A DNA stretch of 64,000 nt from Aestuariivivens sediminis. Lineage in GTDB: Bacteria; Bacteroidota; Bacteroidia; Flavobacteriales; Flavobacteriaceae. The stretch spans positions 124,001 to 188,000 of the forward strand of contig NZ_JAKMCP010000004.1 in the NCBI RefSeq assembly GCF_022662105.1, read 5' to 3'. Below the pieces are notes generated by a model. The model was not told where the DNA came from. It saw only the letters and a program-made list of their open reading frames with translations, and did not search any database. This document shows positions 1-64,000 of the stretch, one piece after another; position 1 is the first letter of the stretch, and each line of letters opens with the position of its first letter. Made by a program: the position numbers and the translations under genes.

Positions 1-1
1 A

Positions 2-118
2 GGGTTTAACGATTATATGAAATCGGTGGGTAAATTGGGAGGTCAAAATAAAATCCCGCGACTGTCTAACGACCGAAAAATTGTTGAAGCCTTTAAAACC
101 CTAAATTTAGTGAAATAA
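2..118 (+). CDS. GH3-family (auxin-responsive promoter-like) protein, C-terminal end
   Basis: This is the last 38 codons of a gene that enters from the left edge. The tail contains KLGGQNKIPRLSNDRKIVEA, which matches my recollection of the conserved C-terminus of bacterial GH3 proteins. These are acyl-adenylating enzymes related to plant GH3 acyl-amido synthetases and are common in Bacteroidota. Only the tail is visible, so the catalytic part cannot be checked. The stop codon lies just before a -7 promoter motif serving the next gene, so the two are probably separate transcription units. Confidence 0.6.
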   Translation, partial: GFNDYMKSVGKLGGQNKIPRLSNDRKIVEAFKTLNLVK

Positions 119-120
119 AG

Positions 121-128
121 TATCTTTG
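121..128 (+). promoter_or_regulatory. Bacteroidota -7 promoter element
   Basis: TATCTTTG matches the Bacteroidota -7 consensus TAnnTTTG and lies 18 bases before the ATG at 146, giving a very short leader. No convincing -33 TTTG is seen at the usual distance, so confidence is moderate. Confidence 0.45.
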
Positions 129-145
129 CCCAAGCAATACCTTTT

Positions 146-1834
146 ATGAGCAACAAAAAGTCACAGGGAAGAACACGAGCACAGGAAAGCTCTAATGCCA
201 TCGAACGCATGTACGTGACGATGCGGCATTTGTTCAACAGGGGGTTTTATAAGCCTATGGGGATTTCGGGAGAAACCTTAAGGGAATCCTTACTGTTGCT
301 TAAACCGGAAATTTATGGATCTATAGGGGAGGAAAAGGCAGAATTAAATGGGTTGCTGTATGTTATGGATCGTTTACCCATGGGTATCGAGGAATGCACC
401 TATATTAACCTTACCAGTGATGAGGGTTACGCAAACTCACATTTTAAACCGATAATCCCTGAAAAACGCCGCCGGAACTGTTATAGAATTGATGATGAGC
501 AGATGAATATTGAAATCACGCGTGGGCGCTCTGAGATCTATGACATTTTAACACACCTGACCTTTTTGTTCGTAGAATCCCATAAAATAAGCAAGCGTGT
601 GGTGATCAGCGGAGATGGTACGACAACCCGGGATTGGGAAAAGCTGGAAAAAGCGGTACGGTCTAAGAGGAAATTGAACCAGGAGGAACGGGAGGTGGCC
701 ATTACCCATACGGCCTATATTTTGGGAAGGACCTTTAAGGAAGTGACCGAGATCTATACATCCTTTGCCAGGCCACAGCGGCCGGAGCGTTTGCTGCATA
801 TTGTATATTGGTTGGGCAAACTGGCCATTGAAGAACAGGTAAACCACAATAAGAGAACCATCACCTTCAGCCCCGTGTTAAGGGAGCGGATAGGACATCA
901 TATACACGGGGAAATTTGGGCCAATACCATTAAGGACGTGTTACACAAAAACGAACTTCTCGACCGGGAAATCCATATTATAAGTGCGAATATGCACAGT
1001 GTGATGAATACGCTTTTTGCGCCCAGGGCCTTGAAGTCCATGGTATCCAAAAAGGATATTTTTGAAGTGTATGAAATGCTCAGTCAAAAAGAAAATAGCC
1101 ATTTGGAACAAAAAGTAAGCAAAACGGCCATGCAGTGTGGGATGTTGTACATCAAAGATACCTCGGGAACCAACATTGATGTTCAAATTTTCGATGCTAC
1201 GGCAATGGACTGTTCTGAGGCAGACCTCCATTTGAATGAAGCCGTCATACGGGAGCAAAAACCCCTGTTAATGGTGATGGATTATGCTTTTGGGGAGCAG
1301 GCTTATGAGACCATTGATGAATTGTTGAAACCCTACCACCTAAAATCAAAGAAAGTCCATTTAAACGTGAAATCCATTTCCATTATGGGCAAGGCCGGTA
1401 TCTTGGAAGGCGGCAAAGGCGATATTATGATCCCTTCGGCACATATCTTTGAAGGCACGGCAGACAATTATCCCTTTAAAAATGAACTCAAAAAAGAAGA
1501 TTTCGACCGTCAGGGCGTTCAGGTCTGTGAAGGTGCCATGATAACCGTTTTGGGGACCTCATTGCAAAACAAGGATATTCTGAAGTTTTTTTATAACTCC
1601 ACCTGGAATGTCATTGGTTTGGAGATGGAGGGCGCCCATTACCAAAAGGCCATTCAGGCGGCTTCAAAGATCAGAGGGAATATTAGCCCTGAGGTTAAGG
1701 TGCGCTATGCCTATTACGCCAGTGACAACCCATTGGAAACGGGAAGCACCCTGGCTTCAGGAGGGTTAGGGACCTCCGGTGTCAAGCCCACCTATGTGAT
1801 TACAAGAAAAATTCTGGAACAAATATTTAATTAA
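146..1834 (+). CDS. DUF6909-family protein with a nucleoside-phosphorylase-like C-terminal part
   Basis: This 562-residue soluble protein has no signal peptide or membrane helix. The N-terminus (SNKKSQGRTRAQES, then a long helical region) matches the flavobacterial family I know as DUF6909, whose function is not established. The C-terminal 200 residues show nucleoside phosphorylase/nucleosidase features: an IMGKAGILEGGKGDIMIP stretch like the glycine-rich phosphate and substrate loop, GLEMEGAH like the EMEGA/EMECA purine and ribose motif, and VRYAYYASDNP where these enzymes have their base-binding Asp. AMP nucleosidase and MTA/SAH nucleosidase are the closest comparisons. A hydrolase or phosphorylase acting on a nucleoside or nucleotide is therefore possible, but this is inference. 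It has its own -7 element and is followed after 12 bases by the chain-length gene. Confidence 0.7.
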   Translation: MSNKKSQGRTRAQESSNAIERMYVTMRHLFNRGFYKPMGISGETLRESLLLLKPEIYGSIGEEKAELNGLLYVMDRLPMGIEECTYINLTSDEGYANSHFKPIIPEKRRRNCYRIDDEQMNIEITRGRSEIYDILTHLTFLFVESHKISKRVVISGDGTTTRDWEKLEKAVRSKRKLNQEEREVAITHTAYILGRTFKEVTEIYTSFARPQRPERLLHIVYWLGKLAIEEQVNHNKRTITFSPVLRERIGHHIHGEIWANTIKDVLHKNELLDREIHIISANMHSVMNTLFAPRALKSMVSKKDIFEVYEMLSQKENSHLEQKVSKTAMQCGMLYIKDTSGTNIDVQIFDATAMDCSEADLHLNEAVIREQKPLLMVMDYAFGEQAYETIDELLKPYHLKSKKVHLNVKSISIMGKAGILEGGKGDIMIPSAHIFEGTADNYPFKNELKKEDFDRQGVQVCEGAMITVLGTSLQNKDILKFFYNSTWNVIGLEMEGAHYQKAIQAASKIRGNISPEVKVRYAYYASDNPLETGSTLASGGLGTSGVKPTYVITRKILEQIFN

Positions 1835-1846
1835 TAAAAACAAGTT

Positions 1847-2920
1847 ATGAGTAAAGAGTTGCCACAACCGCAGCAATCGGAGGAAATCGATTTAGGTCAA
1901 TTATTTAAAATGATTGGCAATGTCTTCGAACGGTTCTTTAAGTTTATTGGAAGCCTATTAAACGGACTGTTCTTAGCCTTTGTCTGGATGGTATTCTTTA
2001 TTAAAAAGCATCTCATAAAGATTGTCGTGGCCGCAATCATTGGTTTTGGACTCGGGCTGCTCAAAACCAAGTTCTCCAAGCCCGTGTATCGGTCATCGGC
2101 CATCATTAATCAAAATTACAATACGGGCGAAGTGCTGTATGAAGCCGTGGAATACTATGATAAATTAGTGACCGAAAGAGATACCCTGGCCCTGGCCAAC
2201 AACCTGAAAATCGACCGATCGAAGGCCGCATCCATTCAGGGCTTGTCTATTGAAGCGGTAACCAATGACAACAACAGAATAAAAAGCTATGACGCTTATA
2301 TTAAAGACTTGGACTCCGTTGTGGCTTCTACCATAACCTACGAGGATTACCTCAGTTTTTCTGAGGAATTTGACATTCCTCTGCAGGAATTGACGGTAAA
2401 CACCTACTCCAATGCCTCTTTTGAGGATGTTATTGTTGAAATAATCCATAAAATTGAAACCTCCCCATACTTTCAGAATGTGCAAAACCGGGATTTGAGT
2501 GAATTAAAGGGTCGGGAAAGCGCCATTCGGGAAACCCTTGTAAAGTCCGATTCGTTGCAAGCTGTATATCAGGAGGTTCTCAAAAAAAGTGCGGAGGCCA
2601 AGTCCGGCGGGCAAACCAGCATCACCATAGATAATACGGAGAACAAAAGTGTGACCAAGGAATTTGAATTGTACCAGAGTGATTTGAATTTAAGACGGGA
2701 ACTGGTGGAAATCCAAAGGGAACTTGAGGAAAAGGAAAACATCCTGGAAATCGTGTCCATTCAAAAGGAACGTGGGGTAGTACAGGACAAGGCAGATGTT
2801 TTTGGATTAGAGGTGAGTCGGCCATTGGCCTATGGGGCCTTTTTATCCCTCGTGATTTTTGTGCTATTATTGGTTGTTGAATTTCTAAAGTTCCTGGAGC
2901 GTTTTAGAAGTAAATTGTAA
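1847..2920 (+). CDS. Wzz-like polysaccharide chain-length determinant (polysaccharide co-polymerase)
   Basis: The 357-residue protein has a hydrophobic helix near residues 55-75 and a second near residues 325-345 (LAYGAFLSLVIFVLLLVVEF). A long periplasmic domain with heptad-rich, charged helices lies between them. This two-helix layout is that of Wzz/Wzc-type co-polymerases, which sit in the inner membrane and set the length of polymers made by Wzy. No kinase domain follows, so it resembles Wzz rather than a tyrosine autokinase. It is unusual in carrying about 50 residues before the first helix, including another amphipathic hydrophobic stretch. It lies 4 bases before rfbB and so probably heads the polysaccharide operon. 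Confidence 0.7.
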   Translation: MSKELPQPQQSEEIDLGQLFKMIGNVFERFFKFIGSLLNGLFLAFVWMVFFIKKHLIKIVVAAIIGFGLGLLKTKFSKPVYRSSAIINQNYNTGEVLYEAVEYYDKLVTERDTLALANNLKIDRSKAASIQGLSIEAVTNDNNRIKSYDAYIKDLDSVVASTITYEDYLSFSEEFDIPLQELTVNTYSNASFEDVIVEIIHKIETSPYFQNVQNRDLSELKGRESAIRETLVKSDSLQAVYQEVLKKSAEAKSGGQTSITIDNTENKSVTKEFELYQSDLNLRRELVEIQRELEEKENILEIVSIQKERGVVQDKADVFGLEVSRPLAYGAFLSLVIFVLLLVVEFLKFLERFRSKL

Positions 2921-2923
2921 ACC

Positions 2924-3967
2924 ATGAACATACTCGTTACCGGAGGGGCCGGTTTTATAGGGTCTCACGTTGTTAGGTTGTTAGTAAACTCCTATCCGCA
3001 GTATCATATTTTTAATGTGGATGCCCTGACCTATGCGGGTAATTTGGAAAATTTAAAGGATATTGAGGACAAGAAAAACTATACCTTTATCAAAGCGGAT
3101 ATCACGGACAAGGAAGGCATGGATTCCCTTTTTAAGACCCACCGGTTCGAGGCGGTTATCCATTTAGCGGCCGAGTCTCATGTCGATCGATCCATTTCAG
3201 ACCCCTTAGCTTTTGTCAAGACCAATATACTGGGAACCATTCATCTTTTAGAGGCCTTTAAATCCTTATGGGGAGGGGATTTTTATGGCAAACGGTTTTA
3301 TCATATTAGTACGGATGAAGTCTACGGGACCTTAGGAGAGCAAGGCTTGTTTACTGAAACGACGGCTTACGATCCCAATTCACCGTACTCGGCATCCAAA
3401 GCCGGCTCCGATCATTTCGTGCGGGCTTATGGAGAAACCTATGGCTTACCTTACGTCATATCCAATTGCTCCAATAATTACGGACCCAATCAATTTCCGG
3501 AAAAATTAATTCCCTTATGCATTAATAATATCATCCACCATAACCCTCTTCCGGTGTACGGTGATGGACATTACACCAGGGATTGGTTATATGTGATAGA
3601 CCATGCTAAGGCCATCGATGTGGTATTTCACCGGGGAGCATCTAAAGCCACCTATAATATCGGGGGCTTTAACGAGTGGAAGAATATCGATTTGGTAAAA
3701 CTGCTTTGCGGGTTGATGGATTCAAAATTAGGCAGAGCACCGGGGACTTCCGAACAACTTATTACTTTTGTAAAAGACAGGCCCGGTCATGACCTCCGCT
3801 ATGCCATCGATGCTTCTAAAATTAAAAATGATCTCGACTGGAAGCCATCGGTGACTTTTGAGGAGGGTTTGGAGAAAACCATAGACTGGTATTTGCAAAA
3901 TGAAACCTGGTTAAACCATGTGACCAGCGGGGCATATCAGGGGTATTACAACAAACAATATCATTAA
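2924..3967 (+). CDS. rfbB: dTDP-glucose 4,6-dehydratase
   Basis: This cytoplasmic extended short-chain dehydrogenase converts dTDP-glucose to dTDP-4-keto-6-deoxyglucose, the second step of dTDP-L-rhamnose synthesis. The NAD-binding motif GGAGFIG is at residues 7-13. The catalytic TDE is at 130-132, and the Tyr-x3-Lys pair is Y155/K159 in SPYSASK. The 347-residue length is normal. Its start is 4 bases after the chain-length gene, so the two are likely co-transcribed. A 124-base gap separates it from rfbA. Confidence 0.96.
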   Translation: MNILVTGGAGFIGSHVVRLLVNSYPQYHIFNVDALTYAGNLENLKDIEDKKNYTFIKADITDKEGMDSLFKTHRFEAVIHLAAESHVDRSISDPLAFVKTNILGTIHLLEAFKSLWGGDFYGKRFYHISTDEVYGTLGEQGLFTETTAYDPNSPYSASKAGSDHFVRAYGETYGLPYVISNCSNNYGPNQFPEKLIPLCINNIIHHNPLPVYGDGHYTRDWLYVIDHAKAIDVVFHRGASKATYNIGGFNEWKNIDLVKLLCGLMDSKLGRAPGTSEQLITFVKDRPGHDLRYAIDASKIKNDLDWKPSVTFEEGLEKTIDWYLQNETWLNHVTSGAYQGYYNKQYH

Positions 3968-4091
3968 GACTATCGGTTTGGGATGATGAGTGATGGTACT
4001 GTCCGTGTTGGGGTCAACCCAAACCAAAGCAATAAAACAGGGGTGAACCTGTATCACCGTATACAGAATCACCATTATAATACAGAATAAC

Positions 4092-4952
4092 ATGAAAGGC
4101 ATCATATTAGCAGGAGGTTCAGGAACACGATTACATCCACTTACTAAGGTCGTGAGTAAGCAATTGATGCCGGTTTACGATAAACCCATGATCTATTACC
4201 CCCTTACTACCCTGATGTCTGCCGGAATCAGGGACATTTTAATCATTTCAACCTCAAAGGATACGCCTTTATTCAAGGGGCTTTTGGGTGATGGAACGGA
4301 TTATGGGTGTCGGTTTGAGTATGCCGTTCAGGAACAACCCAACGGATTGGCGGAAGCCTTTATCATCGGAGAAACCTTTATAGGAGACGAGAGTGTAGCC
4401 CTGATTTTAGGGGATAATATATTTTATGGATCCGGACTTCAACAAACCTTGGCAAACCATATTGACCCCGATGGCGGCGTTATTTTTGCTTACCATGTCC
4501 AGGATCCTAAGCGTTATGGGGTTGTTGAATTTGACGAAACGGGTAAAGCCATATCCATTGAGGAAAAACCGAGTCAGCCAAAATCCAATTTTGCAGTGCC
4601 GGGGATCTATTTTTACGATAAAAACGTGGTAGCCATAGCCAAACAGATACAACCCAGTCCCAGAGGTGAACTTGAAATAACCGATATCAATAAGGCGTAT
4701 TTGGGCAAGGGCAAGCTTAATGTTCAAATTTTAGATAAAGGGACCGCCTGGTTGGATACCGGAACCTTTACATCGCTTATGCAAGCCAGTCACTTTGTTG
4801 AAGTGATTGAAGAACGTCAAGGGCTTAAGATTGGCTGTATTGAAGAAATCGCCTTTAAAATGGGCTATATTACTAAAGCCCAGTTGCACGAATTAGCAAA
4901 GCCTTTACTGAAAAGCGGTTACGGGGCCTATCTTCAACAATTAATACGATAG
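4092..4952 (+). CDS. rfbA: Glucose-1-phosphate thymidylyltransferase
   Basis: The enzyme makes dTDP-glucose from dTTP and glucose 1-phosphate, the entry step to dTDP-rhamnose. The nucleotidyltransferase signature [13 protein letters not shown] begins at residue 6, followed by [16 protein letters not shown] and the LGDNIFYG metal/sugar loop near residue 110. At 286 residues it has full family length. It is followed after one base by rfbC, so the operon order is rfbB-A-C-D. Confidence 0.96.
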
Positions 4953-4953
4953 A

Positions 4954-5505
4954 ATGAGTATTGAAGAAACGTTTATACAAGGATGCTATGTATTAACACC
5001 TCGGGTATTTGAAGATGAGAGGGGCTATTTCTTTGAAAGCTTTAATAGGAATCATTTTGAGGAAGCAACGGGGCGCAGCATCAATTTTGTTCAGGACAAC
5101 GAATCTCAATCCAAAAAAGGGGTTTTAAGAGGATTGCACTTTCAAAGGGGAGATCATGCCCAGTCCAAATTGGTACGGGTAACCCGGGGTAAGGTGCTGG
5201 ACGTGTGTGTCGATCTACGTCAGGATTCAAAAACCTTTGGAGCGCATTTTTCGATCATCCTGGACGCTGTTAAAAAACAACAGCTGTTTATTCCCAAGCA
5301 ATTTGCCCATGGGTTTTTGGTATTGGAAAACGATACGATTTTCACCTATAAATGTGATAACTTCTATAATAAGGAGTCTGAAGCCGGAATCATTTACAAC
5401 GACATGACCTTGAATATAGACTGGCAAGTTCATGACAGCGAATTAATTATTTCGGAGAAGGATTTAAGTCTCCCCACCTTTAACGATTTGTTCCATGATG
5501 ACTAG
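4954..5505 (+). CDS. rfbC: dTDP-4-dehydrorhamnose 3,5-epimerase
   Basis: This cupin-fold enzyme inverts C3 and C5 of dTDP-4-keto-6-deoxyglucose. The catalytic region LRGLHFQRGDHAQSKLVRV holds the conserved His and Arg residues, and GFLVLENDTIFTYKCDNFY is the second family block. The 183-residue length is typical. Its 3' end overlaps the start of rfbD by 8-11 bases, which suggests translational coupling. Confidence 0.95.
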   Translation: MSIEETFIQGCYVLTPRVFEDERGYFFESFNRNHFEEATGRSINFVQDNESQSKKGVLRGLHFQRGDHAQSKLVRVTRGKVLDVCVDLRQDSKTFGAHFSIILDAVKKQQLFIPKQFAHGFLVLENDTIFTYKCDNFYNKESEAGIIYNDMTLNIDWQVHDSELIISEKDLSLPTFNDLFHDD

Positions 5506-6280
5506 GGTATTGGTTACGGGAGCTGACGGGCAATTGGGACAGACCATTAAGGCCTTGTACAAGGGCCATAAGGCCATGGATTTTGTTTTTGTGTCCAGGG
5601 CTGAACTGGACATTACCGACCCCAAACAATTGAACGCCTTTTTTAATCAACAGAGGTTTGACTACTGCATCAATTGTGCGGCTTATACCAATGTGGAACA
5701 GGCCGAACGAACACCGGATATCGCCTTTAAGGTGAATGCCGAGGGGGTTAAAAACCTGGCTCAGAACTGTGCGGCGCATGCCGTTATACTCATCCATATT
5801 TCCACCGATTACGTTTTTGACGGGCGTAAGAACCAGCCCTATACCATTCACGATACGCCCAATCCGATAAATGCGTATGGCAGGTCAAAACTATTGGGGG
5901 AGCAGTACATTCAGCAGTATTTAACAACCTATTACATCGTTAGGACCTCCTGGCTGTACAGTAAAATCTATGGACAAAACTTTTACAGGTTTATTCTGGA
6001 TAGTGCAAAACAGGGGCGACCCTTAACGATTACCACAGATCAGGTAGGGTGCCCTACCGATACGGAAGACCTGGCATCCTTTTTAATGGCGCATATCATA
6101 GAGACCAAACCCCCTTTTGGACTGTATCATTTTAGTCATTCCAAACCCATGACCTGGTTCGATTTTGCACAACGCATTCTGGAGGAACAGCAATTAACGG
6201 ATCAGGTAGAACTTCATCCCGTAAACACTTATAAAACCCTGGCAAGGCGCCCAAAATACAGTGTTTTGGCAGCTACATAA
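5495..6280 (+). CDS. rfbD: dTDP-4-dehydrorhamnose reductase, shortened C-terminus
   Basis: This short-chain reductase completes dTDP-L-rhamnose with NAD(P)H. The nucleotide motif GADGQLGQ is near residues 9-16, STDYVFDG is present, and the catalytic pair lies in NAYGRSKLLGE. Homologues normally run to about 285-290 residues and continue past the RPKYSVL block for 25 or so residues. Here the protein stops directly after RPKYSVLAAT, at 261 residues. The other frames downstream do not encode the missing tail, so this is a true truncation rather than a simple frameshift. The lost segment is a terminal helix, and activity may be retained. ATG codons at 5495 and 5498 are both usable. Confidence 0.92.
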   Translation: MMTRVLVTGADGQLGQTIKALYKGHKAMDFVFVSRAELDITDPKQLNAFFNQQRFDYCINCAAYTNVEQAERTPDIAFKVNAEGVKNLAQNCAAHAVILIHISTDYVFDGRKNQPYTIHDTPNPINAYGRSKLLGEQYIQQYLTTYYIVRTSWLYSKIYGQNFYRFILDSAKQGRPLTITTDQVGCPTDTEDLASFLMAHIIETKPPFGLYHFSHSKPMTWFDFAQRILEEQQLTDQVELHPVNTYKTLARRPKYSVLAAT

Positions 6281-6313
6281 AACGTATATGTTTATTTTCT
6301 TATTTTTAGACCC

Positions 6314-7582
6314 ATGGATATGACATCGTATAAAATAGCAGTAATTGGATTGGGTTATGTCGGGCTTCCCCTGGCCATAGCATTCTCAAAGAACGGATTT
6401 CAGGTGATTGGATTTGATATTGATCCCAACCGAATTGCAAACTTGAAGCAAGGCATGGATAAGACCCGGGAAGTGACTGCAGATGACTTTGCCGAAGCTA
6501 AAACCCTGAGATTTACCGGAAGTGCCAGGGATATTGCTGAGGCCGACATTTATATTGTGACGGTACCAACCCCAATAGACGCCTTTAACAGGCCGGACCT
6601 GTCCTATCTGGTTCAGGCGAGTCAATTGGTAGGCAAACACTTATCAAAGGGCAATATGGTGATCTATGAATCTACGGTTTATCCGGGTTGTACGGAGGAG
6701 GTGTGTGTGCCTGAACTTGAAAAGAGCAGCGGTCTCCGGTATAATACCGATTTTTATTGTGGCTATTCACCGGAACGCATTAACCCAGGAGATACGGTTC
6801 GAAAAGTCCATAATATTGTAAAAATCACCTCGGGGAGTACTCCTGAAACCGCGACCATAGTCGATAATCTCTACAAAAGCATTGTCACGGTCGGCACGCA
6901 TAAAACCTCGAGTATCAAAGTGGCGGAAGCGGGAAAAATTATAGAGAACATACAAAGGGATGTGAATATCTCCCTGATTAACGAATTGGCTCTGGTGTTC
7001 GATAAATTGGAGATTGATACCCTGGAGGTCCTCGAAGCGGCCGGGACGAAATGGAATTTCCTGCCTTTTAGGCCCGGTTTGGTGGGAGGACACTGTATTG
7101 GTGTGGATCCCTACTATTTAACGCATAAGTCGGAAAGCCTGGGGTATTATCCGGATGTCATTCTTTCGGGAAGACGGGTAAATGACCATATGGGGGTTCA
7201 TGTGGCGAATAAGGTGATTAAACTTTTAGTTGAAAAAGGAAGCCTCATCAAAGGGGCCAGAATATTAATTTTAGGAATGACCTTCAAGGAAAATTGCCCC
7301 GACATAAGAAACTCAAGGGTGATAGACGTGATCCGCGAATTAGAAGGGTTTGGCGCATCGGTAGCGGTTTTTGACCCGCATGCCCTGAGCACGGAGGTTC
7401 GTGAAACCTATAACATCACCCTGGAGGAGGAGCTCAGTTACGATTATGATGCCGTAGTACTGGCGGTGGGACATGACGAGTTCAAAACCATTGATTATAC
7501 GAAGTTCAGAACGACTAAGGATTGCGTGATCTACGATGTTAAAAGTATGCTTCCCAAAGCGCTGGTCACGGCTAGACTTTAA
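6314..7582 (+). CDS. UDP-N-acetylhexosamine 6-dehydrogenase (TviB/WbpO type)
   Basis: The enzyme oxidises C6 of a UDP-HexNAc twice with NAD to give the uronic acid. The N-terminal Rossmann motif is GLGYVGLPL (residues 12-20). The segment GFDIDPNRIANLKQGMDKT resembles TviB/WbpO rather than WecC. The catalytic cysteine is C261 in GGHCIGVDPYYLTHK, and KVAEAGKIIENIQRDVNI is the central helix motif. The length, 422 residues, is normal. The likely product is UDP-GlcNAcA or UDP-GalNAcA, though the exact substrate cannot be read from sequence. It may start at 6314 or at the ATG at 6320. A 604-base gene-free stretch follows. Confidence 0.88.
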   Translation: MDMTSYKIAVIGLGYVGLPLAIAFSKNGFQVIGFDIDPNRIANLKQGMDKTREVTADDFAEAKTLRFTGSARDIAEADIYIVTVPTPIDAFNRPDLSYLVQASQLVGKHLSKGNMVIYESTVYPGCTEEVCVPELEKSSGLRYNTDFYCGYSPERINPGDTVRKVHNIVKITSGSTPETATIVDNLYKSIVTVGTHKTSSIKVAEAGKIIENIQRDVNISLINELALVFDKLEIDTLEVLEAAGTKWNFLPFRPGLVGGHCIGVDPYYLTHKSESLGYYPDVILSGRRVNDHMGVHVANKVIKLLVEKGSLIKGARILILGMTFKENCPDIRNSRVIDVIRELEGFGASVAVFDPHALSTEVRETYNITLEEELSYDYDAVVLAVGHDEFKTIDYTKFRTTKDCVIYDVKSMLPKALVTARL

Positions 7583-7711
7583 GACCAACCGCTGATGACG
7601 GGCTCCGGCGAATTGGATCGGGTGTGCTATACGGGAGAAACGCATGCCTATGGGTATAATGGTATTGATGGATCACCGGAGAGCCTTGTCATCTTATAGT
7701 TTAGGGCCTCC

Positions 7712-7733
7712 AGGGGTCTTCTTAAAGACCCCT
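7712..7733 (+). terminator. Strong hairpin, possible terminator without U-run
   Basis: AGGGGTCTT and AAGACCCCT form a perfect 9-base stem around a CTTA loop, 130 bases after the dehydrogenase gene. No T-run follows (CTGAAACG), so it may be a processing or mRNA-end-protecting structure rather than a true intrinsic terminator. Confidence 0.4.
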
Positions 7734-7789
7734 CTGAAACGCTTCAGATACCCTCTCGAAACACCAGTGTTTATAGGGCTTAAGAAAGA

Positions 7790-7923
7790 TGCGCAGGAAA
7801 AAAAATTTCCCGGGCAGGCAGGACTCATTTCCTGCGCAGGAAATGAAATTCCCTGCTTAGAAAAAAAAATTTTCACCGCATAAAATCCGCATTTTCTAGG
7901 CAAGAAAAAAAATTTTCTAGGCA
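7790..7923 (+). repeat. Cluster of short repeats: 18-base palindrome, A8-9T3-4 tracts and TTTTCTAGGCA direct repeats
   Basis: ATTTCCTGCGCAGGAAAT at 7827-7844 is a perfect palindrome. Its half TGCGCAGGAAA also occurs at 7790-7800. Three tracts of eight or nine A followed by three or four T lie at 7798-7808, 7861-7873 and 7905-7916. ATTTTCTAGGCA or a close form occurs at 7891-7902 and 7912-7923. Such phased A-tracts bend DNA. Whether this is a protein-binding site or remains of a mobile repeat cannot be told. Confidence 0.6.
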
Positions 7924-8186
7924 GCGAATTTAAACCCCTGGGCATCCCTTTTTTGTGCCTTGAATTTGTAACCCAATCCGGGTCAAAAAGTGTGTTTGAA
8001 GGACGGAAGTACCATGGTTTGTAAAAAGAAGCAAAAAACCCTGTTCTAGGTGGCAGCGGCTTTACAATTAAAAACAATACCTTTATAGACCTTTTACCAT
8101 GATGCCTGTACAACAGGGGTAAACCAACCCTAAAGGGCACATAGTAGGGTTTAGCCATAGTGTAACGATGAGAAATCAACAGATTT

Positions 8187-8780
8187 ATGGGTTTGAGCGC
8201 TAGAGAGGTCCTCGTAAAAAGAAGCTTTGATATCGTATTATCCCTGTTAGGTTTGATGGTACTGGGTGGGGCCATGGTCGGTCTCATGGTGCTTGCGTTT
8301 TTGGATACCGGACAACACGGGATATTCAAACAACAAAGAATCGGGCAGTTTGGGAAACCATTTCACATTTATAAAATAAGGACCCTAAGGCAAACACCGG
8401 GCGGTTCCACAAAGGCCACGGCATTTGGCCGGTTTTTAAGACGTATGAAGTGGGATGAGCTGCCGCAATTGTGGAATGTGTTGAAAGGGGACATGAGTTT
8501 TGTCGGCCCCCGACCCGATATGGAAGGGTATGCCGATCGGTTAGAAGGTGAGGATCGCATGGTATTATCGGTAAAGCCCGGTATTACGGGATATGCCACC
8601 TTGCATTTTAAAGATGAAGAAGCATTGCTGTCCACACAACCGAATCCCAAACACTATAATGACACGGTACTCTGGCCCAAAAAAGTAGAATTGAATAAGG
8701 CCTATATTGCACAATATAGCTTGTATAAGGATATCGTGATTATACTTAAAACCATAGGGCTGTCATTCAGGAAACGGTAA
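8187..8780 (+). CDS. Small phosphoglycosyl transferase (PglC/bacterial sugar transferase family)
   Basis: This monotopic membrane enzyme transfers a sugar 1-phosphate from a UDP-sugar to undecaprenyl phosphate, starting a glycan repeat. The 197-residue protein consists only of the catalytic domain. It has a re-entrant hydrophobic helix at residues 14-37, a basic KIRTLR segment, KWDELPQLWNVLKGDMSFVGPRPD with the catalytic Asp-Glu pair, and KPGITGYA. It lacks the N-terminal multi-helix region of WcaJ-type enzymes. Its neighbours, an aminotransferase and a 4,6-dehydratase, fit PglC enzymes that use amino-deoxy sugars. It is one of two initiating transferases in this locus. Confidence 0.88.
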   Translation: MGLSAREVLVKRSFDIVLSLLGLMVLGGAMVGLMVLAFLDTGQHGIFKQQRIGQFGKPFHIYKIRTLRQTPGGSTKATAFGRFLRRMKWDELPQLWNVLKGDMSFVGPRPDMEGYADRLEGEDRMVLSVKPGITGYATLHFKDEEALLSTQPNPKHYNDTVLWPKKVELNKAYIAQYSLYKDIVIILKTIGLSFRKR

Positions 8781-9027
8781 AAAGGGGTAGAAGCATCTGC
8801 TGCTTTCAGGATGGTTAGGGTTTTTTAGGGTTCCCCGAAGGCTTGGTTTAGGGAGCCTTCACCATGAGGGGGACCAGCCACAGGGAACGATCCGATGGGG
8901 TGATTTCAGACCTGTGGGAAGCCGGAACTGACGGCAGACGGGTATCGAGAACAGGACCATCCTAAAAACAGGATTTGTATAGGTCCTTTTTTCTATCTTT
9001 AAACCCTGGCAGTAAAGACATGCATTC

Positions 9028-10164
9028 ATGGAATTTAAAATACCATTGTCACCACCCCACCTGAGTGGTAACGAATTAAAACACATACAGGACGCCCTGG
9101 AGTCCAACCGGGGAACTGCCGCCGGCGGGTCCATAGAAGGTCTGGAAAAGGATTTGGAAGCCTATCTGGGTGGTCAAACCCATGTCGCAGCACTGTCTTC
9201 GGGAACGGCTGCCATACATTTAGCCTTAATTTTGGCCGGGGTACAATCGGGGGATGAGGTGATTTGCCAAAGTTTAACCTTTGCTGCATCGGCGTTTCCG
9301 ATTTTGTACCAGGGGGCAAGACCCCTATTTGTGGATAGCGAACCGGATACCTGGAATCTGTGTCCTAAACGCTTGGAGGAGGCCATTACCGATCGCCTAA
9401 AGAAGGGGAGAAAACCCAGGGCCATGATCGTTGTTCACCTGTTTGGCATACCGGCCAAAATGGACGCGCTGGTCGAGATCTCGAAGGCCTATGACATCCC
9501 TATTATTGAAGATGCCGCAGAAGCTTTGGGAAGCGAATATAAAGGCCAAAAATGCGGTACTATCGGCACATTTGGCATCCTGTCGTTTAATGTGAACAAG
9601 ATCATCACCACATGGGGAGGAGGCGCCTTAATGTGTAAGGACATCAGGCACAAGCGTAAAGCGATCTTCCTGGCCACCCAGGCCAAGGACCGGGCACCCT
9701 GGTATGAGCACAGCCATGTGGGGTTCAATTACCGGATGAGTCCTGTGGCGGCAGCGATAGGGCGGGGCCAAATGAAGGCCTTGCCCGGATATATGGAAAA
9801 GAGAAGGGCTAACCATGAATTTTACCGGACCTTATTCAAGCCTTTCCGGTATATTGAGGTCTTACAGGAAGCCTCACCGGACCAACATGCGAATTTTTGG
9901 CTGACCTGCATCCGGTTTGCCACGAATCCCGCAGGCAAAGGCCCCATGGGATTATCGGCTGCCTTTCAGGAACAAGGCATTGAATCCAAACCCATATGGA
10001 AGCCCATGCATATCCAACCGGTCTTTAGGGAGGCCCCGTTTTATGGGGGCACCGTGGCGACCTCTATTTTTGAAAACGGACTCTGCCTACCCTCCGGGTC
10101 CGGCTTAACCACAGACGATAAAGACACTATTGCTCAGGCTGCCTTAAACTATTTACAGGAATAA
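9028..10164 (+). CDS. PLP-dependent sugar aminotransferase (DegT/PglE type)
   Basis: Enzymes of this family add an amino group at C4 of a UDP-4-keto-6-deoxy-HexNAc. The N-terminal PLSPPHLSGNEL, the IPIIEDAAEALGS block, QGIESKPIWKPMH and CLPSGSGLTTDD follow PglE of Campylobacter closely as I remember it. The predicted PLP lysine is K191 in SFNVNKIITTWGGGA. Relatives normally have GNKIITTSGGG, so Val and Trp replace Gly and Ser on either side of the lysine motif. The usual NWIAPLG-like segment near residue 27 is also altered. The enzyme may have changed specificity or be decaying. No frameshift is seen, and the length (378) is normal. Confidence 0.85.
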   Translation: MEFKIPLSPPHLSGNELKHIQDALESNRGTAAGGSIEGLEKDLEAYLGGQTHVAALSSGTAAIHLALILAGVQSGDEVICQSLTFAASAFPILYQGARPLFVDSEPDTWNLCPKRLEEAITDRLKKGRKPRAMIVVHLFGIPAKMDALVEISKAYDIPIIEDAAEALGSEYKGQKCGTIGTFGILSFNVNKIITTWGGGALMCKDIRHKRKAIFLATQAKDRAPWYEHSHVGFNYRMSPVAAAIGRGQMKALPGYMEKRRANHEFYRTLFKPFRYIEVLQEASPDQHANFWLTCIRFATNPAGKGPMGLSAAFQEQGIESKPIWKPMHIQPVFREAPFYGGTVATSIFENGLCLPSGSGLTTDDKDTIAQAALNYLQE

Positions 10165-10327
10165 TATGTAAAACGACAGGTCCTTAGCCCTGCCAAAGGC
10201 GATGGTTGATCAACACCCTATGCCATACCATGGCAATAAGAATTTGTGACATCCCCCTTAAAAAAGCAATAATTCCCTTAAATTAGCCGAATCGCAATTG
10301 GTTACAAACGGATTTGAAAACACACAC

Positions 10328-11335
10328 ATGCTTGACTACAGAGGGAAGACCATCTTAATCACCGGAGGCACGGGCTCCTTAGGGAGTGCCCTGACCCGAT
10401 ACATCTTAAAGGAACACCCGGACATCAAACAAATACGGGTGGTATCCCGGGACGAGCAAAAGCAGGCCCAAATGGCCCGAGAACTGCCGCTAAGTCATTT
10501 TCCCCAATTACAGTTTGTTATTGGCGATGTGCGTGATAAAGCACGCCTGATTCGGGTGTTTGATGGGGTGGACTATGTGATCCATACCGCAGCGATGAAG
10601 GATGTTCATATTGCCGAGCGCAATCCCGATGAATGTATTAAAACCAATATTGGAGGGGCTCAGAACGTGATTGAAGCGTCCATGGAGGCCGGTGTAGCGC
10701 GTGTGGTGGCCCTTTCAACAGATAAGGCCTGTGCGCCCAACAGTCTTTACGGGGCCACAAAACTGGTGTCGGATAAACTGTTCATTTCGGCCAATACCAC
10801 CAGGAATGAGACCGGGACGACCTTTTCGGTAGTCCGTTACGGGAATATGATGGGATCCAGCGGATCGGTAGTCCCCTTCTTTTTAAAAAAGAAAAGGGAA
10901 GATGGGGTTCTGCCCATCACCGATTCCCGTATGACCCGGTTTAATATTACCATACCGTATGGGGTTAAGATGGTATTACTGGCCCTGGAAACGAGTTGGG
11001 GAGGCGAAGTTTTTGTGCCTAAACTGCCCTCGTATCGCATCATGGATGTGGCCAATGCCATTGGACCGGACTGTGAAAAACCCATAGTGGGCATCCGTCC
11101 CGGCGAAAAATTACACGAAGAAATGATTTCCCCCAGCGATGCGTTTTACACTTACGATCTTGGTGCGTATTACGTGATCCTGCCCTCCAGCCCTCCCTGG
11201 CCCGTGGACGATTTTATAACCGCCTTTAAAGCTAAAAAGGTTCCTCCGGGGTTCAGCTATAATTCCGGGGAGAATACAGCATGGGAAACCGTTGACAGTT
11301 TGAAAGGATTAATAAAGGCGTTTAAAAAGGATTAA
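10328..11335 (+). CDS. UDP-N-acetylglucosamine 4,6-dehydratase, PseB/CapE-like
   Basis: This extended short-chain dehydratase makes a UDP-4-keto-6-deoxy-HexNAc from UDP-GlcNAc. It has ITGGTGSLGSAL near the N-terminus, ALSTDKACAPNSLYGATK with the Tyr-x3-Lys pair, RYGNMMGSSGSVVPFF, and GIRPGEKLHEEM. The single-domain form without membrane helices and the C-terminal VPPGFSYNSGENT resemble the inverting PseB type rather than the membrane-bound PglF type. I chose the ATG at 10328 (MLDYRGKTILITGG), because the open frame upstream starts only at a TTG and adds ten residues not expected in the family. It likely supplies the substrate of the aminotransferase at 9028. Confidence 0.85.
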   Translation: MLDYRGKTILITGGTGSLGSALTRYILKEHPDIKQIRVVSRDEQKQAQMARELPLSHFPQLQFVIGDVRDKARLIRVFDGVDYVIHTAAMKDVHIAERNPDECIKTNIGGAQNVIEASMEAGVARVVALSTDKACAPNSLYGATKLVSDKLFISANTTRNETGTTFSVVRYGNMMGSSGSVVPFFLKKKREDGVLPITDSRMTRFNITIPYGVKMVLLALETSWGGEVFVPKLPSYRIMDVANAIGPDCEKPIVGIRPGEKLHEEMISPSDAFYTYDLGAYYVILPSSPPWPVDDFITAFKAKKVPPGFSYNSGENTAWETVDSLKGLIKAFKKD

Positions 11336-11339
11336 AACC

Positions 11340-11371
11340 TTGTGGTTAGGTATGGAAAAAGCTTACTTTTG
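11340..11371 (+). promoter_or_regulatory. Promoter for gmd-fcl
   Basis: A TTG at 11340-11342 and TACTTTTG at 11364-11371 (TAnnTTTG) lie 21 bases apart, close to the Bacteroidota -33/-7 arrangement. The -7 element ends 48 bases before the gmd ATG. Confidence 0.5.
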
Positions 11372-11419
11372 CAGGGATTAGATTTAATATGAAAAACCAA
11401 AAGTAAAATTAAATTAAAG

Positions 11420-12538
11420 ATGTCAAAAAAGATAGCCTTAATTACTGGGGTTACGGGTCAAGACGGCGCTTATTTGAGTGAGTTTTTGTTGAAAAAGGGA
11501 TATGAAGTACATGGGATTAAGCGGAGATCTTCTTTGTTTAACACCGACAGAATAGATCATCTTTATCAAGACCCACATGTTGAGAACAGAAACTTTTTTC
11601 TGCATTATGGAGACATGACGGACAGCACCAATGTTACACGTATCATTCAAGAAGTACAGCCCGATGAAATTTATAATTTGGCAGCCATGAGCCATGTACA
11701 TGTGTCCTTTGAGATGCCGGAATATACCGCTAATGCAGATGGTATTGGGACCCTAAGATTGCTGGAAGCCATTCGTTTCCTGGGTTTGGAGAAGAAAACA
11801 CGTATTTATCAGGCCTCTACATCCGAGTTATATGGCAAGGTCCAAGAAGTACCTCAGACTGAAACGACACCATTTTATCCGAGGAGTCCTTATGCTGTTG
11901 CAAAAATGTACGCCTATTGGATTACGGTGAATTATCGTGAAGCCTACGGCATTTATGCCTGTAATGGCATTTTATTTAACCATGAATCGCCCATAAGGGG
12001 AGAGACCTTTGTAACCCGAAAAATAACAAGAGCAGTTTCAAGAATAGCTTTAGGATTACAGGATAAATTTTATTTAGGTAATTTGGATGCCCAACGCGAC
12101 TGGGGACATGCCAAGGACTATGTTAGGATGATGTGGATGATCTTGCAAGCCGACGAAGCCGAGGATTGGGTCATAGCGACCGGTAAAACCACCTCTGTTA
12201 GGGATTTTGTAAGGATGAGTTTTAATGAGGTGGGTATTGAATTGGAATTTAAAGGCACAGGAGTGGCCGAAAAGGCATTTGTTAAATCCTGCAGTAATCC
12301 GAAATATCAATTATCCATTGGAAAAGAAGTGTTAAGTGTGGACCCTGCCTATTTTAGACCCACCGAAGTCGATTTATTGGTGGGAGATGCTTCAAAGGCC
12401 AAACATAAATTGGGTTGGGTTCTTAAATATTCCCTACAAGAACTGGTTCAAGATATGATGGAAAGCGATTTAAAACTGATGCAAAAGCAACAGTATCTCC
12501 AAGAAGGGGGCTATAGAATTAAAAATTACTTTGAATAG
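11420..12538 (+). CDS. gmd: GDP-mannose 4,6-dehydratase
   Basis: The enzyme converts GDP-D-mannose to GDP-4-keto-6-deoxymannose, the first step to GDP-L-fucose and GDP-rhamnose-type sugars. The NADP motif [10 protein letters not shown] is at residues 9-18. [20 protein letters not shown] and [15 protein letters not shown] carry the catalytic residues, and [16 protein letters not shown] is a strong family block. The length (372) is normal. Only 3 bases separate it from fcl, so the two form one unit. Confidence 0.97.
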
Positions 12539-12541
12539 GCG

Positions 12542-13594
12542 ATGAAAAAAGATTCAAAGATTTATATAGCAGGGCATAGAGGTCTTGTGGGGAGTGCCAT
12601 TCTAAACAATTTAAAGCAAAAAGGGTATCATAACTTCATAACAAAAACCCATAAGGAATTAGATTTAACCGACCAATTAGCTGTAGCAAATTTTTTTAAT
12701 GCAGAAAAACCGGACTATGTGTTTTTAGCAGCAGCCAAAGTAGGAGGTATTGTGGCCAATAACACGTATAGAGCTGATTTTATTTACGATAATTTGATGA
12801 TTCAGAATAATGTGATTCATCAAAGCCATGTGCATGGGGTAAAAAAGTTATTGTTTTTGGGGAGCACCTGCATTTATCCTAAACATTGTCCACAACCCAT
12901 GAAAGAAGAGTATCTGTTGACCGATACCTTGGAATACACCAATGAACCTTATGCCATTGCCAAAATAGCTGGTATTAAATTGTGTGAAAGTTACAATATA
13001 CAATACGGGACCAATTTTATAGCGGTCATGCCCACCAATTTGTACGGGCCTAACGATAATTTCGATTTGGAAAAGTCTCACGTATTGCCGGCCTTAATTC
13101 GAAAGATGCATCTCGCTAAATTAGTGTCAGAGCACAGAGATGCGGAGGTTTTAAAGGATTTGGGAGTCCATACCATGGATGAGGCCAGGGCGTATTTAAC
13201 CCGGTTTGGTGTGGGTGCGGACCAGGTTGAAATATGGGGGACCGGAACTCCCAGGCGTGAATTTTTATGGAGTGAGGACATGGCAGAGGCCTGTGTGTTT
13301 CTTATGGAGCATCGAAATTTTGAAGACACGCATAATAGTGAAGATCTTGAAATAAGAAACACGCATATTAATATAGGAACCGGCGTTGATATATCCATTA
13401 AAGAATTGGCCGAGACCATTAAAAAAATCGTTGGCTTTAAAGGAGATTTAGTGTTCAATTTGGAAAAACCAGACGGCACCATGCGTAAGCTAACAGATGT
13501 GTCTAAATTAAACGCTTTAGGGTGGAGCCATCAGGTGGAGTTAGTAGAAGGTATCAATAAAGTGTATGAGTGGTATGTCCAAAGTAAATATTAA
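12542..13594 (+). CDS. fcl: GDP-L-fucose synthase
   Basis: This bifunctional epimerase-reductase turns GDP-4-keto-6-deoxymannose into GDP-L-fucose. The start [11 protein letters not shown] is the NADP site. [19 protein letters not shown] and [11 protein letters not shown] supply the Ser, Tyr and Lys of the active site. The insert around residues 190-225 ([18 protein letters not shown]) is found in the Bacteroidota/cyanobacterial form of the enzyme. The length (350) is that of this longer form. It is coupled to gmd. Confidence 0.96.
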
Positions 13595-13647
13595 AATTAT
13601 AGCTCCAAAAAATTAAATAATTTCTATTAATAATATAGAAATAGACC

Positions 13648-14478
13648 ATGAAAAGAATATTGAAAGACGTATTGATGGATTTTCGGTTGCGTAAAAGGGC
13701 TATAATGGCATTTAATCTCCAAAATCTTTATCATCTAGAAGCTGCAAAATCGATTGCCGAAAAATTAAAAACTCCTTTAATGATTCAGTTTTCAGAAAGA
13801 TATCTCCGATTTTTAGATGAAAAATATGGAATAGAATTTTTATTGAGCACTTACTCGAACCAATTTATTTACTTCCATTTAGATCATTGTATAGATATCG
13901 AGTTTATTAAATATTGTATTAATTCTGGCTTTGATTCGGTGATGTATGATGGTTCAGCTTTTGATATCGATTCAAACATTAAAAACACTAATATTATAAT
14001 GAAACATGCTTCAAAGGTGGGATGTCTTGTTGAAGGAGAATTAGGAAAAGTATCTGGTGTTGAAGATGGTTTTGGTGACACGGGCTCGTCTTATGCAGAA
14101 ATTGAAGAAATTGAAAAATATATAAAAGAAACCAATATTCATTTAATGGCACTTGGAATTGGTAATGCTCATGGTTTTTATAATAATCTGAATGGGTTGA
14201 AAACAACTATTTTAAAGGAAGCGAGTAAGAAGTTAGACGACAACCAGTTTTATGTATTGCATGGAGGAACTGGTCTTCCTGAAAATATTATAAACGAAAC
14301 TATTGATTATGGTGTAGTTAAAATTAATGTCTCTACGGAAGTAAAAAAACACACTATGGACATATTACAGTTATATGCTACCAAGAATAAACTTTATAAT
14401 GAAATCTCTTTTAATAATTTGATGACGGAGCAGTTGTCTCAGCTTTTTGAAGAATACCTAGTTAAATATACAAAATGA
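13648..14478 (+). CDS. Class II (zinc) ketose-bisphosphate aldolase family protein
   Basis: Members of this family (FbaA, GatY, KbaY) join or split dihydroxyacetone phosphate and an aldehyde. The zinc and catalytic residues are present: HLDHC with D79 and H80, GELGKVSG with E131, GIGNAHGFY with H175, VLHGGTGLP with H205, and KINVST near residue 227. The length is 276, like GatY/KbaY. The N-terminal substrate loops differ from housekeeping enzymes, and its place in a polysaccharide operon argues against plain glycolysis or galactitol use. It is the first gene of the A+T-rich core and lies 8 bases before an FGGY kinase. The substrate is unknown; I infer a role in building a small carbohydrate for CDP activation. 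Confidence 0.82.
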   Translation: MKRILKDVLMDFRLRKRAIMAFNLQNLYHLEAAKSIAEKLKTPLMIQFSERYLRFLDEKYGIEFLLSTYSNQFIYFHLDHCIDIEFIKYCINSGFDSVMYDGSAFDIDSNIKNTNIIMKHASKVGCLVEGELGKVSGVEDGFGDTGSSYAEIEEIEKYIKETNIHLMALGIGNAHGFYNNLNGLKTTILKEASKKLDDNQFYVLHGGTGLPENIINETIDYGVVKINVSTEVKKHTMDILQLYATKNKLYNEISFNNLMTEQLSQLFEEYLVKYTK

Positions 14479-14485
14479 TTTTAGA

Positions 14486-16003
14486 ATGTATTTAGTAATA
14501 AATTTGGGGCTTAAATCTATAAGAGGTATTGTTTTTAATGAAGAAGGGAAACAATTATATACGACATCCAGGGCAGTATACTCAAACTTAATTGATCACA
14601 GGGTAGAACAAGATTCTTGGGAATGGAAAGAAAAACTTGATGCTATTTTAACAGAGATTTCATCCATTGATTATCTAAACAGCAAAATAGAATATATCAC
14701 TTCAACAACAAGCTCTTCTTGTATTTTGGGGATAGATTCTAATGGTAAACCATTAACAAAAGTAATGATGGTTTCAGACAAAAGGGCTTTTCTGGAAGCT
14801 CAGGAGATTGAAGGCATTATAAAACCTCATATAAAACAATCAAGTATAAGTTGTCCAGAATCCTCTGTTATTCCAAAGGCTTTGTGGTTTAAAAGAAATA
14901 ATCCAAACGTATTTGATAAGGTTAAATATTGGATTGGGGCAGGAGAATTTTTAAATTATTATTTTACTGGTGAAGTGTTTACAGATTCCCTAAATGCGAG
15001 TAAAGCATTATTTGAAAATGGAGAATATCTTAACCATATAATTAATGAAGTAGGTTTAGATACCAATACTCTTCCAAAAGTTAAGGACATTGGGTATCAA
15101 TTACCAATCTTAAATAAAATTAATAGAACGTTTAAATTTGCTGCCCGTTGTAAATATGTTTTAACCACCTATGATGCGATATGTGCGGTTTTGGGATCCT
15201 ATGATGGAGATAATAAAACAGCCTGTGATGTATCTGGAACAGTGACTTCAGTTAGAGTGCTTTCTGAGAATGGTCTAAACTCTAGAGAAGGCTTGATATT
15301 ATCACAGAAATTAGGAAATTATAATAAATTTCTTATCGGAGCATCAAACAATCTTGGCGGAGGGATAATCGAATGGTTAAAGCAAGCATTTTATAATGAA
15401 GCTGATAAGAATGTTTATTACATTATGGAGAATAATGCACATGAAATCTCTATGGGTGCACATGGAATCGTTTTTCTTCCATACATGCTTGGAGAACGGG
15501 CACCTTTTAAGAATGCTAATGCTAAAGGTTCTTTTTTTGGAATAAATAGAAGCAGTACAATAAAAGAATTTACCAGAGCTGTTTTTGAATCTACCGCATA
15601 TGTATCTAATGATTTGTTACACTTAATTATGACTAATGGTTTAAATATTGAGTCGATGACTGTAAGTGGTGGATTGGCGAGATTTGATTTAATTAATCAA
15701 ATTAAAGCTGATGTTACGAATAAAAGAATTAAAGTTATTGAAAATTTTGAAAGTACCTCTGTTGGAGCTCTTATACTTCTTATGGTTAATCTAAATAAGT
15801 TCTCAACAATTGAAGAAGCGGCTTCGAAAGTAATAAAAATTAGAAAAATCATAAATCCTTCTGAAGAAAATCATAAAATATACAATGAATTTTTTACGTT
15901 CTATAAGAAATTAAATGAACAATTACTTCCAATTTATAATGACCACTTCATACTAAGGAAGCAGATCCAATCATTCTCATCCGAAACCATAAGTAATTTA
16001 TGA
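14486..16003 (+). CDS. FGGY-family carbohydrate kinase
   Basis: FGGY kinases phosphorylate ketoses, polyols and glycerol. EQDSWEW at residues 41-47 is the family motif, D230 in TTYDAICAVLG sits where the catalytic base is expected, and DVSGTVTSV and SGGLARFDLINQIKAD are the later nucleotide-binding blocks. The length (505) is normal. An oddity is the N-terminal phosphate loop: relatives read DxGTxS, while here it is NLGLKS (residues 6-11), so Asp and Thr are replaced. The enzyme may be a diverged kinase. The stop overlaps the next ATG by 4 bases. The substrate cannot be assigned from sequence. Confidence 0.8.
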   Translation: MYLVINLGLKSIRGIVFNEEGKQLYTTSRAVYSNLIDHRVEQDSWEWKEKLDAILTEISSIDYLNSKIEYITSTTSSSCILGIDSNGKPLTKVMMVSDKRAFLEAQEIEGIIKPHIKQSSISCPESSVIPKALWFKRNNPNVFDKVKYWIGAGEFLNYYFTGEVFTDSLNASKALFENGEYLNHIINEVGLDTNTLPKVKDIGYQLPILNKINRTFKFAARCKYVLTTYDAICAVLGSYDGDNKTACDVSGTVTSVRVLSENGLNSREGLILSQKLGNYNKFLIGASNNLGGGIIEWLKQAFYNEADKNVYYIMENNAHEISMGAHGIVFLPYMLGERAPFKNANAKGSFFGINRSSTIKEFTRAVFESTAYVSNDLLHLIMTNGLNIESMTVSGGLARFDLINQIKADVTNKRIKVIENFESTSVGALILLMVNLNKFSTIEEAASKVIKIRKIINPSEENHKIYNEFFTFYKKLNEQLLPIYNDHFILRKQIQSFSSETISNL

Positions 16004-17097
16004 AACATTACTCTATAAAACCTAAAGTAATTGTAGCACCATTGTCTTACGAAGTTCTTAATGAGTTTAAACTTGGGAATCATATTTTAATTTTAGTTTC
16101 TAAAACAGTATTTGAAACATTTGAATTTTCCATAATTTTTGATAAATTAAAACGAAAGCAAAACCTTTATATCTATTCTCATATTCGACCCGATGCTCCG
16201 TTTGAGGATTTAGATAAAGTCATTGATGATCTTAATGGAAAGCACATAGAAAGTATTATAGCAATAGGTGGAGGGTCTGTAATAGATGCCGCAAAAACGT
16301 TATCGGTGGCCTTCGAGGGGGTAAGCTATAAAGATGTATTTTATAATAAAGCGCTCATGCCCAACAAGAAAATTAAAGTTATTGCTGTTCCTACAACAGC
16401 AGGGACTGGGGCAGAATTATCTTTTGGAGCAATAATTTATGATAATCAGAATTTAATTAAAGGAGGTCTCAGAGGAGAAATTATTCAGCCCAATGGTGTA
16501 ATAATTGATGCTAAACTTCACAATGCATGTCCACCCAAGCTTAAAGCTGAGGTTGGATTTGATTGTCTTACACACGCCATAGAAACTTATATATCTAAAA
16601 AGACCAATCCTTTGGCAAAAATTCAATCAATTAGTTGTATTGAAAATATTTTTAAATATTTAACCCTCGCATGTAAAGATAACGATGAATGTGCCATGGA
16701 AAAAATAGCAATTTCATCTGCTTTAATGGGAATAAATTTAGCCTATAGCTCTACTTGTTTGCCACATAGAATCCAATATGTTATTGGTCCTTTAACAGGA
16801 ACAAGTCATGCCCAAGGATTAATTGCCTTATACAAAGGTTGGCTAAAACATTTGGCAGACTCAAGATTAACAGAGTTAAAGGACTTGGTTAATGATCTAG
16901 GAATGAATATTAACCAGTTTCTAAAAAAGATTCAATCCCTAAAGGACAGTCTGGATATAAACTACACAATTACTGATTTGGGTATCCATCAAAATCAAAT
17001 TGATGAGATTTCAAAAAATGTGACTGGTAATGTCAGCGCAGATCCATCCTATCGAGATGTCGGAACTATTAAAAAGATTTTAACTAATTCATTATAA
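16000..17097 (+). CDS. Iron-dependent alcohol dehydrogenase family protein
   Basis: This family reduces aldehydes or ketones (or oxidises alcohols) with NAD(P)H; FucO and 1,3-propanediol dehydrogenase are examples. GGGSVIDAAKTL begins at residue 90, and PTTAGTGAE follows near 131. The four metal ligands fit exactly: D188, H192, H256 and H270, with the same 4 and 14 residue spacings as FucO. The length (365) is normal. It overlaps the kinase gene by 4 bases (ATGA) and ends 1 base before the cytidylyltransferase, so the four genes are translated together. I infer that it reduces a carbonyl of the compound made by the aldolase. Confidence 0.85.
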   Translation: MKHYSIKPKVIVAPLSYEVLNEFKLGNHILILVSKTVFETFEFSIIFDKLKRKQNLYIYSHIRPDAPFEDLDKVIDDLNGKHIESIIAIGGGSVIDAAKTLSVAFEGVSYKDVFYNKALMPNKKIKVIAVPTTAGTGAELSFGAIIYDNQNLIKGGLRGEIIQPNGVIIDAKLHNACPPKLKAEVGFDCLTHAIETYISKKTNPLAKIQSISCIENIFKYLTLACKDNDECAMEKIAISSALMGINLAYSSTCLPHRIQYVIGPLTGTSHAQGLIALYKGWLKHLADSRLTELKDLVNDLGMNINQFLKKIQSLKDSLDINYTITDLGIHQNQIDEISKNVTGNVSADPSYRDVGTIKKILTNSL

Positions 17098-17098
17098 T

Positions 17099-17821
17099 AT
17101 GATTGGAGTTGTTTTAGCCGCAGGAAAAGGAAGTCGATTAGGAAATTATACCACCAACCTCCCTAAAAGTTTATTGCCCTTGGATGATGATGGGTACACG
17201 TTATTGGATTATAACATTGATATCTTAAATCAATTACATTTAAAAAAAATAATTGTAGTTACGGGTTTTAAAAGTTATAAAATTGAGAATCATATTTCAA
17301 ATTACAACAATATTGAGCTGGTGTATAATCCCTTTTGGAACCATTGTAATGTACTCGGGTCCTTATATATGGCATTAAATAAAATAGATGATGATTTTTT
17401 ATTTTTACATGCAGATACTTTGGCTGAAAAATCGATATGGGAAAAATTGGTCAAATCTAAAGGAGACATGGTACTTCCGTTTGAACGTAAACAATGTGGC
17501 GAAGAGGAGATGAAAATAAAGTTAAGAGAGAAAAAGGTGATCCAAATTACGAAGGAAATGAAATCAGAACATGCAGATGGAGAGTTCTTGGGGATTGCAA
17601 AATTCAAAAAATCAACTATTCCATTTTTCAAATACACTGCAGAAAGGTTGTTTAAAAAGGGTGATTTAAATCATTACATGGAATCCGTAATTTCTGAGGC
17701 TATCAAAACAGATAAATATACTATCTGTGCGTTGGATATTGTAGATTCTAATTTTGTCGAAGTAGACTTTGAGGAAGATTATATCAAGGCAAAATCCAAA
17801 TTCGGTAGAATTGCACCATAA
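17099..17821 (+). CDS. LicC-like CTP:phosphoalcohol cytidylyltransferase
   Basis: The protein is a single nucleotidyltransferase domain of 240 residues. VVLAAGKGSRLG (residues 4-15) and LPKSLLPL form the nucleotide-binding part. NPFWNHCNVLGSLYMA and FLFLHADTLAEKSI are typical of the phosphocholine cytidylyltransferase (LicC) family, not of the sugar-1-phosphate thymidylyltransferases. These enzymes make CDP-choline or other CDP-alcohols. No choline uptake or choline kinase gene is nearby; instead the aldolase, kinase and dehydrogenase precede it. A non-choline alcohol phosphate is therefore a reasonable substrate, but that is inference. Confidence 0.8.
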   Translation: MIGVVLAAGKGSRLGNYTTNLPKSLLPLDDDGYTLLDYNIDILNQLHLKKIIVVTGFKSYKIENHISNYNNIELVYNPFWNHCNVLGSLYMALNKIDDDFLFLHADTLAEKSIWEKLVKSKGDMVLPFERKQCGEEEMKIKLREKKVIQITKEMKSEHADGEFLGIAKFKKSTIPFFKYTAERLFKKGDLNHYMESVISEAIKTDKYTICALDIVDSNFVEVDFEEDYIKAKSKFGRIAP

Positions 17822-17860
17822 TACAAACCAGTTTTTTTTCAATTATCCATTTGTTCATCT

Positions 17861-19120
17861 ATGCCAAAATATGGAATAAAAAGGCCTAAAGTTTCAAAAG
17901 ATAAAAAAGCACTTTTATCTAATTTTTTTTCATTATCCATTTTACAGGGGATGAATATGCTTTTGCCACTTGTAACCTTACCCTATTTGGTCCGTGTGTT
18001 GGGTGTTGAAATATTTGGGCTGGTGAATTTTGCGCTGTCCATTATTATGTATTTTAATATTATAGTGAGTTTTGGTTTTGAATTATCTGCTACAAGAGAA
18101 GTTTCTATCCATAGAGAGGACCCAAAGAAGATTTCTGAGATCTTTTCATCGGTAATGTTTATTAAACTGTGTTTGCTTTTTTTGTCTTTTTTAACGCTCT
18201 CTTTTCTCATTTTGACAATAGATACTCTTCAAAGTAATGCCTTGTTATATTATGCGACTTTTGGTGTGGTTATAGGTAACTATATTTTCCCGACATGGTT
18301 ATTCCAAGGCATGGAAAAGATGAAGTATATTACTTATGTCAATGTGTTCTCAAAAATCTTTTTTACCATTTTGATATTTGCTGTTATAAAAAACCCGTCA
18401 GATTACATTTATGTACCAGTTTTAAACGCCCTGGGAATTATTATAGGGGCGAGTTATGCATTTTGGCTGTCATTTAAGTTATTTTCATTAAGGTTGGTCA
18501 TCCCTAAAACATCAACCATCTCTTATGAACTTAAAGATAGTTTTCAATTTTTTTTGTCAAGAGTCGCCAATAATGGTAGCAGATATTTCGCAACAACAAT
18601 AATTGGCTTATATTTTGGAAATTTGATCGTTGGTTACTATACCATGGTTGAAAAACTATTTTACGCCTTTATGAGCCTTGGTTCTGTGGTTTCACAAACG
18701 ATTTATCCTTATATGTCTAGGACCCGAAACATTACATTTTTAAAAAAGGTGTTGGTTACAATAACTGGAATATCATTAATACTTATAATTCCTTTACTCT
18801 ATTTTAATCAGGAATTACTACAAATTGTTTTTGATGAATATAATGAGATGTTATCCTTATTTTTTGTAATTGTTTTTAGCGGAGCTATTTTTGCCGTGAT
18901 AAGTACAATTTTAGGATATCCATTATTGGCAGCATATGGACATATTAAGTATGCAAACAATAGCCTTATTTACGCTTCCATTATTTATATGTTATATACT
19001 GTGATTGCAGTGTTTGTAACGAAAGATATTTATATTGTTGTCTTTGCTATTCCAGTATATATGGTAACGGGTTTAGGATTTAGAATATATTATGTGTTTA
19101 AAACGAAATTAATGAATTAA
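17861..19120 (+). CDS. Wzx-type polysaccharide flippase
   Basis: This 419-residue protein has about twelve hydrophobic segments and the RfbX/MATE-like start (NFFSLSILQGMNMLLPLVTLPYLVRVLG, described here by its position at residues 22-49). Such proteins flip undecaprenyl-diphosphate-linked repeat units across the inner membrane. It sits between the cytidylyltransferase and licD-like genes. The A+T-rich composition matches its neighbours. Specificity cannot be read from sequence. Confidence 0.9.
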   Translation: MPKYGIKRPKVSKDKKALLSNFFSLSILQGMNMLLPLVTLPYLVRVLGVEIFGLVNFALSIIMYFNIIVSFGFELSATREVSIHREDPKKISEIFSSVMFIKLCLLFLSFLTLSFLILTIDTLQSNALLYYATFGVVIGNYIFPTWLFQGMEKMKYITYVNVFSKIFFTILIFAVIKNPSDYIYVPVLNALGIIIGASYAFWLSFKLFSLRLVIPKTSTISYELKDSFQFFLSRVANNGSRYFATTIIGLYFGNLIVGYYTMVEKLFYAFMSLGSVVSQTIYPYMSRTRNITFLKKVLVTITGISLILIIPLLYFNQELLQIVFDEYNEMLSLFFVIVFSGAIFAVISTILGYPLLAAYGHIKYANNSLIYASIIYMLYTVIAVFVTKDIYIVVFAIPVYMVTGLGFRIYYVFKTKLMN

Positions 19121-19128
19121 AAGGAGGT

Positions 19129-19785
19129 ATGCTAAAAGAGATAATTACAAAAAAAGGAGTTATAACATACACTGAGGCTACACCAATTTCCGGAACAAAG
19201 CGATTAAATTTAGAGGTGGCAAAACAAAATTTATTGGAGTTAAAGGCCCTCCTAGATAAGCATAAGATAAAATTTGGACTTATTTATGGTACGTTGTTAG
19301 GGGCCATTAGAGAAGGAAACTTTATCAAGCATGATGAGGATATCGATTTATCCATGTTAGATGAGCATAAAGAAGATCTTTTGGACGTTTTGCCAGAAAT
19401 TATAGATATTGGCTTTAGAATCATTCGATACAATGACAAATTGTTAAGTATTGAAAGAAACGATGAATATATTGACTTTTATTTTTTTAGAAAGACTCAC
19501 TCATCTTACAGAAAATGTGACTTAGGGCTCAAGGCAAAATCCACCTATTTAGAAAACACCAAAAGCTATAAGTTCTTAGGAGAGGATTTTCAAATTCCTG
19601 TTGAAGCCGAAAAATTTCTAAAGGAGTTGTATGGAAAAGACTGGAAGATTCCTGTAAGGGATGTGGCAGCGCTAGATTTTAACACCTACATTATATTTAG
19701 GGAAACCATAAGGGAAAAACTTCCTTTTTTGTTTTTAGTTTTAAGTAAATTGAAAAGTTTCTTAAGAAAAACCAGCCTAAATTAA
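19129..19785 (+). CDS. LicD-family phosphotransferase
   Basis: LicD proteins and the related fukutin/FKRP enzymes move a phosphorylated alcohol (phosphocholine, ribitol phosphate) from its CDP form onto a sugar hydroxyl. The family signature is clear: LIYGTLLGAIREGNF at residues 51-65, then KHDEDIDLSM (67-76) with the metal-binding acidic cluster. The C-terminus holds the FLKELYGKDWKIP block. The length (218) is a little short, but the core is intact. It lies in the same operon as the LicC-like enzyme, so the two probably form an activation and transfer pair. AAGGAGGT touches the ATG with almost no spacing, so it is not a normal ribosome site. Confidence 0.85.
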   Translation: MLKEIITKKGVITYTEATPISGTKRLNLEVAKQNLLELKALLDKHKIKFGLIYGTLLGAIREGNFIKHDEDIDLSMLDEHKEDLLDVLPEIIDIGFRIIRYNDKLLSIERNDEYIDFYFFRKTHSSYRKCDLGLKAKSTYLENTKSYKFLGEDFQIPVEAEKFLKELYGKDWKIPVRDVAALDFNTYIIFRETIREKLPFLFLVLSKLKSFLRKTSLN

Positions 19786-19864
19786 ATAGTAAATTTGTAC
19801 AATAACAAATTTATGAGAATAACGTTTTTCACCTGTAAATTATGCAAGAAACCTCATTTAACAC

Positions 19865-21100
19865 ATGGTTATAGCTGAGCAAAAATTATTAAAATGGGGA
19901 TTGGTATTGAATGCCATCTATGTTTTATTATTCTTTTTAATAAGACCTGATGGTATAAATATTGTAAAAATATCCATCACCACATTATTATTATTCTCTG
20001 TACTTATTATTTGTTCCTTATCCATTAAAAACATATATCGACTCAAAGAAATTCCTCAATTTTCAAGATTTTTGTTCTATATGTTATTGATTTGGGGGGG
20101 TATAACTATAGTTAGAAGTTTTTCCTTCTCTATTCAAGATTGGGTCACAAATTTTGGAAATGTGTATATGGGTTTAGCTTGGATAGCGCCATTGGCAATG
20201 GTTTTGGGCCTCAAATTAGAAAATTGGAATATAGTTTTCAAGGTCATCTTCTTTGTTTTTAAGCTAATGATTCCTGTTTTTGGAATTTCCTTACTTTTTA
20301 ATACTAGTTATTTGCAATGGGCCTGGTTACTTCGGTCGGTTAACCTAATTTTATTGCTAGGGCTTAGCCGTATTTCATTGATAAAAAAGGGCATTGTTTT
20401 AGTAATTATTGGTATATATATACTGGTAGCAATATCTGTAAAACAACGAATGGACCTACTGTTTTTGTCATTAACCATGGGTTTTCTGATTATGGATAAA
20501 TTAATTGGAATAAAAATACGCCGTGTTTTTTTAAAGTATATTATTAGTTTTTTTATTTTGGTTTTAATTCTTGTGTTTACTGTGGGCTATGAATTTGTTT
20601 CAAATACCATCTCCAGTATTATAGATTTTCAGGACTCTAGAACATTCCTTTTTTATGAGTTATTTAATGAGTTAAACCTAATCGAAAAATGGATTGGCAG
20701 GGGTTCATTAGGCACTTATTACAGTCATTTTTTTGAGCATACTAAATGGTATACTATTAATATATTAAAAAAACCCTGGTGGGGTGATTCTTCTGTTCGA
20801 ATCACCATTGAAGTTGGTTACCTACAAATGATATTGAAAGGAGGTATGTTGCTATTTTTATTGAATACATTGATATACATCAATGCTATATATTTGGCGC
20901 TTTTTAAATCTAGCAATAAATTCGTGAAACGATTGGGGTATTATATTTTAGTTATAACGTTACTAAGTCTGGTGTCATTAAGACCAACATTTGCTCCAAC
21001 CTTTATTTTTTTATGGATGGCCATCGGTACCGTTTTACCAAAAAAGTATAGGTTAATGAAAGATGATGAAATATATTCAGTAGTAAAACAATTAAGATGA
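19865..21100 (+). CDS. Multi-pass membrane protein, candidate Wzy polymerase
   Basis: The 411-residue protein has about ten to twelve hydrophobic segments and a larger extracytoplasmic loop around residues 255-315 (ending near VRITIEVGYLQMILKGG). This layout is that of O-antigen polymerases, which join flipped repeat units in the periplasm. Wzy proteins are poorly conserved, so the assignment rests on topology and on its place between LicD and GT2 genes. Its 3' end overlaps the GT2 start by 4 bases. The gene at 24233 is another candidate for the same role. Confidence 0.65.
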   Translation: MVIAEQKLLKWGLVLNAIYVLLFFLIRPDGINIVKISITTLLLFSVLIICSLSIKNIYRLKEIPQFSRFLFYMLLIWGGITIVRSFSFSIQDWVTNFGNVYMGLAWIAPLAMVLGLKLENWNIVFKVIFFVFKLMIPVFGISLLFNTSYLQWAWLLRSVNLILLLGLSRISLIKKGIVLVIIGIYILVAISVKQRMDLLFLSLTMGFLIMDKLIGIKIRRVFLKYIISFFILVLILVFTVGYEFVSNTISSIIDFQDSRTFLFYELFNELNLIEKWIGRGSLGTYYSHFFEHTKWYTINILKKPWWGDSSVRITIEVGYLQMILKGGMLLFLLNTLIYINAIYLALFKSSNKFVKRLGYYILVITLLSLVSLRPTFAPTFIFLWMAIGTVLPKKYRLMKDDEIYSVVKQLR

Positions 21101-21867
21101 AGTATAATCCATTGGTAAGTATTATAACGGTTGTTTATAATGGCGAAAAGTATTTACAACAAACTATAGATAGCGTTAATCAACAGACCTATAAAAACAT
21201 TGAATATATTATTATTGATGGAAAGTCAACGGATGGGACTTTAGACATTATAAAACGAAACGAGTCCAAAATCACGAAATGGATTAGTGAACCTGATAAT
21301 GGTTTATACGATGCTATGAATAAAGGGATTAGAATGGCAAATGGAGAACTTATAGGAACCATTAATAGTGATGATTGGTATGAATTGAACGCAGTTGAAC
21401 TTGTTATAAAATCTTATCAGAAGAACAAAGAAGCAAAAGTATTTCATGCCAATCGGTATGACGTAAATTCAAACAATTATAAAAAAGAGTATAGATTTAA
21501 ATCATCATCTTTTAAATTTAAATATTTCAGTATGACATTTTCACATCCTTCAATGTTTATTAAACGTGAAATATACCAAGAATACGTCTATAATACCCAT
21601 TTAAAATCATATTCCGATTATGAGTTTATATTAAAATTATATTTAGGAAGGAAAAATAAAATAGTACACATTCCTGCACCAATAGTTAATTTTAGATTGG
21701 GAGGCATAAGTGCACAAATGGGTTTTTATGAAGAAATAAAAGAAGCATTTCTAGCAAGGAGATTAGCGGGAATGTCTCTAATTGAATCTGTTTTTGCCCT
21801 TTGTCTAAAGGTTGTATTAAGTCCCATGGTCTTTATTAAAAATAAATTAAAAAATGGGTTTATTTAA
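21097..21867 (+). CDS. Glycosyltransferase family 2
   Basis: This GT-A inverting glycosyltransferase is cytoplasmic and membrane-associated through basic C-terminal helices. The N-terminus VSIITVVYNGEKYLQQTIDS, the IDGKSTDGT block near residue 48, SEPDNGLYDAMNKG, and the DxD-like NSDDWYEL are typical of the WcaA-like GT2 group. The length (256) is normal. It overlaps both neighbours by a few bases. Donor and acceptor sugars are unknown. Confidence 0.88.
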   Translation: MKYNPLVSIITVVYNGEKYLQQTIDSVNQQTYKNIEYIIIDGKSTDGTLDIIKRNESKITKWISEPDNGLYDAMNKGIRMANGELIGTINSDDWYELNAVELVIKSYQKNKEAKVFHANRYDVNSNNYKKEYRFKSSSFKFKYFSMTFSHPSMFIKREIYQEYVYNTHLKSYSDYEFILKLYLGRKNKIVHIPAPIVNFRLGGISAQMGFYEEIKEAFLARRLAGMSLIESVFALCLKVVLSPMVFIKNKLKNGFI

Positions 21868-22369
21868 AGACGTTGTGAACGACATAAAGCGGAATCATAA
21901 TTTTAAAGGAAGAATTATTGTTGTCTTTTTTACGTTTACCAGTTTTTTCAGAGAAAAGGCAAAGAATAAATTTACATTATTTCTTTGTGCTCCTATTATA
22001 ATACTTTACAAACTTATAACGGATATTTTACTTGGATGTGAAATCCCTGCTTCAACAAAGATTGGGAGAGGATTGATTATACATCATGGAAGAGGTACTG
22101 TTTTAAACAAGAATGTTATTATTGGAAATAATGTAACCTTAAAACATAATACTACTATTGGGAATAAAATAACACTGAGTGGTGTGGATTTGGGTTGTCC
22201 GGTCATTCACGATAATGTAATCATAGAACCCCATAGTATTATTATAGGACCAATTGTAGTTGGAAAAAATGCTATAGTCGGTGCGGGAGCGGTTGTAGTA
22301 AAAGATGTAGAGCCTAATACAGTTGTGGCTGGAAACCCGGCTAGACTTATAAAGAGATTAAATGTTTAG
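21854..22369 (+). CDS. Hexapeptide-repeat acyltransferase (serine acetyltransferase-like fold)
   Basis: The 171-residue protein has a helical N-terminus, then left-handed beta-helix hexapeptide repeats from about residue 65 (STKIGRGLIIHHGRGTVLNK, NVIIGNNVTL, GKNAIVGAGAVVVKDVEP). It ends in GNPARLIK, a pattern shared by serine acetyltransferase-like and glycan acetyltransferases. HHGRG carries the catalytic-type His pair. In this setting it most likely O- or N-acetylates a sugar of the repeat unit; a role in completing the 4-amino sugar made at 9028-11335 is possible. Confidence 0.8.
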   Translation: MGLFKDVVNDIKRNHNFKGRIIVVFFTFTSFFREKAKNKFTLFLCAPIIILYKLITDILLGCEIPASTKIGRGLIIHHGRGTVLNKNVIIGNNVTLKHNTTIGNKITLSGVDLGCPVIHDNVIIEPHSIIIGPIVVGKNAIVGAGAVVVKDVEPNTVVAGNPARLIKRLNV

Positions 22370-22372
22370 TTG

Positions 22373-23500
22373 ATGTTGAAATCAAAAAGAATCCTATTTG
22401 TTTTACATTTTTCACCTCCGGTTCATGGTGCTTCCAAGGTTGGAGATACAATTGTTAATAGTCAATTAATCAAGAATAACCTTAACTCAAAATTTGTAAA
22501 AATAAAGTCATCGGATAATCTGCAGGAAATAGGGACATTAAAAGTCAAAAAGCTTTGGTATACAATAGCCTTGTTATTTAAAGTAGTTTATCAATTGTTC
22601 GTTTTTAGGCCTCAGAGCATCTATTTGACGGCATCACCACAGGGCTTTGCCTTTTATAGGGATCTTATAGTTTCTATACCAATCAAGGTTTTTTGCATAT
22701 TTAAGAGTTGTACTGTTTTTTATCATTATCATGCCAAGGGGATAGATGAATTTGTATCTAAATCTTTAATCTCTAAAAATTTAACTAACTTTTTTATAAA
22801 TAACACATGTCTTATTTTTATTAATGAAAAAATGCTTAATGAAGTAAAAAAGTTAAATAGCTATAAAAAGATTTTTATTTTAAATAATGGTGTTCCAGAT
22901 CCTTTAAAGGAAGAAAGTTTTAAAGAACTGGTTAAAAAAAGAAGCCAAACAGATCAAATTCATGTGTTATATCTTTCTAATATGATGAAATCCAAAGGAT
23001 ATGACATAGTCTTAAATTTAGCCAAATGGGTAAATGAACAGAATATAACTAACATTAAATTCCACTTTGCAGGGAGCTGGCATTCAAAAAAGGACATGGA
23101 ATTTTTTAATAGTTTTCGAGCCAAACATGATTTGTGGGGTAGAGTTGAATACCATGGGTTGGTAGATGGAAGTAAAAAAATGAAACTATTTAGGCAAGCA
23201 AATGTCTTTGTTTTTCCTTCTCGATATAAAAAAGAGGTCTTTCCTCTATCGGTATTGGAGGCTTTGTCATATGGGCTACCCGTTTTAGCGTTTAATGCTG
23301 GAGCAGTTGCAGATATTGTTAACCCTACTGTAGGTATTATTTCCAATGAAGACAATGTATTTAAGGATTTCAAATGTATAATGGAAAAATTCTTAAATGA
23401 AAGTTCTTATTACCAGTGCAGGAATTTGTTTTTAAGTAAATATACAGTTGAGAGCTTTGAAAAAAATTTGGTAAAAATATTAAATGAGGATTCCTTATGA
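22373..23500 (+). CDS. Glycosyltransferase family 4 (GT-B)
   Basis: This retaining GT-B glycosyltransferase starts with LFVLHFSPPVHGASKVG, a form of the GT4 N-terminal glycine-rich loop. The C-terminal nucleotide-sugar site FVFPSRYKKEVFPLSVLEAL with the E-x7-E pattern is followed by SYGLPVLAF. The length is about 375 residues. I chose the ATG at 22373 over the TTG just before it. The next gene overlaps its end by 4 bases. Confidence 0.88.
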   Translation: MLKSKRILFVLHFSPPVHGASKVGDTIVNSQLIKNNLNSKFVKIKSSDNLQEIGTLKVKKLWYTIALLFKVVYQLFVFRPQSIYLTASPQGFAFYRDLIVSIPIKVFCIFKSCTVFYHYHAKGIDEFVSKSLISKNLTNFFINNTCLIFINEKMLNEVKKLNSYKKIFILNNGVPDPLKEESFKELVKKRSQTDQIHVLYLSNMMKSKGYDIVLNLAKWVNEQNITNIKFHFAGSWHSKKDMEFFNSFRAKHDLWGRVEYHGLVDGSKKMKLFRQANVFVFPSRYKKEVFPLSVLEALSYGLPVLAFNAGAVADIVNPTVGIISNEDNVFKDFKCIMEKFLNESSYYQCRNLFLSKYTVESFEKNLVKILNEDSL

Positions 23501-24225
23501 AAACGTTTGCCCATAATAATTATCGGATTTATGGAGACCATATTAAATTAATTGGAAATATAAAGAATAAGACCATTATCAATACAATTAATGCTCATTC
23601 CTACATTGTTGCCAAATCAGATAAGACGTTTAGAAAAGCTCTAGAGGAAAGTAATATCTTACTGCCTGATGGCGAAGGGATTGTTTTATTAGCAAAATGG
23701 ATATATAACATGAAAATAAAAAAAATAGCCGGAGCAGATATCCATTCGCATTTACTTGATCTTGCAAATTCCAAAAGTTTAAAATGCTTTTACCTGGGGG
23801 CAAGTCAAACCACCTTAGATAGTATAAAAATAAAACAGGAAGTTAAATATCCCAATATTACATTTGGTTTTTTTTCACCTCCATTTAAAGAGGAATTTAA
23901 TGGAGGGGATAATAAAAAAATGCTGGCTAGGATTAATTCTTTTATGCCTGATATATTATTTGTAGGGATGACGGCTCCTAAACAGGAAAAGTGGGTACAC
24001 CAAAATAAAGAAAACATAGATGCTAAGATTATTTGTTCTATAGGAGCGGTTTTCGATTTTGTGGCTGAAACTAAAAAAAGGGCACCCAGTTGGACCATTG
24101 TATGTAAAATGGAGTGGTTGTACAGAAGCTTTACGGCTTGGCGATTAACTAAACGTTATATGTATTCGACACCTTTATTTCTATTGGAAGTTTTTAAGCT
24201 CAAATTAAAGGGGAATAAATTTTAA
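23497..24225 (+). CDS. WecG/TagA/CpsF family glycosyltransferase (GT26)
   Basis: GT26 enzymes add the second sugar, often ManNAc or ManNAcA, to undecaprenyl-diphosphate-HexNAc. LPDGEGIVLLAKW with the catalytic Asp, KIAGADIHSHLLDLA, FYLGASQTTLDS, VGMTAPKQEKWVHQN and SIGAVFDFVAETKKRAPSW are the family blocks in order. The length (242) is normal. Together with wecB at 31443 it suggests that a ManNAc-type residue may follow the first sugar. Confidence 0.92.
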   Translation: MKTFAHNNYRIYGDHIKLIGNIKNKTIINTINAHSYIVAKSDKTFRKALEESNILLPDGEGIVLLAKWIYNMKIKKIAGADIHSHLLDLANSKSLKCFYLGASQTTLDSIKIKQEVKYPNITFGFFSPPFKEEFNGGDNKKMLARINSFMPDILFVGMTAPKQEKWVHQNKENIDAKIICSIGAVFDFVAETKKRAPSWTIVCKMEWLYRSFTAWRLTKRYMYSTPLFLLEVFKLKLKGNKF

Positions 24226-24232
24226 GCATTAT

Positions 24233-25369
24233 ATGGGATTAGTAAAACACTATCTGAAGCAAGCCGATTACATTTGTTTTATACTCTCGATAATTCTTTT
24301 ACCGCTTTCTATAAAACTAAGCTCTAAGCTGCTATTCATCGCTATTTTATTAGGAGTGATACAATCGATATACACCAGAGCATTTAGCTGGTTTCTATAT
24401 CAAAAACCGGTCATTGTCTTAAATGCATTATTCGTAATCTATATCATCATTCAGGGGTTGATATTGGACGGCCCTACAGATTTTTTTAAGACCTTTGATA
24501 GGGCTTATGCGCCGTATCTCGTATTCTTGCTCATGCCTATCTTTTATAATAAATGCCAAATCACGAAACATGTTCCACTGGCTTTATTGATTGGAGTATG
24601 TACGTTATGCTTTTTGATATTAGTTAATTCTTTCCTTGACGGAGCGTTCTATACAAGAGAAATGGTTTTGGAAGTTTTTGACATGCATCATTTATACATT
24701 TCCTTATACATATTATTTTTAATAAATTTTCTCTTAAGTACAGAGACACAATTTAAGGTGAAAAGTAAAGTTATTTTGATTTTCATATTGGTTTGCTTTT
24801 TGATTTTTTTTAAAAGTAAGGCAGCAATTGTCGCCACTGTTATCCTACTGTTATATCATGCTGCAATACGACTTAAGCTAAACAAGACGAAATGGGTTGG
24901 TTTAGGGGTTGCAGCTGTAATATTAATTGTAATCTTTAATACGTATTTCCATAAGCTATTCACAGACGCTCTCGATTTTAGATCTAGAATTTGGGCTGTC
25001 GCTATAGAATACATCTTACATAATCCCATATTTGGGTATGGTAGTAATAATGAGCATGCTATTTTGAATCGAGGCCATTTTTTAATTGGGAATTATGATT
25101 TTTTAGATTCTAATTTAAATACCCACAACCAATTCTTAACCTTTTTATTAAAGTTTGGCCTTGTTGGATTTGTTTTAGTGCTATCTCCATTTGTTTACAT
25201 AGTAATGAAAGTCAATAAACCATTAAGGCAAGAGTATCTTGGATTTTTAATACTATTGTTTTGTATGTCCTTTATTGAGAGCTTGTATAATAGACACCAT
25301 GGCATCGTGTTTATTTGTTTAACATTATATTATTACCATAATTTGTCCATGAAGGCACAAAAAAATTAA
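24233..25369 (+). CDS. O-antigen ligase/polymerase family membrane protein
   Basis: The 378-residue protein has about ten to eleven hydrophobic helices and a periplasmic loop with FGYGSNNEHAILNRG and DSNLNTHNQFLTFLLKFG, which is the Wzy_C/WaaL pattern with its conserved His. It could be the ligase that attaches the polymer to lipid A core, or the polymerase. The TAATG overlap couples it to the next gene. It belongs to the A+T-rich core. Confidence 0.8.
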   Translation: MGLVKHYLKQADYICFILSIILLPLSIKLSSKLLFIAILLGVIQSIYTRAFSWFLYQKPVIVLNALFVIYIIIQGLILDGPTDFFKTFDRAYAPYLVFLLMPIFYNKCQITKHVPLALLIGVCTLCFLILVNSFLDGAFYTREMVLEVFDMHHLYISLYILFLINFLLSTETQFKVKSKVILIFILVCFLIFFKSKAAIVATVILLLYHAAIRLKLNKTKWVGLGVAAVILIVIFNTYFHKLFTDALDFRSRIWAVAIEYILHNPIFGYGSNNEHAILNRGHFLIGNYDFLDSNLNTHNQFLTFLLKFGLVGFVLVLSPFVYIVMKVNKPLRQEYLGFLILLFCMSFIESLYNRHHGIVFICLTLYYYHNLSMKAQKN

Positions 25370-26304
25370 TGAAAGTCGCCCTATACATATCCATCATTTT
25401 GGTCTTTACGAAAGTCGCCTGTCAGGAGGTCATCTTAAATACCGGTTTTACCGTCAGAGATTTTGACATTATTGATAACACGTTATTGTATATTGAAAAA
25501 AGGGACATTAAAAATTATAATCTAATCACAAAAACCCATGACACCCTTATCGATACCAATGGGTATTTTATTGGAGGATACGGTCTGAAATTATTTTGTG
25601 ACTATAAAAATCAAAACATCATAACGGCATCCAATGAACTGATTAGGGATATCGGTTCTATTCGGTTTTATGATGTTCCAAAAAAGGAAATAAATCTATA
25701 CCATGTCTATTACACGACCGAATTAATGGATTTTTTTTTAGACCCTCAGGACAGTCTCTTTTTTTTAAGCAAAAAAGACAAACAGATAGATATGTTTAAA
25801 TATGGAGGTGTCCCCAGATACCATAAGATTGATTCGTTAAAGTTGAACCGTTATTCCAGAAAGATAAATTATAGCAAGGGGAATTTGTATTATATAACCG
25901 ATTATGGAGAAGTATGTAATTATAATTTGAAGACGCGTAGAAATAAAAGAATATACAAAGGCGAGTCCCTATTAGTTAACTTTACATCGGACAACAAATA
26001 TAAAAATATATATGTAACCACATTTGATGGTAAATTAATAAAGGTTAATATTGATGGAGATTTTCCAGCTCAGACCATAGGTATAGGAAAGGATATTGTA
26101 GAGGCTATAGCTATGTATAAGGATAAGTATATCTTGACAGGAGATTGGAAGGGAATCATAAAACTTATTGATTTGCAAACGTTGTCCCCGGTTAAGCAGT
26201 GGCACAACAAACAAAGAATTGTAAAAATTGTGGTAAATGATGATTATTTTTACACCAGTAGTTCAGACAGAACCATAAAAAGATGGAAAATAGAACAAAA
26301 ATGA
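25369..26304 (+). CDS. Secreted WD40-like beta-propeller protein of unknown function
   Basis: A signal-peptide-like start (residues 1-18, up to ACQ) is followed by about 290 residues of repeated short beta-strand blocks. The last blocks read [19 protein letters not shown] and [15 protein letters not shown], close to WD40 repeats. I do not recognise a specific family. It lies inside the polysaccharide operon, coupled on both sides (TAATG with the ligase-like gene, ATGA with ugd). That suggests a periplasmic or surface role in glycan assembly or a protein interaction, but the function is unknown. Confidence 0.6.
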
Positions 26305-27698
26305 AAATCTCATCCATATGTTGTATCGGTGCCGGTTATGTAGGCGGGCCAACCATGGCGGTCATTGCCCAAAAATGCCCACAGATAAAGGTCACCGTGG
26401 TCGATGTGAATGCTTCGAGAATAGACGCCTGGAATGCGGCCGACTTGAGTAAGTTACCCGTTTTTGAACCCGGTTTGGACAAGGTTGTGGCTGAGGCCAG
26501 GGGTAGGAATCTTTTTTTCTCAACCGACATCGATGAAGCCATCCATGAGGCGGACATGATCTTTATTTCCGTCAATACGCCTACAAAAACGTATGGTAAG
26601 GGTAAAGGCATGGCAGCGGATCTAAAATACATTGAACGCTGTGCACGCCAAATTGCCAGGGTGGCTAAACAGGATAAAATTATTGTGGAGAAATCCACCT
26701 TACCGGTACGAACCGCAGAGGCCATAAAAAGTATTCTCGATAACACCGGCAATGGCCCTCAGTTTCAAATCCTATCCAATCCGGAGTTTTTGGCCGAGGG
26801 GACGGCAGTCCAGGACTTATTATTCCCGGATCGGGTACTCATTGGCGGGGAATCTTCCGAAGAAGGAAAGCAAGCCATTCAGGCCTTGGTCGCCATCTAT
26901 GCCCATTGGGTACCCCGGGAGCGCATATTAACCACGAACGTGTGGTCCTCGGAGCTATCAAAACTCACCGCTAATGCCTTTTTGGCACAACGCGTCTCCT
27001 CTATCAATGCCATGTCTGAAATTTGCGAAAAAACAGGCGCTGATATTGATGAGGTGGCACAAGCTATTGGGATGGATAGTCGTATTGGACCTAAATTCTT
27101 GAAAGCCTCAGTAGGATTTGGAGGCTCCTGTTTTCAAAAGGACATCTTAAACCTAGTGTATATTGCCAAAACCTATGGCCTCCATGAAGTGGCCCAATAT
27201 TGGGAACAGGTCATCAAAATAAACGATTATCAAAAAAATCGATTTTCGGAAAAGATCGTCAATACCTTATACAATACGGTTTCCGGAAAGAAAATCACCT
27301 TTTTAGGATGGGCCTTTAAAAGGGATACTAACGATACCCGGGAATCCCCAGCCATCCAGGTGGCTGATAACCTGATTAGTGAACAGGCCAAATTGGGGGT
27401 CTATGACCCTAAAGTTTCTCCAGAACGCATGTATACCGATTTGGATCATTTAAATACAAGAAGTGAACAGGAGAACAGAGCCGCCGTACAGGTATATACG
27501 TCCCCTTATGACGCCTGCCATGGGGCCCATGCCATAGCTGTATTAACCGAATGGGAAGAGTTTAAATCCTACGATTGGCAACGTATTTATGAGAGCATGC
27601 CAAAACCCGCTTTTGTGTTCGACGGTCGTGGCATACTGGATACAACGGCCTTAAGGGCAATTGGATTTGTCTGTTACACCATAGGTAAGGGATCCTAA
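26301..27698 (+). CDS. ugd: UDP-glucose 6-dehydrogenase (long, eukaryote-like form)
   Basis: The enzyme oxidises UDP-glucose to UDP-glucuronate with two [20 protein letters not shown] is the Rossmann loop, [13 protein letters not shown] and [13 protein letters not shown] are central blocks, and the catalytic Cys is C277 in [13 protein letters not shown]. The 465-residue length and the GGPT form resemble animal and plant UGDH rather than the shorter bacterial Ugd. I chose the ATG at 26301, which overlaps the previous stop as ATGA. The ATG at 26283 adds only six atypical residues. Base composition rises here compared with the genes before it. Confidence 0.94.
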
Positions 27699-27948
27699 TT
27701 TTTGTTTTCGCAGTAAACGGGAAAGTTTATGACCAGTTTCAAGGGATTTACCCTGGGATTGGAAGCTTCCGTTAATCGTATGACCGTCATTTTACACGTC
27801 ATTAGACGTGCTGTAGTAAGGCCTTGTAGGCCATTTAAATGGACTTCGCCACCAAAGATGAACTTGGAAATTATACATTATTCGTATAATATTTTAAGTT
27901 AATCCTTTACATTTGTTTTTTAAAGAAATCCCAAAAGAACCAAGTATA

Positions 27949-28935
27949 TTGAAACGGATTCTTATAACAGGAGCGGCCGGATTCTTAGGATCCCACCTTT
28001 GCGATCGATTTGTACATGAGGGTTATGACGTCATTGGTATGGATAATTTCATTACGGGAGATCAAAAAAACCTGCAACATCTCGAAAATCATCCCCATTT
28101 TGAATGCATCCGGCATGATGTGACGGAGTTTGTGTCCGTTGAAGGGCCTCTGGATTATATTTTACATTTTGCCTCTCCGGCCAGTCCCATAGACTATTTA
28201 AAGATTCCCATTCAAACCTTAAAAGTAGGGTCCTTAGGGACCCATAATCTCCTGGGATTAGCCAAGGCCAAAAAGGCGCGGATACTCATCGCGTCCACTT
28301 CGGAGGTATACGGCGATCCATTGGTACATCCCCAAACGGAAGCCTATTACGGAAACGTGAATTGCATTGGCCCACGGGGTGTTTACGATGAGGCGAAACG
28401 TTTCCAGGAAGCGATTACGATGGCCTATCATCGCGTGCACGGACTGGAAACACGCATTGTCCGTATTTTTAACACCTATGGCCCCCGGATGCGCCTGAAT
28501 GACGGACGCGTCATCCCGGCGTTTATGGGACAAGCTTTGCGAGGCGAGGATTTAACCGTTTTTGGAGATGGGTCCCAAACCCGTTCGTTCTGCTATGTCG
28601 ATGACCAGGTTGAGGGCATTTATCGCCTCCTGTTTAGTAATTATTCTGAACCGGTGAATATAGGCAACCCCAATGAGATATCGATTCGGTCTTTTGCCGA
28701 CGAAATAATCAAATTAACGGGAACCAAACAAAAGGTGATCTATAAGGACTTACCGGTTAATGATCCGATGCAAAGACAACCGGATATTACTTTAGCCAAA
28801 CGCCTTTTAAACTGGGAACCGGTTACAGATAGAGCCAAAGGCTTGAAAATAACGTTTAATTATTTCAGAAATCTCCCCAAAGAAGAATTATACAAAACAG
28901 AGCACAAAGATTTTAAAAGGCATATAAAGCTGTAA
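27949..28935 (+). CDS. UDP-glucuronate decarboxylase (UDP-xylose synthase)
   Basis: This SDR enzyme converts UDP-glucuronate, made by the preceding ugd, to UDP-xylose. [18 protein letters not shown] is the NAD site, [10 protein letters not shown] and [15 protein letters not shown] carry Ser, Tyr and Lys, and [17 protein letters not shown] is characteristic of the UXS group. I propose the TTG at 27949 as start, because it places ILITG at the expected position; an open frame also extends to a TTG at 27913. The protein is about 328 residues long, normal for bacterial UXS. It ends 1 base before the WcaJ-like gene. Confidence 0.88.
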
Positions 28936-28936
28936 G

Positions 28937-30286
28937 GTGAGTTATAAAAAAAGCAGATATTCGAGTTTAATCAAACCCTTAACGGGATTGGTGGATTTTT
29001 GCATTCTCATTGCCAGTGTATTTCTTTTTGAAATCAATTTAACCTCCCCTTATGTATTCATTACTTATTTAGCCATTGGATGGTTCATAATTGCAATAAA
29101 AAACAATTTTTACGAAATTCAACGGCATACGCGAATCATCCAGGTCATTCCCTTATTATTTCGTCAGTTTTTGGTTTTTGGGATTATCCTGTATGCCTAT
29201 ATCGGGGTTTTTAGGCAGCCAAACATAAGTCGCTTGGCCTTGGCCAAATACCTCATACTGGTCTTTGTATTGATTTTTACCTTCAAAATGGTTGTGTTTT
29301 TATTAATGCGAAAATATAGAGCTGTACTGAAAGGAAATTCGAGAAACGTTATTGTAATAGGGAATAATGAAAAAACCCGGCAACTCATAAAGACCATTAG
29401 AACGCGATTGGATTATGGGTATAACTTCAAACACCAGTTTACTATTGAGGACAATACGTCTTTAAAGGAATGCTTTAATTATGTTATTGAAAATAATATA
29501 GATGAAATTTATTTTTCGGTGGCCGAATTGTCGAATAAGCAAATAAATAGCTTAGTAGATTTTGCCGATAATAACCTCAGGGAATTAAAGTTCATCCCCG
29601 ATAATAAGGACATATTTTCCAAGCGATTGAAATATGAATATTACGATTATATTCCGGTATTGTCCATTAGGGCCATTCCATTACAAGAGCCTATCAACAA
29701 GTTTTTAAAACGCCTGTTTGACATTGGGTTCTCCCTATTCATTATCCTTTTCATTTTATCCTGGTTAACTCCAATTTTAGCGATAATCATTAAATTGGAA
29801 TCTAAAGGCCCTGTATTCTTTAAACAATCCAGAAACGGATTTAATTATGAGGAATTTGATTGTTATAAGTTTAGATCCATGACGCCTAATGAAGACGCGC
29901 ATCTGTACCAGGCCACGCGAGGGGATCAACGCGTCACTAAAGTTGGCGGGTTTATCCGAAAAACGAGTATTGATGAATTGCCTCAGTTTTTTAATGTGTT
30001 GTTTGGGGAGATGTCTGTGGTGGGACCTCGGCCCCATATGGTGAGTCATACCGATATGTATGCCCAGCGCATTGACAAGTTTATGGTGAGACACTTTGTG
30101 AAACCGGGTATTACCGGGTTGGCCCAGGTGAGTGGCTTTCGGGGTGAGATTGAAAAGGAAAAAGACATCATCAATCGCGTGAAATACGATATCTTCTATA
30201 TCGAAAACTGGTCCTTGCTGTTAGATCTGAAAATTATTTTTCAAACTTTTACCAATGCCATTAAAGGCGAGGATAAGGCCTACTAA
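28937..30286 (+). CDS. WcaJ-type undecaprenyl-phosphate sugar-1-phosphate transferase
   Basis: This is the large form of the initiating phosphoglycosyl transferases. Four hydrophobic helices lie in residues 10-130, a CoA-binding-like Rossmann region (VIVIGNNEKTRQLIK) follows near residue 137, then a further helix and the catalytic domain with KQSRNGFNYEEFDCYKFRSM, TSIDELPQFFNVLFGEMSVV, GPRPHM and KPGITGLAQV. The usual substrate is UDP-glucose or UDP-galactose. Translation starts at a GTG one base after the UXS gene. Its 3' end overlaps by 4 bases the converging GT4 gene. Confidence 0.92.
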   Translation: MSYKKSRYSSLIKPLTGLVDFCILIASVFLFEINLTSPYVFITYLAIGWFIIAIKNNFYEIQRHTRIIQVIPLLFRQFLVFGIILYAYIGVFRQPNISRLALAKYLILVFVLIFTFKMVVFLLMRKYRAVLKGNSRNVIVIGNNEKTRQLIKTIRTRLDYGYNFKHQFTIEDNTSLKECFNYVIENNIDEIYFSVAELSNKQINSLVDFADNNLRELKFIPDNKDIFSKRLKYEYYDYIPVLSIRAIPLQEPINKFLKRLFDIGFSLFIILFILSWLTPILAIIIKLESKGPVFFKQSRNGFNYEEFDCYKFRSMTPNEDAHLYQATRGDQRVTKVGGFIRKTSIDELPQFFNVLFGEMSVVGPRPHMVSHTDMYAQRIDKFMVRHFVKPGITGLAQVSGFRGEIEKEKDIINRVKYDIFYIENWSLLLDLKIIFQTFTNAIKGEDKAY

Positions 30287-31446
30287 AGTGCTGTGAGCAG
30301 TCCTTGTAATTGTTGGGTAAAATCAAAATGGTCCAACGCCCGACCCTGCAGAGTCCTTTTATGGCGTATATCGAGTTCGGCAGGGTCTATATTGGCAATG
30401 ACCCGGTTCAAATGGGCATAGTCTCCTGCTTTGGCCACCCAACCCAATTTATGGCGATGCACCAGGGTCTCCCCTTCACCCCCGCCAAAATAGAGCACAG
30501 GTAACCCCAGACGCGCATATTCAAAGAGTTTGGAGGGTACCGAACCGTAAATCCTATGGCGTAATGGGATGATCCCCAAGTCATAGCTCCCGAGGACCTT
30601 ATGCAATTCAACGCGCGTAAGCTCACCGTGATAGACAAGATCCTTATCCGGGTGGTTTTCAATAAAGGATATTATCCTGGCCTGCTCACTGCCGGCCCCG
30701 TAAATGTGAAATTCAATTTTGGTATAATCCAATGCCTGGCACAGGGTATAAATCCCCTGGGCCACACCCAGAAGTCCGGCATAAACCAGTTTTATTTTGG
30801 CGTTGTCCATGGGGCGGACCACGGGCTTAGGGGGCTGGAAATCCGGAAAATTCCGATACAGGATCGTGGCCTTCTCCGGAAAAATGGAATGGATATGGCT
30901 CAGGATTTCCTGACTTTGCCCCAATATGAGATCCGCCTGCTTGTAGTTATAGCGTTCCAGAGTTTTTAAAAGGCGATACGATAGACCTTTTTTAAACGCG
31001 CCTAGTTCCAGGCCGGCCAGCGGCCACAGATCGCTTACATTCAGGATGAGCCTTCGCTTTTTTGACCTTAAAAACACTACCGAGGTAAAGGCCACCACTA
31101 AGGGGGGCGACTGGATAATAACGGTGTCGGGGAGGCGATGCCAAAGAACATACCAGATCAAACTGATACTGTAAGACAGCATGGACCCTAATCGCAATAG
31201 CGTGTTTTTGGAATTACTGGCATACAACCATAACCGATGGACCAGGAGACCCTCTTCCCAGGAGGTATTACGGTATCGGCCCTGATACGCCTTAAACACC
31301 TTTCCATTGGGGTAATTGGGTAAAGGGGTGAGGACCGAAACCTTAAACCCCCGGTTGTGCAAACCTCTGGCCAATTGGAAAATGCGGTTGGAAGCGGCGC
31401 CTATTTCCGGGGGGAAATAGTGGGTTATGATGAGGAGTTCTTTCAT
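30283..31446 (-). CDS. Glycosyltransferase family 4 (WcaI-like)
   Basis: This GT-B protein starts with LLIITHYFPPEIGAASNRIF and contains LTPLPNYPNGKVF, both typical of the WcaI-like group, and VSDLWPLAGLELGAF. The C-terminal donor site is GSVPSKLFEYARLGLPVLYF. The length (387) is normal. It is the last gene of a minus-strand operon. Its ATG overlaps the wecB stop by 4 bases. The sugar is unknown. Confidence 0.88.
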   Translation of the reverse strand: MKELLIITHYFPPEIGAASNRIFQLARGLHNRGFKVSVLTPLPNYPNGKVFKAYQGRYRNTSWEEGLLVHRLWLYASNSKNTLLRLGSMLSYSISLIWYVLWHRLPDTVIIQSPPLVVAFTSVVFLRSKKRRLILNVSDLWPLAGLELGAFKKGLSYRLLKTLERYNYKQADLILGQSQEILSHIHSIFPEKATILYRNFPDFQPPKPVVRPMDNAKIKLVYAGLLGVAQGIYTLCQALDYTKIEFHIYGAGSEQARIISFIENHPDKDLVYHGELTRVELHKVLGSYDLGIIPLRHRIYGSVPSKLFEYARLGLPVLYFGGGEGETLVHRHKLGWVAKAGDYAHLNRVIANIDPAELDIRHKRTLQGRALDHFDFTQQLQGLLTAL

Positions 31447-32540
31447 GATGACTTAAATAGGGCTATGAGATGATCAACGATTCTTGTTGCGGTTTGGCCA
31501 TCCCACAATTCAGGGATGACGCCTTCTTGCCATTGGCCCGAATATAACCGGTTGAAGGCGGTTTCCATGAGTTTTGGATCATTACCTACCAGGATATTGG
31601 TTCCCATGGCGCAGGTTTCCGGGCGTTCCGTAGTATCCCTTAAAGTTATGCAGGGCACATGCATCACCGTGGCTTCCTCGGTAATGCCTCCCGAATCGGT
31701 GATAACGGCCAAGGCATGTTTAACCAAATAGTTGAACTCCAAATACCCCAGGGGCGCTATGAGATGGAGGTTGTCATAAGACACCTGCAAACCCCCTAAA
31801 AGGGTTTGGGTTCTGGGGTGTACCGGGAAAATAAGGGGAAGGCCCTGACTGTGGGATACGATTCGAGCGATCAATTGGTCGAGCTCCTGCGGATGATCCA
31901 CATTATGCGGTCGGTGAAGGGTTAACACGAAATACTGTTTTGCCGATAGCCCCAAAGCTTCCCACAAGGGTGGCCTTTTAAACCGAGGGGCATGCTTCAT
32001 TAGGGTGTCAATCATAACATTGCCCACAAAAAAGATCTTGGATTCGGGGACACCCAGACGTTTTAAATGAGCATTGGCATAAGTGGACGTGGTAAAGAAA
32101 TAATCGGTGATGCTGTCGGTTACCATACGATTGATTTCTTCAGGCATGTTCAGGTCTCCGGAACGGATACCGGCTTCAACATGGGCCACCTGTATATGGG
32201 CTTTTTTGGCGACAATGGCACAGGCCATGGTAGAGGTCACATCGCCAACCACGATCACCAGATCACACGGGTTTTGGTGTAATTCTCTTTCAAAACCAAT
32301 CATTATGGCTGCGGTCTGTTCGGCCTGAGTACCACTGCCCACCTCCAAATTCAGATCCGGAGTGGGAATGTTCAGCTCTTCAAAAAATCGGGCACTCAAG
32401 TTCGTATCATAATGTTGTCCGGTATGTATCAACCTGTAATTTATGGCCATACCCCGGGCCTTTTGCCGTGTAATGGCCTCAATAATAGGGGCCACTTTTA
32501 TAAAATTCGGTCTGGCACCGGCAACAAGGGTGATGTTCAT
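31443..32540 (-). CDS. wecB: UDP-N-acetylglucosamine 2-epimerase (non-hydrolysing)
   Basis: The enzyme interconverts UDP-GlcNAc and UDP-ManNAc in the cytoplasm. VAGARPNFIKVAPIIEA, HTGQHYD, VVGDVTSTMACAIVA, HVEAGIRSGDLNMPEEINR and TDSGGITEEA are the family blocks, including the catalytic Asp, Glu and His residues. The length (365) is normal. No WecC-type dehydrogenase is adjacent, so the ManNAc may be used as such, or be the substrate of the dehydrogenase at 6314. It is coupled by 4-base overlaps to both neighbours. Confidence 0.95.
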   Translation of the reverse strand: MNITLVAGARPNFIKVAPIIEAITRQKARGMAINYRLIHTGQHYDTNLSARFFEELNIPTPDLNLEVGSGTQAEQTAAIMIGFERELHQNPCDLVIVVGDVTSTMACAIVAKKAHIQVAHVEAGIRSGDLNMPEEINRMVTDSITDYFFTTSTYANAHLKRLGVPESKIFFVGNVMIDTLMKHAPRFKRPPLWEALGLSAKQYFVLTLHRPHNVDHPQELDQLIARIVSHSQGLPLIFPVHPRTQTLLGGLQVSYDNLHLIAPLGYLEFNYLVKHALAVITDSGGITEEATVMHVPCITLRDTTERPETCAMGTNILVGNDPKLMETAFNRLYSGQWQEGVIPELWDGQTATRIVDHLIALFKSS

Positions 32541-33859
32541 GGGTTTGTATTTAAATAGGATCTAAACTGTTTTAATTTACCACTTTTTAATCGAACCAAT
32601 TGATCCTGTCGTTCAAAATTGATCCGGAGCCCTTTCTCAAGATAGGTTTCCATTTCGGCAGTTATCCTGGTTCTGTCGTTTTTGGAAAGTGCTTCCGAAC
32701 TCACATAAATGATCTTGAACGTATCCGGTGTCAGTTGTTCGACAACAAATTCTTTGACGGTACAGTCCTTGTCAATAATGCGTTTGGTGATGTAGTAAAA
32801 GGTTAAACCGGCCGCTTTTTTGCCACTGGGGAGCACGGCAATATCGTTAGTCCGTCCCGTCAGTTTTTCAAGGATAGGGATTTTGAGGGTACTTTGCCGG
32901 GAAAGGATGCCTTCATCGCCAATATCGTACCTGATGAAAGGCTGCGCCTTGTTATAGAGTGCGGTTATAACCAATCGGCCCGCTTCCCCGTAAGGGACCA
33001 TCTGGTCGTGTTCATCCAGAATTTCAACATATAGGGTCTCACTGGTTACCTGCCACTGGCCTTCAGGGTTTTCAAACGCAATCAAATCCAGTTCGGATGC
33101 CCCGTACTCATTAATCACCGGGACCCCAAACTGCTTTTCCATAAGGGTGCGGTCTTCTTTGAAGAGCATTTCGGAAGTTGGGATGCACACCTTTAAGGGG
33201 GGGCATTCCGTTTTAAGTACGATGTTCTTTTGCTGTAAATATTTTGCAAACAGGACCATGGGACTCGTATAACCATTGATGTAATCCGGTTGTTTGTTCC
33301 GGAAAACCCTTAACCAATCTTCAAAGGCCGCATCCCTTAAATCGAAAACATTAAACCGGGTTCTGTGGCTCATCATATCTTTGAATTTTTCTTTAAAATA
33401 CCCCTGGGCATCCAGGGGAATGCCATAGAGGCGGGCCTGTCTGGAGGCATTAAAATCAATATCATACCAACCAAACCGGTCCTGGATGACCGCCCAGGTC
33501 ATGGCATGACAAAATTTGTCTTTTGAAAAGGTAAAGGGATGTCCAGAAGCCCCTGAAGTTTTATCGATATAGACCTTGTGTTTCGAGAAACCATCAGACC
33601 AAAGGGTGTCCGGGGGGTGTTGTAAATCCGATTTGGTCATCACAGGAACCGTATCCCAAGCCAAGGGATTGGCATTTTTGGCAAAGGATTTATAAAAGGC
33701 ATTACGGGTTAAGTGAAAGGCTACAATATCCTGTTTTTTGGCTTCAACATAGGCCTTGAAATCGGATTCATTCTTATTTTGAATGTTTTTCAGCACCTGC
33801 CTTGCTTTTCCTATTGGATAGCCATTGAGTTTTAAAGCAAGGTTGAACAGGTTCAACAT
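32537..33859 (-). CDS. CapK/PaaK-like adenylate-forming enzyme
   Basis: The 440-residue protein resembles phenylacetate-CoA ligase. IDKTSGASGHPFTFSKD is the phosphate loop, NEYGASELDLIAFE and RYDIGDEG are the adenylate-binding motifs, and KLTGRTNDIA precedes the small C-terminal lid. The CapK subgroup occurs in polysaccharide loci of Bacteroidota and Gram-negative pathogens, where its job is not settled. Activation of an acyl or amino acid for attachment to a sugar is the usual guess. It is the first gene of the minus-strand operon with wecB and a GT4, overlapping wecB by 4 bases. Confidence 0.82.
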   Translation of the reverse strand: MLNLFNLALKLNGYPIGKARQVLKNIQNKNESDFKAYVEAKKQDIVAFHLTRNAFYKSFAKNANPLAWDTVPVMTKSDLQHPPDTLWSDGFSKHKVYIDKTSGASGHPFTFSKDKFCHAMTWAVIQDRFGWYDIDFNASRQARLYGIPLDAQGYFKEKFKDMMSHRTRFNVFDLRDAAFEDWLRVFRNKQPDYINGYTSPMVLFAKYLQQKNIVLKTECPPLKVCIPTSEMLFKEDRTLMEKQFGVPVINEYGASELDLIAFENPEGQWQVTSETLYVEILDEHDQMVPYGEAGRLVITALYNKAQPFIRYDIGDEGILSRQSTLKIPILEKLTGRTNDIAVLPSGKKAAGLTFYYITKRIIDKDCTVKEFVVEQLTPDTFKIIYVSSEALSKNDRTRITAEMETYLEKGLRINFERQDQLVRLKSGKLKQFRSYLNTNP

Positions 33860-33915
33860 GACAAAAATTTTTGTAAAGTAAACAAAAAATAGTCGTGAAA
33901 TGCTAGTATTAATTT

Positions 33916-34046
33916 TATTTTTGCACCCAAGGAAAACGTAAATAATACGATAAAAACAGCAATCTGTAATTCGTGTTGGTCATGGATCGTCCCGCTACAG
34001 GGCAGGGCATCAGTGCTTATGATCAACAGGAGGTTTAACACCTGTT
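33916..34046 (+). promoter_or_regulatory. Promoter -7 element and leader of purD
   Basis: TATTTTTG at 33916-33923 fits the TAnnTTTG element and would give a leader of about 120 bases, long for this phylum. Near its end AACAGG (34025-34030) and CCTGTT (34041-34046) can pair. The hairpin includes an AGGAGG (34028-34033) 16 bases before the ATG. I see no match to a known purine riboswitch. Confidence 0.35.
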
Positions 34047-34049
34047 ACT

Positions 34050-35321
34050 ATGAACATCTTAATTTTAGGATCCGGCGGAAGAGAACACACCTTTGCATGG
34101 AAAATAGCCCAAAGTCCAAAGTGCAAAAAGGTATTTGTTGCCCCCGGGAATTCGGGCACCGCACAAATAGCAACGAATGTCCCTATTGGGGTTAATGATT
34201 TTGAAGCCATTAAAACGCTGGTTTTGGATAAAGCCATTGATATGGTAGTAGTGGGACCGGAAGATCCCCTGGTGAATGGAATACACGATTATTTTTTAAA
34301 GGAGGAGGCCCTCAAGGACGTCAAGGTTATTGGGCCACGACAAGAAGCGGCCTTATTGGAAGGCAGCAAGGAATTCGCCAAGGAATTTTTATACAGGCAC
34401 CATATTCCAACGGCAGCTTATGAGAGCTTTACCAAAGATACCGTTGCACAAGGCTACGCTTTTTTAGAAACCTTAAATCCGCCTTACGTATTAAAAGCGG
34501 ACGGATTGGCTGCAGGCAAGGGCGTTGTTATTGTGAAAGATCTAAATCAGGCCAAAGCCGAATTAAAAACCATGCTCGTCGATGCCAAATTTGGAGAAGC
34601 CAGCACCAAAGTTGTCATTGAAGAATTTTTGGATGGTATCGAACTGAGCTGTTTCGTACTGACCGATGGGCAGAGCTATAAAATTTTACCTACGGCCAAG
34701 GACTACAAGCGCATTGGCGAGGGGGATACAGGCTTGAATACCGGTGGCATGGGAGCCATCTCTCCGGTCCCTTTTGCTACGGATTCCTTTTTGAACAAAA
34801 TTGAAGAACGCATCGTAAAACCTACTATTGAAGGCTTAAAAAAGGATAATTTACCCTATGTCGGGTTTGTTTTTATAGGACTCATCAAAGTAGGGGACGA
34901 CCCAAAGGTCATTGAGTACAATGTGCGTATGGGGGATCCTGAGACTGAAGTGGTGTTTCCGAGACTCAAGAACGATTTGGTCGATATTCTTTTGGCTATG
35001 GCCAACGGAACCCTGGATAAGATTCAACTGGAAATCGATGAACGAGCGGCAACCACCGTCATGGTGGTGTCCGGAGGCTATCCGGAAGCCTATGAAAAAG
35101 GCAAGGTGATAACCGGTGTGGAGACGATACAGGATTCTATTCCCTTTCATGCCGGGGCACAACTAAACCATGGAAAAATAGTAACCTCCGGAGGGCGGGT
35201 TATGGCCATTACCTCCTATGGGAACACCTACCGGGAGGCCATAAAAAAATCTTACCAAAGTATAGAGAAATTACATTTTGATAAGATGTACTATCGTAAG
35301 GATATTGGTTTCGATTTATAG
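34050..35321 (+). CDS. purD: Phosphoribosylamine-glycine ligase
   Basis: This ATP-grasp enzyme makes GAR, the second step of purine synthesis. ILGSGGREHTFAWKIAQSP is the N-terminal substrate site. LKADGLAAGKGVVIV and VVIEEFLDGIELSCFVLTDG belong to the ATP-grasp domain, and NTGGMGAISPVP, NVRMGDPETEVVFPRL and a C-terminal barrel follow. The length (423) is normal. The last bases overlap the converging small membrane protein gene by 6. Confidence 0.97.
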   Translation: MNILILGSGGREHTFAWKIAQSPKCKKVFVAPGNSGTAQIATNVPIGVNDFEAIKTLVLDKAIDMVVVGPEDPLVNGIHDYFLKEEALKDVKVIGPRQEAALLEGSKEFAKEFLYRHHIPTAAYESFTKDTVAQGYAFLETLNPPYVLKADGLAAGKGVVIVKDLNQAKAELKTMLVDAKFGEASTKVVIEEFLDGIELSCFVLTDGQSYKILPTAKDYKRIGEGDTGLNTGGMGAISPVPFATDSFLNKIEERIVKPTIEGLKKDNLPYVGFVFIGLIKVGDDPKVIEYNVRMGDPETEVVFPRLKNDLVDILLAMANGTLDKIQLEIDERAATTVMVVSGGYPEAYEKGKVITGVETIQDSIPFHAGAQLNHGKIVTSGGRVMAITSYGNTYREAIKKSYQSIEKLHFDKMYYRKDIGFDL

Positions 35322-35543
35322 GAATGAATGGGAAGACACACTTTTATCTTCCTCATTATTATCATTGAACATTTTAAGTTGATTTAACCAATACAGCATA
35401 GCCGCAAATCCAGTTATTAGAAACAGCCAGGATACCGTATTTGCCGCAAACCAATTTTCAAGTTCCAAAGCTCTCAAAGCATCATAGGGTGCAAAAAGGA
35501 CATTTACGAACAAATCTTCAATGGCGTAAAAGAAATCTTTCAT
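35316..35543 (-). CDS. Small flavobacterial membrane protein (DUF6341)
   Basis: The 75-residue protein has one or two hydrophobic stretches, the main one at residues 33-52 (NTVSWLFLITGFAAMLYWLN). A conserved start (MKDFFYAIEDLFVNVLFAPYDALRALELE, residues 1-29) and an acidic C-terminus ending SHSFL follow the family I know as DUF6341. The function is unknown. It lies between purD and the DUF6427 gene, an arrangement also remembered from other Flavobacteriaceae. It reads against both. Confidence 0.75.
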   Translation of the reverse strand: MKDFFYAIEDLFVNVLFAPYDALRALELENWFAANTVSWLFLITGFAAMLYWLNQLKMFNDNNEEDKSVSSHSFL

Positions 35544-35613
35544 CTTGAAATTTTATTATTTTCCAACCGGTTATAGTTAGTATATTTACAAGGCAAAAAT
35601 ACAAAAACCGTTA

Positions 35614-36537
35614 ATGATAACAAGCATTTTTAGCAAATCTAAACCAATTAATTTCATTCTGGTATTTTTTATTACGGCCATAGCTTTTGTCATGGCTGCC
35701 CTAAAGCTTGTAAAAGAACCCTTTACCATTGCCCTGCTCTTAAAACAACTCGTTTTATTTTTTGTATGCTATAGTTCCATTTTATTGCTCAATTTTATGG
35801 TTAGTAAAAACGGATTAACCAAAAACAACAATTATGAAATATTGCTTTATAGCTTATTTCTTTTGGCCCTGCTGGAGACCACACAGGACACCAATATTGT
35901 AATCGCCAATTTTTTTGTGCTGCTTGGCCTAAGGCGTATTTTGAGTATTCGCACCCAGTTAAAACTGAATAAAAAACTGTTTGATGCGGCATTTTGGATT
36001 GCCATAGCCTCATTGTTCTATTTTTGGGCCATTCTGTTTTTTGTGCTCATTATATTGGCCTTAGTGCTGTATACCGATAACAAGTTAAATCATTGGCTTA
36101 TCCCGTTTTCGGGGGTTTTGACCGTATTTATTTTTACGGTTTGCTATTCTATTATTTGTTTTGGGAATTATTTTGAAGCCTTTATAAATACCCCCTCCAT
36201 AAGCTACGCGTTCGACCATTATAATTTGCCCGAGCTGTGGGTGGCCATAACCCTGTTGTTTTCCTTTGGTATTTGGTCTACCCTATTTTATATCAAGAGC
36301 ATTAAAATGAAAAAAAAGGCCTTAAGGCCCTCCTTTCATCTCATTCTAATCACTTTTTTAATAAGTTTCCTTATCGTTGTTTTAGCTCCGAAAAAAAACA
36401 GTGCCGAATTTTTGTTCATGTTTGCCCCCCTGGCGATTATCATGACCAATTATATAGAAGTTATTGAGGAAAAATGGTTCAAGGAACTATTTCTGATGGT
36501 CTTTTTCGTCGTTCCCTTTTTGCTGTTACTGTTGTAA
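35614..36537 (+). CDS. Multi-pass membrane protein (DUF6427)
   Basis: This 307-residue integral membrane protein has about eight or nine hydrophobic helices and no soluble domain. The start TSIFSKSKPINFILVF and NYEILLYSLFLLALLE fit the flavobacterial DUF6427 family. Its function is not known. It is next to upp and the DUF6341 gene. Its 3' end overlaps the converging upp gene by 12 bases. Confidence 0.75.
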   Translation: MITSIFSKSKPINFILVFFITAIAFVMAALKLVKEPFTIALLLKQLVLFFVCYSSILLLNFMVSKNGLTKNNNYEILLYSLFLLALLETTQDTNIVIANFFVLLGLRRILSIRTQLKLNKKLFDAAFWIAIASLFYFWAILFFVLIILALVLYTDNKLNHWLIPFSGVLTVFIFTVCYSIICFGNYFEAFINTPSISYAFDHYNLPELWVAITLLFSFGIWSTLFYIKSIKMKKKALRPSFHLILITFLISFLIVVLAPKKNSAEFLFMFAPLAIIMTNYIEVIEEKWFKELFLMVFFVVPFLLLLL

Positions 36538-37185
36538 TTTTTCTCCAAAAATCAGATCACCGGCATCTCCTAAGCCCGGCACGATATATCCCTTGGCATT
36601 TAAGGTTTCATCAATGGTAGCAATCCATAAATGCGTGTCCTTGGGGAAGGTGTCATTAATATAATTCACACCGTCCCGAGCTCCTATCACACAGACCAAA
36701 TGAATGGTTTTGGGCGAGCCATAGCGCTTAAGCGCGTCAAAAGTGGCCTGAAGTGATTTTCCGGTAGCGAGCATGGGATCTGCCAGCACCAGTGTTTTAC
36801 CTTCAATGGAAGGAGACGCCAAATATTCCACTTTAATGGTAAAGTCGTCGGAGTCCTTTTTATGATGCCTGTAGGCCGAAATAAAAGCACTATCGGCCAT
36901 ATCAAAACAATTTAAAAGCCCCTGATGTAATGGAATACCCGCCCTTAAAACCGAGCACAAGACCAAATCGTTATCAGGGATAGATATTTGTGAAGTCCCC
37001 AGGGGGGTTTTAAAGGTGGAGGAGGTATAGTTTAACACTTTACTCAGTTCATATCCTAAGATCCCGCCAATGCGTTCAATATTCATTCTGAAGCGCATGC
37101 GGTCCGATTGAATATCCAGGGCCCTGATTTCAGAAATATAGGTGTTTAAAATCGAGTTTTCTTGAGAGAGGTTATGGATATGCAT
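36526..37185 (-). CDS. upp: Uracil phosphoribosyltransferase
   Basis: This salvage enzyme makes UMP from uracil and PRPP. RAGIPLHQGLLNCFD, a flexible loop around residues 110-125, the PRPP site VLADPMLATGKSLQATFDAL, and GYIVPGLGDAGDLIFG at the C-terminus are all present. The length (219) is normal. It has its own upstream region, divergent from the DUF4254 gene. Confidence 0.96.
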   Translation of the reverse strand: MHIHNLSQENSILNTYISEIRALDIQSDRMRFRMNIERIGGILGYELSKVLNYTSSTFKTPLGTSQISIPDNDLVLCSVLRAGIPLHQGLLNCFDMADSAFISAYRHHKKDSDDFTIKVEYLASPSIEGKTLVLADPMLATGKSLQATFDALKRYGSPKTIHLVCVIGARDGVNYINDTFPKDTHLWIATIDETLNAKGYIVPGLGDAGDLIFGEKLQQ

Positions 37186-37362
37186 GGCTTAAAAAGGAAT
37201 TATGACAGGTAAATGTAATTAATTATAGGATAGGTGTCTCCTGACAACCTCAAATTTTGTACTGTAAAGATTCAAAACAGAGGGGTCTTTCAGTAATCCT
37301 ATAAATAAGGCGGCTCATCTTTTCATTTGGCTGTTGTGAATTTTTAAATGAAAAAATTCATG

Positions 37363-37370
37363 TACTTTTG
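37363..37370 (+). promoter_or_regulatory. Bacteroidota -7 promoter element
   Basis: TACTTTTG fits TAnnTTTG and ends 22 bases before the ATG of the DUF4254 gene. No well-spaced -33 TTTG is seen. Confidence 0.45.
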
Positions 37371-37392
37371 CCCTACAAAATAATAATAGACC

Positions 37393-37998
37393 ATGTTTAC
37401 CAATAAAGCGAACAGGATTTTTCAAGAGGTTATTGAAAAATACCATATTTTAAACACTGTTGATCAACCCTTTGAAAATGCCTATCCCAAGGATGCGTTA
37501 ATTGAACATTTGTTATACAGAAAATGTTGGATCGATACCGTCCAATGGCATTTCGAGGATATTATTCGGGACCCGAAAATAGATCCTGTAGCCGCCTTAA
37601 AATTAAAGCGCCAGATCGATGCCTCCAATCAGGACAGAACGGATATGGTGGAATATATCGACAGCTATTTTTTAGAGAAATATAAGGACGTTACCTCTAA
37701 GGCAAATGCCACCATAAATACGGAAAGTCCGGCCTGGGGTATAGACCGGTTGTCCATATTAGCTTTGAAGATCTACCATATGAACGAAGAAGCCACACGT
37801 GAAGATGCTTCTGCAGAACATCGGGCGGCCTGTCAGAAAAAATTGAGTGTGTTGCTGGAACAGCGGGTAGACCTTTCAACGGCCATAGACACCCTTTTAA
37901 AGGATATCGAGAATGGGGATAAGTACATGAAAGTATACAAACAGATGAAGATGTATAACGATGACGAACTGAACCCGGTTTTGCGTTCTCAGAAATAA
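37393..37998 (+). CDS. DUF4254 family protein
   Basis: The 201-residue soluble, mostly helical protein has no signal peptide. LLYRKCWIDTVQWHFEDIIRD and the AWGIDRLSILALKIYHM block fit the Bacteroidota DUF4254 family. The family is often found next to a GT9 heptosyltransferase-like gene, as here at 38156, so a link with lipopolysaccharide core synthesis is plausible. The biochemical role is unknown. Confidence 0.8.
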   Translation: MFTNKANRIFQEVIEKYHILNTVDQPFENAYPKDALIEHLLYRKCWIDTVQWHFEDIIRDPKIDPVAALKLKRQIDASNQDRTDMVEYIDSYFLEKYKDVTSKANATINTESPAWGIDRLSILALKIYHMNEEATREDASAEHRAACQKKLSVLLEQRVDLSTAIDTLLKDIENGDKYMKVYKQMKMYNDDELNPVLRSQK

Positions 37999-38155
37999 GG
38001 GCGTTTTGCCGTGCTCAAGCCCATCCCGAATACAGGGGGGAGGGAGGAGCATCTGGAATGGATGAGGCTTCGACTTGCTTAGCAAGAGGCTTTCAAAGAA
38101 CCAGGGTGGTCGTTTCAATCCATGTGCCACAGGACCTAATTAGTATCGATTACCG

Positions 38156-39178
38156 ATGTCTCAAAAAACAAAACATATTCTTGTTATTCGTCTGTCGGCC
38201 ATGGGTGATGTGGCTATGACCGTTCCTGTTTTGCGTGCCTTAACCACCCAATATCCCGAACTTAACATAACGGTATTGACCAAAGCATTGTTCACCCCGT
38301 TTTTCAGAAACATGAATAACCTCACTGTTTTTCCTGCAGACCTGAAAGGAAAGCATAAGGGCCTCTTCGGATTGTACCTATTGGCACAACAGCTTAATAA
38401 AGCGAATCGGTTTCATGCAGTAGCCGATTTGCACAATGTGTTAAGAAGCCAAATTTTAAAACCCTTCTTAAAGTGTAGACGTTTTGTTACCATCAATAAG
38501 GGACGACGCGAAAAAAGAGCCTTAGTGAAAGGGGAGGTTTTTAAACCGCTGGCCACCACCCACCAGCGTTATGCCGATGTTTTTAAAGCCCTGGGGTGCC
38601 CGGTGGACTTATCACATCCTAACTTTCCTCCCAAAGCGGAATTAAGCGATCAGATCCTAGGGGTCATTGGTGAGGGGCCACAAAAACGAATTGGCATTGC
38701 ACCATTTGCCGCCCATAAGGGGAAACAGTATCCATTGGAATCCATGGAAGTGGTGATTGATGCCCTTGCTAAAGAGTACAAGATCCTTCTATTCGGAGGT
38801 GGAAAGGAAGAAATTGCCGCGCTGAACAGGATGGAGTCCAGGCACCAAAATGTGGTGTCTGTAGCCGGTAAACTCACCCTGGAGGAGGAGATGGATGTCA
38901 TTTCTAATCTGGAACTTATGGTGTCGATGGACTCCGGGAACGGCCATATTGCGGCCATGTTAGGCATAAAAACCTTGACGGTTTGGGGCGTTACCCATCC
39001 GTATGCCGGGTTTGCACCATTTCATCAGCCCGAGCATCATGCCTTACTTCCGGATAGAGACCAATATCCCCGAATCCCGACATCGGTTTACGGAAATACC
39101 TATCCCGAAGGATACGAACTGGCCGCCGGAAGCATTCCACCGGAAACGATCGTTAAGAAAATCAGATCCGTGATTTAG
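38156..39178 (+). CDS. Glycosyltransferase family 9 (heptosyltransferase-like)
   Basis: The 340-residue GT-B protein starts with ILVIRLSAMGDVAMTVPVLRAL, the RfaF/WaaC signature. IGIAPFAAHKGKQYPLE is the acceptor and donor loop, and MVSMDSGNGHIAAMLGIKTL followed by WGVTHP is the C-terminal ADP-sugar site. Such enzymes add heptose or similar sugars to lipid A core. It follows the DUF4254 gene after 157 bases. Confidence 0.92.
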   Translation: MSQKTKHILVIRLSAMGDVAMTVPVLRALTTQYPELNITVLTKALFTPFFRNMNNLTVFPADLKGKHKGLFGLYLLAQQLNKANRFHAVADLHNVLRSQILKPFLKCRRFVTINKGRREKRALVKGEVFKPLATTHQRYADVFKALGCPVDLSHPNFPPKAELSDQILGVIGEGPQKRIGIAPFAAHKGKQYPLESMEVVIDALAKEYKILLFGGGKEEIAALNRMESRHQNVVSVAGKLTLEEEMDVISNLELMVSMDSGNGHIAAMLGIKTLTVWGVTHPYAGFAPFHQPEHHALLPDRDQYPRIPTSVYGNTYPEGYELAAGSIPPETIVKKIRSVI

Positions 39179-39238
39179 ACGGTCCATGGCTAGGGAGTGC
39201 TAATTATAATACAGATGGTTTAAGCTCATGTTTGGCGC

Positions 39239-40297
39239 TTAGACATCATCGTAATCCACAACAATGGTAGGGGTGGTGGGTTGTGCCTGACAGGTTAGTA
39301 TCAAGCCTTCTGCAACTTCACTTTCATTCAGGATGTTGTTCTGCCTCATGGTGGCCTCGCCCGCTTTAATTCGGGCCAAACAGCTGCTGCAAATACCACC
39401 CTGACAAGAATAGGGGGCATCTAAATCCTCATCCAGCGCAGCCTCGAGAATGGTTTGACTGGGGGACATTTCGAAGGTCGTCTCTTCATCGTCGACAATA
39501 ACCGTAATTTGAGTTTTCCCGGAAGACGCCTCCTCCTGAGTTTCAATCTCATCCGATTTTGCAGCCTTGAACAATTCAAAATGAATACGGTTGCTGTCAA
39601 TGCCGTGTCCCGTCAACACATCTTTAACGGCATGAATCATCAATTCAGGACCACAGAGGTAATAGGCATCCACCTCAATGTGCTTATGCTTGTTTTTCAT
39701 GACATAATTTACCGTGCTTTTTTCTATGCGCCCAAAAATGGAGTCCTCGTGATCCTGTTGGCTAAATACAAATTGGATGGCAAAGCGATTTTTGTAAGCA
39801 TGCTGAAGCGCTAAAAGCTCATTTAAAAACATGGTATCCTCGGTGGTCTTGTTCCCATAGACCAAAATAACCTTACTGTAAACTTCCTCTTCCAAGGCAC
39901 ATTTTATAATACTTAAAATGGGTGTAATGCCACTACCGGCAGCAAAGGCGGCAATATTTTTGGTTTTGGAATCGTTCGGTTCGAACGTAAATCGTCCTTT
40001 TGGGGGCGCGACCTCCAGGGTGTCTCCCACTTTTAATTCCCTGTTGGCATAGGCCGAAAATGTACCATCTTTAACCTCTTTAACCGCTACCTTAAGCTCA
40101 CCACTCTTCGGAGAAACACATAAGGAATAATCACGCCGTACCTCTTTACCGTCGATGGTCGCTTTAAGTGTGATGTACTGTCCCGCTTTAAAAGTAAACA
40201 CCTCCTTGAGGTTTTGCGGAACATTAAAAGCAATGCTCACGGATTTATGGGTTTCTCTTTGTATGGATTTAATGGAAAGCGTATAAAATGATGACAT
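39239..40297 (-). CDS. PaaE-like ferredoxin/flavin oxidoreductase
   Basis: The order of domains is that of phenylacetyl-CoA epoxidase reductase PaaE: a FAD domain (RRDYSLCVSP, the RxYS flavin motif), an NAD domain (AAFAAGSGITPILSIIKCAL), and a C-terminal plant-type [2Fe-2S] ferredoxin with CQGGICSSC and LTCQA. It passes electrons from NAD(P)H to an oxygenase or desaturase. No paaABCD genes are nearby, so the partner may be a fatty acid desaturase or other hydroxylase elsewhere. The ATG at 40297 is preferred over the upstream TTG. Confidence 0.85.
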   Translation of the reverse strand: MSSFYTLSIKSIQRETHKSVSIAFNVPQNLKEVFTFKAGQYITLKATIDGKEVRRDYSLCVSPKSGELKVAVKEVKDGTFSAYANRELKVGDTLEVAPPKGRFTFEPNDSKTKNIAAFAAGSGITPILSIIKCALEEEVYSKVILVYGNKTTEDTMFLNELLALQHAYKNRFAIQFVFSQQDHEDSIFGRIEKSTVNYVMKNKHKHIEVDAYYLCGPELMIHAVKDVLTGHGIDSNRIHFELFKAAKSDEIETQEEASSGKTQITVIVDDEETTFEMSPSQTILEAALDEDLDAPYSCQGGICSSCLARIKAGEATMRQNNILNESEVAEGLILTCQAQPTTPTIVVDYDDV

Positions 40298-40711
40298 CCG
40301 AATTTTTTTTGACAAAAGTACAGGAATTTTTTCATTAGAAAATGTATAGCCCTTAAATAATGACCCCCTTAAGGCTGTCTTGATTATGGCATGAAACCTT
40401 CCTGGAGGCTTGCATTCTTACGAATCAATCCTGCTGAAAAGAGGAGTTCAATGCCTCTGTGGTCCAAGATGGAAGTTGTTCGCGCCATCCATTCCTGAAG
40501 CTAATAGCCTGTCCGGGCCAGGCGGGGAATTAGTAATGCCTTTTCTGTCAATGCAGCCGTATAAGGGGCTTTAACGTGAAGGCGGCAAATTGGGGTTAGG
40601 GCTAAAAGGCTTTTAAATGTTTAGGTTAATCAAAAAAGATGCTTATTTTTACCTACCTGTATACTATATGCAGGAGATTACAGTTAACTATAATACGAAA
40701 TAATCAAGGTA
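40298..40711 (+). other. 414-base intergenic region
   Basis: I see no gene, tRNA or clear regulatory RNA. A short inverted repeat (CCTTAA...TTAAGG) lies near 40352-40375. The A+T-rich last 90 bases before sprE probably hold its promoter and that of the divergent reductase gene, but no good TAnnTTTG element is visible. Confidence 0.4.
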
Positions 40712-43282
40712 TTGAAAGCATTTTTCATCGGTATACTCACACTAGTGGTCTCTATGATTGTTCTGGGGAGTTGTTCAAGAAAGAAGGACAACTTTATTAG
40801 TAAAAACTACCACGCGGTCACCACTGAATTTAACACCCTTTATAATGGGCATTTAGCTTTGGACCAGGGGCGGAATAGCCTTAATGAGAGTTATCAGGAC
40901 AACTACTGGGAGATCCTCCCCATTGAGCGTATGGAAGTGGTAGATGAGGTGATGCTTCCCGGGCAATCTAAAAGTGAGAATTTTTCCAGAGCCGAAGAAA
41001 AGGCGGTGAAGGCCATTCAGAAGCACAGTATGAACATCGATGGAAAGGAAAAAAATCCGCAAATGGATGAAGCCTATCTGCTTCTCGGAAAGGCGCGGTA
41101 TTTCGATCAGCGTTTTGTTCCGGCCATTGAGGCGTTCAATTATATCTTATACAAATATCCGGCCAGCGATAAAATCAATCAGGCCAAAATTTGGAGGGAA
41201 AAAACCAATTTACGCTTAGAGAATGACGAGTTGGCCCTAAAAAATCTAAAACGCCTGTTAAGACAGGAAGATCTGGAAGGTCAGGATTTGGCTGATGCGA
41301 CCGCGACCATGGCTCAGGCTTATTTTAACCTAAAGATTCTGGACAGTGCCATAATACATCTGGAGACGGCTTCGATGGCTACAAAAAGCAATGACGAACG
41401 CGGGCGTTATCGCTTTATCCAAGGGCAACTCTACAATACCTTGGGATATAAGGACAGTGCCAATATTGCCTTCGACCGGGTCATTGAGCTCCATAGAAAA
41501 ACGCCCAGAATCTATATGATTAGCGCGTTCATTGAAAAAATTAAAAATTTTGATTATTCCAGCGGCGATAAAGTCGCACTAAGAGAATTGCTTACGGAAT
41601 TGGAGGAAAACAGAGAAAACAGACCCTATCTGGATAAAATATATCATCAAATAGCGGTATATCATGCTACCAATGGATCGGATTCCTTAGCCAAGGCGTA
41701 TTACAATAAATCGTTGCGGACCAATTCATCAGATCAGGTTTTAAAGGCTAAAAATTATCAAATTCTGGGAGACATGAGTTTTGATGCCTCCAGGTATGTT
41801 GAAGCCGGTCAGTATTACGACAGCACCATGTTTAATCTGGTCGTTGATTCCAAACCCTACCGCATTATTAAAAAGAAAAGAGATAATTTAGACGATGTGA
41901 TATATTACGAAGCGGTGGCTCAGGTCAATGACAGTCTGTTGCTGTTAATCCATATGCCTGAAGCTGAACGATTGGCGTTTTTTGAGGCCTTTACGGATAG
42001 CCTCGAACAAAAGGCAAAAAAAGACAAAGAACGTCGTGAGGCGGCTGAACGTAATAAAGCGGGTATTATTACGGTTAATAATAATCTTCCCGGGCAACGC
42101 ACAAATACCGGCATAAGTGGTTTACCGGGACAGGGAACAACCTTTTACTTTTACAACCCTACCACGGTAGCTTATGGCAAAAACGAATTTGCTAAAATTT
42201 GGGGCAATAGAACCCTTGAGGATAATTGGCGTTGGTCGAGTCAATCGGGGGCTAAAAATACCGGAACCCTATCGACGGATCAACTGCTGGCCTCGGCCAA
42301 CGAAGAAGAGCGTTATGACCCCCAATTCTATATCTCCAAAATTCCTGCTGAAGAAAAGGACATAGACAGTATATGGAAAGAACGAAATTATGCATATTAC
42401 CAATTGGGGCTTATTTATAAGGAAAAATTCAAGGAATTTGAACTGGCAAAACATAAATTTCAGGAGCTTTTGAAAAGCAACCCGGAGGAGCGATTCATAT
42501 TACCTTCTAAATACAATTTGTATAAGCTCTATGAACTTTTAGGGGCACAGAGTGAAGCCGAAATTGCTAAGAACGATATTATTACCCAGTATCCGGATTC
42601 GCGATATGCGACGATTTTAACCCATCCGGAGCTGGCGAGTTTTGCAGATGATAACAGTCCGGAAAGTTTATACGAGAACCTGTATAAGCGCTACCAAAAT
42701 CAAGAATATGAATCTGTGATAACCCAATGTGAAGATTACATAAACGCCTTTGATGGGGACCCCATTGTTTCTAAATTGGAATTATTAAAAGCGTCTGCGA
42801 CAGGACGTTTATACGGATATGAAGCCTATAAGGAAGCCATTAATTATGTAGCCGTAACCTATGCCAATACCCCTGAGGGGATTAAGGCCCAGGAGATACA
42901 GTCCAATGTGATCCCCCAGATATCGGGAACCGATTTTATCGAAACCAATGACAGTATTTCCAACCATTATAAGGTGGTTTTCCAATTTAATAAGGCCGAT
43001 AAAGAAACCATACAAGGCTTTAAACAAGAACTGGATACCGTACTTCATACCATAAAGTACTACGATTTAAAATCCTCCGTAGATGTGTATAATCCCACAA
43101 CAACATTGGTGTTGGTCCATGGGTTAAAGAACAGGCAAGTCGCACAAACATTCGATCAATTATTGAGTAAAGAGGACAAGCGAAAACTATCGAAACCCTA
43201 TTTTATTATTTCATCGGATAATTACCAAATTGTCCAAATCCATAAAAATTTAAACAGCTACCTAAATATAAATAATAACTAA
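40712..43282 (+). CDS. sprE: Type IX secretion/gliding lipoprotein SprE (PorW)
   Basis: This 856-residue TPR lipoprotein acts in the periplasmic side of the type IX secretion system, needed for protein export and gliding in Flavobacterium. A signal peptide ends at a lipobox with C21 (VLGSC), followed by SRKKDNF. FNTLYNGHLALDQG and DNYWEILPIERM near residues 41-73 are conserved in SprE. TPR helices then fill residues 120-380 and 560-720. Translation appears to start at a TTG. The bactofilin gene follows after 12 bases. Confidence 0.88.
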   Translation: MKAFFIGILTLVVSMIVLGSCSRKKDNFISKNYHAVTTEFNTLYNGHLALDQGRNSLNESYQDNYWEILPIERMEVVDEVMLPGQSKSENFSRAEEKAVKAIQKHSMNIDGKEKNPQMDEAYLLLGKARYFDQRFVPAIEAFNYILYKYPASDKINQAKIWREKTNLRLENDELALKNLKRLLRQEDLEGQDLADATATMAQAYFNLKILDSAIIHLETASMATKSNDERGRYRFIQGQLYNTLGYKDSANIAFDRVIELHRKTPRIYMISAFIEKIKNFDYSSGDKVALRELLTELEENRENRPYLDKIYHQIAVYHATNGSDSLAKAYYNKSLRTNSSDQVLKAKNYQILGDMSFDASRYVEAGQYYDSTMFNLVVDSKPYRIIKKKRDNLDDVIYYEAVAQVNDSLLLLIHMPEAERLAFFEAFTDSLEQKAKKDKERREAAERNKAGIITVNNNLPGQRTNTGISGLPGQGTTFYFYNPTTVAYGKNEFAKIWGNRTLEDNWRWSSQSGAKNTGTLSTDQLLASANEEERYDPQFYISKIPAEEKDIDSIWKERNYAYYQLGLIYKEKFKEFELAKHKFQELLKSNPEERFILPSKYNLYKLYELLGAQSEAEIAKNDIITQYPDSRYATILTHPELASFADDNSPESLYENLYKRYQNQEYESVITQCEDYINAFDGDPIVSKLELLKASATGRLYGYEAYKEAINYVAVTYANTPEGIKAQEIQSNVIPQISGTDFIETNDSISNHYKVVFQFNKADKETIQGFKQELDTVLHTIKYYDLKSSVDVYNPTTTLVLVHGLKNRQVAQTFDQLLSKEDKRKLSKPYFIISSDNYQIVQIHKNLNSYLNINNN

Positions 43283-43294
43283 GTTAATAGTATT

Positions 43295-43720
43295 ATGTTT
43301 TCTGATAACAAAAAAGATAAAAACATGGCAGAAGGAACATCCAATCAAAACATTATTGCCCAGGGAACCAAGATTGTCGGGGATTTAAATAGTGAAGGCG
43401 ATTTACGAATAGATGGCTTTATTGAAGGTAATATTAAAACTACGGGCAAAGTAGTAGTAGGAAAAAACGGAACCATAAAAGGAACCCTGCAAGGCACTGA
43501 TGCCCATTTTGAGGGTAAGTTTGATGGCAAACTGGCCCTTTCCGGAACCTTAACCCTTAAGGCCTCTGCATACATTCAAGGTGAAGTTGTTGTGGGCAAA
43601 TTGGCTGTAGAGCCTGGTGCTACGTTTAATGTAACCTGTATGATGAAGGGCGCCGTAAAAGAGATGAATAATGGCAAATCGCAACGAACACAAGAATCAG
43701 GATCCGAAAAAACAGCTTAA
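43295..43720 (+). CDS. Bactofilin (polymer-forming cytoskeletal protein)
   Basis: The central right-handed beta-helix is seen in the regular GxxxxxG repeats: IIAQGTKIVGDLNSEGDLRI, DGFIEGNIKTTGKVVVGKNG, then AYIQGEVVVGKLAVEPGATF. Bactofilins form filaments on the inner face of the membrane and place cell-wall or motility factors. The protein has 141 residues from the first ATG; MAEGTSNQN at 43325 is another possible start. The end overlaps the AtpZ gene by 50 bases, an unusually long overlap that seems usual in this gene order. Confidence 0.9.
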   Translation: MFSDNKKDKNMAEGTSNQNIIAQGTKIVGDLNSEGDLRIDGFIEGNIKTTGKVVVGKNGTIKGTLQGTDAHFEGKFDGKLALSGTLTLKASAYIQGEVVVGKLAVEPGATFNVTCMMKGAVKEMNNGKSQRTQESGSEKTA

Positions 43721-43910
43721 AAATGTTGCCCAGCTATCTGGCATTGCCATTCAAATGGGTGTTACCATTTATGTCTTTGTGCTTTTGGGAAAATGGCTGG
43801 ACACCAAATATAACGATGGCGATAAGCTGTTCGTCATCATCATGACCCTACTGGGTGTCGGGATTTCGCTGTACGTTGTTCTTCAGCAGGTTAACAGAAT
43901 CAATAAGTAA
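43671..43910 (+). CDS. AtpZ/AtpI family membrane protein
   Basis: The 79-residue protein has two helices (GIAIQMGVTIYVFVLLGKWL and KLFVIIMTLLGVGISLYVVL) with the family motif GKWLDTKYN between them. AtpI/AtpZ proteins help assemble the c-ring of ATP synthase or carry cations. It begins inside the bactofilin gene in another frame, and its TAATG stop-start overlap couples it to the next gene. Confidence 0.88.
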   Translation: MANRNEHKNQDPKKQLKNVAQLSGIAIQMGVTIYVFVLLGKWLDTKYNDGDKLFVIIMTLLGVGISLYVVLQQVNRINK

Positions 43911-44302
43911 TGCAGCATCCGTTTTATAGCTTCGTTATAAAAACGACTCTTCTTCTGGCTATCGTCTTTGGCATCCATTTGGCACTTTTAAATTATTTGG
44001 GCTATCCGCTATTTGCAGACAGAATTGTCCTGTCCTACAGCGTTAATCTCCTTTTGGTCATTGGTGTTTTTGGATTTCTTTATGTCCTTAGAAAAAAATA
44101 CAAAAGTCAGCTTGGGTTTTTGTTTTTGGCGGGAAGTGTGTTAAAATTTGCAGTCTTTTTTATCCTATTTTATCCCTTTTATAAACAAGATCAGGTCATT
44201 TCGGAACTGGAATTTGCCTCATTTTTTGTGCCCTATCTGGTCGGCCTGGTTTTAGAGACCTTCAGTCTGGGGAAATGGCTGAATAGAATAGATGAGGAAT
44301 AG
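43910..44302 (+). CDS. Small membrane protein of the atp operon (DUF6168-like)
   Basis: The 130-residue protein has four hydrophobic helices and a charged loop (LRKKYKSQ) in the middle. In Flavobacteriaceae a protein like this normally sits between AtpZ and AtpB, the place where other bacteria have the second AtpI-type protein. The role in ATP synthase assembly is inferred from position only. Confidence 0.7.
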   Translation: MQHPFYSFVIKTTLLLAIVFGIHLALLNYLGYPLFADRIVLSYSVNLLLVIGVFGFLYVLRKKYKSQLGFLFLAGSVLKFAVFFILFYPFYKQDQVISELEFASFFVPYLVGLVLETFSLGKWLNRIDEE

Positions 44303-44426
44303 GATCCTTATTGATTTTAATTCCATTGATAATTAGATTTCTAACTTCAAAAAATAATTTGCTTTAGCGGTACTTTTCATTAAACATCCTATGAGATTTT
44401 GAGATAAGAAATAAAAGAAAAAATTG

Positions 44427-44457
44427 TTTTTGTTTTTGAGATAAAAAACTACCTTTG
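44427..44457 (+). promoter_or_regulatory. Promoter of the ATP synthase operon
   Basis: TTTTTG at 44427-44432 and TACCTTTG at 44450-44457 are 17 bases apart, an excellent match to the Bacteroidota -33/-7 consensus. The -7 element ends 34 bases before the atpB ATG. It lies after the AtpZ group, so atpB onward can be made on its own. Confidence 0.75.
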
Positions 44458-44491
44458 CAGCGATTTTTAAGCCACTATTAGAGAAAGTGAT

Positions 44492-45583
44492 ATGCACAGA
44501 AAAATAGCTTTAAAACCAATAGCCTTAGTATTGTTTTTACTATCCATGGTTTCTTACGGAAAAGATCAACACGGTCATGAGGAACCAAATACCGGAAAAA
44601 CCACTGAAGCTGAGGTCAAGGAATATATCCAGCACCACTTAAAAGATTCTTACGATTTTAATTTATTTTCATATAAAACCGATGCGGGCGAAGAAAAGCA
44701 CATCGGGTTTCCCCTGCCTGTAATCCTTTGGGATAATGGGCTTAAGGTGTTTTCATCTTCAAGATTCCATCATGGAGAAGCGGTGGCTGAGGTGGATGGC
44801 AACTTTTATAAATTGCATCACTCCAAAATTTACAGGGTTGAATCTCCCGAAGGCGAAATTATTGAAGACGAGCATCAGCATCCCATAAATGAAAGACCGC
44901 TGGATTTTTCGATCACGAAAAATGTGGTTATGATTTTTATGATGTTTGCACTGATGTTATTTATGTTTAGAAGAATGGCCATGGGCTATAAACTAAATGG
45001 AAGAATGCCCAGGGGCATGGGACGTTTTCTTGAGCCTATTGTATTGTATATTCGCGATGAGATTGCAATTCCCAATATTGGTGAAAAGCACTATAAGAGA
45101 TATATGAGTTATTTACTGACCGTATTTTTCTTTGTGTGGATTGTAAATTTGTTTGGGTTAACCCCCATAGGTATGAACCTGACCAATAATATTGCAGTTA
45201 CCTTATGTTTGGCGCTTATTACCTATGTAATAACCACCTTTTCCGGAAACAAAAACTATTGGAAGCATATTTTTTGGATGCCGGGCGTACCCGTTCCAAT
45301 GAAGATAATTTTGGCGCCCATTGAATTACTGGGAACTTTCATTAAGCCATTTGCCTTAATGATTCGTCTCTATGCCAACATTACGGCGGGTCACGTCGTA
45401 CTGATGAGCATTATAGGAATGGTATTTTTGTTAGAAAATTGGTTAGGCAGTTCGCTATCGTTTTTGTTGGCCTTTGTACTGGCCATATTGGAGTTGTTGG
45501 TAGCGGCGTTACAGGCCTATATTTTTACAGTGCTTTCAGCCCTGTATTTTGGCATGGCCGTTGAAGAACACGACCATCATTAA
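44492..45583 (+). CDS. atpB: ATP synthase F0 subunit a
   Basis: The 363-residue subunit forms the proton half-channels. A signal-like first helix and a long polar N-terminal domain rich in His, typical of Bacteroidota, precede the membrane part, which starts near residue 145. PIELLGTFIKPFALMIRLYANITAGHVV holds the essential Arg (described by position, about residues 271-298). A C-terminal LAILELLVAALQAYIFTVLS helix follows. Confidence 0.96.
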   Translation: MHRKIALKPIALVLFLLSMVSYGKDQHGHEEPNTGKTTEAEVKEYIQHHLKDSYDFNLFSYKTDAGEEKHIGFPLPVILWDNGLKVFSSSRFHHGEAVAEVDGNFYKLHHSKIYRVESPEGEIIEDEHQHPINERPLDFSITKNVVMIFMMFALMLFMFRRMAMGYKLNGRMPRGMGRFLEPIVLYIRDEIAIPNIGEKHYKRYMSYLLTVFFFVWIVNLFGLTPIGMNLTNNIAVTLCLALITYVITTFSGNKNYWKHIFWMPGVPVPMKIILAPIELLGTFIKPFALMIRLYANITAGHVVLMSIIGMVFLLENWLGSSLSFLLAFVLAILELLVAALQAYIFTVLSALYFGMAVEEHDHH

Positions 45584-45808
<225 letters not shown>

Positions 45809-45816
45809 ATGTAAAT

Positions 45817-45853
45817 AAATAACAGCTATAACGGTTGGTTATAGCTGTTATTT
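45817..45853 (+). terminator. Perfect 16-base hairpin with T-run between atpE and atpF
   Basis: AATAACAGCTATAAC and GTTATAGCTGTTATT pair completely around a GGTTG loop, and flanking bases extend the stem to 16 pairs. A short T-run follows. It has the form of an intrinsic terminator but sits inside the operon, 8 bases after atpE. It may act as a partial terminator or protect the 3' end of the atpE transcript, which is needed in excess. Confidence 0.7.
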
Positions 45854-45888
45854 TTAAAATTAAGCGTTGTTTAGAAATATAAAGTATT

Positions 45889-46389
45889 ATGGAAAAATTA
45901 TTTGAACACTTTTCGTTAGGGTTGTTTGTATGGCAGGCTGTATTATTTATTGCTTTGGTATTACTGCTTAAGAAGTTTGCCTGGAAACCGATATTGGATT
46001 CAGTGAATAGTAGAGAGGAAGGGATAAAAGAGGCCCTGGATGCGGCTGAAAATGCGAAACTGGAGATGGAAAATCTTCAGGCAGATAACCAAAAGTTGTT
46101 AAAAGAGGCGAGAGCGGAGCGTGAAGCTATGTTGAAGGACGCTCGGGACATGAAGAACAAGATGATTGAAGATGCTAAGGAAGAGGCTAAAGAAGCTTCT
46201 GCCAAATTGATCGCTCAGGCCCAGGCCACTATTGAAACCGAAAAGAAAGCGGCTATTGCCGATTTAAAAGCACAGGTGGCCAGCTTATCTATAGAGATTG
46301 CAGAAAAGGTGGTTCGTGACGAATTATCCAACAAGGACAAGCAGGTTAAATTGGTAGAATCCATGTTGGGTGAAGCAACCTTGAATTAA
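45889..46389 (+). CDS. atpF: ATP synthase F0 subunit b
   Basis: The 166-residue peripheral stalk subunit has one N-terminal membrane helix (LFVWQAVLFIALVLLLKKFA) and a long charged coiled coil afterwards, rich in Ala, Glu and Lys. KKFAWKPILDSVNSREEGI is conserved. It follows the hairpin after 35 bases. Confidence 0.95.
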   Translation: MEKLFEHFSLGLFVWQAVLFIALVLLLKKFAWKPILDSVNSREEGIKEALDAAENAKLEMENLQADNQKLLKEARAEREAMLKDARDMKNKMIEDAKEEAKEASAKLIAQAQATIETEKKAAIADLKAQVASLSIEIAEKVVRDELSNKDKQVKLVESMLGEATLN

Positions 46390-46492
46390 ATGGAATACGG
46401 TCGTTGAGGTGAAAGGCAAGGTTTGTCGGGCCCCCCTCTTAAACGATTGGAATATAACGTAAAATTAAACGCACCCATTTGCGGGTAAAACT

Positions 46493-47029
46493 ATGGCAGG
46501 AAGCAGAGCAGCAATACGTTACGCAAAAGCAGTTTTGGCATTGGCAACAGAACAAAAGAAAGCCGATGTGGTCAATGGCGATATGAAATTGATTGCGAAT
46601 ACGCTAAGCCAAAGTGCCGAACTTAGCGATTTATTAAAAAATCCGGTGGCTAAGTCCGAAACCAAAAAGGCAGCCCTATTAGCTGTTTTTCCAAAGCTTA
46701 ACTCCATTACCACAGGATTGTTCGAGGTATTAATTTCGAATAAAAGAATGGAAATTCTGGGTAACATAGCCCAAAAATACAGTGCATTGTATGACCAGTT
46801 AATGGGTAAGGAAATTGCCAGGGTGACCACAGCCTTTCCTATGACCAGTGATTTAGAGATAAAAGTATTGGCGAAAATTAAAGAATTAACAAATAAGGCA
46901 GTAGCGTTAGAAAATATAGTAGATGAAAGCATTTTAGGAGGGTTTATTTTAAGAATAGGAGACCAACAATACGATGCCAGTGTTTCTAACAAGCTTAACA
47001 AATTAAAAAGAGAATTTACATTAAATTAA
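46493..47029 (+). CDS. atpH: ATP synthase F1 subunit delta
   Basis: This subunit links the stalk to the F1 head. RAAIRYAKAVLALATEQKKA begins the helical N-domain, and ILGGFILRIGDQQYDASVSN is the C-terminal signature. The length is 178. The 103-base gap before it contains no gene. atpA starts 6 bases after it. Confidence 0.95.
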   Translation: MAGSRAAIRYAKAVLALATEQKKADVVNGDMKLIANTLSQSAELSDLLKNPVAKSETKKAALLAVFPKLNSITTGLFEVLISNKRMEILGNIAQKYSALYDQLMGKEIARVTTAFPMTSDLEIKVLAKIKELTNKAVALENIVDESILGGFILRIGDQQYDASVSNKLNKLKREFTLN

Positions 47030-47035
47030 AATAAG

Positions 47036-48610
47036 ATGGCAGAAGTAAAACCAGCTGAAGTATCAGCAATCTTAAAACAACAACTTGCGGGATTTGAGGC
47101 ATCGGCTTCGTTAAATGAAGTAGGGACAGTACTTACTGTAGGTGATGGTATTGTGCGTGCATATGGATTATCCAATGCGCAATACGGGGAGTTAGTAGAG
47201 TTTGAAGGCGGCCTGGAAGGGATTGTACTTAACCTTGAAGAAGACAACGTTGGGATTGTATTATTAGGACATTCAAAAGATATTAAGGAAGGCTCTACCG
47301 TAAAACGTACGAATAAAATTGCCTCTATAAATGTCGGCGAAGGTATAGTAGGTCGCGTGGTTGATACCTTAGGGACCCCCATTGACGGGAAAGGACCCAT
47401 AGCTGGCGATACCTATCAAATGCCCTTAGAGCGTAAGGCCCCGGGGGTAATTTTCCGTGAGCCCGTAACCGAGCCCTTACAAACAGGAATTAAATCTATC
47501 GATGCGATGATACCTGTAGGCCGTGGCCAGCGTGAGTTGGTTATTGGGGACCGTCAAACTGGTAAGACTACCGTTTGTATCGATACCATCCTGAACCAAA
47601 AGGAATTTTATGATGCCGGTAAACCGGTATATTGTATTTATGTTGCCGTAGGTCAAAAGGCATCGACCGTAGCCAACATTGCTAAAATCTTAGAGGATAG
47701 AGGGGCTTTAGCTTACACGACTATTGTCGCGGCCAATGCATCAGACCCGGCACCCATGCAGGTTTATGCGCCTATGGCCGGTGCTGCTATTGGAGAGTAT
47801 TTTAGAGACACAGGACGTCCGGCATTGATTATCTATGACGATTTGTCCAAACAAGCGGTGGCCTATCGTGAGGTATCGTTATTATTACGTCGCCCTCCGG
47901 GACGTGAGGCGTACCCTGGAGATGTATTTTACTTACACTCACGTTTGTTGGAGCGTTCGGCTAAAGTGATCAATGATGATGCCATTGCGAAGAACATGAA
48001 CGATCTTCCCGATTCCTTAAAACCAATGGTTAAAGGAGGAGGGTCATTAACCGCTTTACCTATTATTGAAACACAGGCGGGAGACGTATCGGCCTATATT
48101 CCGACCAACGTGATATCGATTACGGACGGACAGATATTCTTGGATGGCGATTTATTCAACTCTGGAGTACGTCCGGCAATTAATGTGGGTATTTCCGTAT
48201 CCCGTGTTGGGGGTAATGCCCAGATTAAATCCATGAAAAAAGTGGCAGGGACCTTAAAACTGGATCAAGCACAATACCGTGAATTGGAAGCTTTTGCCAA
48301 GTTCGGTTCGGATTTGGATGCCTCTACACTCAATGTAATTGAGAAAGGTAAGCGTAACGTGGAAATCTTAAAGCAGGCACAAAATGATCCGTATAAGGTC
48401 GAAGATCAAATTGCAATTATTTATGCGGGGTCGAAGAACTTATTAAGAAATGTTCCTGTTGAAAAAATAAAGGAATTTGAAAGAGATTTTATTGAGTTTT
48501 TAAATGCCAAGCATAGAGATGTTTTGGACACCCTTAAAGCAGGAAAACTGACAGATGAGGTTACGGATACGTTAACCAGTGTTTGTAAAGATTTAGCAGG
48601 GAAATATTAA
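47036..48610 (+). CDS. atpA: ATP synthase F1 subunit alpha
   Basis: This is the non-catalytic nucleotide-binding subunit. The Walker A site is GDRQTGKT near residue 172. [20 protein letters not shown] and [20 protein letters not shown] are the classic blocks, and the C-terminal helical domain is complete. The length (524) is normal. A four-helix-bundle gene separates it from atpG. Confidence 0.98.
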
Positions 48611-48614
48611 TTCT

Positions 48615-48638
48615 GAATTAAGAATTCAGGATTATGGG
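48615..48638 (+). repeat. Left imperfect terminal inverted repeat of the four-helix-bundle insertion
   Basis: The 24 bases at 48615-48638 match the reverse complement of 48972-48995 at 19 positions; both contain GAATTA, GAATT and ATTATG blocks. The pair brackets the small gene between atpA and atpG. Confidence 0.55.
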
Positions 48639-48978
48639 TTATAAAGCGAGTGGAAATGCAATTGTCGATAAAAGCTTTTATTTTGCTTGCGATATTGTAA
48701 CTTATGCTGAAGAACTCAAAGAAAAACGTTTTTTTGAAATAGCAAATCAGTTACTAAAATCAGGTACAAGTATAGGTGCCAATGTGAGAGAATCACAACG
48801 AGGTGTTAGTACAAAAGATTTTAAAAATAAATTGGGAATTGCTCTTAAAGAAGCTGATGAAACATCCTTTTGGTTGGACGTCATTGAAGAAACGAATATA
48901 TATGAAGTTCCTTCTAAATTAAGAGAAGAATGTGAGGTTTTGATTAAGCTTTTAGTTTCAATTATTAGGAACTCATAA
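48634..48978 (+). CDS. Four-helix-bundle (23S rRNA intervening-sequence type) protein
   Basis: The 114-residue protein belongs to the S23/IVP-like four-helix-bundle family, seen in KSFYFACDIVTYAEELKEKR, LLKSGTSIGANVRESQRGVS and ALKEADETSFWLDVI. These proteins are common in Bacteroidota, often as single genes dropped into intergenic spaces. Their role is unclear; they are encoded in intervening sequences of some 23S rRNA genes. It is inserted between atpA and atpG, and imperfect inverted repeats frame it. Confidence 0.88.
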   Translation: MGYKASGNAIVDKSFYFACDIVTYAEELKEKRFFEIANQLLKSGTSIGANVRESQRGVSTKDFKNKLGIALKEADETSFWLDVIEETNIYEVPSKLREECEVLIKLLVSIIRNS

Positions 48979-48995
48979 TTCGTAATTCATAATTC
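48972..48995 (-). repeat. Right imperfect terminal inverted repeat of the four-helix-bundle insertion
   Basis: This is the partner of the repeat at 48615-48638. It consists of AATTCRTAATTC-like units (CATAATTCGTAATTCATAAT) and overlaps the last codons of the four-helix-bundle gene. Confidence 0.55.
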
Positions 48996-49007
48996 ATAAT
49001 TTGAAAA

Positions 49008-49868
49008 ATGGCAAATCTAAAAGAAATACGCAACAGAATATCATCGGTGTCTTCAACGATGCAGATCACCAGTGCCATGAAAATGGTATCGGCTGCCAAG
49101 TTAAAGAAGGCGCAGGATGCTATTACAGCAATGCGTCCGTATGCAGATAAGCTCACCGAACTTTTGCAAAATTTAAGCGCTACACTCGATGCGGATTCGG
49201 GAAGCAAATTTTCAACACAACGTGAGGTAAACAACGTTTTAATTGTTGCGATAACCTCTAACAGAGGTCTGGCTGGGGCATTTAATTCCAATATCATTAA
49301 AGAAGTTAACAAAATGACTTCACAAACCTATGCCGGTAAGAAGGTATCCTATTTGGTCATTGGAAAGAAAGCCAACGATGCCTTCAAGAAAACGAATAAG
49401 GTTATTGCCAACAAAAGTGAAGTTTTTGATGATTTGACCTTTGATAATGTGGCCGACATTGCGCAACTGCTCATGGATAAATTTGTTGCCGGGGAATTTG
49501 ATAAAATTGATATGGTGTATAACAAATTCAAAAATGCGGCAACGCAAATTGTAATGACCGAACAGTTTTTACCCATTGTACCGGTGGAAGGGACTGCCAC
49601 TGCGAAGGCCGATTACATTTTTGAACCCGGAAAAGCAGAGATTGTGGAACAGTTAATCCCCAAGTCCTTAAAAACCCAATTATACAAGGGGGTACGAGAT
49701 TCTTTTGCAAGCGAGCACGGGGCCCGTATGACCGCCATGCACAAAGCCACTGATAATGCCAAAGAATTGAAAGATCAACTCACCCTATCTTATAACAAAG
49801 CAAGACAGGCCGCAATTACCAACGAAATCCTGGAAATTGTTGGTGGAGCAGAAGCATTGAACAATTAG
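49008..49868 (+). CDS. atpG: ATP synthase F1 subunit gamma
   Basis: The rotating shaft subunit has 286 residues. LKEIRNRISSVSSTMQITSAMKMVSAAKL is the N-terminal coiled coil (residues 3-31), TSNRGLAGAFNSNI lies in the central domain, and the C-terminal helix with ARQAAITNEILEIVGGAEAL is intact. A terminator follows. The beta and epsilon genes are not in the window. Confidence 0.97.
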   Translation: MANLKEIRNRISSVSSTMQITSAMKMVSAAKLKKAQDAITAMRPYADKLTELLQNLSATLDADSGSKFSTQREVNNVLIVAITSNRGLAGAFNSNIIKEVNKMTSQTYAGKKVSYLVIGKKANDAFKKTNKVIANKSEVFDDLTFDNVADIAQLLMDKFVAGEFDKIDMVYNKFKNAATQIVMTEQFLPIVPVEGTATAKADYIFEPGKAEIVEQLIPKSLKTQLYKGVRDSFASEHGARMTAMHKATDNAKELKDQLTLSYNKARQAAITNEILEIVGGAEALNN

Positions 49869-49918
49869 GCTCAAGGGGACCTCAATGTAGTCAAGGCCCA
49901 TTTGAATCCATAGATTTT

Positions 49919-49964
49919 AAACCTCACGGATCCTAAATACAACTGCAGGATGGTGAGGTTTTTG
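49919..49964 (+). terminator. Intrinsic terminator after atpG
   Basis: AAACCTCAC (49919-49927) pairs with GTGAGGTTT (49953-49961), with an additional inner GGATCCT/AGGAT pairing, and a T-run follows. It marks the end of the ATP synthase operon. Confidence 0.7.
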
Positions 49965-50009
49965 TATTGGAATACTATTTGATTCACTATTTTTATAACA
50001 ACATAAGGA

Positions 50010-50519
50010 ATGATGAAAATAGTAAGACCGTTTTTGTTTTTTGGTGCCTTGTTATTTGTGGCAGTCCACATGTCCCAGTGTGCCTCTTCGCCTAAATTGC
50101 AAGACAGCATCGCTTTGGACCTTGGTGAGCCGTATTACCAGAGCTGGATTGCAGGGGTAAAGGGAGGGGGCTCTGGATTCGATGTATATATTCCAATTAA
50201 GAACAATCCGAATCACATAATACTCGACAGTGTGTACTTTAGGGACCGAGGCACTAAATTGGAAGAAATCCAGCCGGGTCTCTTCAGGGGAAGGTTGGAT
50301 TCAAGCTTAAACAAGTCAGATATCATTATGAGCAACGCCCCTTATGCCGAATACGGGAATACACTGCCAAAACACCCAAAACCCCTTCCGTTTGAATTAA
50401 AAGACAACGAATGCATTTTAGGGTATAGAGAACATCACAGGAAAAAATACTTTAAAATTTCCGGGGTTATAAAAAAAGAGCCCTTATATTATCCCGGCAC
50501 TCCACCAAAGAAGCCATAA
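50010..50519 (+). CDS. Predicted lipoprotein of unknown function
   Basis: A signal peptide ends in a lipobox-like SQC at C24 of 169 residues. The mature part is about 145 residues with predicted beta strands and a Pro- and Lys-rich tail (YYPGTPPKKP). I recognise it only as a conserved hypothetical of Flavobacteriaceae. It probably sits in the inner or outer membrane facing the periplasm. It stands alone between the atp operon and a flippase gene. Confidence 0.65.
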   Translation: MMKIVRPFLFFGALLFVAVHMSQCASSPKLQDSIALDLGEPYYQSWIAGVKGGGSGFDVYIPIKNNPNHIILDSVYFRDRGTKLEEIQPGLFRGRLDSSLNKSDIIMSNAPYAEYGNTLPKHPKPLPFELKDNECILGYREHHRKKYFKISGVIKKEPLYYPGTPPKKP

Positions 50520-50576
50520 CATATCTTTGTTTTGTGTGTTCTAAAAGTGTATTTTTAGCCATATAAACCGATAATC

Positions 50577-52001
50577 TTGGGCGCATTAAGAACGTTTTTT
50601 AAAGACACCATAATTTATGGTCTGGCAACAGTTTTACCAAGGTTAATGAATTTTATTTTGGTGCCTCTCCATACGGGCACTTTAGAAACCACAAGTTATT
50701 CAGATAATACCACCTTCTATATTTACGCGGCCTTTTTTAATGTATTGCTCACCTATGGTATGGAAACCGCTTTTTTTAGGTTTTTTAGTAAAAGTGAGGA
50801 CAAGGATAAGGTGTTTTCAACGGCACTTATAAGTTTGTCGGCAACAGCAATACTCTTTTTTGCAGTAGTCTTTAAATTTAACGATACACTGGCCTCTCTG
50901 GTCAATCTCCATCTTAATTACTTTAATTTATTATTAGGGGTATTGGTTTTAGATACCCTCGTGGTTGCACCATTTGCCTATTTACGGGCAACGGGAAAAC
51001 CCGTCAAATTCGCCTTAATTAAACTATCTAATATAGGCCTTTATGTGCTATTGAATTTCTTTTTTCTTTGGGCCATACCCCAATTTGGAATTCCCTTTTT
51101 GGACTATGACAGCACCGATTTGGTGAAGTATATCTTTATAGCAAATCTCATGGCAAGTGTGGTAACTTTACTTCTGTTATTGCCTTATTTTTTAAAGACC
51201 AAACTACAGTTCGACCCTTTAATTTTTAAACAATTGTTGGGCTATGGATGGCCGATAATGGTTGCCGGTCTAGCTTATGTGGTTAATGAAAATTTTGATA
51301 AATGGTTGTTGCCGGAAATGCTTGGTAAAGCGATTAACGGGGCCTATAGCGGATGTTATAAAATAGCCGTTTTTATGACCATTTTTATTCAAGGATTCAG
51401 ACTGGGAGCAGAACCATTTTTCTTCAATCACTCAAAGGAAATTAATGCCAAACGCACCTATGCCTTAATCATGGATTATTTTGTCATTTTTGGTAGTTTT
51501 ATGCTGGTATTTATTGTCGCTTATCTCGATTTTTTTAAACAGCTTTTAGTGAAGGACGAAAGTTATTGGATAGCCATAGACATTGTCCCTGTGGTACTTC
51601 TTGCGAACTTATGCCTGGGGGTTTATTTTAATTTGGCCATTTGGTATAAACTCACGGATAAAACGCGTTATGGCATGTATTTATCGGTGGCTGGCGCATT
51701 GATTACTATCGTATTTAATTATGTCATGATCCCCAAAATAGGTTTTATGGCATCCGCCTGGGCCACACTTGCCGCCTATGGAGTCATGATGTTATTATCC
51801 TACTTTTGGGGTCAAAAACACTATCCTGTACCATATAACATCACGAAATTGGGGTTCTTTTTAATTCTTGCCATAGGACTTTCTGTCCTATCACTCCATA
51901 CTCATGGTAATTATTACCTAAATACCATATTTGTTTTAGTATTTTTGGGGATTGCTTTTTTTTCGGAAAAAGATCAAATCAAACAATTGTTAAAAAGATA
52001 A
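50577..52001 (+). CDS. Polysaccharide/lipid-linked oligosaccharide flippase-like membrane protein
   Basis: The 474-residue protein has twelve to fourteen hydrophobic helices and the MATE/MurJ-like start [40 protein letters not shown] is a second repeat of the fold. It is separate from the Wzx of the polysaccharide locus and, with dut and a nucleotidyltransferase next to it, belongs to a conserved flavobacterial gene group. It may serve the lipopolysaccharide or protein glycosylation. Translation starts at a TTG; TATCTTTG at 50522-50529 could be its -7 element. Confidence 0.82.
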
Positions 52002-52002
52002 A

Positions 52003-52437
52003 ATGAAAATTAAAATCATCAACAAATCCAATCATGATATTCCGAAGTATGAGACCATAGCTTCAGCAGGGATGGATTTACGAGCTAATTTATCGGAATC
52101 AAGAACCTTAAAACCTTTAGAAAGAAGTATTGTCGGGACGGGCTTATTTATAGAGTTGCCCTTGGGTTACGAAGCCCAGGTACGTCCGCGCAGTGGATTG
52201 TCTGCCAAAAAAGGCATTACAGTCTTAAATGCACCAGGTACCATTGACGCGGATTACAGGGGTGAAGTTGGGGTGATTCTGGTCAATTTGTCGAACGAAG
52301 ATTTTACAGTACAAAATGGCGAACGTATAGCACAGCTGGTCATAACCAAACACGAACGTGCCGAATGGATTGAAGTCGACGCTTTATCTGAAACCTCCAG
52401 AGGAGCAGGAGGCTTTGGAAGCACAGGGGTGAAGTAG
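52003..52437 (+). CDS. dut: dUTP diphosphatase
   Basis: The enzyme hydrolyses dUTP to dUMP, keeping uracil out of [39 protein letters not shown] and the C-terminal [11 protein letters not shown] arm are the five family motifs of the trimeric form. The length is 144. It begins 1 base after the flippase gene. Confidence 0.97.
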
Positions 52438-52438
52438 C

Positions 52439-52478
52439 ATTCCTGCACCCGCCTGCAGTCGGGCAGGAAAGCAGGAAT
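52439..52478 (+). repeat. Palindromic repeat ATTCCTGC ... GCAGGAAT
   Basis: Two 8-base arms at 52439-52446 and 52471-52478 pair exactly, with a second CCTGC/GCAGG pair inside. The same CCTGCTTTCG motif recurs at 52873-52893. It has the form of the short extragenic palindromes found in many Flavobacteriaceae. Confidence 0.55.
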
Positions 52479-52539
52479 CTCACAGTCAATGAATACAGAA
52501 TATGGGAGAGCCTATAACATTACAGAAGAGAAGATAAAC

Positions 52540-52853
52540 ATGGAACTTTGGTATGTTTACATCATGTCAAATAAGCCCAGTGATGTTTTGTATATTGGTA
52601 TAACGGATAACATAGAAGGGCGGGTAAAGAGCAAAAGCTAAAGATTTATCCAAAATCATTTACAGCAAAATACAATTGTGATAAATTGATTTATTCTGAA
52701 GAATTTGAAAATGGTGATAAAGCTGTCAAAAAGAGAAAAACAGTTTAAAAAATGGAAAAGAGATTGGAAATAAAGTTAATTGAAGAGATGAACCCGGGTT
52801 GGATGGATTTGCGTATGAATTGGAATCTAAATTATAGAAGATTAAGAAGATAA
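52540..52853 (+). pseudogene. GIY-YIG endonuclease remnant, two frameshifts
   Basis: The first frame reads ELWYVYIMSNKPSDVLYIGI, the GIY-YIG core, then stops. The next frame gives KSFTAKYNCDKLIYSEEFEN and a lysine-rich end. A third frame carries REKQFKKWKRDWKIKLIEEM, the usual C-terminus of small UvrC-like GIY-YIG proteins of about 95 residues. Two frameshifts thus break the gene. Flanking palindromes suggest that it moved or spread with a repeat element. Confidence 0.8.
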
Positions 52854-52872
52854 AAAGTTTAATTTAAAAAAG

Positions 52873-52893
52873 ATCCCTGCTTTCGCTGGGAAT
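52873..52893 (+). repeat. Palindromic repeat, second copy
   Basis: TCCCTGCTTTCGCTGGGA is an imperfect hairpin related to the repeat at 52439. It overlaps the ATG at 52892, which supports the next ATG, at 52898, as the start of the following gene. Confidence 0.5.
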
Positions 52894-52897
52894 GAAT

Positions 52898-53917
52898 ATG
52901 AAAATAATAGTCCCCATGGCCGGTCGGGGTTCCCGATTGCGCCCACACAGCTTAACCACTCCAAAACCTTTAATACCGGTTGCCGGAAAACCAATTGTTC
53001 ACCGATTGGTAACCGATATCGCCAAGGTTTTAAAACAGCCTATCGAGGAAGTGGCCTTTGTTTTAGGGGATCCTGCATGGTTTGGCGATGATGTGGTTAC
53101 CAGTTTAGAGGAATTGGCAGAACGTTTAGGAGCCAAATCGTCTATTTACTATCAAGATAAACCTTTAGGGACCGGTCACGCCATTATGTGTGCAGAACCC
53201 TCCCTGGATGGTCCTGCCGTAATTGCTTATGCCGACACCTTAATCCGTGCGGAATTTGATTTGGATCCTCATGCGGACAGTGTGATTTGGACTAAGGAGG
53301 TAAGCAACCCGGAAGCCTATGGGGTGGTGAAATTGAACCCTAATAACCAAATTATTGAGTTGGTAGAGAAGCCCGAAAACTTTGTAAGCAATCAAGCCGT
53401 AATAGGGATATATTATTTTAAGGATATCGGTGTTTTAAAGCATAAATTGCAGGAGGTTTTAGATGAAAATATTACCAATGGAGGGGAGTACCAAATCAAT
53501 GATGGTATAAAACGCATGATGGCTGAAGGCTTTATTTTTAAAACAGGAACTGTAGACGAGTGGATGGACTGCGGGAATAAGGCCATTACGGTCGAAACCA
53601 ATGCTAAAATGTTGGGGTTCTTACAACAGGATGGTAAAGAGCAATTGATAGACCCAACCGTTCAATTGGAAAACGCTGAGATTATTGAACCTTGTTTTAT
53701 TGGCAAGCACGTTAAACTCAGTAATGCCACCATTGGACCCCATGTGTCTGTGGGGGCGTATTCTATTATAGAAAATGCCAACGTTAAAAATAGCTTAATC
53801 CAAACCCATACCATTATTAAAAATGCTAATTTAGACCGTGCTATGATTGGTAATCACGTCTCCTATAATGGCGATCATATTTCAGTTAGCATAGGAGATT
53901 ATTCGGTTTTGGAATGA
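52898..53917 (+). CDS. Sugar-phosphate nucleotidyltransferase with hexapeptide tail
   Basis: IVPMAGRGSRLRPHSLTTPK is the nucleotidyltransferase signature. AYADTLI is the metal site, and LVEKPENF and DEWMDCGN are sugar-site motifs. From about residue 240 a left-handed beta-helix follows (ATIGPHVSVGAYSIIENANV). The layout is of glucose-1-phosphate thymidylyltransferase or GDP-mannose pyrophosphorylase type; the exact nucleotide and sugar are unclear. It is a conserved housekeeping-type gene of Flavobacteriaceae beside dut. The start at 52898 gives the expected MKIIVPM. Confidence 0.85.
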   Translation: MKIIVPMAGRGSRLRPHSLTTPKPLIPVAGKPIVHRLVTDIAKVLKQPIEEVAFVLGDPAWFGDDVVTSLEELAERLGAKSSIYYQDKPLGTGHAIMCAEPSLDGPAVIAYADTLIRAEFDLDPHADSVIWTKEVSNPEAYGVVKLNPNNQIIELVEKPENFVSNQAVIGIYYFKDIGVLKHKLQEVLDENITNGGEYQINDGIKRMMAEGFIFKTGTVDEWMDCGNKAITVETNAKMLGFLQQDGKEQLIDPTVQLENAEIIEPCFIGKHVKLSNATIGPHVSVGAYSIIENANVKNSLIQTHTIIKNANLDRAMIGNHVSYNGDHISVSIGDYSVLE

Positions 53918-53993
53918 CTTTTGAAATGGATTAGGTCACCTTAGGACCGGCTTAAGGAGCAGGTCAAGTTAAGGCCGAAAAGTCGAGACTTTT

Positions 53994-55355
53994 ATGAAGA
54001 AAATAGGACACATATTCTTTTTGTTTTTTGGATTGGTTTTCCTTCCTCAATGGAACTATGCTCAGGTCGATTTTAACAAAACGCCGGATGATGACTTAGG
54101 CAATGTGGAAGATCAATTTCAGGACTATTTTTATGAGGCCTTAAAGCAAAAAGGGATTGAAAATTATGAACGATCCAATGAAGCCCTTTTGAAGTGTATT
54201 GAGTTAAATGATGAACCTGCGGTTTTATATTTTGAACTGGGCAAGAACTACAATAAACTTAAAAACTTTGGTTTAGCCGAGGAGTCCTTAAAGAAGGCCG
54301 TTGATAAGGATCCGGATAACGAATGGTTTTTAGATGAGCTGTATGGATTTTATGCCGCTCAAAATAATTATGATGGCGCCATTAAAACCATAAAACAATT
54401 GGTCAAATATCATCCTGATTATAAAGAAGATCTGGCGGCTTTGTACTTCAGGACTAAAGATTACAAAGAAGCCATAAAACTTTTAGACGAATTGGATAAG
54501 GCCTATGGCATTTCTTCGAGTCGCGATGTTTTACGGAATAAGATTTATAAGGCCACAGGCCAAAAAAAGGACCAAATCGAAAATTTGGAACAGCGTGTTG
54601 AGGATAACCCTAATAAGGAAGCAAACTACCTCGCCCTTATTTATCGGTATAGTGAAAACAATCAAAAAGAAAAAGCGTTTGAAACCGCAAAGGAGTTACT
54701 GGACATGAACCCGAATTCCCAATTGGTTCATTTGGCACTTTATAAATTTTATTTAGACGATGACGATCCGGAACGGGCTATCGAATCCATGAAGATCGTT
54801 TTAAAAAGTACTCAGATTAAACCTGACGCTAAATTAAAGGTGTTATCGGATTTTGTGAAATTTGTAAATAAACACCCGGAATTTGAAACGGAATTGGTGG
54901 AGGCCATAACCTTAGCGGAAAACCATAGTGACCAAAAAACCTTAGAGGAATTGGGACAGTATTACCTGGCTAAGGGCAATAAGGAAAAAGCACTGAGTTA
55001 CTTTGAATCGGTCTTAAATTTAGACCATGATAATTACCACGTTCTGCAAAATGTGCTATTGCTGAAATTAGATTTAAAACAGTTTGAGCAGGTTCGGGAG
55101 CAAAGTGCTCAGGCCCTTTTAAAATATCCTTCCCAACCGTTGTTCTATTTAATCAATGGTACGGCCTCATTGGCACTAAATGATCTGGATAAGGCGATAG
55201 AGGTTTTGGAAGAAGGGGTGGACTACATCATCGATGACACAAAAATGGAAATCGATTTTTACACCCAGCTCAGTAAGGCTTATACCTTACAAAGCAATTT
55301 TGAAAAAGCTAAAACGTTAAACGATAAAGTGAAACAACTACAAATCTCTAATTAA
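53994..55355 (+). CDS. Secreted TPR-repeat protein
   Basis: A signal peptide (residues 1-23, up to NYAQ) is followed by about ten tetratricopeptide-like helix pairs in 430 residues, e.g. PAVLYFELGKNYNKLKNFGL and ALSYFESVLNLDHDNYHVL. TPR proteins hold complexes together in the periplasm. It is followed after 11 bases by the DUF4292 lipoprotein and an EnvC-like gene, so the three probably work on the envelope. The specific partner is unknown. Confidence 0.85.
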   Translation: MKKIGHIFFLFFGLVFLPQWNYAQVDFNKTPDDDLGNVEDQFQDYFYEALKQKGIENYERSNEALLKCIELNDEPAVLYFELGKNYNKLKNFGLAEESLKKAVDKDPDNEWFLDELYGFYAAQNNYDGAIKTIKQLVKYHPDYKEDLAALYFRTKDYKEAIKLLDELDKAYGISSSRDVLRNKIYKATGQKKDQIENLEQRVEDNPNKEANYLALIYRYSENNQKEKAFETAKELLDMNPNSQLVHLALYKFYLDDDDPERAIESMKIVLKSTQIKPDAKLKVLSDFVKFVNKHPEFETELVEAITLAENHSDQKTLEELGQYYLAKGNKEKALSYFESVLNLDHDNYHVLQNVLLLKLDLKQFEQVREQSAQALLKYPSQPLFYLINGTASLALNDLDKAIEVLEEGVDYIIDDTKMEIDFYTQLSKAYTLQSNFEKAKTLNDKVKQLQISN

Positions 55356-55366
55356 ACATAACAGAC

Positions 55367-56137
55367 TTGAAAAAGCATTCCTACATTCTACTCTTAATCC
55401 TGGCCCTGCTGGTGTTTCAATGTAAATCGTCTAAGAGCTTAAGCCTTGGAAAAGCGAACTTAAATTTGTCGACAAAGCAAATTATAAGGGAGAACCTTAA
55501 GCAAACCCCGGAGTTTAGAACCTTGGCTTCCCGCGTTAAAATTGATATCGAAGACGGTCATAGCTCCAAGGGTTATACGGTGAATCTACGGATAGAAAAA
55601 GACAAGCGGATTTTGTTGACCTCGTCACCAATTTCGGTAGTAAAGGCCCTAATTACGCCGGACAGAGTAAGTTTTTATAATAAGTTGGACAAAACCTACT
55701 TTGATGGGGATTATATTTATTTAAGTAAGTTATTGGGAACCCATTTGGACTTTGTAAAGGTTCAAAACCTGCTGTTGGGGGAGGCATTATATAACCTCAA
55801 GGGGGATTCCTATAAATCCTTTATCCATCAGAATAAGTATGCGCTACAACCAAAAAGGGACCAGGAACTTATTGAAATTTTTTATCTATTAAATCCTTCA
55901 CATTTTAAAATAGACTCCCAACAGATCTCACAGCCGAAACTGTTAAGACATTTACAAATTGACTATTTGCAATATCAGGAAGTCGATAAACAAAGGCTTC
56001 CGGAACGGATAAAAGTGATTGCTCTTGAAGCCAATGAAGAGCTCATTGTTGGATTGGAATTCAAAGGGATGTCCTTAAATGAAGATTTAAGATTTCCTTT
56101 TAGAATTCCTTCGGGATATCATGAAATAGAGCTGTAA
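55367..56137 (+). CDS. DUF4292 lipoprotein
   Basis: A TTG start gives a lipoprotein signal with C19 (LLVFQCKSS). The mature part of about 235 residues fits DUF4292, a Bacteroidota family with a LolA/LolB-like all-beta fold seen in RVKIDIEDGHSSKGYTVNLR and VKALITPDRVSFYNKLDKTY. It might carry lipid-linked material in the periplasm, but no function is proved. A TAATG overlap couples it to the EnvC-like gene. Confidence 0.85.
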   Translation: MKKHSYILLLILALLVFQCKSSKSLSLGKANLNLSTKQIIRENLKQTPEFRTLASRVKIDIEDGHSSKGYTVNLRIEKDKRILLTSSPISVVKALITPDRVSFYNKLDKTYFDGDYIYLSKLLGTHLDFVKVQNLLLGEALYNLKGDSYKSFIHQNKYALQPKRDQELIEIFYLLNPSHFKIDSQQISQPKLLRHLQIDYLQYQEVDKQRLPERIKVIALEANEELIVGLEFKGMSLNEDLRFPFRIPSGYHEIEL

Positions 56138-57360
56138 TGATAAACAAAAAATACATTTTTAGAGTGACCTTGTATATTTTGGTCTTGCTAACCAGCCATG
56201 CTTTTTCTCAAAATAGAAAGCAAGAACTGGAAACGCGTCGACAGGAATTACGTCGGGAAATTCAAAAAATCAATGAATTACAAGCGGAGAACAAATCTAA
56301 GGCTAAATCGCAATTGTCATTGATTGAAGACTTCAATTATAAAATTACGGTGCTCAACAACTTAATTAAGGTTACCAACCAGCAAGCCAATTATTTAACC
56401 CGGGAAATTAATGACAATCAAAAAAAGATAAGCGTGCTCAGGGAAGAATTAAAGCAGCTCAAGGCGGATTATGCCGATATGGTGGTAAAGTCCTATAAAA
56501 GTAAAAACAAGCAAAGTAAAGTGATGTTTTTGCTGTCTTCAAACGATTTTAAACAAGCCTATAAACGCCTGCAATATATAAAGCAATATGCCAATCATCA
56601 AAAGCAACAAGGAGAAACCATTACATCCAAGACCCGGGAGCTTCAAGAAATTAACAAGAATTTGTTAAAGCAAAGAGAGGAAAAAGAAGCGCTTATTTCA
56701 GAAAATAAGGCTACCCAGAAGTCATTGGAGGCCGCCAAAAAACAACATGTAACCTTAATGCAATCCATTAAGAAAAATATTAACAGATATACGGCACAAA
56801 TAAAGGCAAAACAACAGGAAGCAGATCGCATTGACAGGGAAATTGAAAAAATAATTAAAGAAGCCATCGCACGGTCCAATAAACGGGCCGGGAAATCCGA
56901 ATCATCATCCAGTTTTGCTTTAACGGCTGAAGAAAAACTTCTGGCATCGAATTTTGTGGCCAATAAAGGGAAATTACCATGGCCCGTGGAAAAGGGCTTT
57001 GTAAAAGTGCGCTATGGCGCCCAGCCACATCCCATTAACAGGTCGCTTATTATTAAAAGTAACGGGGTTCGTATTGCCACCGAAAAAGGCGCTCAGGTTC
57101 GAACCGTTTTTAATGGTGAGGTTATAGGTGTTATTACACTTAAAAATGTCAATCCTTTGGTGATGGTCCGTCATGGTAATTATATAACGACTTACAAAAA
57201 CCTATCAAAAGTATATGTAAAAGAAGGAGATAATGTATCTACAAAACAGGTTATTGGTGAGGTGGCAACCAATAGATCCACCGGAGAAACCATCCTAAGT
57301 TTTGTAGTTTCCAAGGAAAGCAATACACAAGATCCTTCGGCATGGATTTACAAGATGTGA
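56137..57360 (+). CDS. EnvC-like murein hydrolase activator (degenerate LytM domain)
   Basis: A signal peptide (ending SHAFSQ) is followed by a long coiled coil (about residues 25-240) and a C-terminal LytM/M23 domain (about 285-407). The coiled coil plus LytM order is that of EnvC, which activates amidases at division. The zinc ligands of active M23 enzymes are missing: no HxGxD, and the final block reads LSFVVSKES where active enzymes have LHFE. It is thus probably an activator, not a hydrolase. The order TPR, DUF4292, EnvC-like is common in Flavobacteriaceae. Confidence 0.9.
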   Translation: MINKKYIFRVTLYILVLLTSHAFSQNRKQELETRRQELRREIQKINELQAENKSKAKSQLSLIEDFNYKITVLNNLIKVTNQQANYLTREINDNQKKISVLREELKQLKADYADMVVKSYKSKNKQSKVMFLLSSNDFKQAYKRLQYIKQYANHQKQQGETITSKTRELQEINKNLLKQREEKEALISENKATQKSLEAAKKQHVTLMQSIKKNINRYTAQIKAKQQEADRIDREIEKIIKEAIARSNKRAGKSESSSSFALTAEEKLLASNFVANKGKLPWPVEKGFVKVRYGAQPHPINRSLIIKSNGVRIATEKGAQVRTVFNGEVIGVITLKNVNPLVMVRHGNYITTYKNLSKVYVKEGDNVSTKQVIGEVATNRSTGETILSFVVSKESNTQDPSAWIYKM

Positions 57361-57413
57361 ATTGCCGAGGCTAACCGGCATCGGGTTTTGGGCCCTTAAG
57401 CACGGTGTAAGAA

Positions 57414-57923
57414 CTATTCAAACAAAGCCTTTAACTCTGTAGCATCGTTGGGTTTAATTTTTCCGGCTAGCAAAAGACTGAGTTGTTTACGTCGTAACGC
57501 GGCAGCAAAGCGCTCTTTCTCTATGGAAGATTCCGGGGCAACCTGAGGTACGGCAACGGGTCGACCGGTATCATCTACGGCCACAAAGGTATAAATGGCC
57601 TCATTGGCTTTGGTGCGTTCGCCGGATTCGCGGTCTTCAATCCAAACGTCTATAAATACTTCCATAGAGGTTTTAAACGCTCGGGAAACTTTAGCTTCAA
57701 CTGTAACCACACTCCCTAAGGGAACGGCTTTAGTAAAAGCCACGTGGTTAACAGAGGCGGTCACAACAATGCGTCTGCTATGTCTTCTGGCGGCAATACT
57801 GGCTGCACGATCCATACGGGCCAATAATTCGCCTCCGAATAAATTGTTTAAAGGATTGGTTTCCCCCGGTAAAACCATATCGGTAAGAATGGTTTTAGAT
57901 TGTTCTGGCGTTTTTACTTGCAT
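57414..57923 (-). CDS. Acyl-CoA thioesterase (hot-dog fold)
   Basis: The 169-residue protein has the YciA/BFIT-like pattern: PGETNPLNNLFGGELLARMD with the catalytic Asn/Asp region, then VTASVNHVAFTKAVPLGSVV and the EAIYTFVAVDDTGRP strand. It hydrolyses acyl-CoA in the cytoplasm. It converges with the EnvC-like gene. Confidence 0.9.
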   Translation of the reverse strand: MQVKTPEQSKTILTDMVLPGETNPLNNLFGGELLARMDRAASIAARRHSRRIVVTASVNHVAFTKAVPLGSVVTVEAKVSRAFKTSMEVFIDVWIEDRESGERTKANEAIYTFVAVDDTGRPVAVPQVAPESSIEKERFAAALRRKQLSLLLAGKIKPNDATELKALFE

Positions 57924-58048
57924 CTTTTGTCAAGGATTTGATGACCGCAAAGGTACTATGCTTTTAAGTTTTTAGGAAGTAAAAAGCAACTCAATTTTAT
58001 AACTATGAAATCAATGCGGTAAGGTTACGGGGACAACAACACCCTAAT

Positions 58049-59395
58049 TTAAGGTGCCACCCTAACAATGAACATTTTTTCATGGTGCGGGCTGTTTGCC
58101 TTCAATTTCATGGCTTTAGAAGCTAATTCTAAATCACTGAATGCTTCGTTATATACAAAATAATAGTCGCTAATGTTATCGAAGAAGAAACGGATGTTCG
58201 AATAGCCTTCAGATTTTAATCTTTTTATAAAAGTATCTTTTTCTAAAGCATCCTTAAAAGCATCTAAAATGAGATAAAAGCCACTATTTACGTTATCAGC
58301 ACCCTTTATAATTTGAATGATATTAGGACTTTTTCTAAACGTCAGATCATCTTCGCGTACGGCCTTATCATCCCCTTTGGCTGATATCAGTTGAGGTTCC
58401 GGAGAACTTGTAATGGGTGGTGTAGTACTGGTATTTGAATGACTCGCGTTCACCGTTTGGTCCAGATTTCGAATGATATTGATCCAGGCATCCTTGTTGT
58501 GGGTTTTCCTTATTTCTCGAACCGCACTAAGCGCATCAGAACCTGTTTCATAACTCGCATAGATGACCTCATGTAAACCATATTTGTTTACACCGATGTA
58601 TCTGGCCGGATAACCCAGTAATCGAAGTTGACGCACCATTTTAGTTGAGTTTTCCTTTACTCGAAACGCACCCGCAACAATGTGATAGTTTCCTGTTTGC
58701 TTGATGGCATTCAGGGTAATGGCAGGAAGGGGATTTAAACTAAAAGTGGCTTCTTGGATCTTCGTTTCAAGTTGCTGATTAGCTTGTTCCTGTGCTAATT
58801 GATTGTGGGTTTCAATGGTGTTGACGTAATAGTTGGAAGCAGTAAAGCCACCTAAAGTTAAAGCGATCAAGGCAACTGCAGCGTATTTTAAATAGGACTT
58901 GGTTTTGCGCCTTGCCGGAGTAAAACCTATGGGGACAACGCGTTCAACGGCTTCTGCAGTGTCCTTATACACTTCTCGAATAATAGCAGGGGACTCAAAA
59001 TCAGACAGCCCAAATGCATCAGTTAAATAGTTCAGGCGATAGGTCGGTTCAAACAGGATTTTGCCTTCCTGGTTAAAAACAATTTCCCCGATATTTTTAA
59101 ACGTCAGCGTCTCTCCTTCGGTGAGATATGATTTTAAGAGTTTTACCCGTTTGGCTATTTTTTTATTGGCGACATCAAATGGTACTTTTTCCACCTCAGC
59201 AATATAATGGGCCAACAAGCCATCATTCTTTTGAATTTGCTCATTAAAGGATAACACTTTTTTTGGTGGGAAAAAAGCCTGCGACGACTCATCTATGGTC
59301 GCAGATACGCGTTGTGTTAAAAACGATCCAAAATCAGGGATCGTCACACAGTCGTATCTATAAAGTAAATCGCTGATGTAGGTTTCTAGTTGCAT
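58049..59395 (-). CDS. HU-like/SPOR-domain membrane protein
   Basis: Residues 1-135 match the HU-CCDC81 type bacterial domain (ETYISDLLYRYDCVTIPDFG, the start of a HU-like fold). A single membrane helix follows near residue 175 (YLKYAAVALIALTLGGFTAS), then a linker and two SPOR-like repeats (about residues 235-310 and 375-448, with GNYHIVAGAFRVKENSTKMV). SPOR domains bind denuded peptidoglycan at the septum. The protein therefore likely links a cytoplasmic DNA-binding-like domain to the wall. It is divergent from dprA. Confidence 0.88.
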   Translation of the reverse strand: MQLETYISDLLYRYDCVTIPDFGSFLTQRVSATIDESSQAFFPPKKVLSFNEQIQKNDGLLAHYIAEVEKVPFDVANKKIAKRVKLLKSYLTEGETLTFKNIGEIVFNQEGKILFEPTYRLNYLTDAFGLSDFESPAIIREVYKDTAEAVERVVPIGFTPARRKTKSYLKYAAVALIALTLGGFTASNYYVNTIETHNQLAQEQANQQLETKIQEATFSLNPLPAITLNAIKQTGNYHIVAGAFRVKENSTKMVRQLRLLGYPARYIGVNKYGLHEVIYASYETGSDALSAVREIRKTHNKDAWINIIRNLDQTVNASHSNTSTTPPITSSPEPQLISAKGDDKAVREDDLTFRKSPNIIQIIKGADNVNSGFYLILDAFKDALEKDTFIKRLKSEGYSNIRFFFDNISDYYFVYNEAFSDLELASKAMKLKANSPHHEKMFIVRVAP

Positions 59396-59495
59396 GAAAA
59401 CAAAGTTAAAAAATTATAAATATAGAATAATTTTGACATGAAGTATTTATCAACAGTTTAAAAAATTTCTTTACTTGCATCATAAATAAAAATTT

Positions 59496-60599
59496 ATGTC
59501 CGACAGCGAATTACATTACATCCTGGCTTTACAACACGTCTCTAATATTGGAGACATTATCGCTAAGCGCCTCATCGCATATTGCGGTTCGGCCGAAGCC
59601 GTGCTAAAAGAGAAAAGACAAAATCTGCTTAAGATTTCTGGAATCGGGGAGACCACCATTTCCGATTTATACAAAGTCAAGCATTTAATTGAGGCGGAAA
59701 AGGAATTGATTTTTATTAAAGACCACCATATTAAAACGTCTTATTTTGAAGAGGACCATTATCCATATCGATTAAAACATTGTATTGATGCCCCTATCTT
59801 ATTGTTCCAAACCGGAACCATAAACCTGATGAACCAACCCATTATAAGTATTGTCGGGACACGAAAGATTACCACCAATGGGATAGCATTTTGCGAAGAT
59901 TTAATAAACACCATAAAGCCTTATAACCCCGTAATAGTTTCTGGTTTTGCCTATGGAACAGATATTACGGCCCATAAGGCCGCCATTAAAAATGGCTTAC
60001 AAACCATTGGGTGTTTAGCGCATGGATTCAATCAAATTTATCCGAAAGCCCATAAAAAATATGTTTATGAGGTAGAAAAGCATGGTGGATTTTATACTGA
60101 CTTTTGGAGTACGGCGACCTTCGATAGGAATAATTTTTTAAAGCGAAACCGGATTATCGCAGGTTTAAGTGAAGCCACGATTGTTATAGAATCGGCTGAA
60201 AAGGGAGGAAGTTTAGTTACGGCCGATATTGCCAATTCATACAACCGGGACGTGTTTGCCGTACCGGGAAGAACGTCAGATTTACAAAGTGTGGGATGTA
60301 ATAATTTGATTAAATTTCATAAGGCACATATGTTAACAACACCTTTGGATCTGCCATATATGTTAAGTTGGAAATTAGAGGAGGATACGAAGCGATCCGT
60401 TCAAAAACAATTATTTGTTGAATTGGATGAGACGGAAGAGGTTATTTACAATTACCTTAAGACAGAGGAAAAACAACAATTGGACCGTATTGCTTTAGAC
60501 TGTAAGCTACCTATATTTAAAGTGAGCAGTACCTTATTAAATATGGAATTGAAAGGCGTTGTTAGGCCGTTACCGGGAAAATTGTTTGAGGTGGCCTAG
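59496..60599 (+). CDS. dprA: DNA-processing protein DprA
   Basis: DprA loads RecA on incoming single strands during natural transformation. An N-terminal HhH-like region (KISGIGETTISDLYKVK) precedes the Rossmann-like domain with SIVGTRKITTNGI, VSGFAYGTDITAHKAAI, GGFYTDF and SAEKGGSLVTADIANSYNRD. A C-terminal winged-helix domain is present. The length is 367. This suggests competence for DNA uptake. Confidence 0.95.
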   Translation: MSDSELHYILALQHVSNIGDIIAKRLIAYCGSAEAVLKEKRQNLLKISGIGETTISDLYKVKHLIEAEKELIFIKDHHIKTSYFEEDHYPYRLKHCIDAPILLFQTGTINLMNQPIISIVGTRKITTNGIAFCEDLINTIKPYNPVIVSGFAYGTDITAHKAAIKNGLQTIGCLAHGFNQIYPKAHKKYVYEVEKHGGFYTDFWSTATFDRNNFLKRNRIIAGLSEATIVIESAEKGGSLVTADIANSYNRDVFAVPGRTSDLQSVGCNNLIKFHKAHMLTTPLDLPYMLSWKLEEDTKRSVQKQLFVELDETEEVIYNYLKTEEKQQLDRIALDCKLPIFKVSSTLLNMELKGVVRPLPGKLFEVA

Positions 60600-60603
60600 G
60601 GCA

Positions 60604-61572
60604 TTAATAACCCACTTTTTTCCTTACCCTTTGTAATACCTCATTAGCCACTAACTTGGCCTTTTCTGCACCAAAGGCGAGGGCCTTATCTATCTCATCG
60701 AGATTGGCCATATAGTAATGGTATCGTTCCCGTTGTTCGGCAAAACGGGTTATCATAAGTTCAAATAAGGCCTGTTTGGCATGGCCGTAACCATATCCCC
60801 CTTTTTCATAATTGGCCTTCATTTGGGCAACCTCTGTCTCACTTGCTAATAATCTGTAAATGGCAAAACAGTTGCAGGTTTTCCAATCCTTAGGATCTTC
60901 AAGCGGGGTACTGTCCGTTTGGATAGACATAATTTGCTTACGCAGTTTTTTATCATCCAAAAAGATATTAATAATATTGTCCCTGCTTTTGCTCATTTTT
61001 TCTCCATCAGTCCCGGGGACAAGCATGGTGTTTTCCTGAATTTTACCTTCGGGCATCACGAAGGTTTCTCCCATTTTGGCATGAAAACGAGACGCGACGT
61101 CCCGGGTCATTTCTATGTGCTGTAATTGGTCTTTTCCTACTGGAATAATATGGGCATCATACAACAAAATATCGGCAGCCATGAGCATGGGATAGGTAAA
61201 TAAACCCGAGTTAACATCTTCCAGTCGGTCCGCCTTATCCTTGAAGCTATGTGCTAAGGTGAGTCGCTGATACGGAAAAAAACAGCTTAAATACCAGGAT
61301 AATTCCGTAACCTGAGGAATATCACTTTGTCTGTAAAACACCGTTTTTTCTATATCCAGGCCAAAAGCCAACCAGGTTGCGGCGGTAGAATAGGTATTCA
61401 TTCTAAGTGTTTGGGCCTCTTTAATTTGCGTTAATGTATGTAAATTGGCAATAAACAAATAAGAATCGTTCTCCGGCTTTTCTGCCATTTTAATGGCGGG
61501 TAGAATAGCCCCTAATATATTCCCAAGATGTGGGGTGCCCGTACTTTGTATACCCGTAAGAATTCTTGCCAT
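60604..61572 (-). CDS. trpS: Tryptophanyl-tRNA synthetase
   Basis: This class I synthetase charges tRNA-Trp. TGIQSTGTPHLGNILGA holds the HIGH-type motif, LMAADILLYDAHIIPVGKDQ the Trp site, and GEKMSKSRDN the KMSKS loop. The length (322) is normal for bacterial TrpS. Its 3' end is 4 bases from that of dprA, so the genes converge. Confidence 0.97.
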   Translation of the reverse strand: MARILTGIQSTGTPHLGNILGAILPAIKMAEKPENDSYLFIANLHTLTQIKEAQTLRMNTYSTAATWLAFGLDIEKTVFYRQSDIPQVTELSWYLSCFFPYQRLTLAHSFKDKADRLEDVNSGLFTYPMLMAADILLYDAHIIPVGKDQLQHIEMTRDVASRFHAKMGETFVMPEGKIQENTMLVPGTDGEKMSKSRDNIINIFLDDKKLRKQIMSIQTDSTPLEDPKDWKTCNCFAIYRLLASETEVAQMKANYEKGGYGYGHAKQALFELMITRFAEQRERYHYYMANLDEIDKALAFGAEKAKLVANEVLQRVRKKVGY

Positions 61573-61675
61573 AATGTATCCTCGAATCCCAATAAATAGT
61601 TAAAAGGAATTGTTTTAAATGATTAAACCATGCGCAAAGGTAACTGTTTTGATAAAATTGCTCAATACAATTATG

Positions 61676-61683
61676 TATTTTTG
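61676..61683 (+). promoter_or_regulatory. Bacteroidota -7 promoter element
   Basis: TATTTTTG fits TAnnTTTG and ends 6 bases before the ATG at 61690, which would make the transcript nearly leaderless. Its position supports that start over the upstream ATG at 61630. Confidence 0.4.
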
Positions 61684-61689
61684 GAATCT

Positions 61690-62421
61690 ATGAGGGCATT
61701 TAAATATGTGTTTTGGATTCTTTACCGGGTTTGGTTTTACGTTTTAGTAGCATTGCCGATAATCCTATTGTTTCCTATACTTCTCATTTCTATTTCAAAA
61801 GAATCCTGGTACCCTTTCTTTTTTAAGCTGGCGCGATTGTGGGCGCGATTCATTTTATTTGGGATGGGCTTCAAGGTGAAGATCAGGTATCAGCAAAAAC
61901 CAGAACCCGGGAGGAGCTATATGTTTATTGCCAACCACACCTCTATGGCCGATATTATGTTGATGCTGATTTCGGTTAAAAGCCCATTTGTATTTGTCGG
62001 TAAGAAAGAATTGGCCAGACTGCCCTTATTTGGGTTTTTTTATAAGCGGACTTGCATCATGGTCGATAGAAGTTCGGAAAAGAGTAGAAAAGGGGTGTTT
62101 TTAAGGGCCCAGCGTCGGTTAAAGCAAGGGCTTAGCATTTGTATCTTTCCGGAGGGCGGGGTGCCTGAAGAGCGTATTATTTTGGACGAATTTAAAGATG
62201 GGGCATTCAGATTGGCCATAAACCATAAGATTCCTATAGTTCCAATAACGTTTTTTGACAACAAAAAACGCTTTTCTTATTCGCTTTTTAGCGGAGGCCC
62301 CGGATTGATGCGAGTAAAGGTCCACAAGTTTTTATCGACAGATCATTTAACTATTGAGGATACTAAATTCTTAAATCATCAAGCCAGGACTGTTATTTTG
62401 AATGCCCTGAAAAGCCAATAA
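61690..62421 (+). CDS. 1-acyl-sn-glycerol-3-phosphate acyltransferase (PlsC family)
   Basis: The enzyme adds the second acyl chain in phospholipid synthesis at the inner membrane. A strong hydrophobic helix near residues 10-35 is followed by NHTSMADIMLM (the HX4D catalytic motif), and FPEGGVPEER is the acyl-acceptor motif. About 243 residues from the ATG at 61690 is the normal length. The open frame extends 20 residues further up to 61630. Confidence 0.92.
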   Translation: MRAFKYVFWILYRVWFYVLVALPIILLFPILLISISKESWYPFFFKLARLWARFILFGMGFKVKIRYQQKPEPGRSYMFIANHTSMADIMLMLISVKSPFVFVGKKELARLPLFGFFYKRTCIMVDRSSEKSRKGVFLRAQRRLKQGLSICIFPEGGVPEERIILDEFKDGAFRLAINHKIPIVPITFFDNKKRFSYSLFSGGPGLMRVKVHKFLSTDHLTIEDTKFLNHQARTVILNALKSQ

Positions 62422-62422
62422 A

Positions 62423-62450
62423 AAAACTGCCCTTTAAAAGAGCAGTTTTG
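62423..62450 (+). terminator. Bidirectional terminator between converging genes
   Basis: AAAACTGC (62423-62430) and GCAGTTTT (62442-62449) form an 8-base stem with A-run and T-run on the two sides, as expected for a terminator used from both directions. Confidence 0.75.
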
Positions 62451-62509
62451 TTTGATATTGATTTTCGGACTTAACCATAGAAAATCAATATCCAGATCTA
62501 ACCAAAAAC

Positions 62510-64000
62510 CTAAAATTTAATAGCAAATCCTGTATAAACCCCTATAAAATAAGGCTTAAAATTACCGGAAGTATTGCTAAATGTGTTTATTTGATATTTA
62601 AATAGGGGCTCTAAATTAAAATCTAATCTTTTAGACATTTTATAGTTGAGGCCAAGCCCGAAATTGGCACTGTAACTCACTTTATTGATATTGTTCGCTC
62701 GCCCTAAAAATGTTTTAGAACTATTGTTCTCGGAGTAAATCTTATTTTCATTTAAGAAAAATGAACTAAATCCACCTATTAGGTTAAGTCCGAACTTTTT
62801 ATCCAGAACGGCGTATTGAATTTCCAATGGAATTTCTATATAACCGAATTCCTGATTAATAGAAGTGTCTGTAGCTGAAGATAGTAAGCCCGCACTACTT
62901 TTAAAATTAATATTGTCCGCACCGGCGAATGATGTTGTACTCGCAGAACTTATAGTGGTTAAGGAGTAACCAGAATCATATTTTATGTTTGCAAAAGAAG
63001 CCGAATTGGGAGTTTCACGGGATCCTATCGATTGATAAACGACAACGTCGTTGGTGTTATACCCTAATCGGACCCTGTTGATACCGGAGCGAATCTGTAA
63101 TTTTTTATTAACAGCATAACTGGCCCTTATACCATAGCTCATATTTAATTCACCTGTTTTGGCATTATTGCTCAATTGAGGGTCTATTGAGGAACCTTCA
63201 CCCAAACTATTAAAATAAACAGGCGCAGCGTTTGGGGCAACACTCCACCTGTTAAATTTCTCTTCTTCAATGCGTTCTTTGAGGTCTGTATTGATGATAT
63301 CCTCAAGAGATAGTTCCTCCTGTTCTTCCGCAGCAGTATTGGAATTATTTTTTGCCACTACCGTTGAATCGGCGGTGGTGATGTTGTCGATAAGCGTATT
63401 AGGATTTCCTGAGTTGTCGGGATTATTCCCTAAGTTATCCAGCCCATCCTGTTGCGATGTTGAACGGGTGGCCTTGGCGAGCCTTGTGCTATTCTCCTTT
63501 GCCAGAATTTCTTCAGAAGTACTGTTATCGGTACCCCCATGAGGCGTTTGCGATTTCTCTAAAAGCACATGTTCATTTGAGGTGACCGGAGATTCCACAA
63601 CAGAATGTGGTGAAGGAGGTAATACCCTTAAAGGATGAGTTGTACTTTCCGAATGCCCGCTATTTTCAGTGCCCTTTTCCTGATTGAGATTCAGTTGCTC
63701 TTCGGTACCCGATATGGCCTCGTTACTTGGTTTGTTATAAAGTCCTGCCGGGGTTGCTTCATTGCGGGAACTGTTTTCAATTGTGCTTTCTGTGTCGACT
63801 ACTTGAGGCAAAGGATTTTGTGCATCCTTACTGGAATTAAAATATAAATACCCCATGGTAAGCAACACGGCTAATAGTGCAGCAACACCTCCATATGGCA
63901 ACCAAATTGGAATTATGCGCCGTTTTTTCTTTTTATCCCTCAATCGGGATTCAATAGAATTCCAAACTTCGGGACGAGGACTAACCTCAAAGTCCTTAAA
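62510..64000 (-). CDS. Membrane-anchored outer-membrane beta-barrel-like protein, 5' end outside window
   Basis: The reading frame stays open to the right edge (EVSPRPEVWNSIESRLRDKK precedes the helix), so the start lies beyond 64,000. A helix (IPIWLPYGGVAALLAVLLTM) is followed by a long low-complexity region rich in Ser, Thr, Asn and Glu, then about 250 residues of beta strands ending GVYTGFAIKF, a porin-like C-terminus with terminal Phe. Proteins of this layout in Flavobacteriaceae usually lie next to an ECF sigma factor gene and may act in its control. Here the neighbour is off the edge, so that cannot be checked. I do not recognise a named family. Confidence 0.75.
   Translation of the reverse strand, partial: FKDFEVSPRPEVWNSIESRLRDKKKKRRIIPIWLPYGGVAALLAVLLTMGYLYFNSSKDAQNPLPQVVDTESTIENSSRNEATPAGLYNKPSNEAISGTEEQLNLNQEKGTENSGHSESTTHPLRVLPPSPHSVVESPVTSNEHVLLEKSQTPHGGTDNSTSEEILAKENSTRLAKATRSTSQQDGLDNLGNNPDNSGNPNTLIDNITTADSTVVAKNNSNTAAEEQEELSLEDIINTDLKERIEEEKFNRWSVAPNAAPVYFNSLGEGSSIDPQLSNNAKTGELNMSYGIRASYAVNKKLQIRSGINRVRLGYNTNDVVVYQSIGSRETPNSASFANIKYDSGYSLTTISSASTTSFAGADNINFKSSAGLLSSATDTSINQEFGYIEIPLEIQYAVLDKKFGLNLIGGFSSFFLNENKIYSENNSSKTFLGRANNINKVSYSANFGLGLNYKMSKRLDFNLEPLFKYQINTFSNTSGNFKPYFIGVYTGFAIKF

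Follow-up and report, generated by a model that had tools for sequence, protein, structure and literature searches.

Four genes directly ahead of a Wzx-type flippase gene in a polysaccharide locus of Aestuariivivens sediminis raise the question of whether they supply an activated alcohol for a surface glycan. The sequence-only reading of the window, by which we mean the whole stretch of 64,000 nucleotides analyzed here, had proposed that they make a CDP-polyol, which a LicD-type transferase then places on the glycan as a phosphodiester. To our knowledge, the known CDP-alcohol routes for surface glycans start from existing pools of choline, ethanolamine, glycerol, or ribitol phosphate, and a literature search aimed at the set found no described system that combines an aldolase, an FGGY kinase, an iron-containing dehydrogenase, and a LicC-like cytidylyltransferase. 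The genes of the locus are as follows.

13648..14478, + strand: class II (FBA/TBPA-family) aldolase (PF01116, 4.8e-63; the fold matches FBA, TBPA, SqiA, and YdjI)
14486..16003, + strand: FGGY carbohydrate kinase (FGGY_C, PF02782, 5.6e-27; FGGY_N, PF00370, 3.7e-20)
16000..17097, + strand: iron-containing alcohol dehydrogenase, FucO/PsrA-like (Fe-ADH, PF00465, 7e-29; ADH_Fe_C, PF25137, 2.9e-22)
17099..17821, + strand: LicC/PntC-like cytidylyltransferase with an apparently altered acceptor pocket (NTP_transf_3, 1.3e-15)
17861..19120, + strand: Wzx-type flippase (Polysacc_synt, PF01943, 4.5e-52)
19129..19785, + strand: LicD-family phosphotransferase (LicD, PF04991, 7.6e-13)
19865..21100, + strand: Wzy-like membrane protein, given for context (no Pfam family; membrane-protein call by eye)

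The six ORFs from the aldolase to LicD that had been claimed for this locus were all found, with the LicD-type gene following the flippase at a distance of 8 bases. The first four genes, referred to here as the cassette, are separated by 7, -4, and 1 bases, indicating a tight operon; the last two gaps agreed with the earlier reading, which had given the first as 8. A further 39 bases lie between the cytidylyltransferase gene and wzx. The GC content of the cassette stretch is 0.29–0.33, within a low-GC part of the polysaccharide locus. Scans for promoters and terminators gave 43 and 8 sites, compared with 43.3 and 10.5 in shuffled sequences, that is, no excess of sites.

The sequence-only reading had held that the genes should be conserved together in related loci. 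The aldolase, kinase, dehydrogenase, and cytidylyltransferase genes were found in identical order, directly 5' of wzx, in three further related genomes (loci L015, L011, and L016), which indicates that the cluster is not due to chance. The four proteins show 59–81% pairwise identity over the four loci, and their genes are spaced by -4 to 8 bases; the aldolase and kinase orthologues are 62–80% and 71–81% identical, respectively, to the window copies. The relatives were located with the aldolase and dehydrogenase as queries, and the cytidylyltransferase was still present in all of them. A single-query contig scan returned one locus and missed two that the genome search recovered; therefore, absence from the contig scan carries little weight. 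Since only four loci are known, the conservation rests on few events.

The expectation that LicD belongs to a conserved set of five families was not borne out. The gene 3' of wzx encodes LicD in two of the four loci (the window and L015) and an unrelated CDP-glycerol-type phosphotransferase of PF04464 in the other two (L011 and L016), so that at the family level a transferase stands one gene away from the cytidylyltransferase, across wzx, in every locus. The flippase gene itself is the next gene past the cassette in all four, but belongs to another lineage in two of them: the window Wzx is 79% identical to that of L015, and 37% and 35% identical to those of L011 and L016. The wzy-like gene also varies between loci, the window protein being 73% identical to its L015 counterpart. 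As the transferase, wzx, and wzy-like genes vary around a constant cassette, the four genes appear to be one traveling module. In one capsule system, Cps7A (PF04464) is a glycerol-3-phosphate transferase and Cps7C (LicD family) takes a CDP-polyol donor, according to the available part of PMC11666461; the two families thus have CDP-polyol donors in common, and the cassette loci share both with such CDP-glycerol/CDP-ribitol capsule systems. The exchange of LicD for PF04464 behind one cassette serves as a natural experiment indicating the class of donor, and a CDP-alcohol donor common to both families supports a dedicated pathway. We therefore consider it likely, as judged from sequence, that the four genes form a dedicated CDP-alcohol cassette feeding a phosphodiester transferase. 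Of the original proposal, the dedicated pathway with its transferase and the probable exclusion of choline held, and LicD as part of a fixed set did not.

The active sites were compared with those of homologues, as the earlier reading had advised. In the aldolase, D79, H80, H175, H205, G206, T208, N227, and T230 are invariant in all four copies and align with the E. coli enzymes; we take them to be the catalytic Asp, the three metal-binding His, and the DHAP-side residues. The DPR motif, whose Arg is presumably the distal-phosphate ligand in bisphosphate use, was absent in a comparison with E. coli YdjI, KbaY, and FbaA. It lies within the aligned stretch in KbaY and in an adjoining insertion in FbaA, and the corresponding residues of all four cassette copies are LYNEIS, which contains no Arg. 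R51 and R54 could act as alternative ligands of a differently placed phosphate. YdjI, encoded in the E. coli ydj cluster, belongs to this aldolase family as well and also lacks the motif, but has arginines adjoining the motif's place (one of them a single column away), where the cassette aldolase has none; it is thus a weaker precedent for an aldolase without DPR. A bisphosphate (glycolytic-type) aldolase was rated low, the motif being absent and none of the 20 NCBIfam models matched reaching its cut-off (177 of 216 bits for the closest). Aldolase homologues at 31–34% identity occurred in 8 of 296 genomes of the phylum, where the short loci (~3.7 kb) gave no match to other cassette proteins at 1e-5; seven plasmid records carried one at ~32% identity.

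The dehydrogenase ligand positions D188, H192, H256, and H270 are likewise invariant in the four copies and aligned with FucO in the three copies used. Among its NCBIfam matches, PsrA reaches 125 of 424 bits and a model for choline dehydrogenase 114 of 550 bits, both far below cut-off, and its 1630 plasmid records are all below 60% identity. In the kinase, D230 is invariant and aligns with the catalytic-base Asp of all five E. coli kinases compared, but the Asp of the first motif is replaced by Asn6 in all four cassette copies; the five E. coli comparators have Asp at this position, as do 27 of 30 family loci (the remaining three could not be read by the script). Catalytic positions are retained in the aldolase, dehydrogenase, and cytidylyltransferase; the change in the kinase, which might leave it with weak or no activity, had not been foreseen by the earlier reading. 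The kinase had no match at 1e-40 in plasmids and none among 174 stretches of viral contigs. We also considered, and rejected, that it is the housekeeping xylulokinase: the genome has three FGGY matches, and those listed include the cassette copy and one at C7, whose gene adjoins an apparent xylose-isomerase gene (L076, by eye).

In the reading that we find most likely, the cassette would make a small alcohol phosphate through DHAP-aldolase chemistry. The kinase and aldolase would use a ketose and its 1-phosphate, yielding DHAP and a short aldehyde. Reduction by the dehydrogenase would turn this aldehyde into an alcohol, whose phosphate ester would be joined to CMP by the LicC/PntC-like enzyme; the locus-specific transferase (LicD here, PF04464 elsewhere) would then form a phosphodiester on the polysaccharide unit. 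We infer all substrates, the direction of the aldolase, the phosphorylated carbon, and the product; a retro-aldol split, as in the E. coli fucose trio, would fit about as well as the order suggested earlier, assembly from DHAP followed by reduction and phosphorylation. If the aldolase frees an unphosphorylated aldehyde, the phosphate used by the cytidylyltransferase must come from a later kinase step or from a ketose that was phosphorylated beforehand.

Assembly would run differently. The aldolase would join DHAP and a small aldehyde to a ketose-1-phosphate, which the dehydrogenase would reduce at C2 to an alditol-1-phosphate and the cytidylyltransferase would convert to a CDP-alditol, the kinase providing a phosphorylated precursor. 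The retained DHAP-side residues, a product that is already phosphorylated and could enter the cytidylyltransferase step directly, and the action of PF04464 partners on polyols all suit such a route, but it leaves no obvious task for the kinase, and iron dehydrogenases of the FucO/PsrA type mostly reduce aldehydes rather than ketoses. We regard it as rather unlikely.

Distinctly less probable is the formation of CDP-glycerol with a glycerol-2- or sn-1-linkage, in which dihydroxyacetone or glyceraldehyde would be reduced to glycerol and phosphorylated by the FGGY kinase at an unusual position. Glycerol kinases are found within the FGGY family, and the literature cites a CDP-2-glycerol pathway in pneumococcus. 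In known CDP-glycerol/CDP-ribitol systems, the polyol phosphate derives from glycerol-3-phosphate or pentose phosphates, with no dedicated aldolase or FGGY kinase. Glycerol needs no aldolase, which speaks against this variant, as does the retention in the cassette enzyme of what we take to be the DHAP phosphate side, which makes release of free dihydroxyacetone unlikely. The transferases would agree with glycerol, given the glycerol-3-phosphate transferases of PF04464 and the use of a CDP-polyol by a LicD-family enzyme (PMC11666461, available part). Neither this variant nor assembly from DHAP conflicts with a dedicated CDP-alcohol cassette; both depart from the preferred reading solely in the inner steps.

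A very improbable explanation is a plain phosphocholine or phosphonate (AEP/HEP) decoration beside unrelated sugar-metabolism genes. The best solved-structure profile matches of the cytidylyltransferase were PntC (6pd1, 2.2e-13) and LicC (1jyk, 1.9e-11), and its fold matched 6pd2 and 1jyk, placing it by likeness in the LicC type at the level of family and fold. LicD, whose Pfam match is partial (best stretch, model positions 3–57 of 227), had as its sole NCBIfam match the Mf1 cholinephosphotransferase model (5e-19), at 69 bits where the cut-off is 225, and the weak PsrA and choline dehydrogenase matches noted above point the same way. Matches to the choline-kinase family (PF01633) were found in three of the four cassette genomes, one of them inside the cassette locus of G505, in a 728-residue protein (22 bits against a cut-off of 29). 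Only one genome had a match above cut-off, however (G369, 34 bits, on another contig), and none was found in the W. ursingii genome; the sole match in the window genome is below the curated cut-off and on another contig (C12), so the earlier claim that no choline kinase lies near is upheld there. Further, at low identity, Trp156 of the 1jyk chain, numbered W136 in the paper and presumably a choline-binding aromatic-box residue, aligns with E137, and W191 with M194, suggesting that the aromatic box of LicC is not kept. With the pocket positions changed and the choline-kinase matches weak, choline is unlikely to be the alcohol. Like the Lic pathway (LicA, LicC, LicD; CDP-choline), the locus combines a LicC-fold cytidylyltransferase with a LicD-family transferase, but its alcohol phosphate apparently comes from the aldolase, kinase, and dehydrogenase, which are kept together with the cytidylyltransferase, and LicD gives way to PF04464 in two loci. 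PntC of the Pnt pathway, which makes CMP-AEP, is the nearest solved relative; its Glu196 position is Glu in the cassette enzyme, whereas its Glu104 position is His (PMC6697681, available part). PEP mutase (TIGR02320) was found in none of the four cassette genomes at E <= 0.001, and a phosphonate product is therefore unlikely.

Further support for a CDP-alcohol cassette comes from distant relatives of the cytidylyltransferase, whose genes adjoin one for a PF04464 protein in L024 and, as judged by eye, also in L023 and L025. Thirty-six plasmid records carry a distant cytidylyltransferase. In the five looked at in detail, it adjoins an annotated CDP-glycerol glycerophosphotransferase gene in one (L028), lies near PEP mutase in another (L030), and adjoins a CDP-alcohol phosphatidyltransferase gene in a third, two being unannotated; none of the five loci gave a match to the remaining cassette enzymes at 1e-4.

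That a mobile sugar-catabolic trio landed ahead of wzx by chance is scarcely credible: the FGGY kinase, DHAP aldolase, and iron dehydrogenase are the enzyme classes of the E. coli fuc trio (FucK, FucA, FucO), but no transporter or isomerase is among the four genes, and all four loci are polysaccharide loci with a cytidylyltransferase, which is missing from both the fuc trio and the ydj cluster, the two being catabolic and FucA being of a different aldolase family.

The cassette might even yield a CDP-alcohol that is not known to us from any organism, a tentative idea exemplified by CDP-ethylene glycol made via 2-hydroxyethyl phosphate. A pentulose phosphate would be phosphorylated at position 1 and split by the aldolase, with R51/R54 and no DPR, into DHAP and glycolaldehyde phosphate. 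The latter, the ester counterpart of phosphonoacetaldehyde, would be reduced by the PsrA-like dehydrogenase, and the PntC-like enzyme would then activate 2-hydroxyethyl phosphate. The same route leading to a C4 or deoxy polyol would, if true, give an equally new product. If the cassette works as proposed, surface glycans would gain a dedicated source of a CDP-activated alcohol. The cassette is compact, accompanies two unrelated transferase families, and could provide a new substituent for glycans as well as a CDP-alcohol of use in enzymatic synthesis.

The window is part of a 3.93-Mb genome (G000, contig C8). Six genes of the forward strand, separated in order by 7, −4, 1, 39, and 8 bases, and their neighbors are as follows:

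6314–7582 and 26283–27698, UDP-sugar dehydrogenase-type genes at the two ends of the locus
8187–8780 and 28937–30286, two PF02397 initiating sugar transferases bracketing the locus, a short one and another that has a CoA-binding domain
upstream of the cassette, besides the first of these PF02397 proteins, a DegT-family aminotransferase, a PseB-type dehydratase (TIGR03589, above cut-off), Gmd (TIGR01472, above cut-off), and a protein resembling GDP-fucose synthase (462 bits, below the cut-off of 500)
13648–19785, forward strand, class II aldolase, FGGY kinase, iron-type alcohol dehydrogenase, nucleotidyltransferase, Wzx-type flippase, and LicD protein, in this order
downstream of the cassette, glycosyltransferases, a hexapeptide-repeat transferase, a Wzy_C protein, and two nucleotide-sugar enzymes
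23497–24225, downstream of the cassette in the same locus, a WecG/TagA/CpsF-family glycosyltransferase

Because of the flanking sugar-transferase, nucleotide-sugar, and glycosyltransferase genes, the six-gene region belongs to a surface-polysaccharide locus. The GC content is 0.287–0.333 from the cassette through the glycosyltransferases (14–26 kb), 0.425–0.514 at 5–12 kb, and 0.415–0.443 at 26–29 kb, with intermediate values at 12–14 kb (0.36–0.38) and 29–30 kb (0.35), and this low-GC stretch appears typical of an imported variable region.

The first four genes were compared among the window and the loci L015 (from G505, of the same genus), L011 (from Winogradskyella ursingii), and L016 (from G369, of the same family). 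All four loci share the order aldolase, kinase, dehydrogenase, cytidylyltransferase, wzx, transferase, and wzy-like gene, and the pairwise identities of the four enzymes are 62–80%, 68–81%, 59–76%, and 65–79%, respectively. The identity of Wzx is 79% between the window and L015, 64% between L011 and L016, and 35–38% between these pairs; that of the wzy-like gene is 73%, 53%, and 24–29%. The transferase following wzx is assigned by Pfam to LicD in the window and L015 (72% identical to each other) and to PF04464 in L011 and L016 (59% identical); a LicD and a PF04464 protein align to each other only with negative scores. Because the cassette identities are high throughout, while the genes behind it are alike only within pairs, the four enzymes are a unit kept together with exchanged partners. 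The sequence-only reading had counted LicD as a fifth member of the set; the co-occurrence and order held for the four enzymes in all four loci, but LicD is replaced by PF04464 in L011 and L016.

An aldolase scan of genome contigs detected one relative, that in W. ursingii, and dehydrogenase profiles run against whole genomes (E ≤ 1e-60) detected two further carriers, G505 and G369. Judging from W. ursingii, the family shared by these genomes would be Flavobacteriaceae. In overlapping genome samples, the dehydrogenase profile at this threshold matched 3 of 397 family genomes (the window genome included), 1 of 395 class genomes (the window genome itself), and 3 of 198 relatives, identical to the three of the family sample; the kinase profile (E ≤ 1e-60) matched none of 395 phylum genomes besides the window genome. 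A close cytidylyltransferase was found in two of the four genomes of the window's genus, with a distant version in one more, and in 1 of 36 genomes of the genus of G369, with a distant version in two. These low counts thus show that the cassette is rare and patchy in the sampled genomes, as expected of a mobile module.

The exchanged transferases bear on the product. In one capsule system, as outlined in PMC11666461, Cps7A is a glycerol-3-phosphate transferase of PF04464 and Cps7C belongs to the LicD family, whose members are described there as users of CDP conjugates; the donor named for Cps7C is a CDP-polyol. Since the cassette occurs with either kind of transferase, it would most simply supply a CDP-polyol. 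The sole NCBIfam match of the window LicD is the Mf1 model, at 69 bits where the cut-off is 225. According to PMC11982090, Mf1 is a LicD-family protein that transfers phosphocholine and is structurally closest to FKRP, a ribitol-phosphate transferase. Similar neighborhoods were observed in other same-genus or same-family genomes: a distant cytidylyltransferase relative adjoins a PF04464 gene, with a LicD gene, in L024 (3642–7352), and, by eye, a LicC-like gene lies beside PF04464-type and LicD genes in L025 (43–3756) and beside a PF04464-type gene without LicD in L023 (5721–7451). L024, and by eye L025, also contains a TagD-like PF01467 cytidylyltransferase gene, so that two cytidylyltransferase kinds and two transferase kinds stand side by side. 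Distant relatives also adjoin a CDP-glycerol glycerophosphotransferase gene in L028 and lie about 5 kb from a PEP mutase in L030. The latter locus (1–8645), on a Rhizobium leguminosarum plasmid, is annotated with PEP mutase, phosphonopyruvate decarboxylase, a TauD-like oxygenase, a LicC-like gene, and asnB, and is possibly a phosphonate cluster.

The best solved relatives of the cassette cytidylyltransferase by profile are PntC (6pd1, 2.2e-13) and LicC (1jyk, 1.9e-11), and its AlphaFold model (mean pLDDT 84.9) best matched the folds of 6pd2 (24% identity) and 1jyk (21%). PMC6697681 places PntC Glu104 and Glu196, equivalent to LicC Asp105 and Asp192, near the amine of the substrate, and describes an aromatic box in LicC. 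Our alignment differs from the LicC numbering of that paper by an offset of 20, consistent with Glu216, Asp192, Asp105, and Arg129. The aligned cassette residues are H104, E195, E221 (metal ligand Glu216), and R130 (Arg129), while LicC tryptophans 136 and 191 correspond to E137 and M194 in the profile alignment; all six are invariant in the four copies. These changed pocket positions, aligned at low identity, would argue against choline. PEP mutase (TIGR02320) was matched in none of the four cassette genomes. The choline-kinase family PF01633 matched in three of them at E ≤ 0.001, W. ursingii giving no match, and exceeded the cut-off only in G369, on a contig other than that of the cassette. 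G505 has two matches, one of which (22 bits against a cut-off of 29) falls within the cassette's own locus, in the C-terminal part of a 728-residue protein (L015, 1747–3933), and counts weakly against a non-choline reading. By eye, this protein has a thymidylate-kinase-like part ahead of the PF01633 region.

The FGGY kinase (14486–16003) is far from all matched NCBIfam equivalogs, the best being XylB (184 bits against a cut-off of 380). It keeps the catalytic-base Asp (D230), and Asn6, invariant in the four orthologues, replaces the first-motif Asp. Asp occupies this position in all five E. coli FGGY kinases compared and in 27 of 30 family FGGY loci (three unreadable), a biased control of top PF00370 scorers that look like glycerol kinases. 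In the dehydrogenase, all four metal-ligand positions are conserved, and its best NCBIfam models (AdhE-type, ErcA, PsrA, and FucO) all scored far below their cut-offs.

When aligned with FbaA, KbaY, and YdjI of E. coli, the aldolase is seen to keep the catalytic residue Asp79, the metal-binding H80, H175, and H205, and the residues of the DHAP side. The arginine of the DPR motif, which binds the distal phosphate, is found at the aligned place in KbaY and in a neighboring insertion in FbaA; no arginine stands there in any of the four cassette aldolases. YdjI, annotated as an octuluronate-1-phosphate aldolase, likewise has no DPR motif, but, unlike the cassette enzyme, carries arginines directly beside its place and is therefore a weak precedent. 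Because the DPR arginine is absent and R51 and R54, in the loop corresponding to FbaA Ser61, are invariant, the probable substrate is either a ketose-1-phosphate or a bisphosphate whose second phosphate sits at another place. The AlphaFold model (mean pLDDT 81.8; below 50 at 137–148 and 173–177, which includes H175) matched FBA, TBPA, SqiA, and YdjI structures about equally.

The cassette shares an FGGY kinase, a DHAP aldolase, and an Fe-dehydrogenase with the E. coli fucose trio (FucK, FucA, and FucO) and couples them to a cytidylyltransferase. In the fucose trio, a ketose-1-phosphate is split into DHAP and an aldehyde, which is reduced to a diol. Because the enzyme classes are the same, a split-and-reduce route seems somewhat more likely than the build-and-reduce order proposed from the sequence alone. 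The kinase and aldolase would yield a ketose-1-phosphate and split it to DHAP and an aldehyde, which the Fe-dehydrogenase would reduce to an alcohol; the final phosphate would come from the kinase acting on the alcohol or from a ketose phosphorylated beforehand. In the boldest reading, a C5 ketose already phosphorylated would give ethylene glycol phosphate and then CDP-ethylene glycol.

Full-text literature searches aimed at the gene set and at neighboring questions, with most subscription journals outside their reach, gave no publication with this set among the papers listed; PMC3989065 proved to have no bearing on it. PMC3210612 mentions phosphodiester-linked residues for the LPS core of a marine relative, Arenibacter certesii, which it sorts into the Cytophaga-Flavobacterium-Bacteroides group. 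The cassette is real and conserved and probably encodes a dedicated CDP-alcohol pathway, and we place it among the CDP-polyol decoration systems, as a variant new to them.
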